Assembly: GCF_008386235.1 (NCBI RefSeq)
Contig: NZ_CP040671.1
Coordinates: 124,001-188,000, forward strand
Direction of reading: 5' to 3'
Source: Thermosynechococcus sp. CL-1
GTDB lineage: Bacteria; Cyanobacteriota; Cyanobacteriia; Thermosynechococcales; Thermosynechococcaceae
DNA: 64,000 bases
The notes beneath the pieces are model-generated. The model ran no database searches and was not told the DNA's origin. It was given only the letters and a program-made list of their open reading frames with translations. This document shows positions 1-64,000 of this stretch, one piece after another (the first letter of the stretch is position 1; the number at the start of each line of letters is the position of its first letter). A program made the translations under genes and the position numbers.

Positions 1-1314
1 ACGCTGGGGACGCTGCTGTTGTGGCTGCCTTGGTCCACTAGTAATGGGGAATGGAACCCCTTTATCGTTGCGCTATTTACCGCAACATCGGCCGTTTGTG
101 TGACCGGCCACATTATTGTCGATACGGGAACCCACTTTTCTCCCTTTGGTCAACTGGTGATTCTGCTGTTGATCCAGGTGGGTGGTCTGGGGTACATGAC
201 GGCGACCACCTTTTTGATTATTTTGCTGGGACGCAAGTTTAACCTGCGGCAGAAGATAGCGGTACAGCAAGCCTTGGATCGGCGGGGCATGCAGGGGGCA
301 CGGCAATTGGTGCGCTCGATTTTGGGTCTCACGTTTTTCTTTGAACTGACGGGTGCCTTGTTGCTGTGGCTGATTTTTCGCCAAGACTTTAGTGATCCAC
401 AGGCACTGTGGCTGGCGGTGTTTCACAGTATCAGTGCTTGGAATAATGCCGGGTTTAGTCTGTTTAGTGACAGCTTGATGGGGTATCAAACCTCTGTGCC
501 CCTGAATTTCGTGATTTCACTGCTGATTATTTTTGGCGGCATTGGCTATGAGGTGATCTTTGAGTTTTATCTTTGGCTGCGGGAGCATCTGCGTCACTGG
601 GGTAAACCCGCCTATCTAATCCGCAAGGCGAGCCAGATGACGTTTAGCCTCAATTTCAAAATTGTGACGAGTACAACGGCGATTCTCCTCATCTTGGGAA
701 CGGCGATGCTGTTTGCGACGGAGATGCGATCGCCACAGTATGATGCTTTTCCATTTGATCAAAAATTATTGCTGGCATGGTTTCAGTCCGTTACTTCCCG
801 TACCGCTGGCTTTAATACGGTCAATCTTGGCGAGTTTAACAATGGCGGTTTATTTATTATCATTGCCCTGATGTTTATTGGCGGTAGCCCCGGTGGGACG
901 GCAGGGGGCATTAAAACAACCACGTTGCGGATTTTGGCAGGGATTACCAAGTCAGCTCTGCAAGGGAAAGAGGTGGTGCTGCTCTACCGCCGTCAGGTGC
1001 CCCCCTCGCTGATCATGAAAGCGGTCGCTGTCGCCTTTGGCTCAATGTTTACGGTGCTGGTTTCCACTACCCTCATCGCGATCGCTGACCCCGAAGAGAA
1101 TTTCATTAATATTCTCTTTGAAACTGTTTCTGCCTTTGCCACCGTTGGTCTCTCCACCGGCATTACCAGTGGGCTAACCGTCTTTTCCAAGCTGGTCTTG
1201 ATTGTAACGATGTATGCTGGACGGGTGGGTATCCTGCTGCTGATGGCGGCAATTATCGGTGACCCCCAGCCTTCTAGCGTCCAATATCCTGAGGAAAATC
1301 TGCTGGTGGGTTAG
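1..1314 (+). CDS. TrkH/KtrB-type potassium channel subunit (5' end outside window)
   Basis: Membrane K+ translocating subunit of the Trk/Ktr superfamily, which normally works with a cytoplasmic TrkA/KtrA nucleotide-binding partner. Only the part from the first complete frame is visible; the frame is open to base 1, so the start lies upstream. All four pore loops are recognisable, each with its filter glycine: SAVCVTG near the beginning, then WNNAGFS, SRTAGFN and ATVGLSTG. Multiple hydrophobic segments separate them, as in the family's repeated M-P-M units. The stop overlaps the convergent dehydrogenase gene by 4 bases. Whether it is KtrB or TrkH cannot be settled, because no partner gene is present in the window. 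Confidence 0.9.
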
Positions 1315-2387
1315 GGGGCAGCGTACTCGGCAATGGCGGCAGCCATCTCTTGGGTACCCACGGGTTCTTTGCCCGGTGCAGCCAAATCATAGGTGACAAA
1401 GCGCCCCTCAGCAATGACTTTTTCCACAGCCGCTTGCAGACGCCGTGCCGCTTCCATTTCACCCAAGTGTTGCAGCATCAACACCCCTGAGAGAATCAAT
1501 GCCGTAGGATTGGCTTTATTTTGGCCGGCATATTTAGGTGCTGAACCATGAATCGCCTCAAAAACGGCATATTCATCGCCAATATTGGCGCCGGGAGCCA
1601 CCCCAAGGCCACCAATCATCCCTGCACAAAGGTCGGAAAGAATATCACCGTAGAGGTTGGGCATCACCATCACATCATAAAGTTCGGGCTTCTGCATCAA
1701 CTGCATGCACATGTTATCGACGATGCGATCTTCAAAGGCAATGTCGGGGTAACGGGTAGCAATTTCGCGGGCACGTTCAAGGAAGAGGCCATCGGTAAAT
1801 TTCATGATGTTGGCCTTGTGAACGGCAGTCACTTTCTGGCGATGGTTGGCCTTGGCATATTTGAAGGCAAACTCAATGATGCGATCGCTCCCCAGCACAG
1901 AAATCGGCTTGACACCAATGGCAGCATCCTCACGGATCGGCTTACCCGCTAGATCACTCAAAAAGGCACGGGCTTTGGCCGCCTCGGGACTGGTGTATTC
2001 AAACTCAATCCCGGCATAGAGGTCTTCGGTATTCTCGCGAACAATGACAAGGTCAATGTTTTGAAAATAGCTTTTCACCCCAACAATGGATTTAGCCGGC
2101 CGTAGGTTCGCATAGAGATTGAGCCGCTTGCGGATCTCGACATTCACAGAACGAAAGCCCGTACCTACGGGGGTGGTAATCGGCCCTTTGATGGCAGTTT
2201 TCGTGCTTTTGATCGCATCGAGAACGTGTTCGGGCAAGGGGGTACCGTAGCGTTCCATCATGTCCACACCGGCATCCACCACCACCCAATCAATTTTGAC
2301 GCCCGTAGCATCAATGGCAGTGCGAGTGGCAGCGGCAACCTCAGGACCAATACCGTCGCCGCGAATTAAGGTAACAGCGTGGGACAC
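1311..2387 (-). CDS. Isocitrate/isopropylmalate dehydrogenase family protein (NAD-type)
   Basis: A 358-residue beta-decarboxylating dehydrogenase. It begins [11 protein letters not shown], carries the substrate-arginine region [12 protein letters not shown], and has [13 protein letters not shown] and [16 protein letters not shown], all characteristic of the family. The [14 protein letters not shown] stretch, with isocitrate-type phosphorylation-loop spacing, resembles NAD-dependent isocitrate dehydrogenases rather than LeuB. The start is GTG with a purine-rich GGGAGAG element just upstream. It is convergent with the potassium channel gene, overlapping by 4 bases. It could instead be a homoisocitrate- or tartrate-type paralogue; cofactor and substrate are inferred only from motif style. 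Confidence 0.85.
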
Positions 2388-2445
2388 GAGTTCTCTCTCC
2401 CTATGCAGAACTGAAAGACAAAGGTATTAGGAGGGTATGATGCCG

Positions 2446-2541
2446 CTAAATGAGCTTCACCGTACGTAGCGTGTGAAACAAAATTGTCGCCAAGGCGATC
2501 GCGCCCGCAACAATGACAAAGTACAAAACAATTCCCATCAT
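2446..2541 (-). CDS. petL: PetL-like cytochrome b6f small subunit
   Basis: A 31-residue peptide: two Met codons, then one hydrophobic helix (IVLYFVIVAGAIALATILF) and a basic tail ending TVKLI. Cyanobacterial PetL is about 31-32 residues with one transmembrane helix and an ending of the KLI type, and it sits at the periphery of the cytochrome b6f complex in the thylakoid. A strong ribosome binding site (GAGGAG, 4 bases before the first ATG) supports translation. It lies between the dehydrogenase and PSRP-3 genes on the same strand. Another single-helix photosynthetic peptide is possible, but the length, lone helix and tail fit PetL best. Confidence 0.7.
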   Translation of the reverse strand: MMGIVLYFVIVAGAIALATILFHTLRTVKLI

Positions 2542-2586
2542 GTTTCTCCTCAACAGGTAGTGATTTACCTCGGGATTCAGAATACC

Positions 2587-2886
2587 CTAGGCTGTGCCTA
2601 CAAAACTAACATCACTAAAGCGCTTTTGTGCCTCGCTGACGGGACGATTTTTGCCTTCCTCTTGCCAGTAGTTAATGATTTCGGTGGCACGGTTGAGGAG
2701 TTCAATCCGCTCGGCTTCCGTAATCCAAGATTTCTTCTCTAACTCCGCCTTCAGGAGTTCCCAAGCATCGGTGCGCGGCCAAAAGAAGTAGGAGGTGAGG
2801 GGGCTTGTCCCTTTGCCAACAATTTGATCGACAGCGATCGCCACGTCTTTTTCTAACCAAAGTACTCTCAGGGTAAAGCGGGACAA
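2587..2886 (-). CDS. Ribosomal protein PSRP-3 / Ycf65
   Basis: A 99-residue protein of the plastid-specific ribosomal protein 3 (Ycf65) family, a small-subunit ribosomal component found in cyanobacteria and plastids. The family core is visible: [18 protein letters not shown], then [16 protein letters not shown] and a C-terminal helix region [15 protein letters not shown]. Length matches cyanobacterial members. Translation begins at TTG, chosen because AGGAGG lies 6 bases upstream and no better start is available. It is divergent from the HAD gene, sharing a short intergenic region. Confidence 0.9.
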
Positions 2887-2907
2887 TTCTAACCTCCTAA
2901 AACTCGT

Positions 2908-2934
2908 TTTTCACAAAAAGCCATCCTTTATAAT
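2908..2934 (+). promoter_or_regulatory. Candidate sigma70-type promoter for the HAD gene
   Basis: A perfect TATAAT at 2929-2934 is preceded by a weak -35-like TTTTCA at 2908-2913 with a short spacer of 15 bases. It lies about 44 bases before the HAD start and inside the divergent gap with PSRP-3. The -35 element is poor, so only the -10 box is convincing. Confidence 0.45.
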
Positions 2935-2977
2935 AACCAATCAGGCCAACTGCATACAAGTTTCTGGAGAGCTACGG

Positions 2978-3775
2978 TTGAGTACCCCCTGCGCCTGTGT
3001 CTTTTTTGATATTGATGGGGTGATTCGCGATGTCAGTCGTTCCTATCGCCGTGCCCTAGCGGATACCGTCGAGCATTTTACGGGGGGTGCCTATCGTCCC
3101 AGTCAAAAGGAAATTGACAACCTCAAGGCGGAAGGCTGCTGGAATAACGACTGGGAAGGGTCGCGTGAACTCATTTATCGCTACTTTGAACGCCAAGGGA
3201 AACCCCGCTGCCAAGTGCCCTTGGACTATGAACGCCTAGTGATCTTTTTTGAGGAGCGCTATAGTGGCGAAAATTGGTGCGGCTATATTCAAGATGAGCC
3301 ACTGCTGGTGGATGTTGCCTATTTTCAGGCTCTTGATCAGGCACAAATCCGCTGGGGGTTTGTCAGTGGTGCGACGCGGGACTCGGCAGAATATGTTCTG
3401 AAACACCGCTTGGGTCTCGATCAGCCCCTTTTGATCGCCATGGAAGATGCCCCCGGCAAACCCGACCCCACAGGACTCCGCATGGCCTACCGTCAGGCCG
3501 CGGCTCAGGAAACCATTCCTGCCTTTTATGTGGGGGATACAGTGGCGGATATGCAGACCGTTGTCAATGCCCGCAAAGAACAAGCAACAACGCCGTGGAT
3601 TGCCTTAGGGGTGATTCCTCCCCATGTCCAGCCCGAAGATCGGCAACGCTATGGCGATCGCTTGCGCTCAGCGGGAGCCAGTGCAGTTTTTGAACACACG
3701 CGCGACATTACCCCAGCGATGGTGGCAGCGTTCTTAGGGCAATTGGCTGCCCACGACTCAAACTGCGGGCAATAA
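2978..3775 (+). CDS. HAD-superfamily hydrolase (TIGR01548-like)
   Basis: A 265-residue haloacid dehalogenase-type phosphatase. Motif I is [10 protein letters not shown] with the nucleophile and acid aspartates, motif II is FVSGATRDS, motif III lysine lies in [10 protein letters not shown], and motif IV is VGDTVADM. A helical cap domain fills the space between motifs I and II, as in subfamily IA. The overall pattern resembles a cyanobacterial HAD group known only by family model; its substrate is unknown. Start is TTG with GGAG 11 bases before. The 3' end runs 68 bases into the convergent rnhA gene, an unusually long coding overlap. Confidence 0.8.
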
Positions 3776-4187
3776 GATCACAGCGTTCATTGCCGACATC
3801 GCCACTATGGCCACGCACATGGTGCCACTGGACTAAGGGATCATTGAGGGCATCTAGCTCCTGCCACAGGTCTTGGTTGAGAACAGGCTTTTTGGCGGCT
3901 GTTTTCCAGCCCCGCCGTTTCCAGTTGTGGATCCACTCCGTAATTCCCTTGAGGACATATTCGCTGTCGGTGTAAAGGGCGATCGCGCTCCCCGGAGCCA
4001 GTTGGCGCCATGCCTTGAGGGCTGCAATGGCCGCCTGCAATTCCATGCGATTATTTGTGGTCGCGGGGTGATGTCCCCCCAGTTCCTGCACAGAGCCGTC
4101 GGTAAAGTAAATGACCACGCCCCAGCCCCCCGGTCCCGGATTGCCTTCGCAGGCACCATCGGTATAAATGGCACGAATCTCGGTCAT
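3708..4187 (-). CDS. rnhA: Ribonuclease HI
   Basis: A 159-residue RNase H type 1, which cleaves the RNA strand of RNA-DNA hybrids during replication and R-loop removal. The acidic catalytic residues are in place: Asp in [14 protein letters not shown], Glu in NNRMELQAA, Asp in [10 protein letters not shown] and the final Asp in [11 protein letters not shown]. The basic handle [13 protein letters not shown] is present as in the E. coli enzyme. It lies just downstream of the ribosomal operon terminator, so it is probably transcribed separately. Its 3' end overlaps the HAD gene by 68 bases. Confidence 0.95.
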
Positions 4188-4216
4188 GAGTCTCTATGCC
4201 CTCCAAAGGTTGCAAA

Positions 4217-4247
4217 TAAAAAAGGGGGGGCCACAAGACCACCCCCG
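4217..4247 (-). terminator. Rho-independent terminator after rplL
   Basis: Read on the minus strand, a G-run (GGGGG) and a C-run (CCCCCCC) separated by about 11 bases are followed directly by a T-rich tract. It lies between the rplL stop and rnhA and would end the secE-rplL transcript. Confidence 0.7.
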
Positions 4248-4267
4248 AAACAAATGGATACCAAAGA

Positions 4268-4666
4268 CTACTTGATGCTGACTTTGGCGCCGGCTTCCTC
4301 GAGTTCTTTCTTAGCGGCTTCGGCGTCTTCTTTGGTGGCACCTTCTTTCACGGGTTTGGGCGTGGATTCCACCACTTCCTTGGCTTCCTTGAGACCCAAG
4401 CCGGTCAAAGAGCGCACCACTTTGAGCACGGCAATCTTCTTGTCGGCGGGGACTTCTTCGAGAATGACATCGAAGGCGGTTTTCTCTTCGACTTCTTCTG
4501 CGGGAGCAGCAGCACCACCACCCACAGGAGCGGCGACCATCATGCCACCGACCGGCGCAGCGGCACTGACACCAAAGGCCTCTTCAATTTGCTTGACCAG
4601 CTCAGCGGCTTCCAGCAGGGTCAAGGATTTCAACTTTTCGAGAATTTCATCGGTTGCAGCAGACAT
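4268..4666 (-). CDS. rplL: 50S ribosomal protein bL12 (L7/L12)
   Basis: A 132-residue stalk protein that recruits translation factors to the ribosome. The N-terminal dimerisation helix region ([19 protein letters not shown]) is followed by an Ala/Gly/Pro hinge and the C-terminal domain [19 protein letters not shown]...[13 protein letters not shown], the classic L7/L12 sequence. The start at 4666 (ATG-TCT) is preferred over an in-frame TTG six bases upstream, because AGGAG is correctly spaced from the ATG. It is the last gene of the secE-nusG-rplK-rplA-rplJ-rplL operon. Confidence 0.97.
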
Positions 4667-4741
4667 TGTCAACTCCTATCGTTTCAAGGTTAGAAAACAA
4701 GAACAGGTGGCTTCCCAAGGGAAACCGAAAACAGGATCGAT

Positions 4742-5269
4742 CTATGCCGCACCTTTGTCGGCGATCGCCTGTGTTGCCCGCGCCAAGGAAGCGGGAACCT
4801 CCTTGATGCCAATGGCAATCTTCGCTGTGACGGCATTGAGGGCACCAGCAATCTGCGCCATGAGTTGTTCTTTCGAGGGCAGATCACCAATGGCCTTCAC
4901 TTGCGCTTCGTCAAGGGCCCGTCCCTCCATGACCCCACCGCGTAGGGTGGTTTTTTTCGTGGCCTTTTGGAATTCTTGGTAGGCCTTGATCGTGCCACCA
5001 ATGTCATCCTTGACCAAGAGGAACGCCGAAGGTCCTTTGAGGAATTGGGTCATGGGTTGCCAAGTGTCACTTTCTTTAACCGCCAATTCCATCAGCGTAT
5101 TTTTAGTGACCTTGCAACTGGCATTACACTTGCGCAAGCGTTGCCGCAAATCCTTCATCTCAGCATCGGTGAGACCTTGGTAGTCAATCACCAGTGCCAT
5201 TTGTGACTCGCTCAGGCGTTCCTTTAGCTCCGCCACAATTTCTTTTTTGTTTGCTAGCGTGCGTCCCAC
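4742..5269 (-). CDS. rplJ: 50S ribosomal protein uL10
   Basis: A 175-residue L10, the base of the ribosomal stalk and anchor for L12 dimers. N-terminal GRTLANKKEIVAELKERLSE and the GLTDAEMKDLRQRLR segment are diagnostic. The frame also has GTG and ATG codons at 5278 and 5275, but these lie almost on top of the AGGAGG ribosome binding site. The GTG at 5269 is spaced 8 bases from it and matches the usual cyanobacterial N-terminus MGRT. An L10 leader precedes the gene. Confidence 0.96.
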   Translation of the reverse strand: MGRTLANKKEIVAELKERLSESQMALVIDYQGLTDAEMKDLRQRLRKCNASCKVTKNTLMELAVKESDTWQPMTQFLKGPSAFLLVKDDIGGTIKAYQEFQKATKKTTLRGGVMEGRALDEAQVKAIGDLPSKEQLMAQIAGALNAVTAKIAIGIKEVPASLARATQAIADKGAA

Positions 5270-5282
5270 GCGCATCACCTCC

Positions 5283-5440
5283 TGTAGTCAGTGCAAGAAA
5301 AACCCCAGCAGTGGTGCCGGGGCGATCGCCCAATCCCAACGGATGGACTTCGCAAACCTCGGCAGGAAGATTATGTCTGAGCCAGACCCCTGCGGTCTTC
5401 GGTTTCAGTCTTGAGTTGTCCAGTATTGGGCAATAGGCAA
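5283..5440 (-). promoter_or_regulatory. L10 (rplJ) mRNA leader
   Basis: The rplA-rplJ gap is long and, on the minus strand, contains CCGAAGACCGCAGGGG followed further on by TCCTGCCGAGG. These are the hallmark strands of the ribosomal protein L10 leader that binds L10-L12 and represses translation. A GC-rich hairpin (CCCCGGC...GCTGGGG) lies just before rplJ. The boundaries are approximate. The motif is recognised from the known leader family; the fold was not computed. Confidence 0.75.
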
Positions 5441-5447
5441 GTCCTCC

Positions 5448-6161
5448 TTAGGCGGCTTCGGCCAGTTTTAGCTCCCGCAGGGCGTTGATGTCCACTTGAA
5501 TGCTCGGCCCCATCGTTGCGGCCACATAGACACTGCGCCAGTAGCGACCCTTGGCACCACTCGGGCGGTTGCGGTCAATACTCTCTTGTAGTGCCTTGAG
5601 GTTGACGAGCAAGTCTTCGGCGCTGAAGCTAGCTTTGCCAAAGAGCACATGGACAATCCCGGTGCGATCGGCGCGGAATTCCACTTTCCCCGCTTTGAAC
5701 TCCTGAATGGCTTGGGGCAAGTCAAAGGTCACTGTACCGGCTTTGGGCGACGGCATTAGCCCCCGCGGACCCAAAATCCGACCCACTTTGGCTACTTGGG
5801 GCATCATATCGGGGGTGGCAATGAGGAGATCAAAGTCCATCCGCCCCTTTTGAATTTCGTCAATGAGTTCCTCTGAACCCACAACATCGGCACCGGCGGC
5901 ACTGGCTTCAGTCACTTTTTCACCCCGGGCAATGACCGCCACGCGAATCGTTTGACCGGTGCCTTTGGGGAGCGCCACAGTGGTTCGCAATTGTTGGTCG
6001 GTATATTTGGGATCAATGCCCAAGCGGATGTGGGCTTCTGCCGATTCAGGAAATTTGGCTGTGGCCGTTTCCTTCAGCAGTTGCAAGGCCTCAAGGGGAG
6101 CGTAGGGACGATCCTCCACCTTGGCATAGAGTTCACGCAGTCGTCGCGAGAGTTTACGCAT
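5448..6161 (-). CDS. rplA: 50S ribosomal protein uL1
   Basis: A 237-residue L1, which binds 23S rRNA at the E-site arm and can autoregulate its own operon. The signature [19 protein letters not shown] is intact, as are the flanking [15 protein letters not shown] and [11 protein letters not shown] segments. Length equals the family norm. The start ATG has GGAGG 9 bases upstream. It lies between rplK and the L10 leader in the ribosomal operon. Confidence 0.97.
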
Positions 6162-6249
6162 CAGAATTTACCTCCACGGGGTACTAACGAAACGAAGTTT
6201 CTCCCCCCAACACAACAACGGACTCAACAGGAACACACGAAGGAAAGCT

Positions 6250-6675
6250 TTAGTCAGCAATGGTCACGCCCATATTGCGAGCAGTACCTTCGATAATCCG
6301 CATGGCCGCTTCAATATCGTTGGCGTTGAGATCTGGCATTTTCTTCTCAGCAATTTCCCGCAGTTGGGCACGGGTGATGCTGCCCACTTTTTTCTTGTTG
6401 GGTTCGCCGGAGCCTTTTTCAATGCCCGCAGCTTTTTGAATCAGCACGGAAGCGGGCGGCGTTTTCAGAACAAAGGTGAAACTGCGATCTTCATAGACCG
6501 AAATTTCAACGGGAACTACCATCCCCACTTGATCGGCGGTGCGAGCATTGTACTCTTTGCAGAACATCATGATGTTCACACCGTGCTGACCAAGGGCCGG
6601 ACCAATGGGGGGAGCAGGGTTGGCTTTACCCGCTTGAATGGCAAGTTTGATAACTGCGACGACCTTTTTCGCCAT
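6250..6675 (-). CDS. rplK: 50S ribosomal protein uL11
   Basis: A 141-residue L11 of the GTPase-associated centre. The N-terminal domain starts [20 protein letters not shown] followed by [15 protein letters not shown]. The C-terminal RNA-binding domain contains [20 protein letters not shown] and [17 protein letters not shown], the family signature. It lies between nusG and rplA, the classical order. Confidence 0.98.
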
Positions 6676-6689
6676 AGTGAGTTAGCGTC

Positions 6690-7373
6690 CTAATCTACTT
6701 TTTCCACTTGAGTCACTTCGAGTTCGACCGGCGTTTCGCGGCCAAAAATCGAGAGTAATGCTTTCAGTTTGCTGCGCTCAGCACTGACTTCAATCACCTC
6801 TCCCTCAAAGTCCTTAAAGGGACCATTGAGAACTTTGATCTTATCACCACTATTGAGATCAATGCGGTGAACCGGTTCTTGTTCTTGGGCTTTGCGGAAG
6901 ATGCGATCCACTTCGGCCGGACTCAGGGGCATGGGCTTGACGTGACCGCGGCCGCGGCCTGTACTGCGGCGTTGCTCGGCACCCACAAAGTTAATCACAT
7001 TGGGGGTGTTTTTAATCACCTGCCAAGCTTCATCATCAATTTGCCATTCACCTGTTTCGGGGGACTGCTGTGCCCGCACTTGGACAAGAACATAACCGGG
7101 AAAAACTTTTTCCTCAATGGTTTGCCGCGAGCCATCTTTTTTGATTTTGATGACGGGGGTTTGGGGAATTTCAATGCGAAAGATGCGATCGGCCACATCC
7201 AGCGTATGGAGCCGCTGCTCGATGGTGCTTTTCACTTTTTTTTCGCAGCCAGAGGCCACCTGCACGGCATACCAAAACCGTTTGACCTTACCCGCTTGAT
7301 CCCCTTCGGCCACTTCAACGGTGTCGTCAAGAGGATCGTTCAGATCAGAATGATCAGTAAATTCACTCACCAT
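6690..7373 (-). CDS. nusG: Transcription elongation/antitermination factor NusG
   Basis: A 227-residue NusG that binds RNA polymerase and affects pausing and termination. After an acidic N-terminal extension of about 30 residues, the NGN domain starts at RFWYAVQVASGCEKKVK. The C-terminal KOW domain contains NSGDKIKVLNGPFKDFEGEV. The N-terminal extension lengthens it relative to the roughly 180-residue E. coli protein. No clear ribosome binding site is visible before the ATG. It is the second gene of the operon, about 30 bases after secE. Confidence 0.96.
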   Translation of the reverse strand: MVSEFTDHSDLNDPLDDTVEVAEGDQAGKVKRFWYAVQVASGCEKKVKSTIEQRLHTLDVADRIFRIEIPQTPVIKIKKDGSRQTIEEKVFPGYVLVQVRAQQSPETGEWQIDDEAWQVIKNTPNVINFVGAEQRRSTGRGRGHVKPMPLSPAEVDRIFRKAQEQEPVHRIDLNSGDKIKVLNGPFKDFEGEVIEVSAERSKLKALLSIFGRETPVELEVTQVEKVD

Positions 7374-7403
7374 AGGCGCGTACTCGTAGGAATCTTTGGC
7401 TGT

Positions 7404-7619
7404 CTAGAAAATCAGTGTGGCCAGCCAACGAAAGAGTTCATCCACTAGGTAGATGACCGCAGCGGAAAGGGAAACGATGAGAATGACTGCCGCAGATTCG
7501 CCAATCAGACGCTGGCGATCAGGCCACACCACTTTGCTGAGTTCTTCCTTGGTTTCGCGGAAAAACTCGGTTAGATTAAAGCCACTAGTGGGCTTTTCGC
7601 CTTCGGTACTCTTGGTCAC
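7404..7619 (-). CDS. secE: Preprotein translocase subunit SecE
   Basis: A 71-residue SecE of the SecYEG channel. The amphipathic segment FFRETKEELSKVVWPDRQRL is the family signature, followed by a single transmembrane helix AAVILIVSLSAAVIYLVD. Cyanobacterial SecE has this one-helix form. It is the promoter-proximal gene of the operon running through rplL. Confidence 0.96.
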   Translation of the reverse strand: MTKSTEGEKPTSGFNLTEFFRETKEELSKVVWPDRQRLIGESAAVILIVSLSAAVIYLVDELFRWLATLIF

Positions 7620-7680
7620 GGCGGCACTCCTTAGGGCGGGGGCAGCCCGTTGCTACCCGTTTAATTCAGCGCGATTTATT

Positions 7681-7689
7681 ATCATAGCA
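7681..7689 (-). promoter_or_regulatory. Candidate extended -10 promoter for secE operon
   Basis: The minus strand reads TGCTATGAT, an extended -10 motif, about 60 bases before the secE start in the divergent gap with the alpha/beta-hydrolase gene. No good -35 is seen, which an extended -10 can tolerate. Confidence 0.4.
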
Positions 7690-7714
7690 GGTTTCTTCTT
7701 TTTAGGAAATCCCG

Positions 7715-8596
7715 ATGTTTGATTGCTTGCAATCGCGCACCCTCACGACCGCCATGGGGGAGGTGGCCTACGTTACAAATGAGTTCAGCACTACGCCCTA
7801 TGCCCGCCCGCCCCTGTTTTTTTGGCATGGCTTTGGGGGCGGCTCTAGTCGCTATGAATGGTCAGCGGTTTACCCAGCCTTTGCGGCGGCGTATCCCCTT
7901 TTTGCGTTGGATTTGCCCGGTTGGGGAGTCTCTGAGCATCGCGATCAATCCTATACGGTGGCGGCTTATGTGGATCACTTGCTGGAGTGCCTTGGCCAAT
8001 TGACGGCAGAACCAGCAGTGGTAATCACGTCGTCACTGACGGCAGCCTTTGCTATTCAAGGGGCGATCGCCCATCCCCAACGCTTCTGTGGCCTGATTCT
8101 CACCTGTCCAACGGGGCTGAGTGATTTTGGTCAAGATTACCGCCAGACCCCCCTTGCCCAGATTGCCCGCCAGCCCTATGTGGATATCGCCTTTTATCGC
8201 CTCGGCGTGGCCAATGTCCTGAGTGTGCAGTCCTTTATGGCCAATCAACAGTTTGCCCGACCTAGCCGCATCAGCCCGGAAATGGTTGCCACCTATACCG
8301 AAGTAGCGCAGTCGGCGGGGGCAGAATTTGCTGCACTGGCTTTTGTGCGGGGTGATCTCTGCTGCGACCTCAGTCGCTTCTTGCCCCATTTGACGGTGCC
8401 GACCTATATCGTTTGGGGAGAGCAGGCAAAACTCCCTCCTGTGGCCGTGGGTCAACGCTTGGCACAGTTAAACCCCGACGCGATTCGTGCTTTTGATGTG
8501 ATGCCAGGGGTGGGACTAACGCCGCAGTTGGAGTGCCCTGCGGTGATGATTGGCTGGATTGATCGCTACCTTGGCCAGTTGCTGGCCTCCCCCTGA
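7715..8596 (+). CDS. Alpha/beta-hydrolase fold protein, probably catalytically degenerate
   Basis: A 293-residue protein with the alpha/beta-hydrolase plan: oxyanion region FFWHGFGGGSSR (about 35-46), LDLPGWGVSE (66-74), a nucleophile-elbow position ITSSLTAA (104-111), and a C-terminal VWGEQ strand (233-237). Two expected catalytic residues are missing. The acid after VWGEQ is Ala-Lys rather than Asp, and the usual Gly-His near the end reads GVGLTPQLE (265-273), placing Leu where His belongs. The elbow also lacks the standard Gly-x-Ser-x-Gly. It may be a non-enzymatic fold relative, or use different residues. It is divergent from secE. Confidence 0.75.
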   Translation: MFDCLQSRTLTTAMGEVAYVTNEFSTTPYARPPLFFWHGFGGGSSRYEWSAVYPAFAAAYPLFALDLPGWGVSEHRDQSYTVAAYVDHLLECLGQLTAEPAVVITSSLTAAFAIQGAIAHPQRFCGLILTCPTGLSDFGQDYRQTPLAQIARQPYVDIAFYRLGVANVLSVQSFMANQQFARPSRISPEMVATYTEVAQSAGAEFAALAFVRGDLCCDLSRFLPHLTVPTYIVWGEQAKLPPVAVGQRLAQLNPDAIRAFDVMPGVGLTPQLECPAVMIGWIDRYLGQLLASP

Positions 8597-8602
8597 GGTG
8601 AT

Positions 8603-9397
8603 CTAACGCTGGGCATTGGCAGTGGCGGGTAGGGTTGTGCCATAGACACGGGGGCGATCGCCCTGGGCCAATTGGGTGCTGCCTTGAGTATCCACTGCCC
8701 AAATTGTGGCTTTGGGGTTCCCCATGGTTTGGGTTTGAAAGAGCACCCGCTGCGGATCCGTTGTGCTCCAGCCCAAAAGGGTGGCAAAGTCGTATTCATC
8801 AGCGGTGGGATAAACCGTGGCCACATGACCCAACCCCGCCTGCCAAATCCACGCGCCATCGCTAATTAAATCAGTGGCAAACAAGCCGCTAAGCTGGCGC
8901 ACCAAGAGACGATTGCCCGTTTCTGACCAGCCAACTGGAACCAGTACTGCAATCAGACCTTGACCTTGGGGCACCTCTGCCAAAAATTCAGGCGGCATTT
9001 CCTTGAGGCTTTCAATGCGCTGCTGACTGCCGCTCTGGCGATCGCGAATTTCCAAAACACTCACCAGTTGTTGCCGATGGGCTTCTGGATGGGCCGTGAA
9101 GTAGAGGGTGGCCTGTGCCACATAGCGGCCATCGGGAGAGAGATATTGGGGCGTCTGCTGAGTCAAGCGGAGAGATTTCTTAGCCTTTAGAGCAGCAGCG
9201 TGGCCGTCGTCAATCCATTTCCAAGGGAGGGGGAAAGGACTCTGAAGCGGATCCGTGACTACTGTTTCTACGGGTTGATCGGGGGCTGAGGGTCGCTGGG
9301 CTTGGGCAGGCGTTACTGGGGCGATCGCAAGGGCTGTCAATATCCCACAGACTGAGGAGATCAAAAAGCCCCGCCACGGCGCAAATCGGGTTACCAT
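8603..9397 (-). CDS. Secreted or lumenal protein of unknown function
   Basis: A 264-residue protein, not recognised. It has a clear signal peptide: basic start MVTRFAPWRG, hydrophobic core FLISSVCGILTALAIAPV, and a likely signal peptidase site after TPAQA (about residue 33). The mature part contains repeated short beta-type stretches such as YLSPDGRYVAQATLYF and ATIWAVDTQGSTQLA, suggestive of a beta-propeller-like or TolB-like fold, but this is a guess. An AGGAG lies just before the ATG. The gene's tail faces the alpha/beta-hydrolase gene, 6 bases away. Confidence 0.7.
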   Translation of the reverse strand: MVTRFAPWRGFLISSVCGILTALAIAPVTPAQAQRPSAPDQPVETVVTDPLQSPFPLPWKWIDDGHAAALKAKKSLRLTQQTPQYLSPDGRYVAQATLYFTAHPEAHRQQLVSVLEIRDRQSGSQQRIESLKEMPPEFLAEVPQGQGLIAVLVPVGWSETGNRLLVRQLSGLFATDLISDGAWIWQAGLGHVATVYPTADEYDFATLLGWSTTDPQRVLFQTQTMGNPKATIWAVDTQGSTQLAQGDRPRVYGTTLPATANAQR

Positions 9398-9525
9398 GAG
9401 GTCACTCCTCTGAAATAAAGTTTGCTTATTTTATTGACAGTTTGGTTAAACGAATGATGACGGCTCCTCACACCTCCAGCATAGCAATTGGCCTAGGCCG
9501 ATCGCAGGAAAATTAACGAAGTTTT

Positions 9526-12500
9526 ATGATCTTGACAGAATTAGTTAAAAAATCTCGTGACTATTTGCAGTCATTGGCAGTCATTGAGATTCATTCCCAG
9601 TGGTTTCCCCTCAGTTCCCCCTCGCTCAAAGATGCGGCGACGACCCCCTATGCAGTGAATGCTAAAGGGCATTTGGCGTGGCCCAAGGGTCGGCACTCCC
9701 TCTGGTTGGGGCAGCGAATCACGGTACCCGCGACGGTTCAAGGCTATAGTGTGGCGGGTTTAACTCTACACCTTGATCTCACGTGGTGGGCGGATCAGGC
9801 AACGGTGTATGTCAATGGTCAGGCGGTGCATCAGGGGGATTTATTTGATCATTCGGTGAGTCTGTGCCTAGGGGAGGCAGTGACCCCCGGCCAAGCATGG
9901 GAGGTGGTGTTGCATCTTGTGAGTCCCGGCCACGATGACGGTGCTTTGGTGAGATCAGGCCTGCGGTTTGAATTGCCAACGGGAGTGAATCCGGACTTTG
10001 TTGCCACTGAGTTGGACATTTTGGCGATCTTTGGTGAAACCCTCAACCTGCAACCCCTTGAACCCCTGCTGAAGGACGTTTTAGAAAGTCATGGACAGCG
10101 CCCCATCTTAGATCCGTTGCTGGCGGAGATCCACGAGAAAATGCAGGCGATCGCCACCCCCTTGCGGGACTTCACCATGCACCTGTGTGGCCATGCCCAT
10201 CTGGACTTGGCGTGGCTTTGGCCGATCGCCGAAACCTGGCAAGTGGCACAGTCCACTTTTCGATCCGTCTTGCAGCTAAAGGAACGCTATCCCGAACTCA
10301 CCTTTACCCACTCCACCCCCGCCCTCTATGCCTATTTGCAAACCCATGCCCCGGCACTCTTTGGGCGGATTCAGGAAGCCGTGGCAGCGGGTTGGTGGGA
10401 TGTAGCGGCAGGCCTTTGGGTCGAACCGGAACTGAATCTCATTCATGCTGAGTCCATTGCCCGTCAGATTCTCTATGGGCAGCAGTACGTGCAGCAGGCC
10501 TTTGGTGGCATTAGCCCCATTGCTTGGTTGCCCGATACCTTTGGCTTTCCAGAACGGCTCCCCAGTTTCTTGGCTCAGGGGGGCATTCGCTACTTTGTCA
10601 CTCAAAAATTGCGCTGGAATGACACCACGCGCTTTCCCCACGGTTGGTTTGTCTGGCGGGATGTGGCGGGGGCGGAGGTGAATGCCCTGATGTTGGCGCC
10701 CATTGGCGAGGGCATTGATGCGGTAAAAATGGCTGCCTATGCCCAAGAGTGGTGGCAACAAACGGGATCGCGGCGCAGTCTCTGGCTCCCCGGTGTCGGC
10801 GATCATGGTGGTGGACCAACGGCGGCAATGCTGGAACGGGTGCGACGCTGGCAACACCTCGGTGGTATTGGGCCGCAGTGGCAATGGACAACGGTGCAGC
10901 AGTATCTGGAACAATTAACCCAAGAAACACCCCCCACAACCGTCTGGCACGGGGAACTCTACTTGGAATTCCATCGCGGCTGCTACACCAGCCATGGCGA
11001 TCAAAAGGCTGCCCACGATCGCGCCCAACGCCAACTGCAAGAGGCGGAACGCTGGTGTGCCCTCGCGGCAATCACAACTTCTTTTTCCTACCCCAGAGAA
11101 GAACTCAAAGCCTGTTGGCAACAACTTCTCTTTAATCAGTTTCATGATATTCTCCCCGGCTCCTCGATTCCAGAGGTTTATGCGGAGGTGAACCCAACAT
11201 GGCAGCAACTCCTGACAACAACAGAAACGTTACTGGGTGCGGCGCAAACGGCTCTGTGTGCGTCTATAGACTACGGCGACCCCCCCGTGGCAGGGGCAAT
11301 GCCTGTGGTTATTTTCAATAGTGGGGTGGGCGATCGCGCCGGGGTTGTCCACATTGACTTGGCACAGCTCCCTGAGGAGGTTTCCTCTTGGCGGGTTTAT
11401 TGTCCACGGGGCGACTACGATTTACCAGCGCAGTTGAATGCTCCCCAAGGTTGCTTGACGTTTCGTACCCCTGAGGTGCCGGGAATTGGCTACACACTGC
11501 TGTGGCTCTGCCCGCGATCGCGCCCTGATACGTTACCAACCCCACCCTTGGGCTATGTCTTAGAAAATAACTATCTCCACGTTGAAATTGATCCGGCAAC
11601 AGGGGAAATCACCAATCTGTATGACAAGTTGAATCATCGTCCCTGCTTGGGCGATCGCGGTAATCAACTGCAATTTTTCCGTGATCAGGGGCAATACTGG
11701 GATGCTTGGAACATTGACCCCAACTATGGGCAGCAGCGACTGCCGGGGGCGACCCTAGAGGCCATTGAATGGGTGACGTGGCATCAACTGGAGCAGCGAC
11801 TACGGGTCAGATGGCGCTTTCAGTCCTCGCAGATTCAGCAGGAGTATGTGTTGCAGTATCAAACCCCGTGGCTGCGCATTGATACGGTGATTGACTGGCA
11901 AGAGGAACATATTCTCCTCAAGGCGGCTTTTCCCTTGGCAATCAGGGCTGAGCAGATCACCTGTGAAACTCCCGGTGGCGTTACGCTGCGCCCGACCCTT
12001 CCCAATCCCCACCTCAGCGCCCATGAGCAAACAAAATGGGAGGTGCCCTTTTTAACGTGGGTGGATCTGAGTACCCCAGAGTATGGGGTGAGTCTTTTCA
12101 GCGACTGCAAGCATGGCCTTGATGCCCAAGCGAATCAACTGCGATTAACCCTGTTGCGATCGCCCACTTGGCCAGATCCGACGAGCGATCGCCGCCACCA
12201 CCGCTTTAGTTATGGCGTGTTTCCCCACAGTGGCTCATGGCAAGCGGCTGCTGTCTCCCAATGGGCGGCTCAGTTTAATCATCCCCTCCGCAGCGCGATC
12301 GCCCCTGTCAACTTGTCAGGCACCTTACCCCCCCACGCTCACCTGCTCCATTGGTCGGATGCCCACATTCAATGTTTGGCCCTGAAACAAGCGGAGGATG
12401 GACAGGGTTGGCAATTGCGAGTCGCTGAAGTGGTTGGTGAAGGGGGCACCTTGGAGCTGCACTCAACGTTTATTCCATGGCAAGTCAAAGAGCAGCAAAC

Positions 12501-12582
12501 GCTCCTAGAGACGCCCGCAGGGGACACAGACTCAGTAACCCTCAGCCCGTGGCAAATTCAAGCCTTTCGGCTGCACCCTTGA
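9526..12582 (+). CDS. GH38 alpha-mannosidase
   Basis: A 1018-residue glycoside hydrolase family 38 enzyme, which removes alpha-mannose residues with a bound zinc ion. The N-terminal 200 residues form a beta domain. The catalytic domain opens with CGHAHLDLAWLWP (221-233), giving zinc ligands of the H-x-D type. The nucleophile is expected at Asp337 in WLPDTFGFPERLP, and GVGDHGGGPTAAM follows. The long C-terminal beta domains typical of bacterial GH38 enzymes are present. HIP1 sites are frequent, so the gene is at home in this genome. Start ATG; the upstream gap is shared with the divergent secreted-protein gene. Substrate is unknown; glycan turnover is the family expectation. Confidence 0.93.
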   Translation: MILTELVKKSRDYLQSLAVIEIHSQWFPLSSPSLKDAATTPYAVNAKGHLAWPKGRHSLWLGQRITVPATVQGYSVAGLTLHLDLTWWADQATVYVNGQAVHQGDLFDHSVSLCLGEAVTPGQAWEVVLHLVSPGHDDGALVRSGLRFELPTGVNPDFVATELDILAIFGETLNLQPLEPLLKDVLESHGQRPILDPLLAEIHEKMQAIATPLRDFTMHLCGHAHLDLAWLWPIAETWQVAQSTFRSVLQLKERYPELTFTHSTPALYAYLQTHAPALFGRIQEAVAAGWWDVAAGLWVEPELNLIHAESIARQILYGQQYVQQAFGGISPIAWLPDTFGFPERLPSFLAQGGIRYFVTQKLRWNDTTRFPHGWFVWRDVAGAEVNALMLAPIGEGIDAVKMAAYAQEWWQQTGSRRSLWLPGVGDHGGGPTAAMLERVRRWQHLGGIGPQWQWTTVQQYLEQLTQETPPTTVWHGELYLEFHRGCYTSHGDQKAAHDRAQRQLQEAERWCALAAITTSFSYPREELKACWQQLLFNQFHDILPGSSIPEVYAEVNPTWQQLLTTTETLLGAAQTALCASIDYGDPPVAGAMPVVIFNSGVGDRAGVVHIDLAQLPEEVSSWRVYCPRGDYDLPAQLNAPQGCLTFRTPEVPGIGYTLLWLCPRSRPDTLPTPPLGYVLENNYLHVEIDPATGEITNLYDKLNHRPCLGDRGNQLQFFRDQGQYWDAWNIDPNYGQQRLPGATLEAIEWVTWHQLEQRLRVRWRFQSSQIQQEYVLQYQTPWLRIDTVIDWQEEHILLKAAFPLAIRAEQITCETPGGVTLRPTLPNPHLSAHEQTKWEVPFLTWVDLSTPEYGVSLFSDCKHGLDAQANQLRLTLLRSPTWPDPTSDRRHHRFSYGVFPHSGSWQAAAVSQWAAQFNHPLRSAIAPVNLSGTLPPHAHLLHWSDAHIQCLALKQAEDGQGWQLRVAEVVGEGGTLELHSTFIPWQVKEQQTLLETPAGDTDSVTLSPWQIQAFRLHP

Positions 12583-12736
12583 CCTGCAATTGCGCCTTGA
12601 GGATTCTTGGCGATTCTGAGACAAATCTCGCTTAGCCAAGCAAATTGATCCCTCACTGCATGGCAGTTCACTACCCATACTCTATTGATGAGTGCTCATT
12701 TTTTGCCTTATAGCTATTCCAATAAAGAATGAGACA

Positions 12737-12900
12737 TTATCCAGCACAATAATTGCGAATCACCTCATCAATAGAACTGTTTGACCCTGCATACATCCGC
12801 GCTCGCTTCAGCGCACTAAAGTCGTGCTCAATCACATTCAAATCACAAACCCTACCGCATTCAAATATCTGCAAAACAGCATTGGGGCGATGAAGTCTTT
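12737..12900 (-). pseudogene. IS630-type transposase relic (C-terminal part)
   Basis: On the minus strand an uninterrupted stretch of about 55 codons ends at TAA 12737-12739. It reads HRPNAVLQIFECG, then CDLNVIEHDFSALKRARMY and SIDEVIRNYC. The DLNxIEHDF block with following Lys/Arg-rich helix is the last catalytic motif of IS630/Tc1-type transposases. The segment that should hold the PPYSPDLN block is mostly lost. No start, no upstream domains and no terminal repeats were identified. Confidence 0.6.
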
Positions 12901-12934
12901 CTGGTGTCTATACCGTCCTGCTACTAATACCAAT

Positions 12935-13373
12935 TCAATTTGAAGATAGGGTTAATAAAGGCTGTGTAATGAATGACCAGCCCGTCAAAGAACGAATCAC
13001 CCCCGCCGTCAGTTGTGACAATACAGCTTGCAGCTTTTGACGCAGGGCTTCCAGCGTCTCGAAGGACTGCCATGCTCATGCTGCTCGCAGATGTTGCCAC
13101 AACCGCTCAATGGGATTGACCTCGGGGGCAAACACAGGCACGACATTGCGCACAATGCGATGCACCGTCGGGTAGGCGACCTCAAGCTGATGCTCCTGTC
13201 GCAGCCACTGCACAATGGCCTTGTAACTGTGGGGTCTTGTAGGCGTTCCTGCAACTGTGCCATCACTGCTGGAGTCCTCCTTGGCGATAGGCGTTCAGCC
13301 AGCGAGTAATGGTGGACTCGTTGCCATGGAGCAATTGGGCAATTTGTGGACGGCTAATGTTACAAAGAGCTGG
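12935..13373 (-). pseudogene. Decayed IS630-type transposase with internal deletions
   Basis: Three blocks of one transposase survive in different frames of the minus strand: a helix-turn-helix piece ISRPQIAQLLHGNESTITRW, a middle piece YKAIVQWLRQEHQLEVAYP, and a C-terminal piece VFAPEVNPIERLWQHL followed by SFETLEALRQKLQAVLSQL. The last holds the NPIE catalytic motif of IS630 elements. Stops and frame changes separate the blocks and most of the catalytic core is missing. It cannot be active. Confidence 0.75.
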
Positions 13374-13470
13374 TATAATCTACAGCATGCAGCAATCTTT
13401 CTGTCATCTATCATCTAAAAAACCATATTATTTGCTTATTATGGCCAATACTACAACAGATAGTACAAAC

Positions 13471-13644
13471 TCAGCCAATATGCTTCCATGAAACAGCCGT
13501 ACCCCGCTCAATGGCTTGATTCACTCGCTTGCCTAGCAGTACCTCATAGTATTTAGGAGGCAACCCATACCCGGGGCGAATTGAACGAATACACTCTGGC
13601 GTAATCACTTCCCCTGCCGCCTCTTTAATAGCTTGTTTTACCCA
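13471..13644 (-). pseudogene. C-terminal (SAF domain) relic of a nonulosonic acid synthase
   Basis: Directly after the TAG of the amidinotransferase gene, in the same frame, 57 codons encode VKQAIKEAAGEVITPECIR, then SIRPGYGLPPKYYEVLLGKR and a terminal GTAVSWKHIG. This is the C-terminal antifreeze-like (SAF) domain of NeuB/PseI synthases. It differs from the tail of the intact synthase at 15544-16599, so it comes from another homologue. The rest of that gene is absent. The abutment looks like a deletion joint. Confidence 0.75.
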
Positions 13645-14799
13645 CTACCTGTGGTCTCTTTCAAGGTCTAGAGTGGTGCAATGCAAACCACCTAGCATTG
13701 TGTAGCAATGACGCATTCTGACAGGAATAACAGTAAACCTTTTGGTTTCGAGGGCTTTAATTAGGGGGAGTTGCTGGTCATGAACCAAGACTGTATCAGG
13801 AGCGATGGAAAACACATTCAATCCTGCCCAAGGAGAACTCATGGTATTTAAATGAGAAATAACACCCATGGATAATAATTCTTCATATATAGGAAGGCGC
13901 ACCTCATTATGAAAGGAGACTTCAGTTTCAGGCACGGGTACAACCTCTGTAAAGTATATTTTTTCCCACTTACTAAATACTTCAGGACATGTAGACTCTT
14001 TTACTCTAAAACCATTCAAGAGAACCACTCCTTCACAAAGAGGTAATATAGTTGAATCTAAGTGAGAGGATCGATAGGTATACGTCAAATGAACTTTATA
14101 CTCATTACCTAACACATCAGCAAGCCATTTGGCTCCTTTATGATTTCCAGTCGAAGAAACTAAGTATAAGATATCTTTTCCGAGTCTAATTATGTTAGCA
14201 GCATCAAAAATAATTTCATCCTCAGACAGGCGGTGAAATGTTTCATTTATTCCACCGCTTAGCTGCTGGTGTACTTGATCTTCCACGCTTTCTAGATCAG
14301 TTAAAGGACGTTGCAATAGCTGACGATATCCCCCTCTTAACTTTGGTGGTGGTGCAAATATCCATCTAAATCCTTCATCAAAACAATACTTGTAGAGTAG
14401 GTCTTGAAAGGCATAAAACTCAAATAATCTAAATCTAGATGATGGAGCGCTGACAATTAAAGTATTTCCAAAAACAATGTGAATGTCTCTAACATTATAT
14501 ATATCAAAACCAGATGCCGACCAATTCGGAGTGCTAAAGGTGTGGTATTCTTCATGCCATGAAGGACGTAAAACCAGAGCTCCAGCTTCTCGTAGGATAC
14601 TACACAATACCTCTAAATCTTCAGCTACTTCATCTAAATACCATTGGGGGTAGGCTTTACGGGCAATAGTTTCAGCCTTTGTCAAAAGCTCAAATGATCT
14701 TGAACCATCTATAACTTCTAATCCCGGAGAGAAATTGTCAACTGTGCCAACGACGACTGTCCTAAGTTTATCCCATTCATTATTAGATTTTATTTTCAT
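13645..14799 (-). CDS. Amidinotransferase (arginine:amine type)
   Basis: A 384-residue member of the glycine/inosamine amidinotransferase family, which moves the amidino group of arginine to an amine and makes a guanidino compound. The catalytic triad is visible: Asp199 in IIFDAANIIR, His246 in YRSSHLDSTILPL and Cys374 in MLGGLHCTTLD. The N-terminal EWDKLRTVVVGTVDNFSPG also fits. The gene is AT-rich and ends the pseF-pseG-pseI-methyltransferase run, 7 bases after the methyltransferase. No acetyltransferase of the PseH kind is found in the window, so an amino sugar is a plausible acceptor. Glycine or another amine cannot be excluded. Confidence 0.85.
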   Translation of the reverse strand: MKIKSNNEWDKLRTVVVGTVDNFSPGLEVIDGSRSFELLTKAETIARKAYPQWYLDEVAEDLEVLCSILREAGALVLRPSWHEEYHTFSTPNWSASGFDIYNVRDIHIVFGNTLIVSAPSSRFRLFEFYAFQDLLYKYCFDEGFRWIFAPPPKLRGGYRQLLQRPLTDLESVEDQVHQQLSGGINETFHRLSEDEIIFDAANIIRLGKDILYLVSSTGNHKGAKWLADVLGNEYKVHLTYTYRSSHLDSTILPLCEGVVLLNGFRVKESTCPEVFSKWEKIYFTEVVPVPETEVSFHNEVRLPIYEELLSMGVISHLNTMSSPWAGLNVFSIAPDTVLVHDQQLPLIKALETKRFTVIPVRMRHCYTMLGGLHCTTLDLERDHR

Positions 14800-14806
14800 T
14801 GCTAAT

Positions 14807-15487
14807 TCACTCCTTTACACCAAAGAAAGTATATCTCAACTCGCTCCCTTCTTCACGAAAGGAGTAGTCATAGTAATCTAGATACACAGGCCTAAACAAG
14901 GAAAATTTCTTCGCCATTTCTTCTTTATCTCTCACAAAGTTAAGGTAAAGATCATAGTCTAAACGGTCAGTCTTAAATTGGACATGCCACAAACCGTCCC
15001 CAACATAAGTTGCGTGATTTCTATAGTAGTGCGCCCATCCATTCATAGAAGCATAAATTTTGGAACCAACTTTCATATTGTCATAAAGACACCTAATTGC
15101 TAAATCAAAATCTGTATTCGACAAAAAGTCTAAGGTCTGAATCGATATAACTATATCAAAGTTACCTCCAAAGAAAATTTGCTCTGGATTAGGTTTAGGA
15201 TCAATGACAGCAAAGTGGGAAGCAATATGTGGCATTCTGCTACGAGCAACGGCAATATCGTTAGCCGCAATATCAACTCCGAAACAATCAAATCCTAAAT
15301 TATCGAAAAAGGCCAAGGCAGCACCTTGTCCACAACCAAAATCTAGTAAACGTTCATGTCCTGAGCCGTCAATACCGTAGTCAAACTTCAGGATTCTGCC
15401 ATAAAACCTAAAAATAAAGCTCTCTACGTTTGGAGCGTTGTAAGTTCCTGACCAATAACGAGCATTTGTTTGAAGATAGTCGTTCAT
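14807..15487 (-). CDS. Class I SAM-dependent methyltransferase
   Basis: A 226-residue methyltransferase. SAM-binding motif I is LLDFGCGQGAALAFFD, the motif II acid lies in FGVDIAAND, and FDIVISIQTLDFLSN is the usual post-II strand. The N-terminal NARYWSGTYNAPNVESFIFR resembles methyltransferases of surface-glycan clusters. It lies between the nonulosonate synthase and amidinotransferase genes, all AT-rich and co-directional, so a role in modifying the same sugar is likely but unproven. The methylated atom is unknown. Confidence 0.8.
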   Translation of the reverse strand: MNDYLQTNARYWSGTYNAPNVESFIFRFYGRILKFDYGIDGSGHERLLDFGCGQGAALAFFDNLGFDCFGVDIAANDIAVARSRMPHIASHFAVIDPKPNPEQIFFGGNFDIVISIQTLDFLSNTDFDLAIRCLYDNMKVGSKIYASMNGWAHYYRNHATYVGDGLWHVQFKTDRLDYDLYLNFVRDKEEMAKKFSLFRPVYLDYYDYSFREEGSELRYTFFGVKE

Positions 15488-15543
15488 CGATATTTCCTCT
15501 TGAGAATTATTTATACTCTTAAGATTTAAACAGTTGGCTGAAG

Positions 15544-16599
15544 TTAGTCAATTATATCCCAAGATAGAGGAGTGCCTGCTTCCATCGTAACTTTGGCTTT
15601 TCTTCCGATTACTTGGTCGTAGAACTCAGGTAGTAATCCCCCTGAAGGTCGTATAATACGGACGTTTTCATGCGTAAATGTTTCTCCGCTTTTAATAGAT
15701 TTCACAACATAGATCGAGGGACGTTCTTTCAGTGAAGTTTTTTCTGATGATAACGGCTCATAACAGACTTTGCCTAAACTTTCCCAAACCATCTCCGTAC
15801 CTAGTCGAAGCTGGTGTAATTCTGCGGGCTCAATTGAAAAACTTGAATCCACTCCTCTTTCAGAACGGGATAAAGTAAAGTGCTTTTCAATCATCACTGC
15901 TCCATGAGCAACGGCAGCAAACGCAGCATAAGGACTCAAAGTGTGATCAGATAATCCTACATAACAATTATAGCGACTTCTCAAGTCTGGTATTGTTAAG
16001 ATGTTAGCATCTTTTTCAGTTGAAGGATAGGCACTAGTGCATTTTAGTAGAATAAAGTTTTCACAGCCTCTTTTTCTGATTGTTTCTACAGCTTTTTGTA
16101 TTTCATCTAATGTTGCCATGCCAATAGAAAGGAGCAATGGTTTACCGCAACAGGATGCTTCTGACAGTAGAGGGATGTGAATAAGCTCAAATGATGCAAT
16201 TTTTATAGCATCGACTCCAATAGATAGGAGAAATTCTAATGAAGAAATATCGAATATAGTACTAATGCAAGCCAAACCTTTATTGCGAGCAAATTTAAAT
16301 AACTCCTCCTGCCATTCCCAAGGCATGTAAGCCTCAGAGTATAAATCCCAGAGATACTTACCAAACCATGGACTCTCAGAATCATCTATAAGAAACTCAT
16401 GACGTTTGCTATCAATAGTTAAAGTATCAGGTGTAAAAGTTTGTAACTTTATAGCATCTGCACCATTTTTAGCCGCAGCATCGACAATAGCAAATGCTCT
16501 ATCTATATTACCATGATGATTACCAGACATTTCGGCAATAATTAAGGGACGATAACTTTGTCCAATAATTTTAGAACCGATTGAAATAGATGTGTTCAT
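15544..16599 (-). CDS. pseI: Pseudaminic acid synthase (NeuB family)
   Basis: A 351-residue nonulosonic acid synthase that condenses phosphoenolpyruvate with a 6-deoxy diacetamido-hexose or relative. The TIM-barrel start LIIAEMSGNHHGNIDRAF and GADAIKLQTFTPDTLT are typical of PseI rather than sialic acid NeuB. VGLSDHTLSPYAA and MIEKHFTLSRSERGVDSSFS follow. The C-terminal SAF domain spans about 290-351 and ends GTPLSWDIID. It follows pseG and pseF. AT-rich with no HIP1 sites seen. Legionaminic acid synthase is the main alternative; neighbouring PseB, PseC, PseG and PseF types favour pseudaminate. Confidence 0.88.
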   Translation of the reverse strand: MNTSISIGSKIIGQSYRPLIIAEMSGNHHGNIDRAFAIVDAAAKNGADAIKLQTFTPDTLTIDSKRHEFLIDDSESPWFGKYLWDLYSEAYMPWEWQEELFKFARNKGLACISTIFDISSLEFLLSIGVDAIKIASFELIHIPLLSEASCCGKPLLLSIGMATLDEIQKAVETIRKRGCENFILLKCTSAYPSTEKDANILTIPDLRSRYNCYVGLSDHTLSPYAAFAAVAHGAVMIEKHFTLSRSERGVDSSFSIEPAELHQLRLGTEMVWESLGKVCYEPLSSEKTSLKERPSIYVVKSIKSGETFTHENVRIIRPSGGLLPEFYDQVIGRKAKVTMEAGTPLSWDIID

Positions 16600-16624
16600 A
16601 CTATTACTTCAAATTTTTATGGAT

Positions 16625-17716
16625 TTACTTGCTCATGATTAACTGTAGCATATGGCTTACTCGGCTAGCCCCTAGATGATCGCATACCGGATTGTGGTTG
16701 ATCTTAAAACCTGAATGATTTTTTATAGCCTTTAACAAGAAGTCACATATAATATGAGAATTTACCTTATTGTAATGACCTAAGTAGTTAATAAGGTTTT
16801 GTTTAAGTAAGCACATAACAGAGAGAATTTGATTTTCAGCTGTTGTTGTAATTAAACATTTTTTTTGCATAAATAAACCTTCTATCATAGAGTTGCCTCC
16901 CGAAGTTAAAAAAATATCAGCATTCTTAAGCAGACTTGCTAAGCTCTCGGGAGCATAATGAATTTTTACTTCATCTAAGTTCTTACTGATTTTTTTAATT
17001 GTTTTTAGCTGTGAATTGAAACAACCAACTACTACATCAGTACTAACTTCTTGTTTAAAGCTAGGATGACTTTTCATTAGCAACTTTATTGATTTTAGCA
17101 CTTTAATTGTCTCTCCTGTAGGATCACTTCCACCATAGGAAATCAGAATTTTCTTTCTATTATCTTGTACAGTACAGTCTTGATCACTATTCTTTACAGC
17201 AATAAAATGTGAATCAATTAATGCATATCTTAAGCCTACTAATTGATGACAATTAGTTGATTTCTTTAGCAGATTTTTATCAAAAGGGATATCAATATCA
17301 CTCAATACTATATCTGCATAATGTTCTCTATTACGAAAATCATCAATCACCAGTATTTTATATCCAGATTCAGCAACTCGTTGTTCCCACCAAATCCCCA
17401 AATTATAGCTATCTAGTACTACCCAATCAATTGACAAGTTTCTAATTGCTATTAATGTACATTCAGCATCAAGTAATTCTTTATTAAAGTTATTAGCAAA
17501 TATATTACTTTGGGCCAGATTCCTATAAATGTTTCTCATGCAAATATGATGAAAACCCTGTAAAAGATCGTGGCTAATTGACGAAAGAGAAACAATGTAG
17601 ACACAAAAGCCATCTTCAAATAACTGTTTTGCTAAGGTTAAACAACGTCGTAAGTGTCCTAGGCCGATCTCTGAATTAGCCTCTACCCTAATCGCAATAT
17701 TACCTAATCTTCGCAT
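16625..17716 (-). CDS. pseG: UDP-2,4-diacetamido-2,4,6-trideoxy-L-altrose hydrolase (PseG-like)
   Basis: A 363-residue GT-B-type nucleotide-sugar hydrolase that releases UDP before PEP condensation. The N-terminal motif IAIRVEANSEIGLGHLRRC holds the family's GxGHxxRC. DWVVLDSYNLGIWWEQ and LISYGGSDPTG follow, and TSGGNSMIEGLF is the donor-binding region. It is longer than the roughly 275-residue Campylobacter enzyme. The extra length is spread along the protein, and I see no acetyltransferase motif in it, so PseH is not fused here. AT-rich; co-directional with pseF and pseI. Confidence 0.82.
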   Translation of the reverse strand: MRRLGNIAIRVEANSEIGLGHLRRCLTLAKQLFEDGFCVYIVSLSSISHDLLQGFHHICMRNIYRNLAQSNIFANNFNKELLDAECTLIAIRNLSIDWVVLDSYNLGIWWEQRVAESGYKILVIDDFRNREHYADIVLSDIDIPFDKNLLKKSTNCHQLVGLRYALIDSHFIAVKNSDQDCTVQDNRKKILISYGGSDPTGETIKVLKSIKLLMKSHPSFKQEVSTDVVVGCFNSQLKTIKKISKNLDEVKIHYAPESLASLLKNADIFLTSGGNSMIEGLFMQKKCLITTTAENQILSVMCLLKQNLINYLGHYNKVNSHIICDFLLKAIKNHSGFKINHNPVCDHLGASRVSHMLQLIMSK

Positions 17717-17795
17717 ATAAATAATGTTTCCTGAACAATGGTATTAGTTCTGTTTTTCAAACAGCCTAGATAAGAAAAGCCCCAGTAGAAAATGA

Positions 17796-18503
17796 CTACC
17801 ATGAATCCTGCACCACTTCAGTAGAGTACAGTACTTTATACAGAAGTTCGGCACGCTGCCAATCCTCAAGGGTATCGACATCCACAACCCGCCACTGGGG
17901 AATGACAAGACCAATACCTTGCTGATGAATACTGATGTCTGCAAGCCATGCTTCAGTTCTGCCCCAGTAGAACTGACCTGCATCATAATAAGCAGGCTCT
18001 AAATCCTGAGTGCGTTCTTGCTCATACTCTGGATAAAAAGGCTCCATCTGACCAGATGGATGTCGTCGTAAAGCTCGCTGTATGGAGGAAGGAAAGTTCG
18101 TTACGGGAAAAACATAGGAAGCATTAGAACTAAGTAGCATGTCGAAGGCAGCTTTGAGATCATCAACCTGTAGCAGCGGCACGGCGGGGTAAATACAGCA
18201 CACTAGTTCAGGATGACAACCCTGCTCTTGCAATACTTGAATACCATGAGCAATGACTTGTGTGGTGCCTGCATAGTCGTCAGCTAGGGAAGCTGGCCGC
18301 ACAAAAGGAACCTCTGCACCCCATTGAGAAGCAATAATAGCAATCTCTGGGTCTTCAGTAGAAACAACGATGCGATCAAATAAGCAGGAGTCTTGAGCGA
18401 TCGCGATCGCGTAAGCAATCATCGGCTTTCCACAGAAGTTACGGATGTTTTTACGAGGAATTCGCTTGCTTCCTCCCCGCGCAGGAATAATCGCGACTTT
18501 CAT
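17796..18503 (-). CDS. pseF: Pseudaminic acid cytidylyltransferase
   Basis: A 235-residue CMP-nonulosonate synthetase that activates the sugar with CTP. The start AIIPARGGSKRIPRKNIRNF is the nucleotide-binding signature. FDRIVVSTEDPEIA, YPAVPLLQVDDL and PVTNFPSSIQRAL are as in PseF, and YYDAGQFYWG near the end separates PseF from NeuA. GC content is higher than its pseG and pseI neighbours and an overlapping HIP1 site lies at about 18397, so this gene may have a different history from the rest of the run. First gene of the minus-strand run. Confidence 0.9.
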   Translation of the reverse strand: MKVAIIPARGGSKRIPRKNIRNFCGKPMIAYAIAIAQDSCLFDRIVVSTEDPEIAIIASQWGAEVPFVRPASLADDYAGTTQVIAHGIQVLQEQGCHPELVCCIYPAVPLLQVDDLKAAFDMLLSSNASYVFPVTNFPSSIQRALRRHPSGQMEPFYPEYEQERTQDLEPAYYDAGQFYWGRTEAWLADISIHQQGIGLVIPQWRVVDVDTLEDWQRAELLYKVLYSTEVVQDSW

Positions 18504-18551
18504 TATGTTAGGGTTGCAGTATAGTTCGTCAGTAGTTTACTGGTTCTCTTT

Positions 18552-18683
18552 ATGAGTCATCCTGCGCTCTACAATACCGATTTTTATGCGTGGACGCAAG
18601 AGCAGTGTCAAGCTCTTGTCAATAAGGCATGGGCAGATCTGGATGGATTAAATTATGTTTTCCCCTGTCTTTATCTATAGCGA
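18552..18683 (+). pseudogene. DUF29 gene, N-terminal stub
   Basis: An ATG-started frame encodes ALYNTDFYAWTQEQCQALVN, the conserved N-terminus of DUF29 proteins, which are usually about 140-150 residues. It leaves homology at about residue 33 and then runs 10 codons into the start of the deacetylase gene before a stop. The stub ends exactly where the next gene begins, so it is a truncation scar, not a functional gene. Confidence 0.65.
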
Positions 18684-19572
18684 TCGCTTCCTCGAACACC
18701 GCTGCCGCCAGTTTCACTTTGAGCGACCCGAACGGTTAGTGGCCATCCGTCAGCACTTACAGGCAGCATTTCCAGCAGCAGAATGGCGTGAACCTACGCC
18801 TGTCGGAGAAGGATTAACTCCTTGGCTGGAAAAGGTACATAGTCGGGTGTATTTAGACCAATTAAGGCGGATTGCAGCAGAAGGGGGTGGCTGGCTAGAT
18901 CCCGATACCTACCTCAATGACCAGAGCGATCGCGTAGCACGATTAGCAGTACAGGCGTGGCTCGATGGGGTAGATTTAGCTGTACAGCGGCAGCAACCGA
19001 TTTTTGTTTTGGCACGCCCCCCCGGCCACCATGCGTTGCGGGAGCGGGGAATGGGCTTTTGCCTACTAGCGAATGCAGCCATTGCTGCCCACTATGCCCT
19101 CAGTCTGCCAAGGATAAGACGAGTCGCAATTCTCGATTGGGATGTCCACCACGGCAATGGTACCCAAGCACTGGTTCAAGACCATCCTCGGATTGCCTAT
19201 TGTTCGCTCCATGAGTTTCCTGCCTATCCCTATACGGGGGATGGGGGCGATCGCGGCCCCTACAATAACGTCCTCAACTTACCCATGCCCACAGGCTCCA
19301 CTGGAGCGGCCTATCGCACTGCTTTTCAAGATCAAGTCATGCCCTTTTTGCAGCAATTTGGCGCAGATGTGCTTATCATCAGTGCGGGCTACGATGCCCA
19401 CCGCGATGATCCCCTTTCTAGCATTGAATTACAGGAGGCAGACTATGGCTGGATGATGCACCAGTGCTTGCAGATCACTCACTGTATTGTCATTGGCTTG
19501 GAGGGAGGGTACAACCTTAATGCCTTGGGGCGATCGCTAGTTGCTACAGTTAAGGTGATGGCTCACGACTAA
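18655..19572 (+). CDS. Histone deacetylase superfamily protein (AcuC/acetylpolyamine-type)
   Basis: A 305-residue zinc amidohydrolase. Conserved blocks: HFERPERLVAI near the start, RPPGHHALRERGMGFCLLAN with the catalytic His pair, LDWDVHHGNGTQ with the zinc Asp and His, SAGYDAHRDDPL with the second zinc Asp, and LEGGYNL at the end. It may deacetylate lysine side chains, polyamines or small amides. GC-rich with HIP1 sites, unlike the AT-rich genes on both sides, so it looks native. The start lies inside the DUF29 stub frame. The 3' end overlaps the convergent FkbM methyltransferase by 23 bases. Confidence 0.9.
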   Translation: MFSPVFIYSDRFLEHRCRQFHFERPERLVAIRQHLQAAFPAAEWREPTPVGEGLTPWLEKVHSRVYLDQLRRIAAEGGGWLDPDTYLNDQSDRVARLAVQAWLDGVDLAVQRQQPIFVLARPPGHHALRERGMGFCLLANAAIAAHYALSLPRIRRVAILDWDVHHGNGTQALVQDHPRIAYCSLHEFPAYPYTGDGGDRGPYNNVLNLPMPTGSTGAAYRTAFQDQVMPFLQQFGADVLIISAGYDAHRDDPLSSIELQEADYGWMMHQCLQITHCIVIGLEGGYNLNALGRSLVATVKVMAHD

Positions 19573-20317
19573 AAATGCCATCTACTTGAAGCAAGTGACC
19601 AGTACTTAAGTCTGCAAATCCAGGGACTAAACCGACTAGCCTATAACCATAACCCTTCATCAATCCAAGCATATCCTCAAATAAAATTTCACCTTCATAT
19701 AAGCTGACTAGTGACATTTCCAGTTGAATTAGAAGAATTTTTTTCAAAGAGTTTTCTGCACCTTTCAATACTTTACTTTCAAATCCTTGAGTATCTATTT
19801 TCATAAAAATTTTATCTTGTGAACTAGCTATATTAATAAAAATAGAATCTAGTGTTTTGATAGTAATATTCTCTTTAGATATATATTTTGAATTTGGTGC
19901 AGCATACAAATGGGCTTGCATCATGTTTAAGAGAGAGCTACTATAACTATTTTCAGAAATATTAATTTCAGCTTCACCGGTAAAGTCACCTAGGGCATAA
20001 TTATAAACAGTCCACAGCTGATCATTTCTAGCCTTTATTTCTAGTATTTTGAATGCTGAACTTAAAGGCTCAAAAGAGTTAATTTTACCTGAATAACCAA
20101 TTTGATCACGTAGAAGCGATACAAACTGACCAGTGTTTGCACCTACATCAATTATGTTATCAATTTGATAAAATTTGATTAACCTAGCAAGTCGAGCAAC
20201 TGGATGGGAATCAGGACGGTAACGAACAAGATCATAGCCAAATTTGCGAAATATTTTTTTGATAAAATTTTTTAAGTTAGTCATTTTTGTTTTTGAGTTA
20301 CTATTCAAGATAAGCAT
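19550..20317 (-). CDS. FkbM-family methyltransferase
   Basis: A 255-residue SAM methyltransferase of the FkbM family, usually O-methylating sugars in surface glycans. Visible motifs are NIIDVGANTGQFVSLLRDQ, NSFEPLSSAFKILE, and MKIDTQGFESKVLKGAE with the catalytic-region Asp. An internal ATG at residue 12 is an alternative start. The first codons overlap the preceding glycosyltransferase gene by 17 bases, showing co-transcription. AT-rich, no HIP1 sites seen. Confidence 0.85.
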   Translation of the reverse strand: MLILNSNSKTKMTNLKNFIKKIFRKFGYDLVRYRPDSHPVARLARLIKFYQIDNIIDVGANTGQFVSLLRDQIGYSGKINSFEPLSSAFKILEIKARNDQLWTVYNYALGDFTGEAEINISENSYSSSLLNMMQAHLYAAPNSKYISKENITIKTLDSIFINIASSQDKIFMKIDTQGFESKVLKGAENSLKKILLIQLEMSLVSLYEGEILFEDMLGLMKGYGYRLVGLVPGFADLSTGHLLQVDGIFSREPSP

Positions 20318-21260
20318 TTATTAAATTACTAAATTTGAAATAAATTCTTCTTAGAAGATATGTTAAATTTTTTGGAAAATACAGATACTTACCTCCATAA
20401 CGTTCTTCAAAATCGCGTTGATCTAGTTCTTTATTCAAACTAATATCAACTGGATGTATAATTTCTCCAATAGAAAATACTGGCAGATTTGCCAAAGAGT
20501 CATTGGGGTTGTGTGTATGTGTGGCATCGCTCCCATAACCTATATTACTGACCAAGTTAACAATTGGAGTTACAGTAAAAGATTGTGGTGCATAGTACCA
20601 TTTGCAAGCTAGCCACTGATAATCCCAAGTATCGATCTTACCTTGATAGGTAAGGTCAAAGATTTTTTGCCAATATCTACGTTCAACAGGATCATCAAAC
20701 CTCATTTTCCACTCTACAGAGCTTTTCCATAAAGGCCAAAAAGGAATATCAACTTGATATTTCTTCCATGATCGTCTCCAAGTTGCCCATCCCCATATAT
20801 GGCAGTATTTTGAAAAATAGTAGCTACTCTGATTTTGTATCATCCGCTTCTGAAAATTGTTTCCTGTAATTGCCCAGACGTTTGAGTCATTTACATAATA
20901 GTCAAGCAATTCATCACAAAACCTAAAAAAGTCAGGATGGGGCAAACAGTCATCTTCTAGAATAATCCCCTTTTCTTCATGCTCAAAAAACCAAGTAATA
21001 GCACTACTGACCGCTATCTTACACCCTAAGTTCTTCTCGCGAAACAAAGTATTAACTTCACAAGGCCAATCAACCTGTGTCGCAATTTCCCTCGCCTGCG
21101 CAACCTTCTCAGCTTCCTCTTCTCGATCTGCCCTAGGTCCATCAGCAGCCACATATAACCTTGGTGGCCGAGCCTGACGAATCGCCTCAAAAACTCGTTG
21201 TGTCGTATGAGGACGATTGAAAATGAGAAAAAGAACTGCTTTACTCAGCTTATACTCCAT
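20301..21260 (-). CDS. Glycosyltransferase-like protein (GT-A fold)
   Basis: A 319-residue protein from the ATG at 21260, chosen because it overlaps the previous gene's stop by 11 bases. An upstream GTG at 21296 would add 12 residues. KAVLFLIFNRPHTTQRVFEA and LYVAADGPR form a nucleotide-sugar-binding start, GIILEDDCLPHPDFFRFCDE carries a metal-binding acidic motif, and HIWGWATWRRSW is typical of this bacterial family. It should add a sugar to a surface glycan; donor and acceptor are unknown. AT-rich and part of the minus-strand run from 23374 to 19550. Confidence 0.8.
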   Translation of the reverse strand: MEYKLSKAVLFLIFNRPHTTQRVFEAIRQARPPRLYVAADGPRADREEEAEKVAQAREIATQVDWPCEVNTLFREKNLGCKIAVSSAITWFFEHEEKGIILEDDCLPHPDFFRFCDELLDYYVNDSNVWAITGNNFQKRMIQNQSSYYFSKYCHIWGWATWRRSWKKYQVDIPFWPLWKSSVEWKMRFDDPVERRYWQKIFDLTYQGKIDTWDYQWLACKWYYAPQSFTVTPIVNLVSNIGYGSDATHTHNPNDSLANLPVFSIGEIIHPVDISLNKELDQRDFEERYGGKYLYFPKNLTYLLRRIYFKFSNLINAYLE

Positions 21261-21921
21261 TTGCATCACTAAAGAGTTCGTAAATTTGTTCAGCACTATT
21301 TAATCTTACAAAGCTACCATCTGTTGGTTCTATTGAATAACCGAATTTCTTCTCGGCTTCTATGGGCGACATATTTGAAAAATCTAGTGCTATACCAATA
21401 ATTCCACCGTTCTTAGTTACTCTAATCATTTCAGAAGCTGCCTTTTCAGGATTTTTGCTGTATGAGATAGTCCAGCCGCATATTATTACATCAAAGGAAC
21501 TATCTTCATAGGGCATAGAGTGCATATCTCCAAGATCAATTAGAGGTGAGTAGCTTATTAAGTCTAGGCCTTTAACATTTTTGAAACCCCAACTGAATAA
21601 TCGAAGTAAGTCGTTTTCAGTTCTTGGCCCAATCACTAGAATTGAAGACTCAGGAAACACTGTTTCTATACCCAATAATGGTACAATGAGTTTATTCATT
21701 CGAGGCATTAAAAAGTCTAATTTATGATTTTTAACTGACTTCATATTGTGAAATATAGTCAACTCAAATGCATTATCTGATTCTAATGACTTAATTCCGC
21801 GAGTTAGAGCAAAATATTTCAAACGAAGGGAGCCAATAAAAAATCTGACATAGTCAATTCTTAAAAACTGACATAATGAGTTACTAACTTTAGATTTAAT
21901 CTTTTTCAGAAAATATTGCAT
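21250..21921 (-). CDS. SAM-dependent methyltransferase
   Basis: A 223-residue methyltransferase-like protein. SILVIGPRTENDLLRLFSWG occupies motif I in a variant form with Pro-Arg in place of the usual Gly run. VKGLDLISYSPLIDLGDMHS follows, then SFDVIICGWTISYSKNPEK and RVTKNGGIIGIALDF. The weak motif I leaves some doubt about activity. It begins one base after the 483-residue gene and overlaps the glycosyltransferase start, so the four genes from 23374 form one operon. Confidence 0.75.
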   Translation of the reverse strand: MQYFLKKIKSKVSNSLCQFLRIDYVRFFIGSLRLKYFALTRGIKSLESDNAFELTIFHNMKSVKNHKLDFLMPRMNKLIVPLLGIETVFPESSILVIGPRTENDLLRLFSWGFKNVKGLDLISYSPLIDLGDMHSMPYEDSSFDVIICGWTISYSKNPEKAASEMIRVTKNGGIIGIALDFSNMSPIEAEKKFGYSIEPTDGSFVRLNSAEQIYELFSDANGV

Positions 21922-21922
21922 T

Positions 21923-23374
21923 TCAACTCCTTTTTATAAATTGAAATAACCGGGTCAATTTTAGCTTCATTTCATATAATCTCGAAAAGATCTGATTTTC
22001 ATAGGATAAATTCTCGTCCACAAATTTACCCTGAAATAAGTTATAAGGCTTGTAGTACGAAAATAAGTTTCCATAAAGCATATAATAATATCCAAAAGGA
22101 AGTGAGTTTTTAGTCTCTTTAGGTTCAAGTTTTTTCAAAGATAAGTAGTCCCTTAGCTCCTGCAACGATGATGGCTCGTAAGTACAGTCTAATCCTTTGT
22201 AAGTAGCATCACCAATAGTAATCACAGGTTTACCAAGATAGGCTGCTTCTACTCCCATAGTTGAGCCATAAACAATAATCAGATCAGAGTTTTTAGCTAG
22301 CGCATAGGAATCAACCGGAGAGTAACTAGGTACTACCAATACATTCTTACCATTAAGGTTATTCCAAGAATCTCTCAGTTTCTGACTCTTTTGTTCTTTA
22401 TGAGGATGAACACGTATAACTAGCTCTACGTCATCTAGTTGTGCTGCATAATTTATAAGCCAATGAATTGATTCAATTTGTGACTTAAAAATAGGATGTT
22501 CTATTGAGTCTTCAACATAGATATATTCATCGTCACTGGAACTATAATACGTCCATCTATACTTTTTACTTTTTTCAGGAACCATCCCTTTTATCTGCTT
22601 TTCTGTGAAAGAAACCCAGCCGATTCCTTCACCTTTTATTTTTCTTAAAAAGTAAGATTCTGCTATTTCTTCTTTATTTTGATCTTGAGAAAGCTCCCAC
22701 ATTTCCTTTATTGATGCCCTAATAGCCTTAAAGTCATGGGGAGACTTATCCGATAAATAGTATCGCTCTTTTGTTGCGCCTCTTTCATGATATAGTAGAG
22801 GTATTGAATATTTTTTACATACATCAATAATTGGTTTCGAACAAGCATATCTTCCATTGTATGTTATGACTTTAAGAGGATTAAAACATTTAATTAATCT
22901 TTCTGCTGTTAGATATGTAGCGATTGCTGATTTGAAGTACCGCTCAATTAAGTTTTTATTGATATAGGGTTCTGGATCTTTCATGTATGAAACATAGGAG
23001 CTTGCAACTCCCATACCAATCTTAAAATCATCTATTCTTATTTCTTTTATCGATTGAATATCATTACAATTATCAATTTGATTCTGGATATTCTCAAAGA
23101 TTAATTTAGTTGATACTTCATCAGGAATTTCTATCCAGCAATTTTCAATACCGTATCTATTAAGAACTCTAAAGAGAGCTCTTACACGATTTTGACGACT
23201 TCTAGGAATAAATAATTTAGGTTTTGGAATATAGTCATCAGGATTATCTACATCAATGAATGCAATACCAACCTCAAGATCATTTGTTTTTTTGAGTTCA
23301 ATAGCAATCTCACCAGAGGTTTCTAAGTGAGGACAGTAGGCAAACGTTTCTATCAGTAATATATCTACGGCCAT
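21923..23374 (-). CDS. Capsule-type GT-B protein (KpsC/KpsS or CDP-glycerol transferase style)
   Basis: A 483-residue AT-rich protein without a confident family name. The C-terminal half carries VELVIRVHPHKEQKSQKLRD and YALAKNSDLIIVYGSTMGVEAAYLGKPVI, the donor-binding pattern shared by capsule transferases and CDP-glycerol polymerases. The N-terminal half has LLYHERGATKERYYL. It is therefore likely to build or modify a surface polymer, perhaps one containing the nonulosonic acid made by neighbouring genes. First gene of its operon, divergent from pseB. Confidence 0.65.
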   Translation of the reverse strand: MAVDILLIETFAYCPHLETSGEIAIELKKTNDLEVGIAFIDVDNPDDYIPKPKLFIPRSRQNRVRALFRVLNRYGIENCWIEIPDEVSTKLIFENIQNQIDNCNDIQSIKEIRIDDFKIGMGVASSYVSYMKDPEPYINKNLIERYFKSAIATYLTAERLIKCFNPLKVITYNGRYACSKPIIDVCKKYSIPLLYHERGATKERYYLSDKSPHDFKAIRASIKEMWELSQDQNKEEIAESYFLRKIKGEGIGWVSFTEKQIKGMVPEKSKKYRWTYYSSSDDEYIYVEDSIEHPIFKSQIESIHWLINYAAQLDDVELVIRVHPHKEQKSQKLRDSWNNLNGKNVLVVPSYSPVDSYALAKNSDLIIVYGSTMGVEAAYLGKPVITIGDATYKGLDCTYEPSSLQELRDYLSLKKLEPKETKNSLPFGYYYMLYGNLFSYYKPYNLFQGKFVDENLSYENQIFSRLYEMKLKLTRLFQFIKRS

Positions 23375-23492
23375 TTTTACCTTTTATGTAGTAAACTTGA
23401 TGATTAACAAACTTAAAATTTGTGCACTGAATTTAGCTGGAGTCACTTCGGATCGAAGTATAAGATATTCAGACTAGGAAACTTTGTCTTTT

Positions 23493-23512
23493 GTACAGTT
23501 TCAAAACTGTAC
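23493..23512. promoter_or_regulatory. Perfect 9-bp inverted repeat in the divergent pseB region
   Basis: GTACAGTTT, two bases, then AAACTGTAC. It lies between the divergent capsule-type gene (start 23374) and pseB (start 23653). The symmetric, AT-flanked form fits a dimeric regulator's operator better than a terminator. No regulator gene was found in the window. Confidence 0.4.
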
Positions 23513-23613
23513 TTTGTTCTTCATCATAAAGTAAATATGTAGGTTTGGTTACAATTCTATGCTGAAGATTAGCACGATCGCAAGAGGTAAAGTCCGTGTA
23601 CAATAGGAACTCA

Positions 23614-23652
23614 AAATTTATAGCTATGCGGATGCCGTAGAGGGTCTATAGG
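23614..23652 (+). repeat. Relic copy of the 3' end of the DUF3782 gene, before pseB
   Basis: This 39-base segment differs from 26550-26588 at only three positions and ends in the same stop codon context, GAGGGTCTATAGG. In the downstream copy it is the 3' end of the PD-(D/E)XK gene (encoding IYRYADAVEGL). Here it has no gene body; weaker similarity continues a little upstream. The pseB ATG begins right after it. It is evidence of a partial duplication flanking pseB-pseC. Confidence 0.75.
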
Positions 23653-24681
23653 ATGTCTCAAGGACTGACAAGAGAGAGTAGCATACTGGTGACGGGGGGT
23701 ACAGGGTCGTTTGGCCGTGCCTTTGTCAAGGAGGTGTTGCGGCAGTTCCCTGATATTCGACGTCTCGTCATTTTTAGCCGTGACGAGCTAAAGCAGTTCG
23801 AGATGGCTCAGGAGTTCCCCTACCAAAAGTATCTAGGTATCCGCTACTTCATTGGCGATGTTAGGGATCGCGATCGCCTACGCCGGGCTCTGAACAAGGT
23901 CGATATTGTGGTTCATGCGGCTGCCCTGAAGCAAGTGCCTGCGGCGGAATACAACCCCATTGAGTTTATTCGCACCAATGTCATGGGGGCCGAAAACGTC
24001 ATTCAAGCCTGCCTCGACACCGGTGTCAAGCAAGTCATTGCCCTCTCCACCGACAAGGCGGCTGCCCCCATCAACCTCTACGGGGCAACAAAGCTCTGTA
24101 GTGACAAACTCTTCATTGCTGCCAATAACTTTGCGGGTCGTGATCTGCGGTTCAGTGTGGTTCGCTACGGCAACGTCATGGGGTCGCGAGGCTCCGTGAT
24201 TCCTTTTTTCTTGAAAAAGCGCTGTGAGGGCTGCCTACCAATTACGGATCCAGCCATGACTCGCTTCAATATCTCCCTCCAAGAGGGGGTAGAAATGGTA
24301 CTGTGGGCACTGCAGCACAGTTGGGGGGGCGAAATCTTTGTGCCGAAAATTCCCTCCTACCGCATTCTCGATGTTGCAGAGGCGATTTGCCCGGAATGTG
24401 AGCAACAGTTTGTGGGTATCCGTCCAGGGGAAAAGATCCACGAAGAGATGATTACCACTTCCGATTCTTATACCACGGTTGATTTGGGTCAATACTATGC
24501 CATTTTGCCAACTCAGGGACGCTTCACGCTAGAAGAGTACTGTGCCCAAACAGGGGCAACACGGGTTAAACCGGGCTTCAGCTATAATTCTGGCACCAAC
24601 GATCGCTTCCTTAGTGTCGAGGAGCTACGCGCCCTGATTCGCCAACACGTTGACCCGAACTTTGTTCCAGGCAGGGGCTAA
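23653..24681 (+). CDS. pseB: UDP-GlcNAc 4,6-dehydratase (inverting)
   Basis: A 342-residue short-chain dehydrogenase that dehydrates and epimerises UDP-GlcNAc, the first step of pseudaminic acid synthesis. NAD-binding LVTGGTGSFGRAFVKEV is present. IDKV-type VDIVVHAAALKQVPAAEYNP and STDKAAAPINLYGATK, the latter with the catalytic Tyr-x-x-x-Lys, are typical of PseB. RYGNVMGSRGSVIPFF follows. GC-rich with HIP1-like sites. The stop is adjacent to the pseC ATG, so the two are translationally coupled. Confidence 0.95.
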   Translation: MSQGLTRESSILVTGGTGSFGRAFVKEVLRQFPDIRRLVIFSRDELKQFEMAQEFPYQKYLGIRYFIGDVRDRDRLRRALNKVDIVVHAAALKQVPAAEYNPIEFIRTNVMGAENVIQACLDTGVKQVIALSTDKAAAPINLYGATKLCSDKLFIAANNFAGRDLRFSVVRYGNVMGSRGSVIPFFLKKRCEGCLPITDPAMTRFNISLQEGVEMVLWALQHSWGGEIFVPKIPSYRILDVAEAICPECEQQFVGIRPGEKIHEEMITTSDSYTTVDLGQYYAILPTQGRFTLEEYCAQTGATRVKPGFSYNSGTNDRFLSVEELRALIRQHVDPNFVPGRG

Positions 24682-25845
24682 ATGGGCACAATTCCCTACG
24701 GTCGCCAAGACATTACGCCAGAGGATATTGCGGCTGTCGTTGACGTCCTGCAATCGGACTGGCTGACCCAAGGCCCCAAGGTTCCCGAGTTTGAAGCAGC
24801 ACTGGCCAGTTGTTGTGGTGCTCAGTATGCCGTCGCTGTTAGTAGTGCCACAGCGGCACTTCATTTAGCTTGTATTGCAGCGGGGCTACAGGGGGGCGAT
24901 CGCCTGTGGACATCGCCGATTACTTTTGTGGCCTCCGCCAATTGTGGCCTTTACTGTGGTGCCACGGTGGATTTTGTTGATATTGACCCCCACACCTATA
25001 ACCTGAGTGTTTCTGCCCTTGCCGACAAGCTAGCAATGGCCAAAAAGCAAGGGACGCTTCCCAAGGTCGTCATTCCTGTTCATTTGGCAGGGCAATCCTG
25101 TGAGATGGCTGCCCTTGCTGAACTTGCACAGACCTATGGCTTTACCCTCATCGAAGATGCCTCCCATGCCCTTGGGGGTCAGTACCGTGGCCGGCCCATT
25201 GGCTGCTGTGAATTCTCGACGATGGCGGTTTTTAGCTTTCATCCCGTCAAGATTATCACCACGGGTGAAGGCGGTGCCGTTCTCACCAATGATCCAGACC
25301 TCTACCAGTGCCTTATCCGTCTGCGCAGCCATGGCATTACCCGCGATCCCCAACAAATGGTGAGCGACTCCCACGGCCCTTGGTACTACCAACAACTGGA
25401 ACTGGGCTTTAACTACCGCATGACCGACCTCCAAGCCGCCCTCGGCCTACGGCAACTGCAACGCCTCGATCTATTTGTCGAGCGGCGGCGTTTTTTAGCC
25501 CAACGCTACCATCAATACCTTGCTGATTTGCCCCTCACGCTCCCCTTTCAGCATCCTGACACCCGCTCCAGTTGGCATCTGTACATCATTCGCCTGAAGC
25601 GAGACCAGATTCAAACTTCCCATCGCGAAGTCTTTGAAGCCCTGCGCGCCCTTGGGATTGGGGTGAATCTGCACTATATTCCTGTACATACCCAACCCTA
25701 CTATCAGCAATTGGGCTTTCAATGGGGAGACTTTCCCAACGCCGAAGCCTACTACCAAGAAGCGATTAGCTTGCCACTGTATTATGGACTGACCCTTGCT
25801 CAACAGGATCAAGTGATTCAGGCACTCAAGCAAGTCTTGGCTTAA
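24682..25845 (+). CDS. pseC: UDP-4-amino-4,6-dideoxy-L-AltNAc transaminase
   Basis: A 387-residue DegT/DnrJ/EryC1-type PLP aminotransferase that aminates the 4-keto product of PseB. The start IPYGRQDITPEDIAAVVDVL is the family opening, VEDASHALGGQYRGRPIG-type sequence (LIEDASHALGGQYRGRPIG) holds the cofactor Asp, and VFSFHPVKIITTGEGGA holds the PLP lysine. LGFNYRMTDLQAALG closes the active site. It follows pseB with no gap. The product amine is normally acetylated by PseH, which is not found here. Confidence 0.95.
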   Translation: MGTIPYGRQDITPEDIAAVVDVLQSDWLTQGPKVPEFEAALASCCGAQYAVAVSSATAALHLACIAAGLQGGDRLWTSPITFVASANCGLYCGATVDFVDIDPHTYNLSVSALADKLAMAKKQGTLPKVVIPVHLAGQSCEMAALAELAQTYGFTLIEDASHALGGQYRGRPIGCCEFSTMAVFSFHPVKIITTGEGGAVLTNDPDLYQCLIRLRSHGITRDPQQMVSDSHGPWYYQQLELGFNYRMTDLQAALGLRQLQRLDLFVERRRFLAQRYHQYLADLPLTLPFQHPDTRSSWHLYIIRLKRDQIQTSHREVFEALRALGIGVNLHYIPVHTQPYYQQLGFQWGDFPNAEAYYQEAISLPLYYGLTLAQQDQVIQALKQVLA

Positions 25846-25904
25846 GGCCGTGACGCCAACAGTCCCTCCCCTAGAATTGAAAACAGCTCAGGTAAAAGCA
25901 TGTC

Positions 25905-26587
25905 ATGGAGCAGGCAGAGATTATTGCCCTCATTCAACAGGAGCTACCTCGGCTCGTGGCTCAAGATCCCAGCCTGAGGGACTTTGTCCTGCGCACAGTC
26001 TCAGAATTATCCCTTCCCCGTCGTGAGGCAGATATTAAGTTCGATCGCATCCTAGAGGAACTGCGGCGCGATCGCGAGGAACAAGCCCGTCGTTGGGAGG
26101 AAGAAAATCGTAAATGGGAAGCACAAGTCCGCAGATGGGAGGAACAGGATCGCCGCTGGCATGAGCAACTTGCAGAAATTCGGCGTCTGGATAAACGGTT
26201 TGAGAGTACGATAGGTGCCCTAGGTGCTCGCTGGGGCATTGCCTCTAAAACAAGTTTTCGGAAGGCACTTGCTGGGATCTTGACGGAATCCTTTGGGGTT
26301 GAAGCCTCTGGGACCATGAGGGCGAGGTCTTTGGTCGTCCGGATCAGGTGGAACTAGACTTGATCATCAAGAATGGTCTCACGATCGCCTGTGAAATTAA
26401 ATCTTCAATTGACAAGGCAGGGATGTATATCTTTGATCGCAAGGTGAATTTTTATGCACGGCACCACCAACGCCAAATTGACCGTAAAATCGTGATTTTG
26501 CCAATGGTAGATGATCGAGCACGACCGGTTGCCGCAGCATTGGGAATAGAAATTTATCGCTATGCCGATGCTGTAGAGGGTCTATAG
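25905..26587 (+). pseudogene. DUF3782-type PD-(D/E)XK protein, frameshifted
   Basis: Two frames make up one gene of about 227 codons. The first (from ATG 25905) holds a tryptophan-studded coiled coil, RRWEEENRKWEAQVRRWEEQ, and the start of the nuclease-like domain, GALGARWGIASKTSFRKAL. Near 26315 the homology passes to another frame, as EVFGRPDQVELDLIIKNG and ACEIKSS, which contain the D...ExK residues of the PD-(D/E)XK fold. A single-base indel would restore it. A sequencing error is possible, but the nearby relic of the same 3' end suggests rearrangement here. Confidence 0.7.
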
Positions 26588-26588
26588 G
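26550..26588 (+). repeat. Second copy of the 39-bp direct repeat flanking pseB-pseC
   Basis: Partner of 23614-23652 with 36 of 39 bases identical. Here it is the natural 3' end of the DUF3782-type gene. Together the two copies bracket pseB, pseC and that gene. Confidence 0.75.
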
Positions 26589-26600
26589 CTCTCCCGGACA

Positions 26601-26861
26601 CTAACAAGGGGAAGAGGGGGGCACAGAGTCATCGTGGGGATCGGGTACAGGGTCATAGCCGCCGGCAGCAAAGGGGTGGCAGCGCAAAATACGACGAATG
26701 GCTAAATAGGTTCCCTTGACTGCTCCAAATCGGGCGATCGCCTCAACCGCATAGGCAGAACAAGTGGGCGTATAGCGACAGGTGGGCAAAAATAAGGGCG
26801 AAATCCAATGCTGATAAGCGCGAATCAAAAAGATCAGTCCTTTACTGAGCCAGTTACCCAC
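26601..26861 (-). CDS. yidD: Membrane protein insertion efficiency factor YidD
   Basis: An 86-residue protein that assists YidC-dependent membrane insertion. [18 protein letters not shown] followed by [16 protein letters not shown] and [17 protein letters not shown] contain the three conserved cysteines and the HP-GGxDPVP ending. Start is GTG. The C-terminal tail is short and acidic ([13 protein letters not shown]). Confidence 0.94.
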
Positions 26862-26903
26862 AGCCTTTGCCTACGAGATGCCCGTCTCCAATTATAAACC
26901 GCA

Positions 26904-27689
26904 CTAATGGGGACGAAACAGGTGATGGTGTTCTGGACTATAGAGGCACGAGCGCAATGAGCCATGGCCTTGATGTTGTACTGCCAGTGCTGGACTGATC
27001 AGGTAAAGGGTGGTGCGCGTCAAGTGCTGCTGCTGACTGAATGATGCCATTTCAGCCAAGGGAACCAGCCACAACTGCTCATCGGGCCATCCCAAGCGGT
27101 AGCCCACAGCAACTGGGGTTTCGGGCGGATAGTGCTGAAGCAAATCTCGCTGGGCACGGTGGACACAATTCGCACTCAGGTAGAGGCAAAGGCTGGCTTT
27201 GTGGGCGGCTAGACTGGCCAATTCTTCTGTTGCTGGGACGCGTGTACGGCCACTGGCACGGGTGAGGATAATTGTCTGTACCAATTCGGGTAGGGTGAGT
27301 TCGGCATTGAGGCGGGCGGCGGCCAATTGATAGGCACTGATGCCGGGGACAACTTCAACGGTAATGCCTGCTTCGGCGAGGCGGGCAATCTGCTCGTGAA
27401 TGGCACTGTAGAGGCTAGGGTCTCCCGATTGCAACCGTACCACTTTTTTACCCGCTTGGACTGCTTCAACCATCAGCGGAATCATTTCTTCAAGAGTCAT
27501 TGCGGCTGTGGGAATACAGGTGGCACTCGGCGGTGCAAACTGCAAAATCCCCGTCGGCACAAGAGAATCGGCATAGAAAATCACATCGGCCTCTTGAATC
27601 AGCCGTTGTCCCTTGAGGGTGAGTAATTCTGGATCACCGGGGCCAGCACCGACAAAATAAACCCCAGCCGAGGTCTGTCTTTTTAGCAC
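26904..27689 (-). CDS. cobM: Precorrin-4 C11-methyltransferase
   Basis: A 261-residue SAM methyltransferase of cobalamin synthesis. GVYFVGAGPGDPELLTLKGQ is the family start, followed by IFYADSLVPTGIL, VRLQSGDPSLYSAIHEQI and VEVVPGISAYQLAAA. The frame is open 18 codons upstream, but GTG at 27689 is chosen because AGGTG lies about 7 bases before it and family homology starts there. It is alone here; no riboswitch is visible in the short gap to the divergent PfpI gene. Confidence 0.93.
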   Translation of the reverse strand: MLKRQTSAGVYFVGAGPGDPELLTLKGQRLIQEADVIFYADSLVPTGILQFAPPSATCIPTAAMTLEEMIPLMVEAVQAGKKVVRLQSGDPSLYSAIHEQIARLAEAGITVEVVPGISAYQLAAARLNAELTLPELVQTIILTRASGRTRVPATEELASLAAHKASLCLYLSANCVHRAQRDLLQHYPPETPVAVGYRLGWPDEQLWLVPLAEMASFSQQQHLTRTTLYLISPALAVQHQGHGSLRSCLYSPEHHHLFRPH

Positions 27690-27787
27690 TACACTGCACC
27701 TGATTATTCCCCTTACTAAGATTAACTTTTGCCGGTAACACAAGTTATGTCAGGATCAAGACAGGTCAGTTTAAGAGGCAGCGGATC

Positions 27788-28387
27788 ATGAGCGGCAAAC
27801 GGATTCTCATGCTTGTGGGTGACTATGTGGAAGATTACGAAGTGATGGTGCCCTTCCAAGCCCTCCAAATGGTGGGTCATACCGTGCATGCTGTCTGCCC
27901 TGATAAAGTCGCTGGGGACATTGTTCGCACGGCAGTTCACGATTTTGAGGGGGATCAAACCTATAGTGAAAAGCGGGGACATAACTTTACCCTCAATGCC
28001 ACCTTTGCAGAGATTGACCCCGTTACCTACGATGCACTAGTGGTGCCGGGGGGTCGTGCCCCAGAGTATTTGCGCCTCAATCCACGGGTACTGGAAATCA
28101 CCAAGCACTTCGGCGAGACCCAAAAACCGATTGCAGCCATTTGTCACGGCCTCCAACTGTTGGCGGCAGCAGGCGTTCTTGCGGGCAAAACCTGTACGGC
28201 CTATCCGGCCTGTGGCCCTGAGGTCGTGAGTGCTGGGGGTAACTTTACCAGTGTGGCAGTGGATGCAGTCGTAGTGGATGGCAATCTGGTCACGGCGCCC
28301 GCTTGGCCTGCCCATCCCCAGTGGTTGGCGACATTTTTAGAGATTTTGGGAACAACGATTAGCCACCGACCCTTGGCAGCAGTGTAG
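27788..28387 (+). CDS. DJ-1/PfpI family protein
   Basis: A 199-residue class I glutamine amidotransferase-like protein. [20 protein letters not shown] has the conserved Glu, [15 protein letters not shown] follows, and the nucleophile elbow [17 protein letters not shown] holds the Cys-His pair. [11 protein letters not shown] and [19 protein letters not shown] complete the family outline. Members act as proteases, deglycases or chaperone-like proteins; the exact activity cannot be read from sequence. Confidence 0.9.
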
Positions 28388-28399
28388 GATCACCGTGGC

Positions 28400-28978
28400 A
28401 TGGCGATCGCCCTCAGCCAAATTGCCCAATATCTCCAACGGCACCAACTGAACTATCGGTTGAATGCGGCCAACCACCAAATTATTACGGGCGTCAACGG
28501 TGATCACCTTGAGCGATTTATCGTCGTCATTGAGCTAGATGAGGGAGGTGAGTTTTTTAAGCTCTATGCCCCCAATCTTTTGCCGGGGATTAAAACCCAC
28601 CGCTTTCGGGATGCCATTTTGCAAACGCTACTGTGCATTTCGTGGCAGACAAAAATGTTGCAGTGGGAGTACGACCCCAATGAGGGTGAAGTGCGTGCCA
28701 TGATTGAATTCCCCATTGAGGATAGCACCCTCACCGAACGGCAATTTTTTCGCTGCTTGGGGGCACTCGTGGAAATCGTTGACAATACAGTGCCTCGGCT
28801 GCGGCAGTTGGTTCAAAAAGAACCGCCCGCTCCAGATACAGATTTGGCCATGGGGGAACGTCTCCTGCTGACGATTCAGGAAGAAGCACCGGGGCTATTG
28901 GATCTCATTGCCCAAGCTCTTGAAGCCCGCCGCCAACGGGGTCGGGTCAGTTTGAATTTAGAGAATTTAGACACCTAA
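28400..28978 (+). CDS. YbjN/CesT-like fold protein of unknown function
   Basis: A 192-residue protein. The first 135 residues have the alternating strand-helix pattern of YbjN/type III chaperone-like proteins: IAQYLQRHQLNYRLNA, FFKLYAPNLLPG, LLCISWQTKMLQWEYDPNEG, VRAMIEFPIEDSTLTERQF. The tail is helical and charged. ATG start overlapping a HIP1 site, 13 bases after the PfpI gene, so probably the same transcript. No catalytic motif is visible. Confidence 0.7.
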   Translation: MAIALSQIAQYLQRHQLNYRLNAANHQIITGVNGDHLERFIVVIELDEGGEFFKLYAPNLLPGIKTHRFRDAILQTLLCISWQTKMLQWEYDPNEGEVRAMIEFPIEDSTLTERQFFRCLGALVEIVDNTVPRLRQLVQKEPPAPDTDLAMGERLLLTIQEEAPGLLDLIAQALEARRQRGRVSLNLENLDT

Positions 28979-29012
28979 GTTTAGACATCTAGAGTTCTGT
29001 TTAGATTCAGAT

Positions 29013-30614
29013 TCAAGACGAGGGGGGTGCAGGGGGCGTTTGCCGCGCGTAGAAGCGGCCATTCTTCATTTCAATCAACCCTTGACACTTTTCACAACTA
29101 AAGCGCCACAGCTTACCGACCGGAACTTTCAGCGGGTGATGACAATGGGGACACTCGCCACTCCATACCTCCTCATCCCCAAGCATCCACATACTGCCCA
29201 CGACCATCGGCAGACCGATGATGGTGCCTAGCCCCGTGGCACAAAAGCCCAGACCCATGACTATGCCGGCAAGACCTGCCACCTTTGATTGATGATCGCG
29301 GGGGACTTTTTCAATCGTTGGAATGGTGTAAATCTCGGATTCAGAGGGGGGTAGTGGGGGTTCTGTGGCGGTTTCAGGGGGAGGCGTCTCATCTGCCTTC
29401 ACTTGCGGCACAGGCTCGGCCTCTAACCAAGGATCCCGTAGGGGAGGATAGTTGGCGGCTTCTTGGTCTTGGGGAAGGGCAGAAGATTCTGAAGGGACTG
29501 GGGGTGCAGTGGGCAACGTGTCTGAGACTGCCCAAGGATCCTCAACAACAGGGGCAGCGTCTGGGGCGATCGCCCCCTCAGGCGAGGATTCAGCTTCAGC
29601 AATCATCTCAGGGGTTATCGCGGTGGGTGGGCGAACCTCAGCTTCTAGGGCGGCAATGTCCTCAGTCGTCGGTTCAGGGAAGTCGTATGCCTCAAGGGTC
29701 AGTTGGTCTAGGGCAGCTTCAGAGAATTCGGCTGCTGGTTCAGGGATCTCAGCAATACTGTCTTGGGCTTCTGGTGTTGCAATGCTCTCTTCTATGGACT
29801 CAGAAGCTTCTGGAGGTGGTTCAGCAGCGACCTCGAAGACTGGCAATTCTCCTGAGAACCCAGCAAGGGTGTCGGATTCAATACGCTCTTCTTGAAGGGG
29901 GGGCGACTCAAATGGAGATTCTCCACGGTCAGTATTGGGTTCTGGTGAGGGTGGGTTGGGGTCAAAGGCGGCAGCTAAATCTGCCAAACTAATGTCCTCA
30001 TCAGGATCGATTTCTGGAATTTCATCTAGGAAACTCTCTTGCGGCTCACTGATGGGTTCTGCCCCTGTTCCATTCTCAGTGACTTGCTCTAGGGGAAAAG
30101 CTACATCCCCATATTCAGGTGTGCTCTCTACTGGAATCGGGTGTTCCTTCTCTTCGGGCGATCGCGCCACAACATCCTGACTTTCAGATATGGCAGGTGC
30201 CTCGGAGGTCATAAAAGCAGACATTAAATCCAGCAGCGTGGGTTCAGGGGGGGATGGCTCAGTCGCTGCCGTTTCGGTGCCCCATGGATCCTCGACCACG
30301 TCTCGATGGGGTTGGGTGGGTGGCAGGATTTGGAGCTGAAAATGACTTTCCCAGAGGGGGACGCCCAACACCCGTGACTCAATGAAAACCCGTTGAATCG
30401 CTGGCAAGTGCAATTTTTCTAAGGCAGTGCGGATCAGGGTTACGGCTGCCCCTTGATTGAGCATTTTTTCTGAATGCAGCGTGATCATTAACTCCTCGGC
30501 CTGACGTACCACAGTGGCCTTTACCCGCTTTGGCAGGAGGACAGCATTCAGCAGCGTACCAATGGCACGGGGGTCGCCCTGCCGCGCAATATCGAGCAAA
30601 CGGGAATCACTCAT
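29013..30614 (-). CDS. Acidic Pro/Glu-rich membrane protein with C-terminal zinc ribbon
   Basis: A 533-residue protein, not recognised as a whole. Residues 1-110 form a compact domain (LLDIARQGDPRAIGTLLNAV, then LMITLHSEKML). About 110-430 is a low-complexity acidic linker rich in Glu, Pro and Ser. Then come a transmembrane hairpin (VAGLAGIVMGLGFCATGLG and IIGLPMVVGSMWML) and a zinc ribbon with CPHC and CEKC pairs. The N-terminal domain resembles short domains shared by several cyanobacterial unknowns. A membrane-tethered sensor or scaffold is possible, but function is unknown. Confidence 0.7.
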   Translation of the reverse strand: MSDSRLLDIARQGDPRAIGTLLNAVLLPKRVKATVVRQAEELMITLHSEKMLNQGAAVTLIRTALEKLHLPAIQRVFIESRVLGVPLWESHFQLQILPPTQPHRDVVEDPWGTETAATEPSPPEPTLLDLMSAFMTSEAPAISESQDVVARSPEEKEHPIPVESTPEYGDVAFPLEQVTENGTGAEPISEPQESFLDEIPEIDPDEDISLADLAAAFDPNPPSPEPNTDRGESPFESPPLQEERIESDTLAGFSGELPVFEVAAEPPPEASESIEESIATPEAQDSIAEIPEPAAEFSEAALDQLTLEAYDFPEPTTEDIAALEAEVRPPTAITPEMIAEAESSPEGAIAPDAAPVVEDPWAVSDTLPTAPPVPSESSALPQDQEAANYPPLRDPWLEAEPVPQVKADETPPPETATEPPLPPSESEIYTIPTIEKVPRDHQSKVAGLAGIVMGLGFCATGLGTIIGLPMVVGSMWMLGDEEVWSGECPHCHHPLKVPVGKLWRFSCEKCQGLIEMKNGRFYARQTPPAPPSS

Positions 30615-31027
30615 AAACCGATGAATGGAACGGGGTGCCGCTAGTTCTAGCCTACTGCAATTTCCAGAGAGGGGTGAGGGACTGGGGGCGATCGCTTGAC
30701 TATCCTACGTATCAACGACCGAGCTAATCTACACCCTAAATTTAGAGCGGTTGAGAAGCTTGGAAAAAATCCCTTCGGCATCAAGGACATCCATACCATT
30801 TTCTGAAGCGGCGGCTATAGGATCCTTGATTTGTGCGTTACCCTTTCGGCGTAACTTACCCTTTCGGGGATTTCAGTGGGGCTATGCGGGGGATTAATAG
30901 CCCGAACTACCTTTAGTTTAGCTAAGGGATGGCCAGATGACAACTGCCTAAAGCGTGTAAATTGTTACAAACAATTACAAGCACCCACTAGACTGGGAAA
31001 AAGGATGTTCACAAGTTTCAGCAGGGC
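30615..31027. other. 413-bp intergenic region with a small coding-like relic
   Basis: No standard gene. On the minus strand, 30729-30872 reads as 47 codons ending in a stop and includes IKDPIAAASENGMDVLDAEG followed by IFSKLLNRSKF. This looks like real protein but has no start and no family I can name. TTACCCTTTCGG occurs twice at about 30835-30867. The remainder holds the ABC transporter promoter region. Confidence 0.35.
30960..30976. promoter_or_regulatory. Perfect 7-bp palindrome before the ABC transporter gene
   Basis: AATTGTT, ACA, AACAATT. It overlaps a TTACAA that is 18 bases from a TAGACT, so it could be an operator over the -35 of a weak promoter. It does not match the NtcA consensus spacing. 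Confidence 0.35.
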
Positions 31028-32854
31028 ATGACAGCGGCAACACGTTCCACGGATTGGCAACTTTTGCAACGACTGATTCCTTACCTCAAGCCCTATCGCT
31101 GGGGACTGGTGGGAAGTGGCTTGCTCTTGATTCCCTTGGCGGCAGCAGCAGCATTACAACCGATCATCATTGGTCAGGCGATCGCCTTCCTCAAGGGGGA
31201 AGAGAGTACCTATAGCTTTTTGAAACCTTTGACCCTGACCCAAGGGATTGATCTACTGAGCATTGCACTGCTGATTACCGTGGTGCTGCGTTTTGGGGTG
31301 CAGGCGGTGCAGGGGTACTGGATTCAAAAAATTGGCCAAAACATTACTGCCGATATTCGCCATGACTTATTTGACCACGTGCTCCGGTTATCGTCGCGCT
31401 TTTTTGACCGCACCCCCGTCGGTAAGCTCATTACCCGCTTGACCAGTGATGTGGATGCTCTGGGGGATGTGTTTGCCACTGGCGCCGTCGGGGTTCTCAG
31501 CGATGTCTTCTCAATGCTGGTGGTCGTCCTGACGATGTTTTTCATTGACCGCCTCCTAGCAACGCTGCTGCTGGCCTTGGTACTGCCCATCACCGCCCTG
31601 ATTATCTATTTTCAACATCGCTACCGCGTGGCCAACTACAAATCCCGCGAGGAGCTGTCGCTACTGAATGCCGATCTTCAGGAAAACATCGTTGGCATTA
31701 CCGTGGTGCAACTGTTTCGCCGTGAGGCCTTTAATAGCCAACTGTTTCGGCGGCGCAATCAACGCTACATCAAAGAGGTGGATCGGACGATTTTCTACGA
31801 TTCGGCAGTATCAGCAACGTTGGAGTGGATTGCCTTTGTGGCGATCGCGGGGGTTCTCTGGCTGGGCGGTGCCTTGGTGGAGCAGCGCACGATTGACTTT
31901 GGCACTTTGGCCACGTTTATTCTCTTTTCCCAGCGCGTTTTTGATCCGTTGCGGCAGTTGGCGGAGAAATTTACCACGGTGCAAGCGGGCTTAACGGCCA
32001 TTGAGCGCATCCATGATCTGCTCTCAGAACCGATTGAAATTCAGGATCCCGATCGCACCTTTTTGCGTTTGCCCAAGCCAGAAAATACAGCCGCTGCCGT
32101 TGAGTTTCGCGATGTCTGGCTGGCCTACAAAGACGATGACTATGTCCTCAAGCAACTTTCCTTTCAGATCCATGCTGGCGAAAAGGTGGCGATTGTTGGC
32201 CCTACGGGTGCAGGCAAAAGTTCAATTATTCGCTTGCTCTGTCGCCTCTATGATCCAACGCGCGGTGAAGTCCTTGTTAGTGGTCGCAATGTTCGCGACT
32301 TTACCCAAGCAGAACTGCGGCAGCACATTGGCGTGATTTTGCAGGATAGCTTTCTCTTTTCCGGCGATGTCAAAAGCAACATTGCCCTTGGCGACAACTA
32401 CACCCTTGCCGAAATTCAGCGGGTGGCCGCCGAAATGAACATTGCCGACTTCATTGAGCAGTTGCCCCAAGGCTATGACACTCCCCTGCGGCAGCGGGGC
32501 ACGAATCTATCAGCGGGACAGCGACAACTTTTGGCCTTTGCGCGGGTGGCGATCCGCAATCCAGAAATCCTTATCCTTGATGAGGCAACCGCCAATTTGG
32601 ATGTGGGCACGGAGGCAATGATTCAGGAGGCCTTGAACCGCCTGTTGGTGAATCGAACCGCCATTATTATTGCCCACCGCCTCGCCACGATTCGCCATGT
32701 GAATCGCATTTTTGTGCTCAAACGGGGACAACTAGTGGAGCAGGGCACCCACAGTGAACTCTTGGCTCGCAACGGGGTGTATGCCCATCTCTACCGATTG
32801 CAAGCACTCGCTGAAGAAGCAGCCCCTAAGCAGGATGCCTCGCCCCTTGCCTAA
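31028..32854 (+). CDS. ABC exporter, fused membrane and ATPase domains
   Basis: A 608-residue half-transporter of the multidrug/lipid exporter (ABCB) type, acting as a dimer in the membrane. Six-helix domain about 15-335 with the coupling region SRFFDRTPVGKLITRLTSD. The ATPase follows: Walker A IVGPTGAGKSSIIRL, Q-loop IGVILQDSFLFSG, signature LSAGQRQLLAFARV, Walker B ILILDEATANLD, switch His in IIAHRLATI. Substrate is unknown. The 3' end overlaps the convergent MFS gene by 29 bases. Confidence 0.93.
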   Translation: MTAATRSTDWQLLQRLIPYLKPYRWGLVGSGLLLIPLAAAAALQPIIIGQAIAFLKGEESTYSFLKPLTLTQGIDLLSIALLITVVLRFGVQAVQGYWIQKIGQNITADIRHDLFDHVLRLSSRFFDRTPVGKLITRLTSDVDALGDVFATGAVGVLSDVFSMLVVVLTMFFIDRLLATLLLALVLPITALIIYFQHRYRVANYKSREELSLLNADLQENIVGITVVQLFRREAFNSQLFRRRNQRYIKEVDRTIFYDSAVSATLEWIAFVAIAGVLWLGGALVEQRTIDFGTLATFILFSQRVFDPLRQLAEKFTTVQAGLTAIERIHDLLSEPIEIQDPDRTFLRLPKPENTAAAVEFRDVWLAYKDDDYVLKQLSFQIHAGEKVAIVGPTGAGKSSIIRLLCRLYDPTRGEVLVSGRNVRDFTQAELRQHIGVILQDSFLFSGDVKSNIALGDNYTLAEIQRVAAEMNIADFIEQLPQGYDTPLRQRGTNLSAGQRQLLAFARVAIRNPEILILDEATANLDVGTEAMIQEALNRLLVNRTAIIIAHRLATIRHVNRIFVLKRGQLVEQGTHSELLARNGVYAHLYRLQALAEEAAPKQDASPLA

Positions 32855-33989
32855 TCCACAATAACAGCGGCAGCCCCAGCAGTTGCAGCACCACTGACAC
32901 CAGTACCAACAACCCCAAGGAGCGATCGTAGAGCACTCCCATGAGCAAACTGCCGAGAAACCACGCTAAGCCATAACCAGTGCTGAAGATGCCATAGGCT
33001 GACCCCCGCCGCTCTGGGGGGACGAGGTTGGCGACGATCGCCCGCACAATGGATTCTTGGGCACCCATGCCAATGCCCCACAGCACCATGCCCCAAATCA
33101 CCGCAGAACTGAGGAAGACCAAGGGAGCAAAGCCTACCGACAGCACAACCGCAAGGATCAAGGCCATGATGCCAATGCGATCCAGTAAGTACCCAAAGAG
33201 CAGGGCAGCCACGGCATCAACCCCCATCGCCAAGGCGTAGAGCAGCGGAATTTGACTCGTTTGCAGACTATCCCCCTGCTGTAAATGAAAGGCAATCAAG
33301 GGGAAATCCACATAACCGGCGCCCAGAAAGGCCACGGCCAATAGATAAATCCAAAACAGTGTTGGTAGTCTTTTGGTATCCAGATCCTGCACCACCGTTT
33401 CAAAGTCCCGTGGCTCTGGGTACCGCCACTGCGTCACCAATAAAACGACCAGCCCCATCAGGGCAGGGATGGCGAGGACGGCAAAACTCCATTGATAGTG
33501 CTGGGTGAGGGCAAAGACGCCGGCCACCATCAGCGGCCCAACAACGGCACCAATTTGATCCATCGCCTCATGGAGACCAAAGCCAAAGCCGCGACCCACT
33601 TGACGAGCACCGTAGGAAAGCAACACATCGCGGGGGGGTGTACGAATCGCTTTACCGGTGCGCTCAGCAATCATCAATCCCGCTAGGACTTCCCAACGAT
33701 GGGCCAAGGCCATGAGGGGCACAGCCAAGGTATTGATGGCATAACCAAGGGTGGTAATGCGCCAATAGGCACGGGTGCGATCGCTGAGATAGCCAATCCC
33801 AAGGCGTAGACCATAGCCGATGAATTCCCCCAAACCCGCTACGAGGCCGACAACAGTACCACTGGCACCCAATACTCCTAAATAGACCCCCGTAAGGCTG
33901 CGGGCGCCTTCATAGGTGGCATCGGCACAGAGGGAAACCACCCCTAGGAGCACGACAAACCTGAGGGCGGAGCCTTTCTGGCAAACCAT
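32826..33989 (-). CDS. Major facilitator superfamily transporter
   Basis: A 387-residue, 12-helix-type MFS protein. The loop 2-3 motif appears as GLRLGIGYLSDRTRAYW, and a second copy FGYLLDRIGIMAL lies in the C-terminal half. LCADATYEGARSLTGVYLG near the start is characteristic of a bacterial and archaeal MFS subgroup of unknown substrate. Divergent from the permease gene at 34026 with a 36-bp gap. Confidence 0.85.
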   Translation of the reverse strand: MVCQKGSALRFVVLLGVVSLCADATYEGARSLTGVYLGVLGASGTVVGLVAGLGEFIGYGLRLGIGYLSDRTRAYWRITTLGYAINTLAVPLMALAHRWEVLAGLMIAERTGKAIRTPPRDVLLSYGARQVGRGFGFGLHEAMDQIGAVVGPLMVAGVFALTQHYQWSFAVLAIPALMGLVVLLVTQWRYPEPRDFETVVQDLDTKRLPTLFWIYLLAVAFLGAGYVDFPLIAFHLQQGDSLQTSQIPLLYALAMGVDAVAALLFGYLLDRIGIMALILAVVLSVGFAPLVFLSSAVIWGMVLWGIGMGAQESIVRAIVANLVPPERRGSAYGIFSTGYGLAWFLGSLLMGVLYDRSLGLLVLVSVVLQLLGLPLLLWIRQGARHPA

Positions 33990-34025
33990 GACTCAACTCC
34001 TGTATTTAGGAATGTCCACAGTATA

Positions 34026-35039
34026 TTGAGTGGAGAATCGTTAAGGGCGATCGCGATGGTGGGTGCACTCAGCGCAGCTAGTCCCTTAGTCATTTGGACA
34101 AGTCTGGGGTTCATCTGTGGCCGTTGGTTGCCAGCAGTGATTCCCCAATGGTTGGGGCGCAGCCTCTATTGGGTCGGAGTGCCCATTCAAATTTTTGCTT
34201 TGGTGCGGCAAACCAACTTCGCGGGGTTAATTTGGTTGGCACCGCTGCTGGCCTTTGTGGCGCTGATTGTCGGCTATATCCTTGCCCAAGGACTTTACTA
34301 TTGGCAGCAACGCTACTTTCAACCCCAGTGGCTGCAATACACCCCCCCCTTCCTGACAAGTACAGTTCCCGAAGGAGAAAGTCGCCGCTTTCAGGGGAGC
34401 TATCTGATTGCCAGCATTCTCGGCAATACGGGCTTTGTCGGTTTGGGGGTCACGATTCCTCTCCTGAGTGCCACGGCATTGCCCTGGGCGGCCTTCTATG
34501 CCATTACCCAAAATGCCCTCGGCACCTATGGATTGGGTTCATTTCTCGGTCAGTACTACGGTAAGGGCAATGATCAACCTTGGTGGCGCGCCCTCGGGGT
34601 GATTCCAACGGTACCGACGCTTTGGGCCTCCATGGCCGGCTTTGCTACCCATGATCTTTCCTTGCCAGATGCAATCGAAAGGTTGTGTGAGATAGATATT
34701 CACTTGGTGATTCCCTTTGCCTTTGTTCTCACTGGAATTCGTTTGAGTCGGCTCCCCGGCTGGCAAAGTTTTCGTATGGGGTTGCTGCCTATGTTAGTGA
34801 AGACGTTGTTGCTGCCATTGACGATGATGGCGATCGCCTATGGTTTGGGCTTGCGGGGCGATACGTTGCTGGCGATCGCGATTATGACTGGTACGCCCAC
34901 CGCCTTTGCCGCGCTAATTTTGGCAGAGGAATACGAACTCAATACCGAACTGCCACCGGCGGTGATTGCCCTGAGTACCCTGAGCTTTGTGGTGGTGTTA
35001 CCGCTGTGGGTGTTCCTGTGCCGCCAAGTTTTAACATAA
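34026..35039 (+). CDS. AEC-type (auxin efflux carrier-like) permease
   Basis: A 337-residue, about ten-helix membrane protein. SYLIASILGNTGFVGLGVT and the C-terminal AIMTGTPTAFAALILAEEYE have the helix-breaking glycine/proline pattern of AEC carriers. Start is TTG at 34026; an ATG at 34056 is equally plausible and is the first with AAGG upstream. Substrate is unknown; malonate, malate and auxin carriers belong to the family. Upstream of the pilT operon but separated by 83 bases. Confidence 0.75.
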   Translation: MSGESLRAIAMVGALSAASPLVIWTSLGFICGRWLPAVIPQWLGRSLYWVGVPIQIFALVRQTNFAGLIWLAPLLAFVALIVGYILAQGLYYWQQRYFQPQWLQYTPPFLTSTVPEGESRRFQGSYLIASILGNTGFVGLGVTIPLLSATALPWAAFYAITQNALGTYGLGSFLGQYYGKGNDQPWWRALGVIPTVPTLWASMAGFATHDLSLPDAIERLCEIDIHLVIPFAFVLTGIRLSRLPGWQSFRMGLLPMLVKTLLLPLTMMAIAYGLGLRGDTLLAIAIMTGTPTAFAALILAEEYELNTELPPAVIALSTLSFVVVLPLWVFLCRQVLT

Positions 35040-35122
35040 CGCTAACGACTGCTCTCCTTTTCCAAGAACAGTGGCACACTGAAAATACCTGATCCATTGC
35101 TAGCCCTTTCACGAGTCTCCCT

Positions 35123-36487
35123 ATGACGAATCCCCAAAGTCCTCCGCCGCCACCGCCGCGTGTTCCCAATTCACCCCCGATGCCGCCGCCCCGGCCGCCA
35201 ATGGGTGGGGGTGTTCCACCGCTGCCTCCCCAACCGGGAATGGCGCCTCCCCGTCCTGCTGCCCCCCCACCGCCTCCCCAAGGGATGCCCCCACAGCCCG
35301 GCATGCCGCCTCGACCCATGCCACCACAACCGGGGATGCCGCCACGACCAATGCCGCCGCAGCCGGGAATGCCCCAACAGGGGGTACCGACCCAACCGAT
35401 GCCGACACCAGCCGCGCGGATCTCTGGCCCGACAATGGAACAACTGGTGCGGGAGGCTTTTGAGCACGGCTATTCTGATATTCATGTTGGGGTTGGCGAA
35501 GCGCCGCGCTTTCGCGATCGCGGACGTTTAGAAATTACCAACTATCCCGTTACTGATGAGGAAACCTTTAACTACTGGCTGAATGAACTGCTGACCCCCC
35601 AACAAATTGAGCAGTTTCGCACCCACCTTGAATACGATGGTGCCTATCAGTACGAGGGTCTGTGCCGTGTGCGGATCAACATCTTTGTCGCCCTCAAAGG
35701 CCCCGCCATGGTGCTGCGCTTGATTCCGGTGAAGATTCTGACCCTAGAGCAGTTGAATTTGCCGCCGGTCTTCAAGGATCTCTGCCACTACCACAAGGGT
35801 CTGATTCTGGTGACAGGGCCAACGGGTTCCGGGAAATCCACCACCCTTGCGGCAATGGTGGACTATATCAATACCGAAATGCCGAAGCACATTATCTCCA
35901 TTGAAGACCCGATTGAGTTTGTGCACCAAAGTCGCCGTGCCCTGATCCGCCAGCGGGAGGTGGGTATCCATACGCTGAAGTTTGACAATGCTCTGAAGGC
36001 GTCGTTGCGGGAAGACCCCGATATTATTCTGATTGGGGAGATGCGCGATCGCGAGACAGTGAATACAGCCCTAAAAGCAGCGCAAACGGGTCACTTGGTC
36101 TTTGGTACATTGCACACCAACAGTGCCGTGAAAACGATTGAGCGGATCCTCAACCTCTACAACCCCGATGAACAGGGACCGATGCGGATGCAGGTGGCGG
36201 AGTCGCTGGTGGCAGTCATTGCCCAAGCCCTTGTGCGTACGACGGATGGTAAGCGGGCGGCAATTCACGAGATCATGATCAACACCGATGCCATCAAGGA
36301 CTACATTTTGCGGGGTGAAGTGGAGGAAATTGAGGCAATTATTCCGCAGTGTACCTACGACGGTATGTGCACGATGAACCAATGCCTCTACGAACTCTAT
36401 GAGGCGGGGCGCATTGATGAGGAAACCGCCATCGAAAACTCCCCCAAACCCAACGAAATGGCGCAAATTCTACGGGGTCGTGTCTAG
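35123..36487 (+). CDS. pilT: PilT-family twitching motility ATPase with proline-rich N-terminus
   Basis: A 454-residue hexameric ATPase of the pilus-retraction type. Residues 1-98 are Pro/Met/Gly-rich with repeats of MPPRPMPPQPG. The core has Walker A TGPTGSGKSTT (231-241), Asp box IISIEDPIEF (257-266), Walker B IILIGEMRD (301-309) and His box TGHLVFGTLHT (322-332). The C-terminal AIKDYILRGE sits where PilT proteins have AIRNLIRE. The N-terminal extension is not found in standard PilT (about 345-370 residues). It may be a second, regulatory PilT, as several cyanobacteria have. It is followed after 4 bases by the KaiB-domain gene. Confidence 0.9.
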   Translation: MTNPQSPPPPPPRVPNSPPMPPPRPPMGGGVPPLPPQPGMAPPRPAAPPPPPQGMPPQPGMPPRPMPPQPGMPPRPMPPQPGMPQQGVPTQPMPTPAARISGPTMEQLVREAFEHGYSDIHVGVGEAPRFRDRGRLEITNYPVTDEETFNYWLNELLTPQQIEQFRTHLEYDGAYQYEGLCRVRINIFVALKGPAMVLRLIPVKILTLEQLNLPPVFKDLCHYHKGLILVTGPTGSGKSTTLAAMVDYINTEMPKHIISIEDPIEFVHQSRRALIRQREVGIHTLKFDNALKASLREDPDIILIGEMRDRETVNTALKAAQTGHLVFGTLHTNSAVKTIERILNLYNPDEQGPMRMQVAESLVAVIAQALVRTTDGKRAAIHEIMINTDAIKDYILRGEVEEIEAIIPQCTYDGMCTMNQCLYELYEAGRIDEETAIENSPKPNEMAQILRGRV

Positions 36488-36491
36488 GGCA

Positions 36492-37220
36492 ATGGTTGGC
36501 CTCAAGCCTGTCTTATACAAGGGGTTGGCCCTCTTTACACCGGGGGAGGATGTGGTCTTTTGCCGTGACCCATCAAAACAGGGGCATTGGCATCAGTCGC
36601 TTTGTCAAGCCCTGCAACAACTGTTGGATTTGGAGGAGCCGCCCCTTTTCCTATCCCCCTGCTACACAGCGGCGGTAGATTACTGGTTTGATGAGGAGCA
36701 GCAATGCCTGCGAGTGGCGGCGGAGGTCTATCCCTTGGCATGGCCCCATCGTCCCCTATTGAATGCCCTCTTTGCCCCTGCTCATCAGCCCACATTGCCG
36801 TGGCAGTTGGTACAGGATCCGCAGCATCCCTGCGATGTCCAAGCCCTAGAGGCCTACCGCAGCAGCTTTCCCCAACTGTGGGAGCCTCACCAACTGATCT
36901 ATGATTTGCAGGAAGCCACCCCCCTGAGCAGTTTTGCACCGCGTCCTTCGGAACCCGATCGCTATGTCTTTCGCCTCTATGTGCGTGGAGAAACCCATGC
37001 CACGGAAGTTGCCCTCAAAAACCTCCATGACTTGCTGAGTCGCTCCCTCAAGGTGCCCTATACGCTCAAAGTGGTGGATGTCACCAAGCAACCCGATCTG
37101 GCGGAGGAGGATCAAGTGCAGGCCACGCCAACATTGGTGCGGGTCTATCCCCAGCCGGTGCGCCGCCTTGTGGGACACTTGGATAATCGCGATCGCCTGC
37201 AACGTTTATTAAGCCCTTAG
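36492..37220 (+). CDS. Protein with C-terminal KaiB-like domain
   Basis: A 242-residue protein from the ATG just after the pilT stop. Residues 157-242 match the KaiB thioredoxin-like fold: RYVFRLYVRGETHATEVAL, then YTLKVVDVTKQPDLAEED, QVQATPTLVRVYPQPVRR and VGHLDNRDRL. KaiB itself is a clock protein that binds KaiC; SasA carries a similar domain. The first 150 residues are unfamiliar and lack a kinase domain, so it is not SasA. It sits between pilT and the FAD protein with gaps of 4 bases, suggesting one function. Its partner is unknown. Confidence 0.85.
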   Translation: MVGLKPVLYKGLALFTPGEDVVFCRDPSKQGHWHQSLCQALQQLLDLEEPPLFLSPCYTAAVDYWFDEEQQCLRVAAEVYPLAWPHRPLLNALFAPAHQPTLPWQLVQDPQHPCDVQALEAYRSSFPQLWEPHQLIYDLQEATPLSSFAPRPSEPDRYVFRLYVRGETHATEVALKNLHDLLSRSLKVPYTLKVVDVTKQPDLAEEDQVQATPTLVRVYPQPVRRLVGHLDNRDRLQRLLSP

Positions 37221-37224
37221 ACCG

Positions 37225-38052
37225 ATGACAAATTCTGCTAAAGATCTGCTCGCGGCTGCTGCTGTGGAGCGAATGGCGGGAACTCGTGATGCCTATGTGC
37301 CCTATCTGCGCCAAGTCTTTGCCGATGTGGTGGGGGCGGATGACGCGGTCAGTGAAACCCGTGGTGGCTTAGGAGCAGCCCAAGAGCGTTTGGCCAAGAT
37401 ACAGCCTCTACGGTATGGCAAGAGTCGCAACTTTTTGGCGGGGGCAGTAACGGGGCTTTCGGCCTATTTGCGCCATGGGGTGATTAGTTTGGCAACTGTG
37501 CGCGATCGCCTGCGGGAAGTGGTAGCTCATCCCCATCAAGCGGAAGCCTTACTCCAACAACTGGCGTGGCGAGACTATTGGCAGCGCCTCTATGCCCGCT
37601 GGGGCGATCGCCTGTGGCAGGACATCGAACCCTATAAAACGGGTTGGCAAGCAGCCGATTATCAAACCGACTTACCTCCTGCACTCATCGCAGCGGAAAC
37701 GGGACTGGCCTGTATGGATGCCTTTAGTGACGACCTACAACGAATGGGCTACTTGCATAACCATGCGCGGTTATGGTTGGCGGCCTATGTGGTGCATTGG
37801 TGTCGGGTGCGCTGGCAGGCGGGAGCCACTTGGTTTTTGCAGCATCTCCTCGATGGCGATCCGGCAAGTAATAACCTCTCGTGGCAGTGGGTGGCCAGTA
37901 CCTTTAGCCACAAGCCCTACTTTTTTAACCGCCAAAACCTCGAACGCTATAGCGATGGCAGATACTGTCGCCAGTGTGCGATGGGCGATCGCTGTCCCTT
38001 TGATGCCACCTACGAGGAATTGGCAGCCCGCCTTTTCCCCCACAAGGAATAG
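37225..38052 (+). CDS. Photolyase/cryptochrome-like FAD-binding protein without antenna domain
   Basis: A 275-residue protein that matches only the C-terminal FAD domain of photolyases. Conserved pieces: GLSAYLRHGVIS (77-88), LAWRDYWQRLY (113-123), GYLHNHARLWLA (175-186) and DGDPASNNLSWQWVASTF (210-227), the last holding FAD and substrate-pocket residues. C248, C251 and C257 in YCRQCAMGDRCPF, with C163 85 residues before, follow the cysteine layout of iron-sulphur photolyases. No N-terminal Rossmann domain is encoded. It could be a light or redox sensor or a DNA repair enzyme. Translated 4 bases after the KaiB-domain gene. Confidence 0.85.
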   Translation: MTNSAKDLLAAAAVERMAGTRDAYVPYLRQVFADVVGADDAVSETRGGLGAAQERLAKIQPLRYGKSRNFLAGAVTGLSAYLRHGVISLATVRDRLREVVAHPHQAEALLQQLAWRDYWQRLYARWGDRLWQDIEPYKTGWQAADYQTDLPPALIAAETGLACMDAFSDDLQRMGYLHNHARLWLAAYVVHWCRVRWQAGATWFLQHLLDGDPASNNLSWQWVASTFSHKPYFFNRQNLERYSDGRYCRQCAMGDRCPFDATYEELAARLFPHKE

Positions 38053-38054
38053 GG

Positions 38055-38492
38055 TTATTGGGGAGTCGGCTTCACGGTTTTGCGCAGAATCAAACAGTTA
38101 CCCGTATTGCCCACGCGCTGATAGTCCAATTCATCCATGATGGTTGCCAAGAGGCGTAGGCCGCGTCCCCCTTCGGCATCGAGGGCAATTTGGCTGGGGA
38201 GTGTTGCCAGTTTGGCCATCAAATCAAAGGGATCCCCTTGATCCCAAATGCGCAATTCAATCACAGTGTCTGCAAGGGAGAGATCAATGCGAATGGGGGT
38301 ATCGCTGGCGCGATCGCGATGGGCATGGCGCACAGCATTGGTAAACCCCTCGGCAAGGGCGAGTTCCAATTTCAACCACTCTTCGATGGGCAGCGTCGTG
38401 GGGCGATATTGATTGAACCATGCCAAGAGAGCCTCCAGTTGGGTCAGGTCACTGGTCAGGGTTAGGGAAACCGTGGTGAAGGGAGGCGTCAT
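38055..38492 (-). CDS. Anti-sigma regulatory factor-type ATPase (RsbW/SpoIIAB-like)
   Basis: A 145-residue GHKL-fold protein with the N box ALAEGFTNAVRHAHRDR, G1 box IWDQGDPFDL and G2 region EGGRGLRLLATIMDELDY. Such proteins bind sigma factors or anti-anti-sigma proteins and may phosphorylate them. No partner STAS-domain protein lies next to it. It is convergent with the FAD protein gene, with 2 bases between stops. Confidence 0.85.
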   Translation of the reverse strand: MTPPFTTVSLTLTSDLTQLEALLAWFNQYRPTTLPIEEWLKLELALAEGFTNAVRHAHRDRASDTPIRIDLSLADTVIELRIWDQGDPFDLMAKLATLPSQIALDAEGGRGLRLLATIMDELDYQRVGNTGNCLILRKTVKPTPQ

Positions 38493-38726
38493 AGGCTGAG
38501 TTGTCCTTGCTGGGGTGGAATCAGTTGCAGAGCCTTAGGATCGGATACCAAGAGGTCAAAAACAGCTCCGCAGCTCGCCCTGCCCACTGAATGTAAAGGA
38601 TGCAAATGGAGCCATGACGAATAGACGTTTCGCCGCTGGAGGGCTGCTGAGATGGGCTGCAGGAGAAAGAGAGTTCAATGGCGCAACGCAGATGGGACAT
38701 GAAGCAGCCAAATGCAGGAGGACTGA

Positions 38727-39671
38727 TTACATTTTCCTCGTTTTGTTGCCCAATAGGGTGCACCAGAGCGATCGCCAGTTGGGAGGCTGGCACAACCCCT
38801 GGGGAAAGAACCGTGTGCCGAGGATAATCAGCAACCCATAGAGCATCAGACGCCCATCGCGGAAAAAAGTGGCCACTGCCACTGGCAAATAGGGTTGATC
38901 GGCGAGTCCCCGCAGGAGTTCGGGCAGAGCCGTAAAGAGCATACCGCCAGCGATCGCCCCCACAAACGTCCGATTGCCCCCCACCAGCACTGCTGTCAGT
39001 GCCAGCACCCCCGTATCAAACGTGCCCTGACGCGGATTCCAAGTATTCAAAAGATGGGCCGCCAAAACTCCCGCCACCCCCGCTAGAATCGCCCCCAAGA
39101 CAAACCCCAAAACCTTGTAGCGAGTGGTATCAATACCGAGGGTCTGTGCCACCAGTTCATCGGCACGAATGGCCTGCATCGCCTTGCCCGCACGGGTCTG
39201 TTCCAAGCGACCGATGGCGATCGCCACCATGATCAGCAAGGGCAGCGTCAGCCACAAATAGCCCAAGGGTGTACTAAAGGGTTGGGGAATGCCAAAGATG
39301 CCGATCGCTCCCCCAGTCACCTCCAGATTGAGTGCCAACACCCGCAGCACCTCAGAGAAAGCAATCGTCGCAATGGCAAAATAAATGCCCCGCAACCGCA
39401 GCACCGGCACCCCCAAGCCCCAGCCCACCAGACCACAGACAATAGCCGCCAACACCATTTCCCCCAGCACCAAAGGCACCGGATAGGGGTTCAGTCCTGC
39501 AAAAACACGGGTGGAGAGCAGTGCAGCAATATAGCCACCCATGGCATAAAAGGCTGGACTGGCAAGGGAGAGTTGACCACTCATCAGAGGCAAATAGAGC
39601 GACAAGGCCAACATTGCCCCCAAGGTCATTGAAACAATCAAGAAATCGTAGGTGCCAAGCCAACCCGCCAT
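38727..39671 (-). CDS. Branched-chain amino acid-type ABC permease (LivM/NatD-like)
   Basis: A 314-residue inner-membrane permease. ALSLYLPLMSGQLSLASPAFYAMGGYIAAL is the LivM start; VLRLRGIYFAIATIAFSEVL, LEQTRAGKAMQAIRADELVA (the coupling loop) and GNRTFVGAIAGGMLF follow. Natural substrates of the family are neutral amino acids or urea. No LivH, LivF, LivG or binding protein gene is nearby, as often in cyanobacteria. The 38493-38726 gap downstream holds nothing that I can identify. Confidence 0.88.
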   Translation of the reverse strand: MAGWLGTYDFLIVSMTLGAMLALSLYLPLMSGQLSLASPAFYAMGGYIAALLSTRVFAGLNPYPVPLVLGEMVLAAIVCGLVGWGLGVPVLRLRGIYFAIATIAFSEVLRVLALNLEVTGGAIGIFGIPQPFSTPLGYLWLTLPLLIMVAIAIGRLEQTRAGKAMQAIRADELVAQTLGIDTTRYKVLGFVLGAILAGVAGVLAAHLLNTWNPRQGTFDTGVLALTAVLVGGNRTFVGAIAGGMLFTALPELLRGLADQPYLPVAVATFFRDGRLMLYGLLIILGTRFFPQGLCQPPNWRSLWCTLLGNKTRKM

Positions 39672-39679
39672 AGCTAGCG

Positions 39680-39976
39680 CTAGAGATCCACCGTACAGGC
39701 CGGCACGCTTCCCTCCACAAGCTGCTGCAACTCGGTAATCATCGCCGCTTCGAGGGTCTTATCCCCCAAGCGAATCGTCAGACGCGACAGCCGCAGTGAA
39801 GCCGTAATCCGACCGCTAGGAAGATCTAACCACACCAACTGTTGAAACTGGCGACAGCGACCGCCATAGCGTTGGGCAAGGGTGGCGAGTTCCTCGCTGG
39901 TGGGCGATCGCCCCAGATCCACATCAACCACCCATGTGCCCCCACATTCCCGCCGTTTAGAGAGTTGAATTGGCAT
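39680..39976 (-). CDS. Small conserved-looking protein of unknown function
   Basis: A 98-residue protein, not recognised. It opens with a short strand, RECGGTWVVDVDLGR, and continues RQFQQLVWLDLPSGRITASL with basic, hydrophobic strands. There is no signal or membrane segment and no known motif. It lies 14 bases after the V4R-like gene and 8 bases before the permease gene on the same strand, and is likely co-transcribed. Confidence 0.6.
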   Translation of the reverse strand: MPIQLSKRRECGGTWVVDVDLGRSPTSEELATLAQRYGGRCRQFQQLVWLDLPSGRITASLRLSRLTIRLGDKTLEAAMITELQQLVEGSVPACTVDL

Positions 39977-39990
39977 TCTCAGAACTTAAC

Positions 39991-41232
39991 TTATAGGCGT
40001 TGAGCATAAAATTCACACCAAGGATCGCCCTTTTCCCGCGCCTTCACCTCTGCCCCTTGAAACACACCGCCCCGTTGAAAGAGACGATTGTAAAACGCCT
40101 CATCTAAGACAGGCTTCTGTTGAATGCGCCCGTTATAGACAATGTTCATCATTGCCGGTACCGCCCCTTGGGCAAAATAGCAGGCCGGTTGGGCAGCATG
40201 GGGATAAGAGGCTAAGAAGTAGTTGGTTTCGTAGTTGCCATCAATGGCCACCCGACAGGATTCATTCCTGACCACCTCTAGGGCTTGCCAACGCCCCCAC
40301 CCCAAACTACTGGCAACGGCATACCCCCCGTGAATCCAATCGGTATCGGTTTTCAACATGGGGCCAACGACCGTTTCCCACTCCAAGGATTCCATGATAT
40401 TGCCAAAGGTATAAAAGACACAAACATGGCCCGATTCACGAATCAACGCCTGTCCCACCTCTAAAAGCTGTGGATCCACCTTTTGCAGCTCATCAAGGAA
40501 ACGGTACTGAATGCGGTTGTAGTAGTTGGCAGGCATCCGCGTCAGCAGCACATTAAAGGCACGAATTTGACCATTCGCATCCCCTTCCAGGGGCAGTCCC
40601 CACAGAGCTTCGTTCACCGCATCGTAGTCCACACTGGTTTCTGCTTTTGGCAGCGGGACGGGTTGATCAATGAGCTTGCCCATTTGCGGACTCGGTGTTA
40701 GGGAGCGGCGCACCGGTGCTTTGGTCACATGGATCATGCAGTGATCCTGCCGCGTCACCGCCATACAACTGGTTTCTTCAGCCACATAGGTACCCAACGC
40801 CGCAAAGGTGGCATCTAGGGCTGCCGCCACATAACCCACCGCCAAGTGATCAATGGGTTTCGTGCGGCTCACCTGCTCACCGTATTTTCCAAGCCAGCCC
40901 TCTGCATAGTGGGAGTGGGTTAATTCCACCTCACCCCCCTCTTCTGTCACCTCAAAGTTGAGGCGGCCAAAGCCCAAAAAGCTAAAAATCTGGGCGGCGG
41001 TGGCAAGGCGTTCCGCTGGCGTTTGCACTCCCAACGTATTAAAGGCATTGGCGAGCAAGCTATAGAAAATCTCTTGGGCTGAGGTCTGTAGGATACTGAC
41101 GCCATCAATCCAGTCGGGGTCTTCAATGGTTTGCTGGAGAAATAGGTTGTAGTGGTGGCAGTGGAAAATCACTGGTTCGTCAAAAAAAGCCACCAGCTTG
41201 CGGGGGCGATCGATGCGGAGATGCTCAAACAT
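39991..41232 (-). CDS. Tandem V4R-like domain protein
   Basis: A 413-residue soluble protein with two related halves. Half one: IFSFLGFGRLNFEVTEEGG (82-100), then DHLAVGYVAAALDATFAALG and C156...C165. Half two: VASSLGWGRWQALEVVRNES (306-325), then YFAQGAVPAMMNIVYNGR and the ending KGDPWCEFYAQRL. This order matches the 4-vinyl reductase (V4R) small-ligand fold, which binds haem, zinc or hydrocarbons and often signals. The assignment is by pattern. It precedes the 98-residue gene and follows the roadblock gene on the same strand. Confidence 0.6.
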   Translation of the reverse strand: MFEHLRIDRPRKLVAFFDEPVIFHCHHYNLFLQQTIEDPDWIDGVSILQTSAQEIFYSLLANAFNTLGVQTPAERLATAAQIFSFLGFGRLNFEVTEEGGEVELTHSHYAEGWLGKYGEQVSRTKPIDHLAVGYVAAALDATFAALGTYVAEETSCMAVTRQDHCMIHVTKAPVRRSLTPSPQMGKLIDQPVPLPKAETSVDYDAVNEALWGLPLEGDANGQIRAFNVLLTRMPANYYNRIQYRFLDELQKVDPQLLEVGQALIRESGHVCVFYTFGNIMESLEWETVVGPMLKTDTDWIHGGYAVASSLGWGRWQALEVVRNESCRVAIDGNYETNYFLASYPHAAQPACYFAQGAVPAMMNIVYNGRIQQKPVLDEAFYNRLFQRGGVFQGAEVKAREKGDPWCEFYAQRL

Positions 41233-41280
41233 GGGTACAAATCTTTTCTTAAGTTTCTAATTAGGGGCAGTTCAACAACA

Positions 41281-41889
41281 CTAGGGAAGCGCAACGGGGA
41301 GACGTTCCACGCCCAAAATATCGGCCACACCCTTATAGAGAATCCGCACTTCCCGCTCATCCAATTGGCCTTGTTCCAGCCGCTCGCGGTGCAAGCCCGT
41401 TTTCAACGAGAGCCGCAGCGTCACAAAGTTGGGATCCGGGGCATAGCGACGGGCATAACTAAGCAGCAGTTGAGCGACGGAGGTCGTGTTATCCTGCACG
41501 GGGGGCAGCAGTGGCTTGCCATCCGCCAAGATCGCCTTAATGCGCTCAAAGACCAGCTTCAGGTTCGTGCTACCCTTGGTGAGAAACAGGACAAAGTAGG
41601 GAGTTTTGCTAAAGGCTTTGATCACCAGTCGTACCTCTGCCGAACCCGCTAGCAGATAGTCTGCCTCCGAGGCCGGATCCACCACTTGGCACACGCGATT
41701 GTTGGCTCGCAGCAGATCGCTGGCATAGGCACCCAAAGAACTCAAGGACTCATTTTCAAGGCTGTTGCCACTGTAGTTAATTTCGGCAATGGTTGCTCCA
41801 TCCGTCATGCGGCCAATCAACACGGCCAAAACGCCCGGCACCCCAGCAATGTGTTGTTCTAAAACACTCTTGAGTGTACGCACCAGCAT
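41281..41889 (-). CDS. Roadblock/LC7-like domain protein
   Basis: A 202-residue protein from the ATG at 41889, chosen because AGGAA lies 8 bases before it; a TTG at 41907 is in frame. LKSVLEQHIAGVPGVLAVLIG, then TIAEINYSG, LRANNRVCQVVD and EVRLVIKAFSKTPYFVLFLT form a roadblock-type fold, as found in regulators of small GTPases. Residues 130-202 form a helical tail. It is upstream of the V4R-like gene on the same strand, suggesting a sensory unit. No GTPase gene is adjacent. Confidence 0.6.
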   Translation of the reverse strand: MLVRTLKSVLEQHIAGVPGVLAVLIGRMTDGATIAEINYSGNSLENESLSSLGAYASDLLRANNRVCQVVDPASEADYLLAGSAEVRLVIKAFSKTPYFVLFLTKGSTNLKLVFERIKAILADGKPLLPPVQDNTTSVAQLLLSYARRYAPDPNFVTLRLSLKTGLHRERLEQGQLDEREVRILYKGVADILGVERLPVALP

Positions 41890-42063
41890 TGCGAGTTTCC
41901 TAATCAAGATTAAGCTTTGACTAACTCTACTTTATAGAGGGAATCAATTGTTGCGCATCCGTAGAATTTCTGATATTCTAGATTTTTATTAAAAATTAAC
42001 AATTGTATCCGCAAATACTTTATTACACTATTTTGCAGCGGGTCTGCAGCGGAGCCCTTGCCT

Positions 42064-43074
42064 ATGGCGCCGATCACAGAACTGCCCATCCCTGAATTTT
42101 TTGATGCCACTAAGGTTGCTCAAGTGTGGCGCGTTCCCTACCAAGAGCGGGCAGCGCAGGCGCGGCAATGGGCACAGCGGTATCAAATTCCCCCTGCCGC
42201 TGAGGATCAGCAGCGTACGATCCTTTTGCTCATTGATGTCCAAAACACGTTTTGCTTACCCGACTTTGAGCTATTTGTCCACGGTGCCGTTGCGGATAAT
42301 CAACGCCTCTGCCGCTTTATCTATACCCACCTTACTCACATTAGCGAGATTATCGTTACCCTCGATACCCATACCGCCAGTCAAATTTTTCATCCCCTCT
42401 TTTGGAGAGATGCTACCGGGGAACCGCCGCCACCCCTAACCACGATTACCGTTGAGGACGTTGAGCGCGGGCGCTGGCAACCCAATCCCCATTTGCTGAC
42501 CTCCCTCGGCATGACTGATCAAGAAAGTTTGCAGGCCTATGCCCGGCACTATGTTGCCCAGTTAGCCGCCAAAGGCAAATTTCCGTTGACGATTTGGCCT
42601 TACCACTCGATGCTGGGGGGAATTGGTCATGCACTGGTGTCTGCTGTGGAGGAGGCCTGTTTCTTTCACACCGTGGCGCGACAGCAGCAAACCCGCATCG
42701 AACTCAAGGGGAGCCATCCCCTGACCGAAAATTATTCGGTGCTGCGGCCAGAGGTGAGCCATGACCCCCAAGGGCGTCCCTTAGTGGCGGTGAATCGGGC
42801 TTTGATTGAGCATCTACTGGCGGGCGATCGCCTGATCATTGCCGGTCAAGCCAAAAGTCACTGTGTTGCTTGGACGGTGGCTGACCTGCTCGGTGAAATT
42901 CAGCAGCGAGATCCCCAACTCGCCCAGCGGGTCTATCTCCTTGAGGATTGTATGTCCCCTGTGGTGGTGCCGGGGGTCGTGGACTTTAGTGAAACTGCCA
43001 ATGCAACCTTTGCCGAGTTTGCTGCTGCCGGCATGCACCGGATCACCACTAGCAGTGCTCCTTGGAATCTTTAG
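42064..43074 (+). CDS. Isochorismatase-family cysteine hydrolase
   Basis: A 336-residue protein from ATG 42064 (in-frame TTG 6 bases upstream). ILLLIDVQNTFCLPDFELFV holds the catalytic Asp and IAGQAKSHCVAWTVADLLGE the nucleophile Cys. EDCMSPVVVPGVVDFSETAN closes the fold. It is about 120 residues longer than simple isochorismatases or nicotinamidases, from an N-terminal extension of some 50 residues and a large middle insertion around SMLGGIGHALVSAVEEACFF. Substrate is unknown. It lies upstream of fbp. Confidence 0.82.
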   Translation: MAPITELPIPEFFDATKVAQVWRVPYQERAAQARQWAQRYQIPPAAEDQQRTILLLIDVQNTFCLPDFELFVHGAVADNQRLCRFIYTHLTHISEIIVTLDTHTASQIFHPLFWRDATGEPPPPLTTITVEDVERGRWQPNPHLLTSLGMTDQESLQAYARHYVAQLAAKGKFPLTIWPYHSMLGGIGHALVSAVEEACFFHTVARQQQTRIELKGSHPLTENYSVLRPEVSHDPQGRPLVAVNRALIEHLLAGDRLIIAGQAKSHCVAWTVADLLGEIQQRDPQLAQRVYLLEDCMSPVVVPGVVDFSETANATFAEFAAAGMHRITTSSAPWNL

Positions 43075-43151
43075 TTGATCTAAAGACTTACCACTTCTGA
43101 AAAGAGACAGTTTAGGATCGGGGCTAGATGCATCCTCACTAGGGAGGGGCA

Positions 43152-44192
43152 ATGACTGACTACGCAGCCCATGAACAGGCTCTCGATCGCGATTGTTTGA
43201 CCCTATCTCGGCACGTTCTCCAGCAACTCCAAAGCTTTGACGCCGCTGCCCAAGACCTCAGTGCCCTAATGAATCGCATTGCCCTTGCTGGCAAGCTCAT
43301 TGCCCGCCGTTTGAGTCGAGCGGGTCTCATGGAGGGGGTGTTGGGCTTTACGGGGGCAGTGAACATCCAAGGGGAAGACGTCAAAAAAATGGATGTCTAT
43401 GCCAATGAAGTCTTTATTGCGGCCTTCAAGCAAAGTGGCCTAGTGTGTCGCCTCGCCTCCGAGGAAATGGAGAAGCCCTACTACATTCCAGAAAATTGCC
43501 CCATTGGTCGCTATACCCTCCTCTACGACCCCCTCGATGGTTCCTCCAATGTGGACATTAACCTGAACGTGGGATCAATTTTTGCGATTCGCCAGCAGGA
43601 GGGCACTGATCTAGACGGCACCGCTGCTGATCTTCTACAAGATGGCCACAAGCAAATTGCCGCTGGCTACATTCTCTATGGCCCTAGTACGATGCTGGTC
43701 TATTCCCTGGGCAGGGGCACCCATGTTTTTGTCCTTGACCCTAGCCTCGGAGAATTTATTCTGGCGATCGAGAACCTGCAAATTCCCGCTAGTGGCCCGA
43801 TCTACAGTGTCAACGAAGGCAACTTCTGGGCATGGGAAGAATCCATTCGTAACTATGTCCGCCATGTCCATCGCCAGCCCGGCTACAGTGCCCGCTACAG
43901 TGGTGCCCTTGTCGGCGATATTCACCGCATCCTCATGCAGGGGGGGGTCTTTCTCTATCCGGGCACCCAAAAAAATCCGGCGGGTAAGTTGCGTCTACTC
44001 TACGAAGCGGCACCGATCGCCTTCCTCGTGGAACAGGCCGGTGGCAAAGCCAGTACCGGCACCCAACCCCTCCTCGATGTCGTGCCTGATCATCTGCACA
44101 TGCGCACACCGCTGATCATTGGCAGTCCTGAGAATGTTGCTCTCGTTGAATCCTTCATCCGGCAAGCCCCTGCCAATCCAACCGTGACTTAG
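43152..44192 (+). CDS. fbp: Class 1 fructose-1,6-bisphosphatase
   Basis: A 346-residue FBPase that dephosphorylates fructose-1,6-bisphosphate. Metal-binding [19 protein letters not shown] is intact, as are [38 protein letters not shown] and [20 protein letters not shown]. In cyanobacteria the class 1 enzyme is usually linked to sugar metabolism in the dark rather than the Calvin cycle, and its position before zwf and opcA fits that. Start ATG with AGGGAGGGG upstream. Confidence 0.97.
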
Positions 44193-44202
44193 GTGTAAAC
44201 CC

Positions 44203-45732
44203 ATGGTGACCTTATTTGAAAATCCCCTACGGGTCGGATTACGCCAAGAGCGGACGCCAGAGCCGCTCATTTTAGTTATTTTTGGTGCGAGTGGCGACCT
44301 TACCCAGCGCAAGCTCATTCCCTCCATTTATCAACTGAAACTGGAACGCCGTCTGCCCCCAGAACTCACGATTGTTGGTGTGGCGCGTCGCGACTGGAGT
44401 GATGACTATTTTCGCGAGCATCTGCGCCAAGGGGTCGAGGAATTTGGCGGCGGCATTCAGGCGGAACCCCTGTGGCAGGAATTTGCCCAAGGCCTGTTTT
44501 ACTGCTCTGGCAATATGGATGATCCCGCCGCCTACACCAAACTGAAAACCCTCTTGGCCGAGCTGGATGAAAAACGCCAAACTCGCGGCAATCGCGTCTT
44601 TTACCTTGCGGTCTCACCGAGCTTTTTCGTTGAAGCGATTCAACAACTAGGGGCAGCCGGTCTATTGAGTGATCCCCAAAAGCATCGCCTCGTCATTGAA
44701 AAGCCCTTTGGCCGCGATCTCACCTCTGCCCAAGCCCTCAATGAAGTGGTGCAGTCGGTGTGCAAAGAGGAGCAGGTTTACCGTATTGACCACTACCTCG
44801 GCAAAGAAACCGTTCAAAACCTGATGGTGTTTCGCTTTGCTAATGCTATTTTTGAACCCCTCTGGAACCGCCAGTACGTAGATCATGTGCAGATTACCGT
44901 TGCCGAAACCGTGGGGGTTGAAGACCGCGCGGGCTACTATGAAACTTCGGGTGCTCTGCGGGACATGGTGCAAAACCACATCCTTCAGTTATTGGCCTTG
45001 ACCGCCATGGAACCCCCCAATGCCCTCGATGCCGATAGTCTGCGCAACGAAAAGGTGAAGGTGCTCCAAGCCACCCGTTTAGCAGATTTGGATAATCTCG
45101 ATGCCTGTGCTGTCCGCGGCCAATACCGAGCCGGCTGGATGAAGGGCAAACCTGTGGTGGGTTACCGCGAAGAACCGGGGGTGAGTCCCACCTCCACCAC
45201 CCCCACCTATGTGGCACTCAAACTGGTGATTGATAACTGGCGCTGGCAGGGGGTGCCCTTTTATTTGCGCACGGGTAAACGCTTGGCAAAAAAAGTGACG
45301 GAAATCTCGATTCAGTTTCGCGATGTGCCCCTGCTGATTTTCCAGTCGGCCGCCCGCCAAACTAACCCCAATATTCTAACAATGCGTATCCAGCCGAATG
45401 AGGGGATTGCCCTGCGCTTTGAGGCAAAGATGCCCGGTGCAGATCTGCGCACGCGCACGGTGGAAATGGACTTTAGCTACGGCTCCTCCTTTGGAATGGC
45501 AACGGCAGATGCCTATGCGCGGCTCTTACTGGACTGCATGCTCGGGGATCAAACCCTGTTTACCCGGGCAGATGAGGTGGAAGCGGCTTGGCGGGTGGTG
45601 ATGCCAGTGCTCAGTGCTTGGGATGCCCCTACAGATCCAGACACGATTCCCACTTATGAAGCGGGGACATGGGATCCCGATGCCGCAGAAGCGATGATTA
45701 ATGCCGATGGTCGGCGGTGGCGGCGACTGTGA
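44203..45732 (+). CDS. zwf: Glucose-6-phosphate 1-dehydrogenase
   Basis: A 509-residue G6PDH, first enzyme of the oxidative pentose phosphate path. NADP-binding [20 protein letters not shown], active-site [20 protein letters not shown] and [19 protein letters not shown] are complete. It starts 10 bases after fbp and is followed by opcA, its redox-sensitive assembly factor, giving the standard cyanobacterial block. Confidence 0.98.
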
Positions 45733-45798
45733 TCTTTATCCATCATGGGAAGAGATGGGAATCAAGGCCGAACTTCATTCACAGATAGGTACCTAGGT

Positions 45799-47133
45799 AT
45801 GGCAACTGAATCAACTCCCCTCGTAGCGCTCCAAGATCCCGTGGATGTCTCGTTAGATGATATTGAGCAAAGTTTGCGGCAAATTTGGCTCAGCCATGGC
45901 GGAGATGGTACGGCGCCAGCAGCAGTGCGGGCAACCACCTTTACCCTAGTTGTCTATGAGGCGGATGATACCCAACAATTGCTAGCGGCCTTGGGCTACT
46001 ACACAGGCCCCATTGATGGTATCCTTGGCCCCCGCATGCAGTCGGCGATTCGTGCTGCTGAAAAGAATCACAACTTGCCCTTGACGGGTCGAGTCACGCC
46101 CCAACTGCGGCAGGCCTTGCAGGCAGAATATGCTCAGGGAACCCCTCGGGGCGATCGCTATGCGGTAGATATGCGCGGTAGTGGCATTGCTGACGCGATC
46201 GCCAGCCAAAATCCCTGTCGGGTGATTGCCCTGTGTCCTACCCTTGGCGAAGATACGGGAATTACTGCTCAGGTGGCGGCCTACTGCCCGATTAACAAAA
46301 AGATGCGCAGTTCCCTCGTTTGCTGTGAATACATTACCCTCAAGGGCACCCATAGCGCCTTCCAGCGGGTGGAACCCCTGTTGCAGTCTTTAATCATTCG
46401 CGAACTCCCCCGCTTTTTGTGGTGGAAGGGGGACTTGTTCAATAACTTTGAGTTGTTTCAAACCCTTGCGCCCCAATTTAGCCGCGTGATTGTGGATTCC
46501 AGTGAATTTCTCGATCCGCTGCGGGGCTTGCGGGCGATCGCGCCTTTGCTGGAGCAGAACCTTCCCCTCGCAGATTTGAACTGGCGCCGTCTGGGGGCAT
46601 GGCAAGAACTGGCCGCCGAAGCCTTTGATCCCCCCGAACGCCGTTTGGCCATTCAGGAAATTGATCAGGTGGTCATTGACTACGAAAAGGGCAATCCTGC
46701 CCAAGCTTTAATGTACCTTGGCTGGTTAGCTTCCCGGCTTCAGTGGCAGCCGCGCCAGATCCGCCACGAGTGCGGTGACTATGATGTCTATCACGTGGAA
46801 TTGGTGGCCTCCGATCAACGGTTGATTAAGGCAGAATTAGCAGGTATTCCCACGGGTGATGCTGGCCTCGTGCTGGGGGATTTAATTGACCTCAAACTCA
46901 CCTCCTCCAATCTCCAAGCCGATTGCTGTACAATCATTTGCTCAGAAACCCGTGGCTGTATGCGCATGGAGGCCGGGGGCAGTGCTCAAATGTGCCGTAC
47001 TTATCATGTGTCTCCCCTGAGTGATCTCACGGCTGAGGTGCTCTTGAGTCAGGAACTTCAGCGCTGGGGACAAGACTTCCTCTACAGTGAGAGTTTTGCC
47101 GTTGTGGCTCAGATGCTAGCCTTGATGCCCTAG
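45799..47133 (+). CDS. opcA: G6PDH assembly/activator protein OpcA
   Basis: A 444-residue OpcA, needed for full activity and redox response of G6PDH. The start MATESTPLVALQDPVDVSLD is preferred; an upstream ATG at 45745 would add 18 residues without family likeness. An insert at about 50-110, LLAALGYYTGPIDGILGPRM followed by QSAIRAAEKNHNLPLTG, looks like a peptidoglycan-binding-type helical domain. The main OpcA domain follows, with PCRVIALCPTLGED and LPRFLWWKGDLFNNFELFQ. The last two-thirds agree with OpcA throughout. Confidence 0.92.
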   Translation: MATESTPLVALQDPVDVSLDDIEQSLRQIWLSHGGDGTAPAAVRATTFTLVVYEADDTQQLLAALGYYTGPIDGILGPRMQSAIRAAEKNHNLPLTGRVTPQLRQALQAEYAQGTPRGDRYAVDMRGSGIADAIASQNPCRVIALCPTLGEDTGITAQVAAYCPINKKMRSSLVCCEYITLKGTHSAFQRVEPLLQSLIIRELPRFLWWKGDLFNNFELFQTLAPQFSRVIVDSSEFLDPLRGLRAIAPLLEQNLPLADLNWRRLGAWQELAAEAFDPPERRLAIQEIDQVVIDYEKGNPAQALMYLGWLASRLQWQPRQIRHECGDYDVYHVELVASDQRLIKAELAGIPTGDAGLVLGDLIDLKLTSSNLQADCCTIICSETRGCMRMEAGGSAQMCRTYHVSPLSDLTAEVLLSQELQRWGQDFLYSESFAVVAQMLALMP

Positions 47134-47144
47134 CATTAGATCCC

Positions 47145-49394
47145 ATGACTGAAGATTTTCGCCTTGTCATTGACCTCAGTGTGGTACTGGGGGCAGCGGC
47201 AGTGGGGGGTGTGTTGGCGGCTTTGCTGCGACAACCGATCCTGCTGGGCTACCTTTTGGCCGGTATGTTGGTCGGGCCAACGGGCTTGGGACTCCTCAAG
47301 GAAGTACCCCAGGTGGAAGGTTTGGCACAACTGGGGGTGGCCTTTTTGCTCTTTGCCCTAGGGGTGAGCTTCTCCCTCGGTGAAATTCGCAAAGTTCAAG
47401 GGGTTAGCTTGGGGGGCAGTGCCCTGCAAATTCTCCTGACCATTGCAGTTACAACGCTCATTTCCGTTGGGGTTGGCTGGGTAAGTTCCCCCAATCAGGG
47501 GATTTTCCTCGGTGCTGTCCTCTCCCTCTCGTCAACAGCAGTGGTGCTGCGCAGCCTCATGGATCGCAATGAGCTGGAGTCGATCCAAGGGCAAATTATG
47601 CTGGGCATCTTGGTGGTGCAGGATCTGGCGGTGGGCTTGATGATTGCCGTCTTACCCGCCCTGAACAAGCCCCCAGAGGAGTTGGGACTTGCCCTCGGCC
47701 AAGCAGTCTTGACCATTGCTTTGATTGCCGTGGGGGCGATCGCCGCTGGGATGTGGTTGCTGCCGCCTCTGCTACGGCTACTGGCCAAAACAGAAAGTCG
47801 TGAGCTTTTCCTTTTAGGCGTCGTTGCCCTCTGTTTGGGAATTGCCCTGCTGACCCAGTATTTGGGGCTTTCGATTGAGATTGGTGCCTTTATTGCCGGT
47901 CTGATGATCTCCGAGGTGGAGTATGCCGATCAAACCCTCGATTACGTGGAATCGATCCGCGATGTCTTTACCACGCTCTTTTTTGCTTCCATTGGTATGC
48001 TCATTGATCCAGTGTTTCTCTGGCAGCACTTGGATCGCATTATTGAACTGGTGAGCCTAGTGATTCTGGGTAAATTCCTGATCACCACCCCCATTGTCAA
48101 GCTCTTTGGCTATTCGTGGAAAACGTCGTTACTGGCGGGGATTGGGCTGGCTCAGATTGGGGAATTTTCCTTTGTACTGCTGACAGCAGGGCGGGGCTTG
48201 GGGTTGGTGTCCCAACAAGTTTATCTGCTCACCCTCGGCACGACAGCAGTGACGTTGCTGGTGACGCCCTTTTTGTTAAAGCTGGTGCCTGTGCTGTTGG
48301 AACTGCCCCTACTGCGCCGTATTCTCAAGGAAGATGAAATCCTCGACATGGATTTAACGGGGTTGCCGCAGCGGAATCATGTGATTGTCTGTGGCTATGG
48401 TCGCGTCGGCAAGAGTGTGGTGAAACTCCTCCAAAAACAAAATTATCCCGTGTTGGTCATTGAGCAAAGTGAAACGGTGATTAACGAAGTGCGCGATGCC
48501 CAACTGCCCTACATTTACGGCAATGCTGCTAGTACCACCATTCTGGCCAAAGCAGGCGTCGATCAAGCCCTTGGTATGGCGATCGCCCTCTCGGATAGTA
48601 TGAGTACCCGCCTCTGTCTCAAGCGTGCCCTAGAGTTTGCCCCGGAACTGGATGTTATTGTGCGCGCCAATAGCGATCGCGACATTGAGTTGCTTTATCA
48701 ACTGGGGGCACGGGAGGTGGTGCAGCCCGAGTTTGAAGCCAGTCTGGAGTTGGCCGCTCATCTATTCTTTACGCTAGGCATGGGTGAACGCCACATTCAG
48801 CAGCAGGTACAACAGGTGCGCGACAGCCACTACGCCAATTTGCGCGGCGATACTCCCCCTGAGGGAACCGCCCGTCTCCTGCGGCAAGCGGCTCAGGATA
48901 TGAATAGTCGCTGGCTGACCGTCCCTGAGGATTCCCCCATTCGGGGCATGAGTCTTGCGGAAATTCAACTGCGCCAGTTGACGGGGGTGACTCTGTTGGC
49001 CATTGTCCGTGCCGATGGTACTGAGGTGGATTATCCCAGTGGTGAAACCTGTCTGCAGGGGGGCGATCGCCTCCTGATTGTTGGTCAGCTAGGGGAGTTT
49101 GCAGCTTGTGAAGCCCTGATCAATGGCCGTGTCAGTGTGCCCCAAGGGGAAACCTTGTTTCTTTGGATCATGTTGCCCAAAGAGATTGGCGAACAACATC
49201 GCACCATTGCCGATCTGCATCTGCCTGAGACCATCACCATCCGTGCCCTGCGGCGAGAGGGAACGCTGCTCTTGGAACCCAAGGAGGACTGTCCCTTAAT
49301 GGCGGGCGATCGCCTCCTTCTCACTGGCTCTATGAATGCCCTACAGCGCATTGGTGATCAACTGCAAGCGCGATCCACTCCGCTGCCACCGTGA
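47145..49394 (+). CDS. Cation:proton antiporter with TrkA-N and TrkA-C domains (KefB/YbaL type)
   Basis: A 749-residue membrane protein. The CPA2 membrane domain (about 1-395) has LLGYLLAGMLVGPTGLGLLK and SLSSTAVVLRSLMDRNELES. The NAD-binding TrkA-N domain opens HVIVCGYGRVGKSVVKLLQK (about 410-430). Two TrkA-C ligand domains follow: MSLAEIQLRQLTGVTLLAIV, and one ending ITIRALRREGTLLLEPKED. K+ or Na+ efflux is likely. The gene begins 11 bases after opcA. Its last codons are shared with a decayed copy of the ecsC 3' end. Confidence 0.9.
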   Translation: MTEDFRLVIDLSVVLGAAAVGGVLAALLRQPILLGYLLAGMLVGPTGLGLLKEVPQVEGLAQLGVAFLLFALGVSFSLGEIRKVQGVSLGGSALQILLTIAVTTLISVGVGWVSSPNQGIFLGAVLSLSSTAVVLRSLMDRNELESIQGQIMLGILVVQDLAVGLMIAVLPALNKPPEELGLALGQAVLTIALIAVGAIAAGMWLLPPLLRLLAKTESRELFLLGVVALCLGIALLTQYLGLSIEIGAFIAGLMISEVEYADQTLDYVESIRDVFTTLFFASIGMLIDPVFLWQHLDRIIELVSLVILGKFLITTPIVKLFGYSWKTSLLAGIGLAQIGEFSFVLLTAGRGLGLVSQQVYLLTLGTTAVTLLVTPFLLKLVPVLLELPLLRRILKEDEILDMDLTGLPQRNHVIVCGYGRVGKSVVKLLQKQNYPVLVIEQSETVINEVRDAQLPYIYGNAASTTILAKAGVDQALGMAIALSDSMSTRLCLKRALEFAPELDVIVRANSDRDIELLYQLGAREVVQPEFEASLELAAHLFFTLGMGERHIQQQVQQVRDSHYANLRGDTPPEGTARLLRQAAQDMNSRWLTVPEDSPIRGMSLAEIQLRQLTGVTLLAIVRADGTEVDYPSGETCLQGGDRLLIVGQLGEFAACEALINGRVSVPQGETLFLWIMLPKEIGEQHRTIADLHLPETITIRALRREGTLLLEPKEDCPLMAGDRLLLTGSMNALQRIGDQLQARSTPLPP

Positions 49395-49486
49395 GCACGC
49401 AGTAGCGAGCACCGTGGGGATACTGATGTTCCTTGACTATAGCTAGAAAACTCACCCCAACGTGCCCCAAATGATCTTCTATTCAA
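49373..49486 (-). pseudogene. Decayed partial copy of the ecsC gene 3' part
   Basis: 49373-49406 matches 50880-50913 at 33 of 34 bases. 49419-49486 matches 51167-51236 at roughly three-quarters of bases, with shared islands such as GTTCCTTG and GTGCCCCA. The roughly 250 bases between these blocks in the intact gene are reduced to 12. It is a deleted, diverged duplicate on the minus strand, and its end overlaps the antiporter stop. Confidence 0.7.
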
Positions 49487-49588
49487 GCCCAACAGCACCG
49501 CCAATCTCATTTAGCCAGACTTAAGAAACTCTATTATTATTACTAGCCAAATTAGCTTTGGCTTCTGTTAACAAGAGTCAACCCCTAG

Positions 49589-49594
49589 TATAAT
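49589..49594 (+). promoter_or_regulatory. -10 box of the inserted gene
   Basis: A perfect TATAAT 48 bases before the ATG at 49643, within AT-rich DNA. TTAACA 15 bases upstream is a weak -35 candidate. Confidence 0.45.
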
Positions 49595-49642
49595 CTTATA
49601 AGAAAAATCATTCCTTCTCCAAAAAAGCAGATACAAGAAGTC

Positions 49643-50728
49643 ATGTTACTAAATCAATTTTTTTTAAGAGGAATTAGGAAAACGATCAGGGCTATTAGAC
49701 TGTTTCTGATTGCACCTGCAAGAAACCCAATTACAAAACTTGAGTCTTACCTATATTTGCCCTACATAGAAAAGAATGCAAACATACTTCAGTTTGATCG
49801 GGATATTAATAATATAGTAGATATCCCTATGAGAGCTTGCTATCACTTAGTTCCAGAAGAATTTTCACAAAATTCACTCTACGGTATATCCAAAACAATC
49901 AAGCAGTACGCTGGCATTCAGCCTAAAAAAAAGCTTCTGGCGCCTATCGAACATGGTTGTTATCTAGATGATTCCGGAGCACCTGACGATGATCCCTTTG
50001 CAAGGGCAATTATTACATTCAGTGAGTTTAGAAAAGAAGTTATTTCAAAGTATACAGAGAGGAAATTATTACCTATAGGGCCATATATACATTACGCAGA
50101 GTTAATCGATATTGAAACACTAAAGGATTACAAGAAAAAACTTGGAAAAACGCTACTATTTTTCCCTGCACACTCAACTCATCTAATTAAAACTTCATTC
50201 AATCATTTACAGGCTATCGAATGGCTTAGAAGAGTATCAAAGGATCATCAGTTTGAATCAGTACTTATTTGTTTTTACTGGAAAGATTGCCGTCCTGAAA
50301 TTGTAGAACTCTACCTGAATGCAGGGTTTCACTGCACAACAGCAGGTCACATTTATGATTGGAATTTTCTGAATCGTCTTAAATCAATCATTTGGCTGTC
50401 AGATGTCACTGCTTCTAACGCTATTGGTACTCACATTGGGTACTGTATTTACATGAATAAACCCCATTGGCTATTTGAACAACAGATAATCTGTACAGCA
50501 GATGTTCTGATCAACATTCCCTTGAAAATCAGGGTAGAGAATGGTATAAAATCTTATCAAGAAAGAAAAACATATCAATCAATTTCATCACATTTAACGA
50601 ATTTATTTCGCGATATCTCACTGAGTGTTACACATGATCAGTATGAAGCCTGTAACTATTTTTGGGGATTTAACTGTATCAAGACAGCAGAAGAAATGAA
50701 AAGAGAATTGACTCCATTAATTGAATAA
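49643..50728 (+). CDS. AT-rich foreign gene, likely surface-glycan transferase (unassigned)
   Basis: A 361-residue protein without a family I can name. LLAPIEHGCYLDDSG, RKLLPIGPYIHYAEL and TLLFFPAHSTHL, then SDVTASNAIGTHIGYCIYMNKPHWLF, follow the order of GT-B capsule and CDP-glycerol-type transferases, in which a Ser/Thr-rich loop before a GKP or NKP turn binds the donor. Base use is AT-rich with no HIP1 site, unlike both neighbours, and it is bordered by an ecsC duplicate and a ureD relic. It is probably a transferred gene; activity is unproven. Confidence 0.6.
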   Translation: MLLNQFFLRGIRKTIRAIRLFLIAPARNPITKLESYLYLPYIEKNANILQFDRDINNIVDIPMRACYHLVPEEFSQNSLYGISKTIKQYAGIQPKKKLLAPIEHGCYLDDSGAPDDDPFARAIITFSEFRKEVISKYTERKLLPIGPYIHYAELIDIETLKDYKKKLGKTLLFFPAHSTHLIKTSFNHLQAIEWLRRVSKDHQFESVLICFYWKDCRPEIVELYLNAGFHCTTAGHIYDWNFLNRLKSIIWLSDVTASNAIGTHIGYCIYMNKPHWLFEQQIICTADVLINIPLKIRVENGIKSYQERKTYQSISSHLTNLFRDISLSVTHDQYEACNYFWGFNCIKTAEEMKRELTPLIE

Positions 50729-50730
50729 AA

Positions 50731-50880
50731 TTGAGTAACCCCGATAGTGACAAACGACTGTTTCTTTTCTTGAGGTAGCCATTCCAAAACAGCGTCATCG
50801 GCAAGATAGTAGTGGATTGTTTCTTCTACAGAGATTTTGGCACGACCATGGACTTTGGCGGCGGTAGCCGTTGTCAACCA
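50731..50880 (-). pseudogene. Urease accessory protein UreD relic
   Basis: On the minus strand 50 codons read LTTATAAKVHGRAKISVEE, then TIHYYLADDAVLEWLPQE. UreD proteins have a conserved LTT-AATK-x-H...LEWLPQE stretch in this order. Nothing else of the gene (normally about 270-280 codons) remains, and the frame passes upstream into the ecsC 3' end. The match is from memory of the family pattern. Confidence 0.6.
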
Positions 50881-51710
50881 TCCACTCCACTGCCACCGTG
50901 AGCACGCAGTAGCCAACGCAACTGATAAACATATCGCGTGGTCGTTGCCACTTCTCGGGCAAATTGTTCGCTTTCCAGAACCCCCAAAGCAGTGCCAATC
51001 ACGGGGATCAACTCGCCACTCAATTCTTCGCTCAACATCACTAATGCGCGACTCAACACCGCCTCCACCGTGTTGTCAGTAAAGACCTCAAAGGCACTGT
51101 CTTCCAAGAGGCCGGCGATCGCCCCCCGTTCACTGTCCTCAGAAGGATGCAGCAAACTCAACAATAGATGCTGACGTTCCTTGGCAGTGCCGGCAAAACT
51201 GATCCCCAATGTGCCCCAGATGATGTGCTGTTCAACTGTGGTCTCACTGCCAAAGCCATAGCACAAGCCCACCGCTTGAATCGTTTTGAGACCCAACAGC
51301 AGAGTTAACCCCACATCCACCAGTTCGCCCAGAAAGTCAAAGGGAGCAGTGATCAGGGCTTCCAAGGCAGCGTTGGTCAAGGCCGCACCGGCAACCCTAG
51401 CTTGCAGGCGATCGCACACCTCTAGGGGTTGATCCTTGAGATCCTGCCAATGATCGACTGGCATCCGAGTGTTCCCCAATCGCTGTTTCAGGTGTTGCCA
51501 AGCCTGATCACTATTGGCTAGTAGGCGATCGCCCGCCTTACGCAGAATCGCTAGATGTTCAGGGGACAACATCCGACTGACATGACGCTCGACTGTGGCA
51601 TTGACCGATTGCACCGCCTGTTGCAGAGGGTTCGTTTCTTCCCGCAGCCACGCACTGATTTTTTTAATTTGTTGCCGCTCATAATCCGTAAGAGCAAGAT
51701 TGCGGGTCAT
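50874..51710 (-). CDS. ecsC: EcsC family protein
   Basis: A 278-residue protein from ATG 51710, where EcsC likeness starts: LTDYERQQIKKISAWLREE. EVCDRLQARVAGAALTNAAL, FDFLGELVDVGLTLLLGLK and GFGSETTVEQHIIWGTLGIS are the conserved core, with a hydrophobic hairpin-like region. Function is not well defined; it is linked to an ABC transporter in Bacillus. The frame is open to 51944, but those 78 codons look unlike EcsC. Its 3' end is the source of the relic at 49373-49486. Confidence 0.8.
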   Translation of the reverse strand: MTRNLALTDYERQQIKKISAWLREETNPLQQAVQSVNATVERHVSRMLSPEHLAILRKAGDRLLANSDQAWQHLKQRLGNTRMPVDHWQDLKDQPLEVCDRLQARVAGAALTNAALEALITAPFDFLGELVDVGLTLLLGLKTIQAVGLCYGFGSETTVEQHIIWGTLGISFAGTAKERQHLLLSLLHPSEDSERGAIAGLLEDSAFEVFTDNTVEAVLSRALVMLSEELSGELIPVIGTALGVLESEQFAREVATTTRYVYQLRWLLRAHGGSGVDG

Positions 51711-51934
51711 CGTGGCCACACCCGGGGATAACAAACCGTAAGATGAGAACCTTGCTCCTGCCGCAGCAATTGCCAAGCCACCACAAACCAGTGCTGTAAT
51801 CCCGCCATGGAGTGACCGCGATAGCGACAAACCACTCCACGAATCAGGGCACTGACCTAGGGCGCGCCAAGCCTCGGCATTCATGCTGCGGAAGGGCAGT
51901 ACGAACGGCAGAGGCACCCTATAATAGGGAATCC

Positions 51935-52507
51935 CTAATCCCAAATCAAGGTGAAATCCATTACAAAGTTAGGCAACAGGGGCTCTCCTGAAAGACAAGG
52001 GGGATGCTCCAAAACCTGCACAGCTTGCCCAGATCGATAACAGTAAACCTGTCGCATTTCGGGATCAACTAACCAACCCAGTTGGGCACCATTGTCCACA
52101 TACTCCTGCATCTTGGCTTGGAGGGCAGCCAAATCATCCGTTGGTGACTTGAGTTCCAACACAAAATCAGGACAGATGGGGGCAAAGCGGCGCCGTTGCT
52201 CAGGCGTGAGGCGTTGCCAGCGACTTTTTTCAATCCAAGCGGCATCAGGGGAGCGAATGGCGCCATTGGGCAAACGGAAGCCAGCGGAGGAGTCAAAGGC
52301 TACACCCAGCTTTGTTTGTTGGTTCCAGTGCCATAACTGGGAACTGAGACTGAGGTTTTGACGGCTACTTTCACTGCCGGCAGGCGCCATGGCAATCAAT
52401 TCTCCTTGGGCGCTACGCTCTAGCCGTAGCTCAGGGTTACTACGGCAAAGTTGCTCGAAGGCTTCATCAGTTAATTCAATCGTGGGACGCAGGTTCAGAG
52501 CAATCAT
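51935..52507 (-). CDS. Uma2-family PD-(D/E)XK endonuclease-like protein
   Basis: A 190-residue Uma2 (DUF820) protein, very common in cyanobacteria. Start at ATG 52507 (IALNLRPTIELTDEAFEQLC) matches the usual N-terminus; the frame is open to an ATG at 52609. SPDAAWIEKSRWQRLTPEQ, then PDFVLELKSPTDDLAALQAK carry the nuclease-fold D and ExK residues, and KMQEYVDNGAQLGWLVDPE completes the signature. The role in the cell is unknown; some copies move with mobile DNA. Confidence 0.85.
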   Translation of the reverse strand: MIALNLRPTIELTDEAFEQLCRSNPELRLERSAQGELIAMAPAGSESSRQNLSLSSQLWHWNQQTKLGVAFDSSAGFRLPNGAIRSPDAAWIEKSRWQRLTPEQRRRFAPICPDFVLELKSPTDDLAALQAKMQEYVDNGAQLGWLVDPEMRQVYCYRSGQAVQVLEHPPCLSGEPLLPNFVMDFTLIWD

Positions 52508-52641
52508 GGGTTTGTTTTGCAAAAAAGGGAGCTTTTGGACAAGGGAGATGCTTGCTCGCTTCCCCAACTGGGTTGCCAGAAGTATACAGGGGAGCTTGAT
52601 GTCTGACATAGGACAACTCTAGTTCAGACGGCCACACGGTT

Positions 52642-54555
52642 CTAGCCCTCCACCGCCGTTAGGGATTGCCGCTGCTGTTGCACTTGGAGATAGACCAAAA
52701 GGGCATTAATATCTGCCGGGTTGACCCCACCAATACGGCTGGCTTGACCAATGGTGAGGGGGCGGATGGTACTGAGTTTTTCCCGTGCTTCCATCGAAAG
52801 GGTGGGGATGGCAAAGTAATCCAAATCCGCAGGGAGCGGACGCTGGTCTTGACGGGCAATCTGCTCAATTTCCCGTTGCTGCCGTTCAATGTAGCCTGCG
52901 TACTTAATGGCAATTTCAACCGCCTCTTTCTCTTGGGGGGTCAGATCAGGATTGCCAAGGCCATGGCGATCTAATAGGTCGTAATGTACCCCCGATCGCC
53001 GCAGCAACTCATCAAGGGCAATGGCACTCTTAATCGCTTGACCTGTTGCAGCCACAATCGCTTCGCCCACGGGTTCATGGGCTTTAATGCGCGTCATTTG
53101 CAGGCGTTGGGTCTCCGCCGCAAGGCGCTGTTGCTTTGCTTGAAACACTTGCCACTGGGCTTCACTCACTAAGCCAATCTCATACCCCAAGGGGGTGAGC
53201 CGCTGGTCAGCATTGTCCGATCGCAACACCAAGCGATATTCCGAGCGGCTGGTGAGCATGCGGTAGGGTTCCCGCAGTTCCTTCGTGCACAGATCATCAA
53301 TCAGGGTGCCGATGTAGCTCTCTTGGCGTGGGAAGGTGATCATCGGTTTCCTCTGAACAAAGCGAGCCGCATTGATCCCGGCCACAATCCCTTGGGCGGC
53401 GGCCTCCTCATAGCCGGTGGTACCGTTGATTTGCCCGGCACAAAACAGCCCCTGAATCTTTTTCGTCATCAGGGTGGGAAAGCACTGGGTTGCCGGCAAG
53501 TAGTCGTATTCCACTGCATAGGCCGGACGCAGCATGATGCAGTTTTCTAGCCCCGGCAGGGTGCGCAACAGTTGCAATTGCAGCGGTTCCGGTAGCCCCG
53601 TGGAAAAGCCTTGGATATAGAGTTCTGGTGTATCGCGGCCTTCGGGTTCAATGAAAATTTGATGGCTTTCTTTGTCAGCAAAGCGGACAATTTTATCCTC
53701 AATGCTGGGGCAGTAGCGGGGGCCTTTGGCATCCACCCAACCGCCATAGACGGGCGTCAGGTGCAAATTCTCGCGAATGAGTTGGTGGGTAGCAGCGGTG
53801 GTGCGAGTCAAGTAGCAGTTCATTTGGGGTCTTTCCACCCATGCGGTGGGGTCAAAGCTAAACCAGCGTACCTGCTCATCTGGGGGTTGCGGTTCCATCT
53901 TGCTGTAGTCCACCGATCGCCGATCTACCCGTGCGGGCGTTCCTGTTTTCAGGCGATCCACCTCAAAACCGAGCCGTGCTAAGGTTTGGGAGAGTCCCTC
54001 AGCAGCAAATTCGCCAGCCCGACCAGCGGCCATGGATTTATTTCCCACCCAAATGCGGCCACCGAGGAAGGTTCCCGTTGTCAGGATCACTGCTTGACAG
54101 CGAAAGGCGACGCCAAAGTAGGTTTCAACCCCAATCACCGTGTCATTGGCATCAAGGACTAAATCCGTGACCATGCCTTCGCGCACCAGCAAGTTGGGCT
54201 GATTTTCCACCACCTGCTTCATGACGGCGCTGTATTCGCGCTTATCGGTTTGCGCCCGCAATGCCCAGACCGCTGGCCCCCGTGAGGCATTCAGGAGCCG
54301 CTTTTGCAGATAAGTGCGATCGGTCACACGCCCAATTTCGCCTCCGAGGGCATCCACCTCGTGCACCAGTTGCGATTTGGCCGGCCCACCCACGGCAGGA
54401 TTACAGGGCTGCCAAGCAATTTTATCGAGGTTGAGGGTCAGCAAGAGGGTACGACAACCCAACCGTGCCGTTGCCAAGGCCGCTTCACAGCCGGCGTGAC
54501 CGGCACCAACAACAATGACATCAAATTCATCCTGAAACGCAGGCAGCGTTGACAT
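52642..54555 (-). CDS. mnmG: tRNA uridine-5-carboxymethylaminomethyl synthesis enzyme MnmG (GidA)
   Basis: A 637-residue FAD protein that with MnmE modifies the wobble uridine of several tRNAs. FAD-binding [20 protein letters not shown], signature [20 protein letters not shown] and the second motif [20 protein letters not shown] are intact. The C-terminal helical MnmE- and tRNA-binding domain ends with [20 protein letters not shown]. Length is as expected. Confidence 0.98.
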
Positions 54556-54583
54556 AGCGATTGCACCCTAGGCTAGCGATGGT

Positions 54584-54874
54584 TTAGAAGAATGTGGCGC
54601 TACTGGAGAACCCCGATAAGAGTTGGACAATAAATTGCAAGAGGAAGAAGGCAATAATCGGCGAAAAGTCAAGGCCGCCGATGGGGGGAATCAGACCACG
54701 AAAGATATTCAGGTAGGGATCCGTTAACTGACTGAGAATCGAAAAGGGCGGATTGTACCAGTTGATATTGGGAAACCACGACAGCAGAACCCGAATCAGC
54801 AGCACAATTAAGTAGATCTGCAAAAAGTTCGCAATCCCCATCAATAGAATGGGCAATACAGGTGCCTCGGTCAT
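54584..54874 (-). CDS. YggT family membrane protein
   Basis: A 96-residue protein with two hydrophobic helices. LIVLLIRVLLSWFPNINWYN and LTDPYLNIFRGLIPPIGGLDFSPI are the YggT signature. Cyanobacterial and plastid members (Ycf19/CCB3 type) affect cytochrome b6 haem attachment or membrane organisation. Located upstream of mnmG on the same strand, 28 bases from it. The 54875-55166 gap beyond holds a CCCCT-GCAT-AGGGG hairpin at about 55012-55025 and no gene. Confidence 0.88.
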   Translation of the reverse strand: MTEAPVLPILLMGIANFLQIYLIVLLIRVLLSWFPNINWYNPPFSILSQLTDPYLNIFRGLIPPIGGLDFSPIIAFFLLQFIVQLLSGFSSSATFF

Positions 54875-55166
54875 TGGTCTTCCCCTTGCAAATTCAAGTG
54901 CATCCCTTATTGTACCAATGCTGGCAAGAAGCTAGCCCCAGCGGTCATTCTCCCTCGCTAGACTAGGAAATAGAAGTTTCTGCATGCATTCCCATAAAGT
55001 TATCGCTGTGCCCCTGCATAGGGGAGCGATCGCCAAAGGATAAAGAGATAGAGGCCTGTCCGACAGCGGCTTTGACTGTTTTGGGCGGGTTCCATCCTTG
55101 GGAAAAGGGCTGTATTCTGGATGGCGGCGTTTTCATTGACATTCAACTGAAGTTCAGGGGTTCAAT

Positions 55167-55979
55167 ATGTTACAGATGTCGGCCACGGGTCATACACTGG
55201 TGGGCACCTATGCCCTGATTGGATTTACCATCTCTGGCCTATCGTTTTTGCGGGCTTGGGTACAGCGGCAGTACAAGGGTTCTGTGCAACGTTTGAAGGA
55301 AGAGTGCGATCGCCTGCATAGGATTGTCAGCGAACAAGCCCAGCGCATTGAAGGGCTAAAGGAACTGGTCAGCCGTAGTGAACAGGAGCGCGATCGCCAG
55401 CGCCAAGAAATTGAGCAATTGCGCTCAGAGGTGGAACGGCTGCAAAACCGCTGTCAAGAGCTAGAAGACCAACAACAGCAACTACACACTCAAGTTAGTG
55501 ACTATCGCCAACAGGTGGTGGAATTGACGCATGCCCTCAACACTAGCCAAGCGGAAAACGAAGCCCTACGGGACAATTGCGATCGCTATCGCCAAGAGCT
55601 AGAAACCGCCTACCAGCGCAGTAGCAGCCTCGAAGAAGAATACGCCAGTCAAACGGCGACATTGACTGCTTCTCTGACCACGATTGAAGCCACCTGTCGC
55701 GAAAAAGAGGCAGAACTGGCGGCCTGTCATGCCACAGTCAGCGAGCGCGATCGTGAAATTGACGAGCTACACCATGAAATTGCAGATCTCAACCAAGAAG
55801 TCGAGCAGCTTCAGCAAACCATTGACCACCTGCAAACGCAAAAACAAGGAGCAAATATCTACGCTCAGTGGCTGACATGGCTCAGCAGCACCGTGGCGAT
55901 CGCAACTCTAGTACTCAACCTTGGGCCTTGGAGTCCCCTGTGGGCAGCCGTCTATTCTCACCTGCCCATGTTTTCCTAG
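55167..55979 (+). CDS. Membrane-anchored long coiled-coil protein
   Basis: A 270-residue protein. One hydrophobic segment near residues 12-29 (YALIGFTISGLSFLRAWV), then about 200 residues of heptad-patterned, Gln/Glu/Arg-rich coiled coil (for example LVSRSEQERDRQRQEIEQLR), then a second hydrophobic segment near 240-262 (LSSTVAIATLVLNLGPW). No enzymatic motif. It may span or tether membranes; function unknown. A clear terminator follows. Confidence 0.75.
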   Translation: MLQMSATGHTLVGTYALIGFTISGLSFLRAWVQRQYKGSVQRLKEECDRLHRIVSEQAQRIEGLKELVSRSEQERDRQRQEIEQLRSEVERLQNRCQELEDQQQQLHTQVSDYRQQVVELTHALNTSQAENEALRDNCDRYRQELETAYQRSSSLEEEYASQTATLTASLTTIEATCREKEAELAACHATVSERDREIDELHHEIADLNQEVEQLQQTIDHLQTQKQGANIYAQWLTWLSSTVAIATLVLNLGPWSPLWAAVYSHLPMFS

Positions 55980-56012
55980 AGATTCAAATTGTTCGCTATA
56001 GTTTGCTAATAC

Positions 56013-56039
56013 TAGGGGGCATAAAACTGCCCCTTTTTT
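56013..56039 (+). terminator. Rho-independent terminator
   Basis: GGGGC, eight bases, GCCCC, then TTTTTT, just after the coiled-coil gene. The inverse strand is A-rich, so it acts mainly on the plus strand. Confidence 0.8.
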
Positions 56040-56048
56040 ATTTGCGGG

Positions 56049-56870
56049 TTAAAACAAACTAAGCTGAACATAGGGATTTGACAGCTTTTCTATAGCAAAT
56101 GGAATTAAGTTAGAAAGAGGATAAATAAACGCGTCTTCTGTAAAATCTATTTCCTTAGCGATAAAAGACCGATCAAAGAATTTCAACATTCCGCGTTGCT
56201 GAGGGTTATTAATTTCGTTATAAAAGTTTGTTGTTGCAAAGCAAATAATCGGAACTACTGACGATCGATAGGAGATATTGTATTTTTCGCATAATTCAGG
56301 GCTATGTAGAGCAACTTCCATTAGGAGTTTCCACTTATAAGTTTGAGCCGCCCTTTCCCTTAAGGATGTTTTAAGAGACAAAATGATATAGCTTTCAGGT
56401 GTATGTTTCTGCTTAATATTATTATTTGCATAAATCACAATATCCATATCTGGTTTTTGCACTTCATTTTGGATATTGATATTAATTGACTGCCTGAAAT
56501 TTGGAACACTTGATAGCTGAGATGTTATGAACATCCATTCAGGTATGTTTTTGCAACACTTGTTAACAAGAAAGATGTAAATTAAGGCGTTTGAAAAAGC
56601 ATTGCCAGCAATGCTCTTTATTGCTTGATTTTTATTCTCTATTTTCCCCTGTTGAACCTTTTGATCTAAAAGTATTTCCACATCAATCTGAGAAGCTCGT
56701 ATGATGTCGTGTAACTGGTTAAGCACTAATAGCCATGCTTCCTTAATGTTTTTCTGACTAGCAACCCATTGATTAATTCTCTTAACAATAGGCTTCATGT
56801 AATACTTATTGCCTGAACATATCTTTCTTAAAACTTTCTTTTCCTGCTTGCTTAAAACCTTGAATGACAT
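56049..56870 (-). CDS. Type II restriction endonuclease (PD-(D/E)XK, S-x-K variant)
   Basis: A 273-residue AT-rich protein, 7 bases after a cytosine methyltransferase gene and co-directional with it. QKPDMDIVIYA (138-148) supplies the PD motif; after a gap, ILSLKTSLRERAAQTYKWK (163-181) supplies S165-x-K167 in place of the usual E-x-K, followed by an Arg/Gln-rich helix. This arrangement resembles the restriction enzymes that cut CCGG-core sites. The target is not deducible from the sequence. Confidence 0.8.
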   Translation of the reverse strand: MSFKVLSKQEKKVLRKICSGNKYYMKPIVKRINQWVASQKNIKEAWLLVLNQLHDIIRASQIDVEILLDQKVQQGKIENKNQAIKSIAGNAFSNALIYIFLVNKCCKNIPEWMFITSQLSSVPNFRQSININIQNEVQKPDMDIVIYANNNIKQKHTPESYIILSLKTSLRERAAQTYKWKLLMEVALHSPELCEKYNISYRSSVVPIICFATTNFYNEINNPQQRGMLKFFDRSFIAKEIDFTEDAFIYPLSNLIPFAIEKLSNPYVQLSLF

Positions 56871-56877
56871 ATCTGAA

Positions 56878-57855
56878 CTAAAAGAGCGTAAGCTGCCTAG
56901 TTTGTTTTAATAATTTTCCCTGCTTTAGGGATTTTAATATCTCATCAGCAATAACTTTCACCAGCGGCACCACAACTGAATTGCCAAACTGCTGGTATGC
57001 CCTTGTATCACTCACCACAATTTTGAAAGAGTCGGGAAACCCCATTAAGCGGGCACATTCCCTTGGCGTCAGGCGGCGGGGATTCTTGTTTTCTTGGGGA
57101 ATGAGGATTTCCGAGCCATCTTTGTAATACCTTGCGCTTAATGTTCGGGTTACTCCCTCTAAATCAACTAGCCCATAGCCAAATCCATTACCACGGGCAC
57201 GATGCTTTTCAGCATAGTTTTGCAAATACTGCCACAGATGATTGCTCAACGTATATTTAGCATCTACTGACGGTTCCAGAATATCCCTAACTCTATGTTG
57301 CTGAATTGGTACCTGAGGAAATGTAAATTCAAGGGGTTCTCTAAAACCCGCAATAAAAATTCTTTCTCGATGCTGGGGCACAAAATGAACAGCATTGATG
57401 ACTTGGTAATAGATGTAGTATCCCAAATCATTTAGAATTTCTTGAATCCTTTGAAAGGTTCTACCGCGATCGTGGCTTTGAAGATTTTTAACATTTTCTA
57501 GCAAAAAAGCCCTAGGACGTTTATCGTTGATGATCCTCGCAATTTCAAAAAATAGATTGCCTTGAGTCGGGTGCTGAAAACCATGATTCATTCCTAGGGC
57601 ATTGTGCTTGCTGACACCCGCAATGCTAAAGGGCTGACAGGGAAAACCCGCTAATAATATGTCATGGTCAGGAATCCTCTCCGAGGGGATTTGAGTAATG
57701 TCTCCTGCTGGCACTTCGCCAAAGTTTGCTTCGTAGGTTATTTGGGCAAACTTATTCCACTCTGAGCTAAAAACACAGCAACCACCTGCTTGGCTAAAAC
57801 CGAGCCGCATGCCACCGATGCCAGCAAATAGATCAATGAAGGTTGGCTGCCCCAT
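56878..57855 (-). CDS. DNA (cytosine-5) methyltransferase
   Basis: A 325-residue C5 methyltransferase. Motif I is [20 protein letters not shown], the catalytic Cys lies in [12 protein letters not shown], motif VI is FLLENVKNL, motif VIII is [11 protein letters not shown], motif IX reads [16 protein letters not shown] and motif [12 protein letters not shown]. The target-recognition region lies at about 200-245. It protects host DNA from the adjacent endonuclease and is the first gene of the pair. Base use is more AT-rich than its neighbours, fitting horizontal gain. Confidence 0.95.
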
Positions 57856-57896
57856 AGCAGTCTAGAGTTAGGTGTCGTCTTTATTTATCCTAAGGC

Positions 57897-58529
57897 CTAG
57901 GTATTGGCACTTAACCATGTGATGGCTTCCCGTAGCCATGCCTCTGGATCGCTATTCTTGGCGAGGGTGCTCGTTTGGCCGATGGCAGTGAGGGCGGCTT
58001 CAATCTCGCGATCGCTATAACCCAAGGCTAAAAGAGTCAACTCCAGTTCTTCACGCATCGCTTCCGTGGGCAGGCCAGCGGGAGCCGTTGTTAACCCCGT
58101 TTCCTGTCGCCAAGCACTCAGGGCAGCTTTCAGTTCCAAGGCAATGCGCTCAGCGGTTTTATTGCCGACTCCGGGCGCACGGCTGAGACGACGGGTATTG
58201 CCACTCACAATTGCCTGTACGAGTTCTGGCAAAGGTAGGGTATCCAGCAACGATAGTGCCATCTGTGGCCCAACCCCATTGACACGGATCAAACGCAAAA
58301 AGAGATCCCGCTCCGCTGCCGAGGCAAAGCCATAGAGGAGCATCTGATCCTCACGGACACTGAGATGGGTAAAAATCTGCACCACCTCAGCACTCGGCGG
58401 GTATTGCCGCAACAGATGGGATGTGACCAGTAAGCGATAGCCGACCCCATTCACCTCTAGGATCAGGGCAGAGCGATGGCCACCCTCCGATTGATGGGCA
58501 ACAACGGTTCCTCTGAGGTAGGCAAACAC
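57897..58529 (-). CDS. ruvA: Holliday junction DNA helicase subunit RuvA
   Basis: A 210-residue RuvA, which binds four-way junctions and loads RuvB. Start GTG 58529 ([10 protein letters not shown]) has AGGA 7 bases before it; the frame is open further but would run into the tRNA gene. [20 protein letters not shown] and [19 protein letters not shown] are the two helix-hairpin-helix motifs; the C-terminal RuvB-binding domain is [20 protein letters not shown]-like (from [20 protein letters not shown]). Confidence 0.95.
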
Positions 58530-58571
58530 AGTCTGTTCCTGCTCGCAGACGATTGGAAATGGGTGAGCCAA

Positions 58572-58642
58572 GCCGATGATGAGATTCGAACTCACGACCG
58601 CTCGATTACGAATCGAGTGCTCTACCACTGAGCTACATCGGC
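58572..58642 (-). tRNA. tRNA-Thr (CGT)
   Basis: Minus strand folds by eye into a full cloverleaf: acceptor GCCGATG/CATCGGC, D arm GCTC...GAGC, anticodon arm CTCGA-TTCGTAA-TCGAG with anticodon CGT, T arm GTGAG-TTCGAAT-CTCAT with one G-T pair. 71 bases, no encoded CCA. It reads threonine ACG codons. It lies 42 bases before ruvA. Confidence 0.95.
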
Positions 58643-58719
58643 ATTCAAAGCATTTCTTATGATAGCACGATCGCCCCTAGGACGGGCAGGGCAATGGCAA
58701 AATTTTTGCGATCGCGCGC

Positions 58720-58748
58720 TTGTGTGCATTTGCCCCAAGGGTTACAAT
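58720..58748 (+). promoter_or_regulatory. Candidate promoter of purA
   Basis: TTGTGT, 17 bases, TACAAT, ending 36 bases before the purA start. Both boxes are one or two bases from consensus with ideal spacing. Confidence 0.55.
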
Positions 58749-58775
58749 AGACGATTGTGTTAATTAACGAGTTAA

Positions 58776-60128
<1,353 letters not shown>

Positions 60129-60142
60129 TTGGAGTTGCAGCA

Positions 60143-60448
60143 ATGTCTCGTTCCTTAGCTATTGAGGGGCACCTACGCCCTGCCGATGCTAAACCCAATG
60201 CCCTACGCCGTGAGGGCAAAACCCCTGCCGTCCTCTACGGCCCGACGCTTGAGTCTTCGATTTCCTTGGTGGTGGATACCCATGCCGCCGAATTTTTGGT
60301 GCGGGATGCCCGTCCCCAGAAAACCCCGATCCAGCTTTCGATCCCCGATTTGCCGTGGCAGGGAACGGTGGTGCTCCAAGAGGTGCAAGCCCACCCCGCC
60401 AAGGATACCCTCTATCACCTCTCCTTTTTAGCCAAAGCTGAAAACTAG
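60143..60448 (+). CDS. rplY: 50S ribosomal protein bL25 (short form)
   Basis: A 101-residue L25, which binds 5S rRNA. PNALRREGKTPAVLYGPTLE is the signature N-terminus and TPIQLSIPDLPWQGTVVLQE the core strand region. It lacks the C-terminal TL5/CTC extension. GGAG precedes the ATG; it is 14 bases after purA. Confidence 0.9.
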   Translation: MSRSLAIEGHLRPADAKPNALRREGKTPAVLYGPTLESSISLVVDTHAAEFLVRDARPQKTPIQLSIPDLPWQGTVVLQEVQAHPAKDTLYHLSFLAKAEN

Positions 60449-60464
60449 GCTGCGAGGGGGAATT

Positions 60465-60473
60465 TGCTATAGT
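60465..60473 (+). promoter_or_regulatory. Candidate extended -10 for tldD
   Basis: TGCTATAGT, an extended -10, lies 27 bases before the tldD ATG; no -35 is evident. Confidence 0.4.
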
Positions 60474-60499
60474 GGGGATATGTTAAGTGATTGTTAACA

Positions 60500-61966
60500 A
60501 TGCCAGCCACGCTCCTTCGTTCTGCGGATCTTGCCCACCTTAGCTATTCCCCCAAAGGCGATCGCTTTGACGGCTCTTGGGAATCTCCCCTCGCTACGCT
60601 CCTTGGCCTTGGGCGGGCGGCTGGCGCTGATTTTGTCGAGATTTTCCTTGAGCGCAACCATTACCTCAGTACCCTTGTCGAGGACGATCGCCTGACGAGT
60701 GTCTCCCCTCGCTTGAGTTTAGGGGCGGGTATTCGCGTTTTTCGCGGTACCAGTGATTGCTACGTGAGCACCAATGACCTCAGCTTCAAGGGGTTGCGGG
60801 CGGCTCTAGAGAAGGCTTTGGGCTTAATGGGGTTGCTCTTACCCAGTCCGCAAGCTTACGTGCCTGAAATCCACCTTGAATTGCTGCGGGACTATGCCCA
60901 AGGCCGCAAGGAAGGCTGGCTGGCTAGCTGTAGTTCTATTGCTGAAGTGGCCGATATTCTGCTGGCGGGGAGCGATCGCCTACGCCAGAAAACCCAGCAT
61001 CTGCAATCCCGCCGCCTCAGTTATTTTCGCGATTGGCAAGAGGTAATGGTGGCCGCTAGTGATGGCACCTTTGGTCGCGATATTCGCCTCACCCAGTCAG
61101 CAGTGGCCTCTGTTCTCTGTGCGGATGGCGAGCACCGCGCCTCCATTGGTGAGCGCAATGGCGATACCAGTAATCCAGACTTTTTGCGTCAGTGGGACTA
61201 CACCACCTTGGCCGATACCGTTGCCGAAGCGGCGGGCAAAATGCTCTATGCTGACTATGTGGAATCGGGTACTTACCCGGTGATCATGGCCAACCAATTT
61301 GGGGGGGTGATCTTCCATGAAGCCTGTGGTCACCTCTTGGAAACCACTCAAATTGAACGCGGTACGACCCCCTTTGCTGATAAAAAAGGCGAAAAAATTG
61401 CCCATGAAAACTTGACCGCTTGGGATGAGGGAATCACCAGCGGTGCCTTTGGCAGTATTGATATGGACGATGAGGGGATGCCGACGCAGCGCACGTTGCT
61501 GATTGAAAATGGCATCCTTAAGAATTTCCTGAGCGATCGCGCGGGTTCGATGCGCACAGGGCACCCTCGCACGGGCAGTGGCCGCCGCCAAAGTTATACC
61601 TATGCCGCCGCTTCGCGGATGCGCAATACCTACATTGCCCCCGGTGAATACCGTGTTGAGGACTTAATTACCTCCATTGATCGCGGCATTTACTGCAAAC
61701 GCATGGGGGGCGGTAGTGTTGGTGCCACGGGGCAATTTAACTTTGCCGTTGAGGAAGCCTACTGGATTGAACATGGCCAAATCAAACAGCCCCTCAAGGG
61801 AGCCACACTGATTGGCGAAGCCAAGGAAATCATGCAGCGAATTTCAATGTCTGCCAACGATCTCGCCCTTGCCCCCGGTTTTTGTGGTTCCATCAGTGGC
61901 AGCATCTACGTCACCGTTGGTCAACCCCACATTAAAGTCGATGCCATTACCGTCGGTGGCCGCTAA
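60500..61966 (+). CDS. tldD: TldD/PmbA family metalloprotease
   Basis: A 488-residue TldD-type protein. The zinc-binding [17 protein letters not shown] has the H-E-x-x-x-H motif, and [40 protein letters not shown] and [19 protein letters not shown] are typical. With TldE it processes peptides such as microcin B17 or CcdA in E. coli; no partner tldE lies here. The ATG at 60500 is preferred over a TTG 9 bases upstream. Confidence 0.93.
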
Positions 61967-62074
61967 ACTGATTACCTGCGGTTATGGATTTGAGTAGAAA
62001 TACCTAAAGATTTTATATGTGAACTTTTGTGACTCTCGCTACATTATCATGGAAGAAGAAGGGGAGCTCAGGCA

Positions 62075-62152
62075 GTGCAGCTTTTTGATCGCCCTCACCG
62101 CTTTGTGTGCGCCTTGACTTCTCTTCTGAGACAAAAACATTGGACTGAATGA
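62075..62152 (+). CDS. Possible 25-residue small protein, or part of a small RNA
   Basis: Starts GTG with GGGGAG 8 bases upstream and encodes MQLFDRPHRFVCALTSLLRQ plus five more residues. Its stop overlaps the 5' arm of a strong terminator, giving a compact transcription unit between tldD and ftsH. The conserved-looking PHRF and the absence of another reading for this unit make it worth noting. It could equally be a non-coding RNA. Confidence 0.35.
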   Translation: MQLFDRPHRFVCALTSLLRQKHWTE

Positions 62153-62178
62153 CCAGTAATCCGCTGGTCTTTTTTTTT
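62151..62178 (+). terminator. Rho-independent terminator
   Basis: GACCAG, seven bases, CTGGTC, then a run of ten T. It lies on the plus strand between tldD and the convergent ftsH and would end either tldD or a short transcript starting near 62040. Confidence 0.85.
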
Positions 62179-62200
62179 GGCGGTTTTGCGGCTCCGTTGG

Positions 62201-64000
62201 TTAGGCAGCGGTTGGGGTTTTTACTTGGCTCAGTAGTTCGTGGAGTTCTTCGCCCTCAATCACTTCTTTTTCTAAGAGTTTTTGGGCGATCGCTTCGAGA
62301 AGGTCACGGTTCTCCTTAAGAATACTGAGCGCCTGCTGGTGAGCTGACTCGACAATTTCTTTGACTTCGCGATCAATGGCTTGAGCGGTTTCCTCACTGA
62401 CTGCCCGTAGCATCATGCCATTGTTCGTCAAAAAGCTCGCCTGCTGTTGCTCAAAGGCAAGAGGACCAAGAACTTTGCTCATGCCGTAGCTGCGCACCAT
62501 CCGCTCTGCCAAATCTGTGGCCCGTTGTAGATCGTTCGCAGCTCCAGTTGTGATCGTGCCAAAGACAATCTCCTCTGCCGATCGCCCCCCTAGCAAGGTG
62601 GCAATTTGGGCGCGCAATTCTTGCTCATCAAGGAGGAAGCGATCCTCCGTCGGCAATTGCAATGTGTAACCAAGAGCCGCCATGCCACGGGGCACAATCG
62701 AGATTTTCTCTACCCGACCACTGCCCGGCAGCGCACAGCCGACAAGGGCATGACCGACTTCGTGGTAGGCGACAATTTTCTTCTCCTTGTCGTTGAGGAC
62801 ACGGCTTTTTTTCTCAAGGCCAGCCACGATGCGTTCAATTGCTTCGGCAAAGTCCTGCTGCGTCACCACTTCCCGTTGATTGCGCGCCGCCAGTAGGGCT
62901 GCTTCATTGACTAGGTTGGCCAAGTCTGCGCCAGCAAACCCCGGTGTACGGGCAGCGATCGCGTGCAGATCTACTTCAGGAGCCAGTTTTACCTTTTTGG
63001 CATGAATTTTCAAAATTGCCTCCCGACCACTCAAATCGGGGCGATCGACCAAGACTTGGCGGTCAAAGCGTCCAGGGCGTAGCAATGCCGGATCAAGGGT
63101 TTCTGGGCGGTTCGTTGCCGCAAGGACAATCACCGTTGCCCCCGTAGCATCAAAGCCATCCATTTCCGTCAGCAGTTGGTTGAGGGTTTGCTCCCGCTCA
63201 TCGTTCCCGCCATAAAAACCGGCACTGGAACGGGATTTGCCAATGGCATCTAACTCATCAATAAAGACAATACAGGGGGCTTGCTTTTTCGCCTGCTCAA
63301 AGAGATCCCGCACGCGGGCCGACCCGACGCCCACAAATAGCTCCACAAATTCAGAACCTGAAATGGAGAAGAAGGGGACATTAGCTTCGCCGGCAACGGC
63401 TTTGGCCAGCAGGGTTTTCCCTGTCCCCGGCGGCCCCACCAGCAGCACCCCCTTGGGAATGCGGGCTCCAATTTGAATGTAGCGCTGGGGATTTTTTAGG
63501 AAATCCACAATCTCCACCAGTTCCGCCTTGGCTTCTTCCACCCCGGCCACATCATCAAAGCGAATCCCCGTGTTGGCACCCTCGACATAGACCTTGGCTC
63601 GACTTTTGCTGATGGAGAGAACCCCTTGGGGACCTCCCCCTGCTTGGCGACTCGCAAAGAATTGGAAAACGAGCACAAAAACAATCGGCGGAATCACCCA
63701 GCCCAAGACATTCAACAGCCAACTGTTGCGGGGGGGTGGCGCGGCAGCAAATTCAACCCCCTGTTCCTCCAAGCGTTTAGGTAACTCTAAATCAAAGATG
63801 GGCGTGGTCGCCAACACTTGGGCAGGCTTATCCCCCTGGGGTTTGAGTTGATAAAGAATCTCATTTTGACCCACATAGGCGCGAGCCACTTCTCCCTCTT
63901 GCACCTGATGGATAAACATACTGTAGGGAACCTGAGGCGGGCGCGGTGCAAAGAGCTGCGGAAAGAAGAGGTTCAGCAGCAGAAATCCCAAACCCAGAAA
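62201..64000 (-). CDS. ftsH: ATP-dependent zinc metalloprotease FtsH (N-terminus outside window)
   Basis: At least 596 residues of a membrane-bound AAA+ protease. The frame is open to the window end, so the N-terminal start is cut off. First a partial helix, then a lumenal or periplasmic segment, second helix [22 protein letters not shown] module with Walker [16 protein letters not shown] and Walker [15 protein letters not shown], second region of homology [20 protein letters not shown], and zinc site [11 protein letters not shown]. Cyanobacteria have several FtsH forms, some removing damaged photosystem II D1; which one this is cannot be told. Confidence 0.96.

Follow-up and report, generated by a model that had tools for sequence, protein, structure and literature searches.

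The pseF-pseG-pseI-methyltransferase-amidinotransferase operon in the window, that is, the 64-kb stretch of DNA analyzed here, together with the nearby pseB and pseC genes, on balance appears to direct the synthesis of a pseudaminic acid in which an arginine-derived amidino group replaces the acetyl group added by PseH. Because no PseH was detected and the amidinotransferase (hereafter AT) is tied to pseI in unrelated bacteria, the product of this cluster is probably a positively charged, sialic acid-like sugar. The initial annotation had placed PseB, PseC, PseG, PseI and PseF in the window, and all five exceed the curated NCBIfam cut-offs in a profile search of the window; its coordinates and gene calls also held up on re-examination (Table 1). 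The operon occupies a single strand, and pseB and pseC are located on the opposite one, so that the pathway is encoded in two transcription units. Each of the five operon genes is an open frame with the signature of its family. The array had been described as ending with AT, which is indeed the last intact gene but is followed by a PseI remnant. For the methyltransferase (MT), family and structure-sequence searches yielded no close named family and lent no support to a guanidinoacetate methyltransferase. Given that no MT relatives were found in other AT clusters, the earlier suggestion that the product is additionally methylated by this enzyme is unsupported.

Table 1. Features of the predicted nonulosonic acid locus (positions in the window).
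Feature	Coordinates	Strand	Evidence
PseI remnant, adjoining the AT stop codon; SAF segment from the C terminus of another, canonical PseI	13477..13644	-	SAF, 37.9 bits
Amidinotransferase (AT), StrB1/AGAT family, 384 aa	13645..14799	-	phmmer, model, triad
SAM methyltransferase (MT)	14807..15487	-	Methyltransf_23, 37.2 bits (cut-off 27)
PseI-type pseudaminic acid synthase, divergent	15544..16599	-	TIGR03586, 412.7 bits (cut-off 340.25)
PseG-type UDP-sugar hydrolase, divergent, without fused PseH	16625..17716	-	TIGR03590, 167 bits (cut-off 153.55)
PseF CMP-pseudaminic acid synthetase	17796..18503	-	TIGR03584, 309.5 bits (cut-off 205.7)
PseB dehydratase	23653..24681	+	TIGR03589, 512.9 bits (cut-off 407.75)
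PseC aminotransferase	24682..25845	+	TIGR03588, 573.6 bits (cut-off 423.5)

By sequence and predicted fold, AT is assigned as an arginine amidinotransferase, with StrB1 as the closest relative (phmmer, E = 1.9e-57). The structural model matches the StrB1 structure (1bwd) with a Z-score of 41.9 and 38% identity in the structural alignment; a first model, with a pLDDT of 62.3, was too weak and was discarded. Structure comparison places the pentein fold of AT nearest to the AGAT/StrB1 structures, with Z-scores of 41.9 to 38.5 against six chains of this type compared to 28.0 or less for deiminases. The catalytic Asp-His-Cys triad (D199, H246 and C374), recognized already in the initial annotation, is identical in all five close members of its subfamily; across an alignment of 32 rows, D199 and H246 do not vary, and at least 90% of the sequences keep C374. 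Arginine-type chemistry is to be expected of AT. The Asn300/Met302-type flap of AGAT is absent from all five members, which contain Arg/Lys243 and Ser245 at the corresponding positions preceding the catalytic His. CyrA, a glycine enzyme, differs at these positions as well, and therefore glycine could still be a substrate of AT.

AT belongs to a rare subfamily, and its coupling to pseI in other bacteria could not be seen from the initial annotation. The presence of this gene pairing in other genomes had been proposed as a check of the initial annotation, and in four of the five close members found, these four being spread over four phyla, AT is located downstream of pseI on the same strand. In three of these, the two genes touch or nearly touch: the frames overlap in L031, the gap is 10 bases in L030, and in L029 the AT frame has its first ATG overlapping the stop codon of pseI; in the window, MT alone separates them. 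By contrast, PseI is found at none of the 77 loci with remote ATs, 50 of which have at least 5 kb on both sides. All ATs on plasmids (41 records) and phages (4 records) fell below 60% identity, and the 73 ATs on viral contigs are all distant. This tight coupling across four phyla, established computationally along with the gene identities, the triad and fold of AT and the lack of a detectable PseH, strongly supports a function of AT in the nonulosonic acid pathway. It also bears on the alternative that the acceptor of AT is not a sugar but another amine, such as that of an amino acid or amino alcohol, which is subsequently attached to the glycan or used elsewhere. Amino acids are the substrates of most characterized relatives considered here (AGAT, CyrA and AmtA), but StrB1 rather than AGAT is the closest solved structure, the residues of the AGAT flap are replaced, the coupling to pseI recurs, and a ligase or transferase that could handle the amidinated group is not common to the four clusters, which makes a non-sugar acceptor rather improbable.

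The initial annotation reported no PseH in the window, and a purpose-built PseH profile likewise found no match in these 64 kb at E of 0.01. Of the 11 PseH-like hits from which this profile was constructed, 10 lie close to pseI; for the genomes concerned, a match to the profile arises by construction. The suggested search of the whole genome was performed on the complete sequence and detected no PseH: TIGR03585 gave no hit above the cut-off, the best match (29.7 of 93.1 bits) being a RimI-like GNAT encoded far from the cluster, and an alignment of eight PseH-like sequences produced a single match (29.1 bits), within a 920-aa frame that reads as an acyl-CoA ligase/GNAT fusion. The TIGR03585 cut-off was dropped as proof of absence; it is reached by only 3 of the 28 PseI-positive genomes and, accordingly, is weak evidence by itself. 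A NeuD query, the sole one for a non-GNAT acetyltransferase and applied to the window only, gave no match at E of 1. The PseH profile also detected no PseH on contigs L029 and L030. Among the 27 other PseI neighborhoods, 18 encode PseH, whereas 9, three of which are short contigs, lack both PseH and AT, indicating that there are other solutions to the loss of PseH. These nine neighborhoods count against a simple exchange of PseH for AT, as do a PseG-PseH fusion beside the AT cluster in L031, where a PseH-like domain thus co-occurs with AT, and the AT of G163, which is found without PseI, with a Leg-type nonulosonic cluster including the NeuD acetyltransferase 24-31 kb away. The 8.4-kb contig of L030, on which no PseG is found, counts in the same direction. 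The earlier proposal that AT acts on the amine made by PseC or on a later amino sugar is thus supported in part: the evidence for a role in the nonulosonic pathway is strong, and AT may act in place of PseH.

The enzymes of the locus differ in their conservation: PseB and PseC are ordinary (best identity to other family members, 74% and 72%, respectively), whereas PseI (51%) and PseG (30%) are divergent. The latter two are the enzymes that would handle the substituted sugar, in support of the replacement of PseH by AT. The PseI remnant is most like the L218 PseI, near which a PseG-PseH fusion is encoded: the two are 76% identical across 46 residues, whereas identity to the intact PseI in the window is 39% across 56 residues. 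Since PseH is undetected, divergent PseG and PseI stand beside ordinary PseB and PseC, and a remnant of a canonical PseI persists, the sequence data support the placement of AT in the position of PseH, on the PseC amine. The GC content of the pseG-pseI-MT-AT block is 32-39%, against about 53%; given this low GC and the canonical remnant behind it, the block probably replaced an ordinary pseudaminic acid pathway. A transposase-like remnant was also found at the locus. Together with the absence of AT from the three sampled genomes of the same genus, these features could be read as those of a decaying transferred island that makes nothing now; with five open operon genes bearing family signatures, intact catalytic residues and retention of AT in four phyla, this is very improbable.

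In the phylogenetic tree, the PseI of the window groups with that of L029 (support 100/99). A single ancestry of the AT-linked PseI was not supported, as the label requires three changes and a single change was obtained in 2% of 200 bootstrap trees; rejected as a marker was His141, which is present in 4 of 4 AT-linked PseI but in 3 of the 28 others as well, two of these with PseH nearby. The window and L029 PseI contain Pro where 28 of the 28 others keep Arg, in a comparison that left out seven NeuB-type, Leg-type or distant rows; the pseI of L031 is frame-shifted, and only its first piece entered the tree and this comparison, so that residue 294 is uncounted. In our own alignment, this site appears equivalent to Arg314 of NeuB, which, according to PMC6795526, positions the N-acetyl group at C2. 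Such a replacement would fit an action of AT within the nonulosonic pathway at another nitrogen, either the C5 amine after loss of the acetyl or an amine of an acyl group on the sugar, with the C7 acetyl contributed by an acetyltransferase of another family, and the co-occurrence of AT with a PseH-like domain in L031 and with NeuD in G163 points the same way. However, no deacetylase or second acyltransferase is visible in the operon and, without PseH, the 4-amine is the sole free amine expected; we regard modification of another nitrogen as unlikely.

If AT does replace PseH, PseB and PseC would convert UDP-GlcNAc to UDP-4-amino-4,6-dideoxy-AltNAc, and AT would transfer C(=NH)NH2 from L-arginine, via a Cys374 intermediate, to the 4-amine, which is the established substrate of PseH according to PMC7910423. 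PseG would then take off UDP, PseI would add phosphoenolpyruvate and PseF would activate the sugar with CMP; alternatively, AT might act on the same nitrogen, now at C7, after PseG and PseI have processed the free amine. Which amine accepts the group, in what order the enzymes act and what they make are inferences; the most likely product is a 7-guanidino pseudaminic acid, specifically, the 5-acetamido-7-guanidino form, which would be a zwitterionic surface sugar. No description of a guanidino nonulosonic acid turned up in searches of the literature. The mass-shift test originally proposed for the guanidino group needs correcting because the calculated residue masses of the guanidino and diacetyl forms, 316.1383 and 316.1271 Da, are only 11.2 mDa (35.5 ppm) apart; being nearly isobaric, the guanidino form could be hidden in low-resolution glycan data. 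Sialic acid-like sugars cover many bacterial surfaces and shape contacts with phages, grazers and immune systems. The chances seem evenly balanced that these loci represent a new nonulosonic branch, in which an arginine-dependent AT has moved between phyla with a PseI-type synthase and does the work of PseH, the products being 7-guanidino pseudaminic acids, which mass spectrometry of ordinary resolution would mistake for the diacetyl form. If so, a cationic, zwitterionic sialic acid would be built with arginine instead of acetyl-CoA.

Compared with the PseBCHGIF pathway, as described in PMC7910423, the window shares PseB, PseC, PseG, PseI and PseF but differs in the lack of a detectable PseH in the window and its own genome, the coupling of AT to pseI and the divergence of PseG and PseI. 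AT belongs to the same fold family as AGAT (Z-score of 38.8) but has Arg/Lys243 and Ser245 in place of Asn300 and Met302. With StrB1, the inosamine-phosphate amidinotransferase of streptomycin synthesis, AT shares the fold, the triad and the expected arginine-type chemistry, and the StrB1 acceptor is a ring amine, that of inosamine phosphate; AT is 36 residues longer, only 38% identical, and resides in a context of nonulosonic acid synthesis. No WbuX-type N-acetyl sugar amidotransferase, HisH or WbuZ was found among the ten window proteins scanned, whereas the same library found WbuX/HisH/WbuZ-like genes in L031. Like the acetamidino nonulosonic acid systems (PseA and PtmG, PMC13317340; WbuX/WbuZ/HisH), the system proposed here would finally equip a nonulosonic acid with a cationic group of the amidine type, but this group is acetamidino in the former and would be guanidino in the latter.

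The initial annotation placed the amidinotransferase (AT, 384 aa) in a run of pseudaminic acid genes, and PseB, PseC, PseG, PseI and PseF are indeed all encoded in the window, with all five proteins passing the NCBIfam cut-offs. The minus-strand block is compact, with gaps of 79, 25, 56 and 7 bases between pseF, pseG, pseI, a SAM methyltransferase gene (MT) and the AT gene, in that order. Between this block and pseB-pseC are encoded an FkbM methyltransferase, a second methyltransferase, a capsule-synthesis-like protein, a protein with a below-threshold GNT-I match, and one that, in our reading, reads as histone-deacetylase-like. Elsewhere in the window (56049-57855, minus strand), a cytosine DNA methylase gene adjoins one for a BsaWI-like restriction endonuclease, and the two likely make up a type II restriction-modification pair.

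Features of the pseudaminic acid locus
Feature	Position	Strand	Remarks
pseF	17796-18503	minus	over NCBIfam cut-off
pseG	16625-17716	minus	over NCBIfam cut-off
pseI	15544-16599	minus	over NCBIfam cut-off
methyltransferase MT	14807-15487	minus	
amidinotransferase AT	13645-14799	minus	
pseB and pseC	23653-25845	plus	both over NCBIfam cut-offs
PseI remnant	13477-13644		directly behind AT stop; C-terminal SAF part, 37.9 bits
decayed transposase-like stretch	13079-13294 (approximate)	minus	DDE_3, 19.5 bits, below cut-off; adjoins PseI remnant

The AT has no Pfam or NCBIfam match at 1e-3, the best Pfam match being ADI (17.7 bits, below its cut-off). Among solved structures, a sequence search ranks StrB1 first (198 bits), followed by SxtG, HsvA and human AGAT. 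A structure model built from 32 sequences (pLDDT 88.7) is likewise nearest to StrB1 (Z 41.9, rmsd 2.0 over 323 residues), then SxtG (40.2), HsvA (39.7) and AGAT (38.8), with deiminases at Z 28.0 or less.

The AT belongs to a rare, pseI-linked subfamily. Three close relatives were recovered in a single scan of a genome-contig collection, from a Xanthobacteraceae MAG (L029, 63% identity), a Staskawiczbacteria MAG (L030, 57%) and a Deltaproteobacteria MAG placed under Myxococcota in the PseI tree set (L031, 54%). Within the phylum of the window, 12 of 386 genomes have AT matches, which are close in two, namely its own genome and G163 (49%). Profile searches at E 1e-40 in sets of 398, 200, 286 and 195 genomes, each sampled around one known member and partly overlapping the 386-genome set, give 699.5-753.9 bits for known members and 177.5 bits or less for the other matches listed. 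The pairing with pseI recurs in the three MAGs: the gene order is pseG-pseI-AT in L029, where the first in-frame ATG of the AT lies across the pseI stop and homology starts some 60 bases further on; pseB-pseC-cytidylyltransferase-like-pseI-AT in L030, with 10 bases between the last two; and, in L031, a pse cluster that includes WbuX/HisH/WbuZ-like genes, followed by a second pseI, frame-shifted in the record, whose end falls within the AT start. By comparison, PseI is found at none of 77 control loci whose ATs are remote (27-36% identity; 73 on viral contigs, L032-L104, and four from the phylum of the window), 50 of these loci having at least 5 kb on both sides. The exception among close members is G163, where PseI is absent and a LegB-LegC-NeuD-NeuB-NeuC cluster lies 24-31 kb from the AT. 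Distant AT genes also occur in some Campylobacter phages and one cyanophage, and two such matches adjoin on one viral contig (L048, 8893-11092).

In the PseI tree, the window groups with L029, from another phylum (support 100/99). L030 and L031 are placed elsewhere, which implies either repeated encounters of AT and PseI or passage of the AT from one pseI gene to another. Compared with 28 other PseI proteins, those of the window and L029 deviate at five sites that are invariant in the 28 (Phe55, Ile112, Leu125, Ile132 and Pro294); canonical residues are kept at all five in L030 and, in L031, at those within the piece analysed. Site 294 is Arg in all 28 others versus Pro in this pair, where an Arg is found one position earlier; in our alignment, site 294 corresponds to Arg314 of NeuB, a residue of the same domain that interacts with the N-acetyl sugar (PMC6795526). 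NeuB residues around C4 are stated to vary with the pathway (PMC7371886, section 7). Judging from these sequences, the PseI pocket of the window and L029 may have changed.

The reported lack of PseH, the GNAT acetyltransferase, holds for the 64-kb window, where the profile built here finds no PseH-like GNAT. The complete genome (2.65 Mb, single contig, completeness 100) has no protein over the curated PseH cut-off, nor do the genomes of L029, L030, L031 and G163, three of which are MAGs. This cut-off is insensitive, since just 3 of the 28 PseI-positive genomes (among 291, own genome included) reach it. With an alignment of eight PseH-like sequences as query, the complete genome gives a sole match at E 0.01 (29.1 bits), which is not a convincing PseH, being inside a 920-aa frame that is apparently a fusion of an acyl-CoA ligase and a GNAT. 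Of 27 other PseI neighbourhoods examined with the profile (20 kb in most cases, shorter contigs in three), 18 contain a PseH-like GNAT, often fused to PseG, about ten of these by construction, as the source of the profile seeds; the profile finds none in L029 or L030 and one in L031, fused to PseG. The absence of PseH is no proof, because nine of the 27 neighbourhoods (L212, L223-L227 and L230-L232) contain neither PseH nor AT within the stretch compared. One NeuD query, used to look for non-GNAT acetyltransferases, had no match in the window at E 1. PseI frames with N-terminal extensions are found in L175 and, judging by long frames, perhaps L165, L171 and L174; in the L175 genome (L233), a PseH-like domain and PseI form a single 497-aa fusion.

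The locus also carries signs of replacement. The GC content of pseB and pseC is 53-54%, like that of stretches 1-12582 and 26000-64000, compared with 48% for pseF, 32-39% for pseG, pseI, MT and AT, and 34% for the sugar genes at 19550-23374. The best identities to the 27 neighbourhoods are 74% for PseB, 72% for PseC, 56% for PseF, 51% for PseI and 30% for PseG; the latter is an outlier, given that the best matches of 21 other PseG proteins are 33-98%. The PseI remnant is 76% identical over 46 residues to PseI of L218, a protein encoded about 1 kb from a PseG-PseH fusion of 526 aa, versus 39% over 56 residues to the PseI of the window. The simplest reading is that an incoming pseG-pseI-MT-AT block displaced pseI of a resident canonical locus, and the resident PseH was probably lost to it as well. 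In the two of three sampled same-genus genomes that were searched for PseI, no match appears at E 1e-90.

The third step of the known pathway is the transfer, by PseH, of an acetyl group to the 4-amine in the product of PseC, and chemical acylation of this product with natural or unnatural groups is mentioned (PMC7910423). Given no PseH and a pseI-coupled AT of the arginine type, the simplest proposal is that the AT would amidinate this 4-amine nitrogen, either ahead of PseG and PseI or following them, yielding 7-guanidino pseudaminic acid. The initial observation is borne out and reinforced, and the guanidino nonulosonic acid then proposed is likely in outline, with the substrate assigned by inference. 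The accompanying suggestion of methylation by MT fares less well: PtmH-type methyltransferases are proposed to act on other nonulosonic acids (PMC13317340), but that MT could modify the guanidino product is a guess, as no MT relatives are found in other AT clusters. The computed guanidino and diacetyl residues (316.1383 versus 316.1271 Da) are 11.2 mDa apart, so a mass test requires 35.5 ppm resolution or labelled arginine. No report joining an amidinotransferase with pseudaminic acid was found in open-licence papers, a set outside which most subscription journals fall; there, co-mentions of guanidino and nonulosonic appear off topic, and nothing relevant is among the matches listed of broader searches.

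The AT triad noted initially, Asp199, His246 and Cys374, is common to all five close members. Ahead of the catalytic His, AGAT has Asn300 and Met302 (PMC3684758, PMC4887976), whereas all five members have Arg/Lys243 and Ser245; the basic residue 243 could hold a diphosphate or carboxylate.
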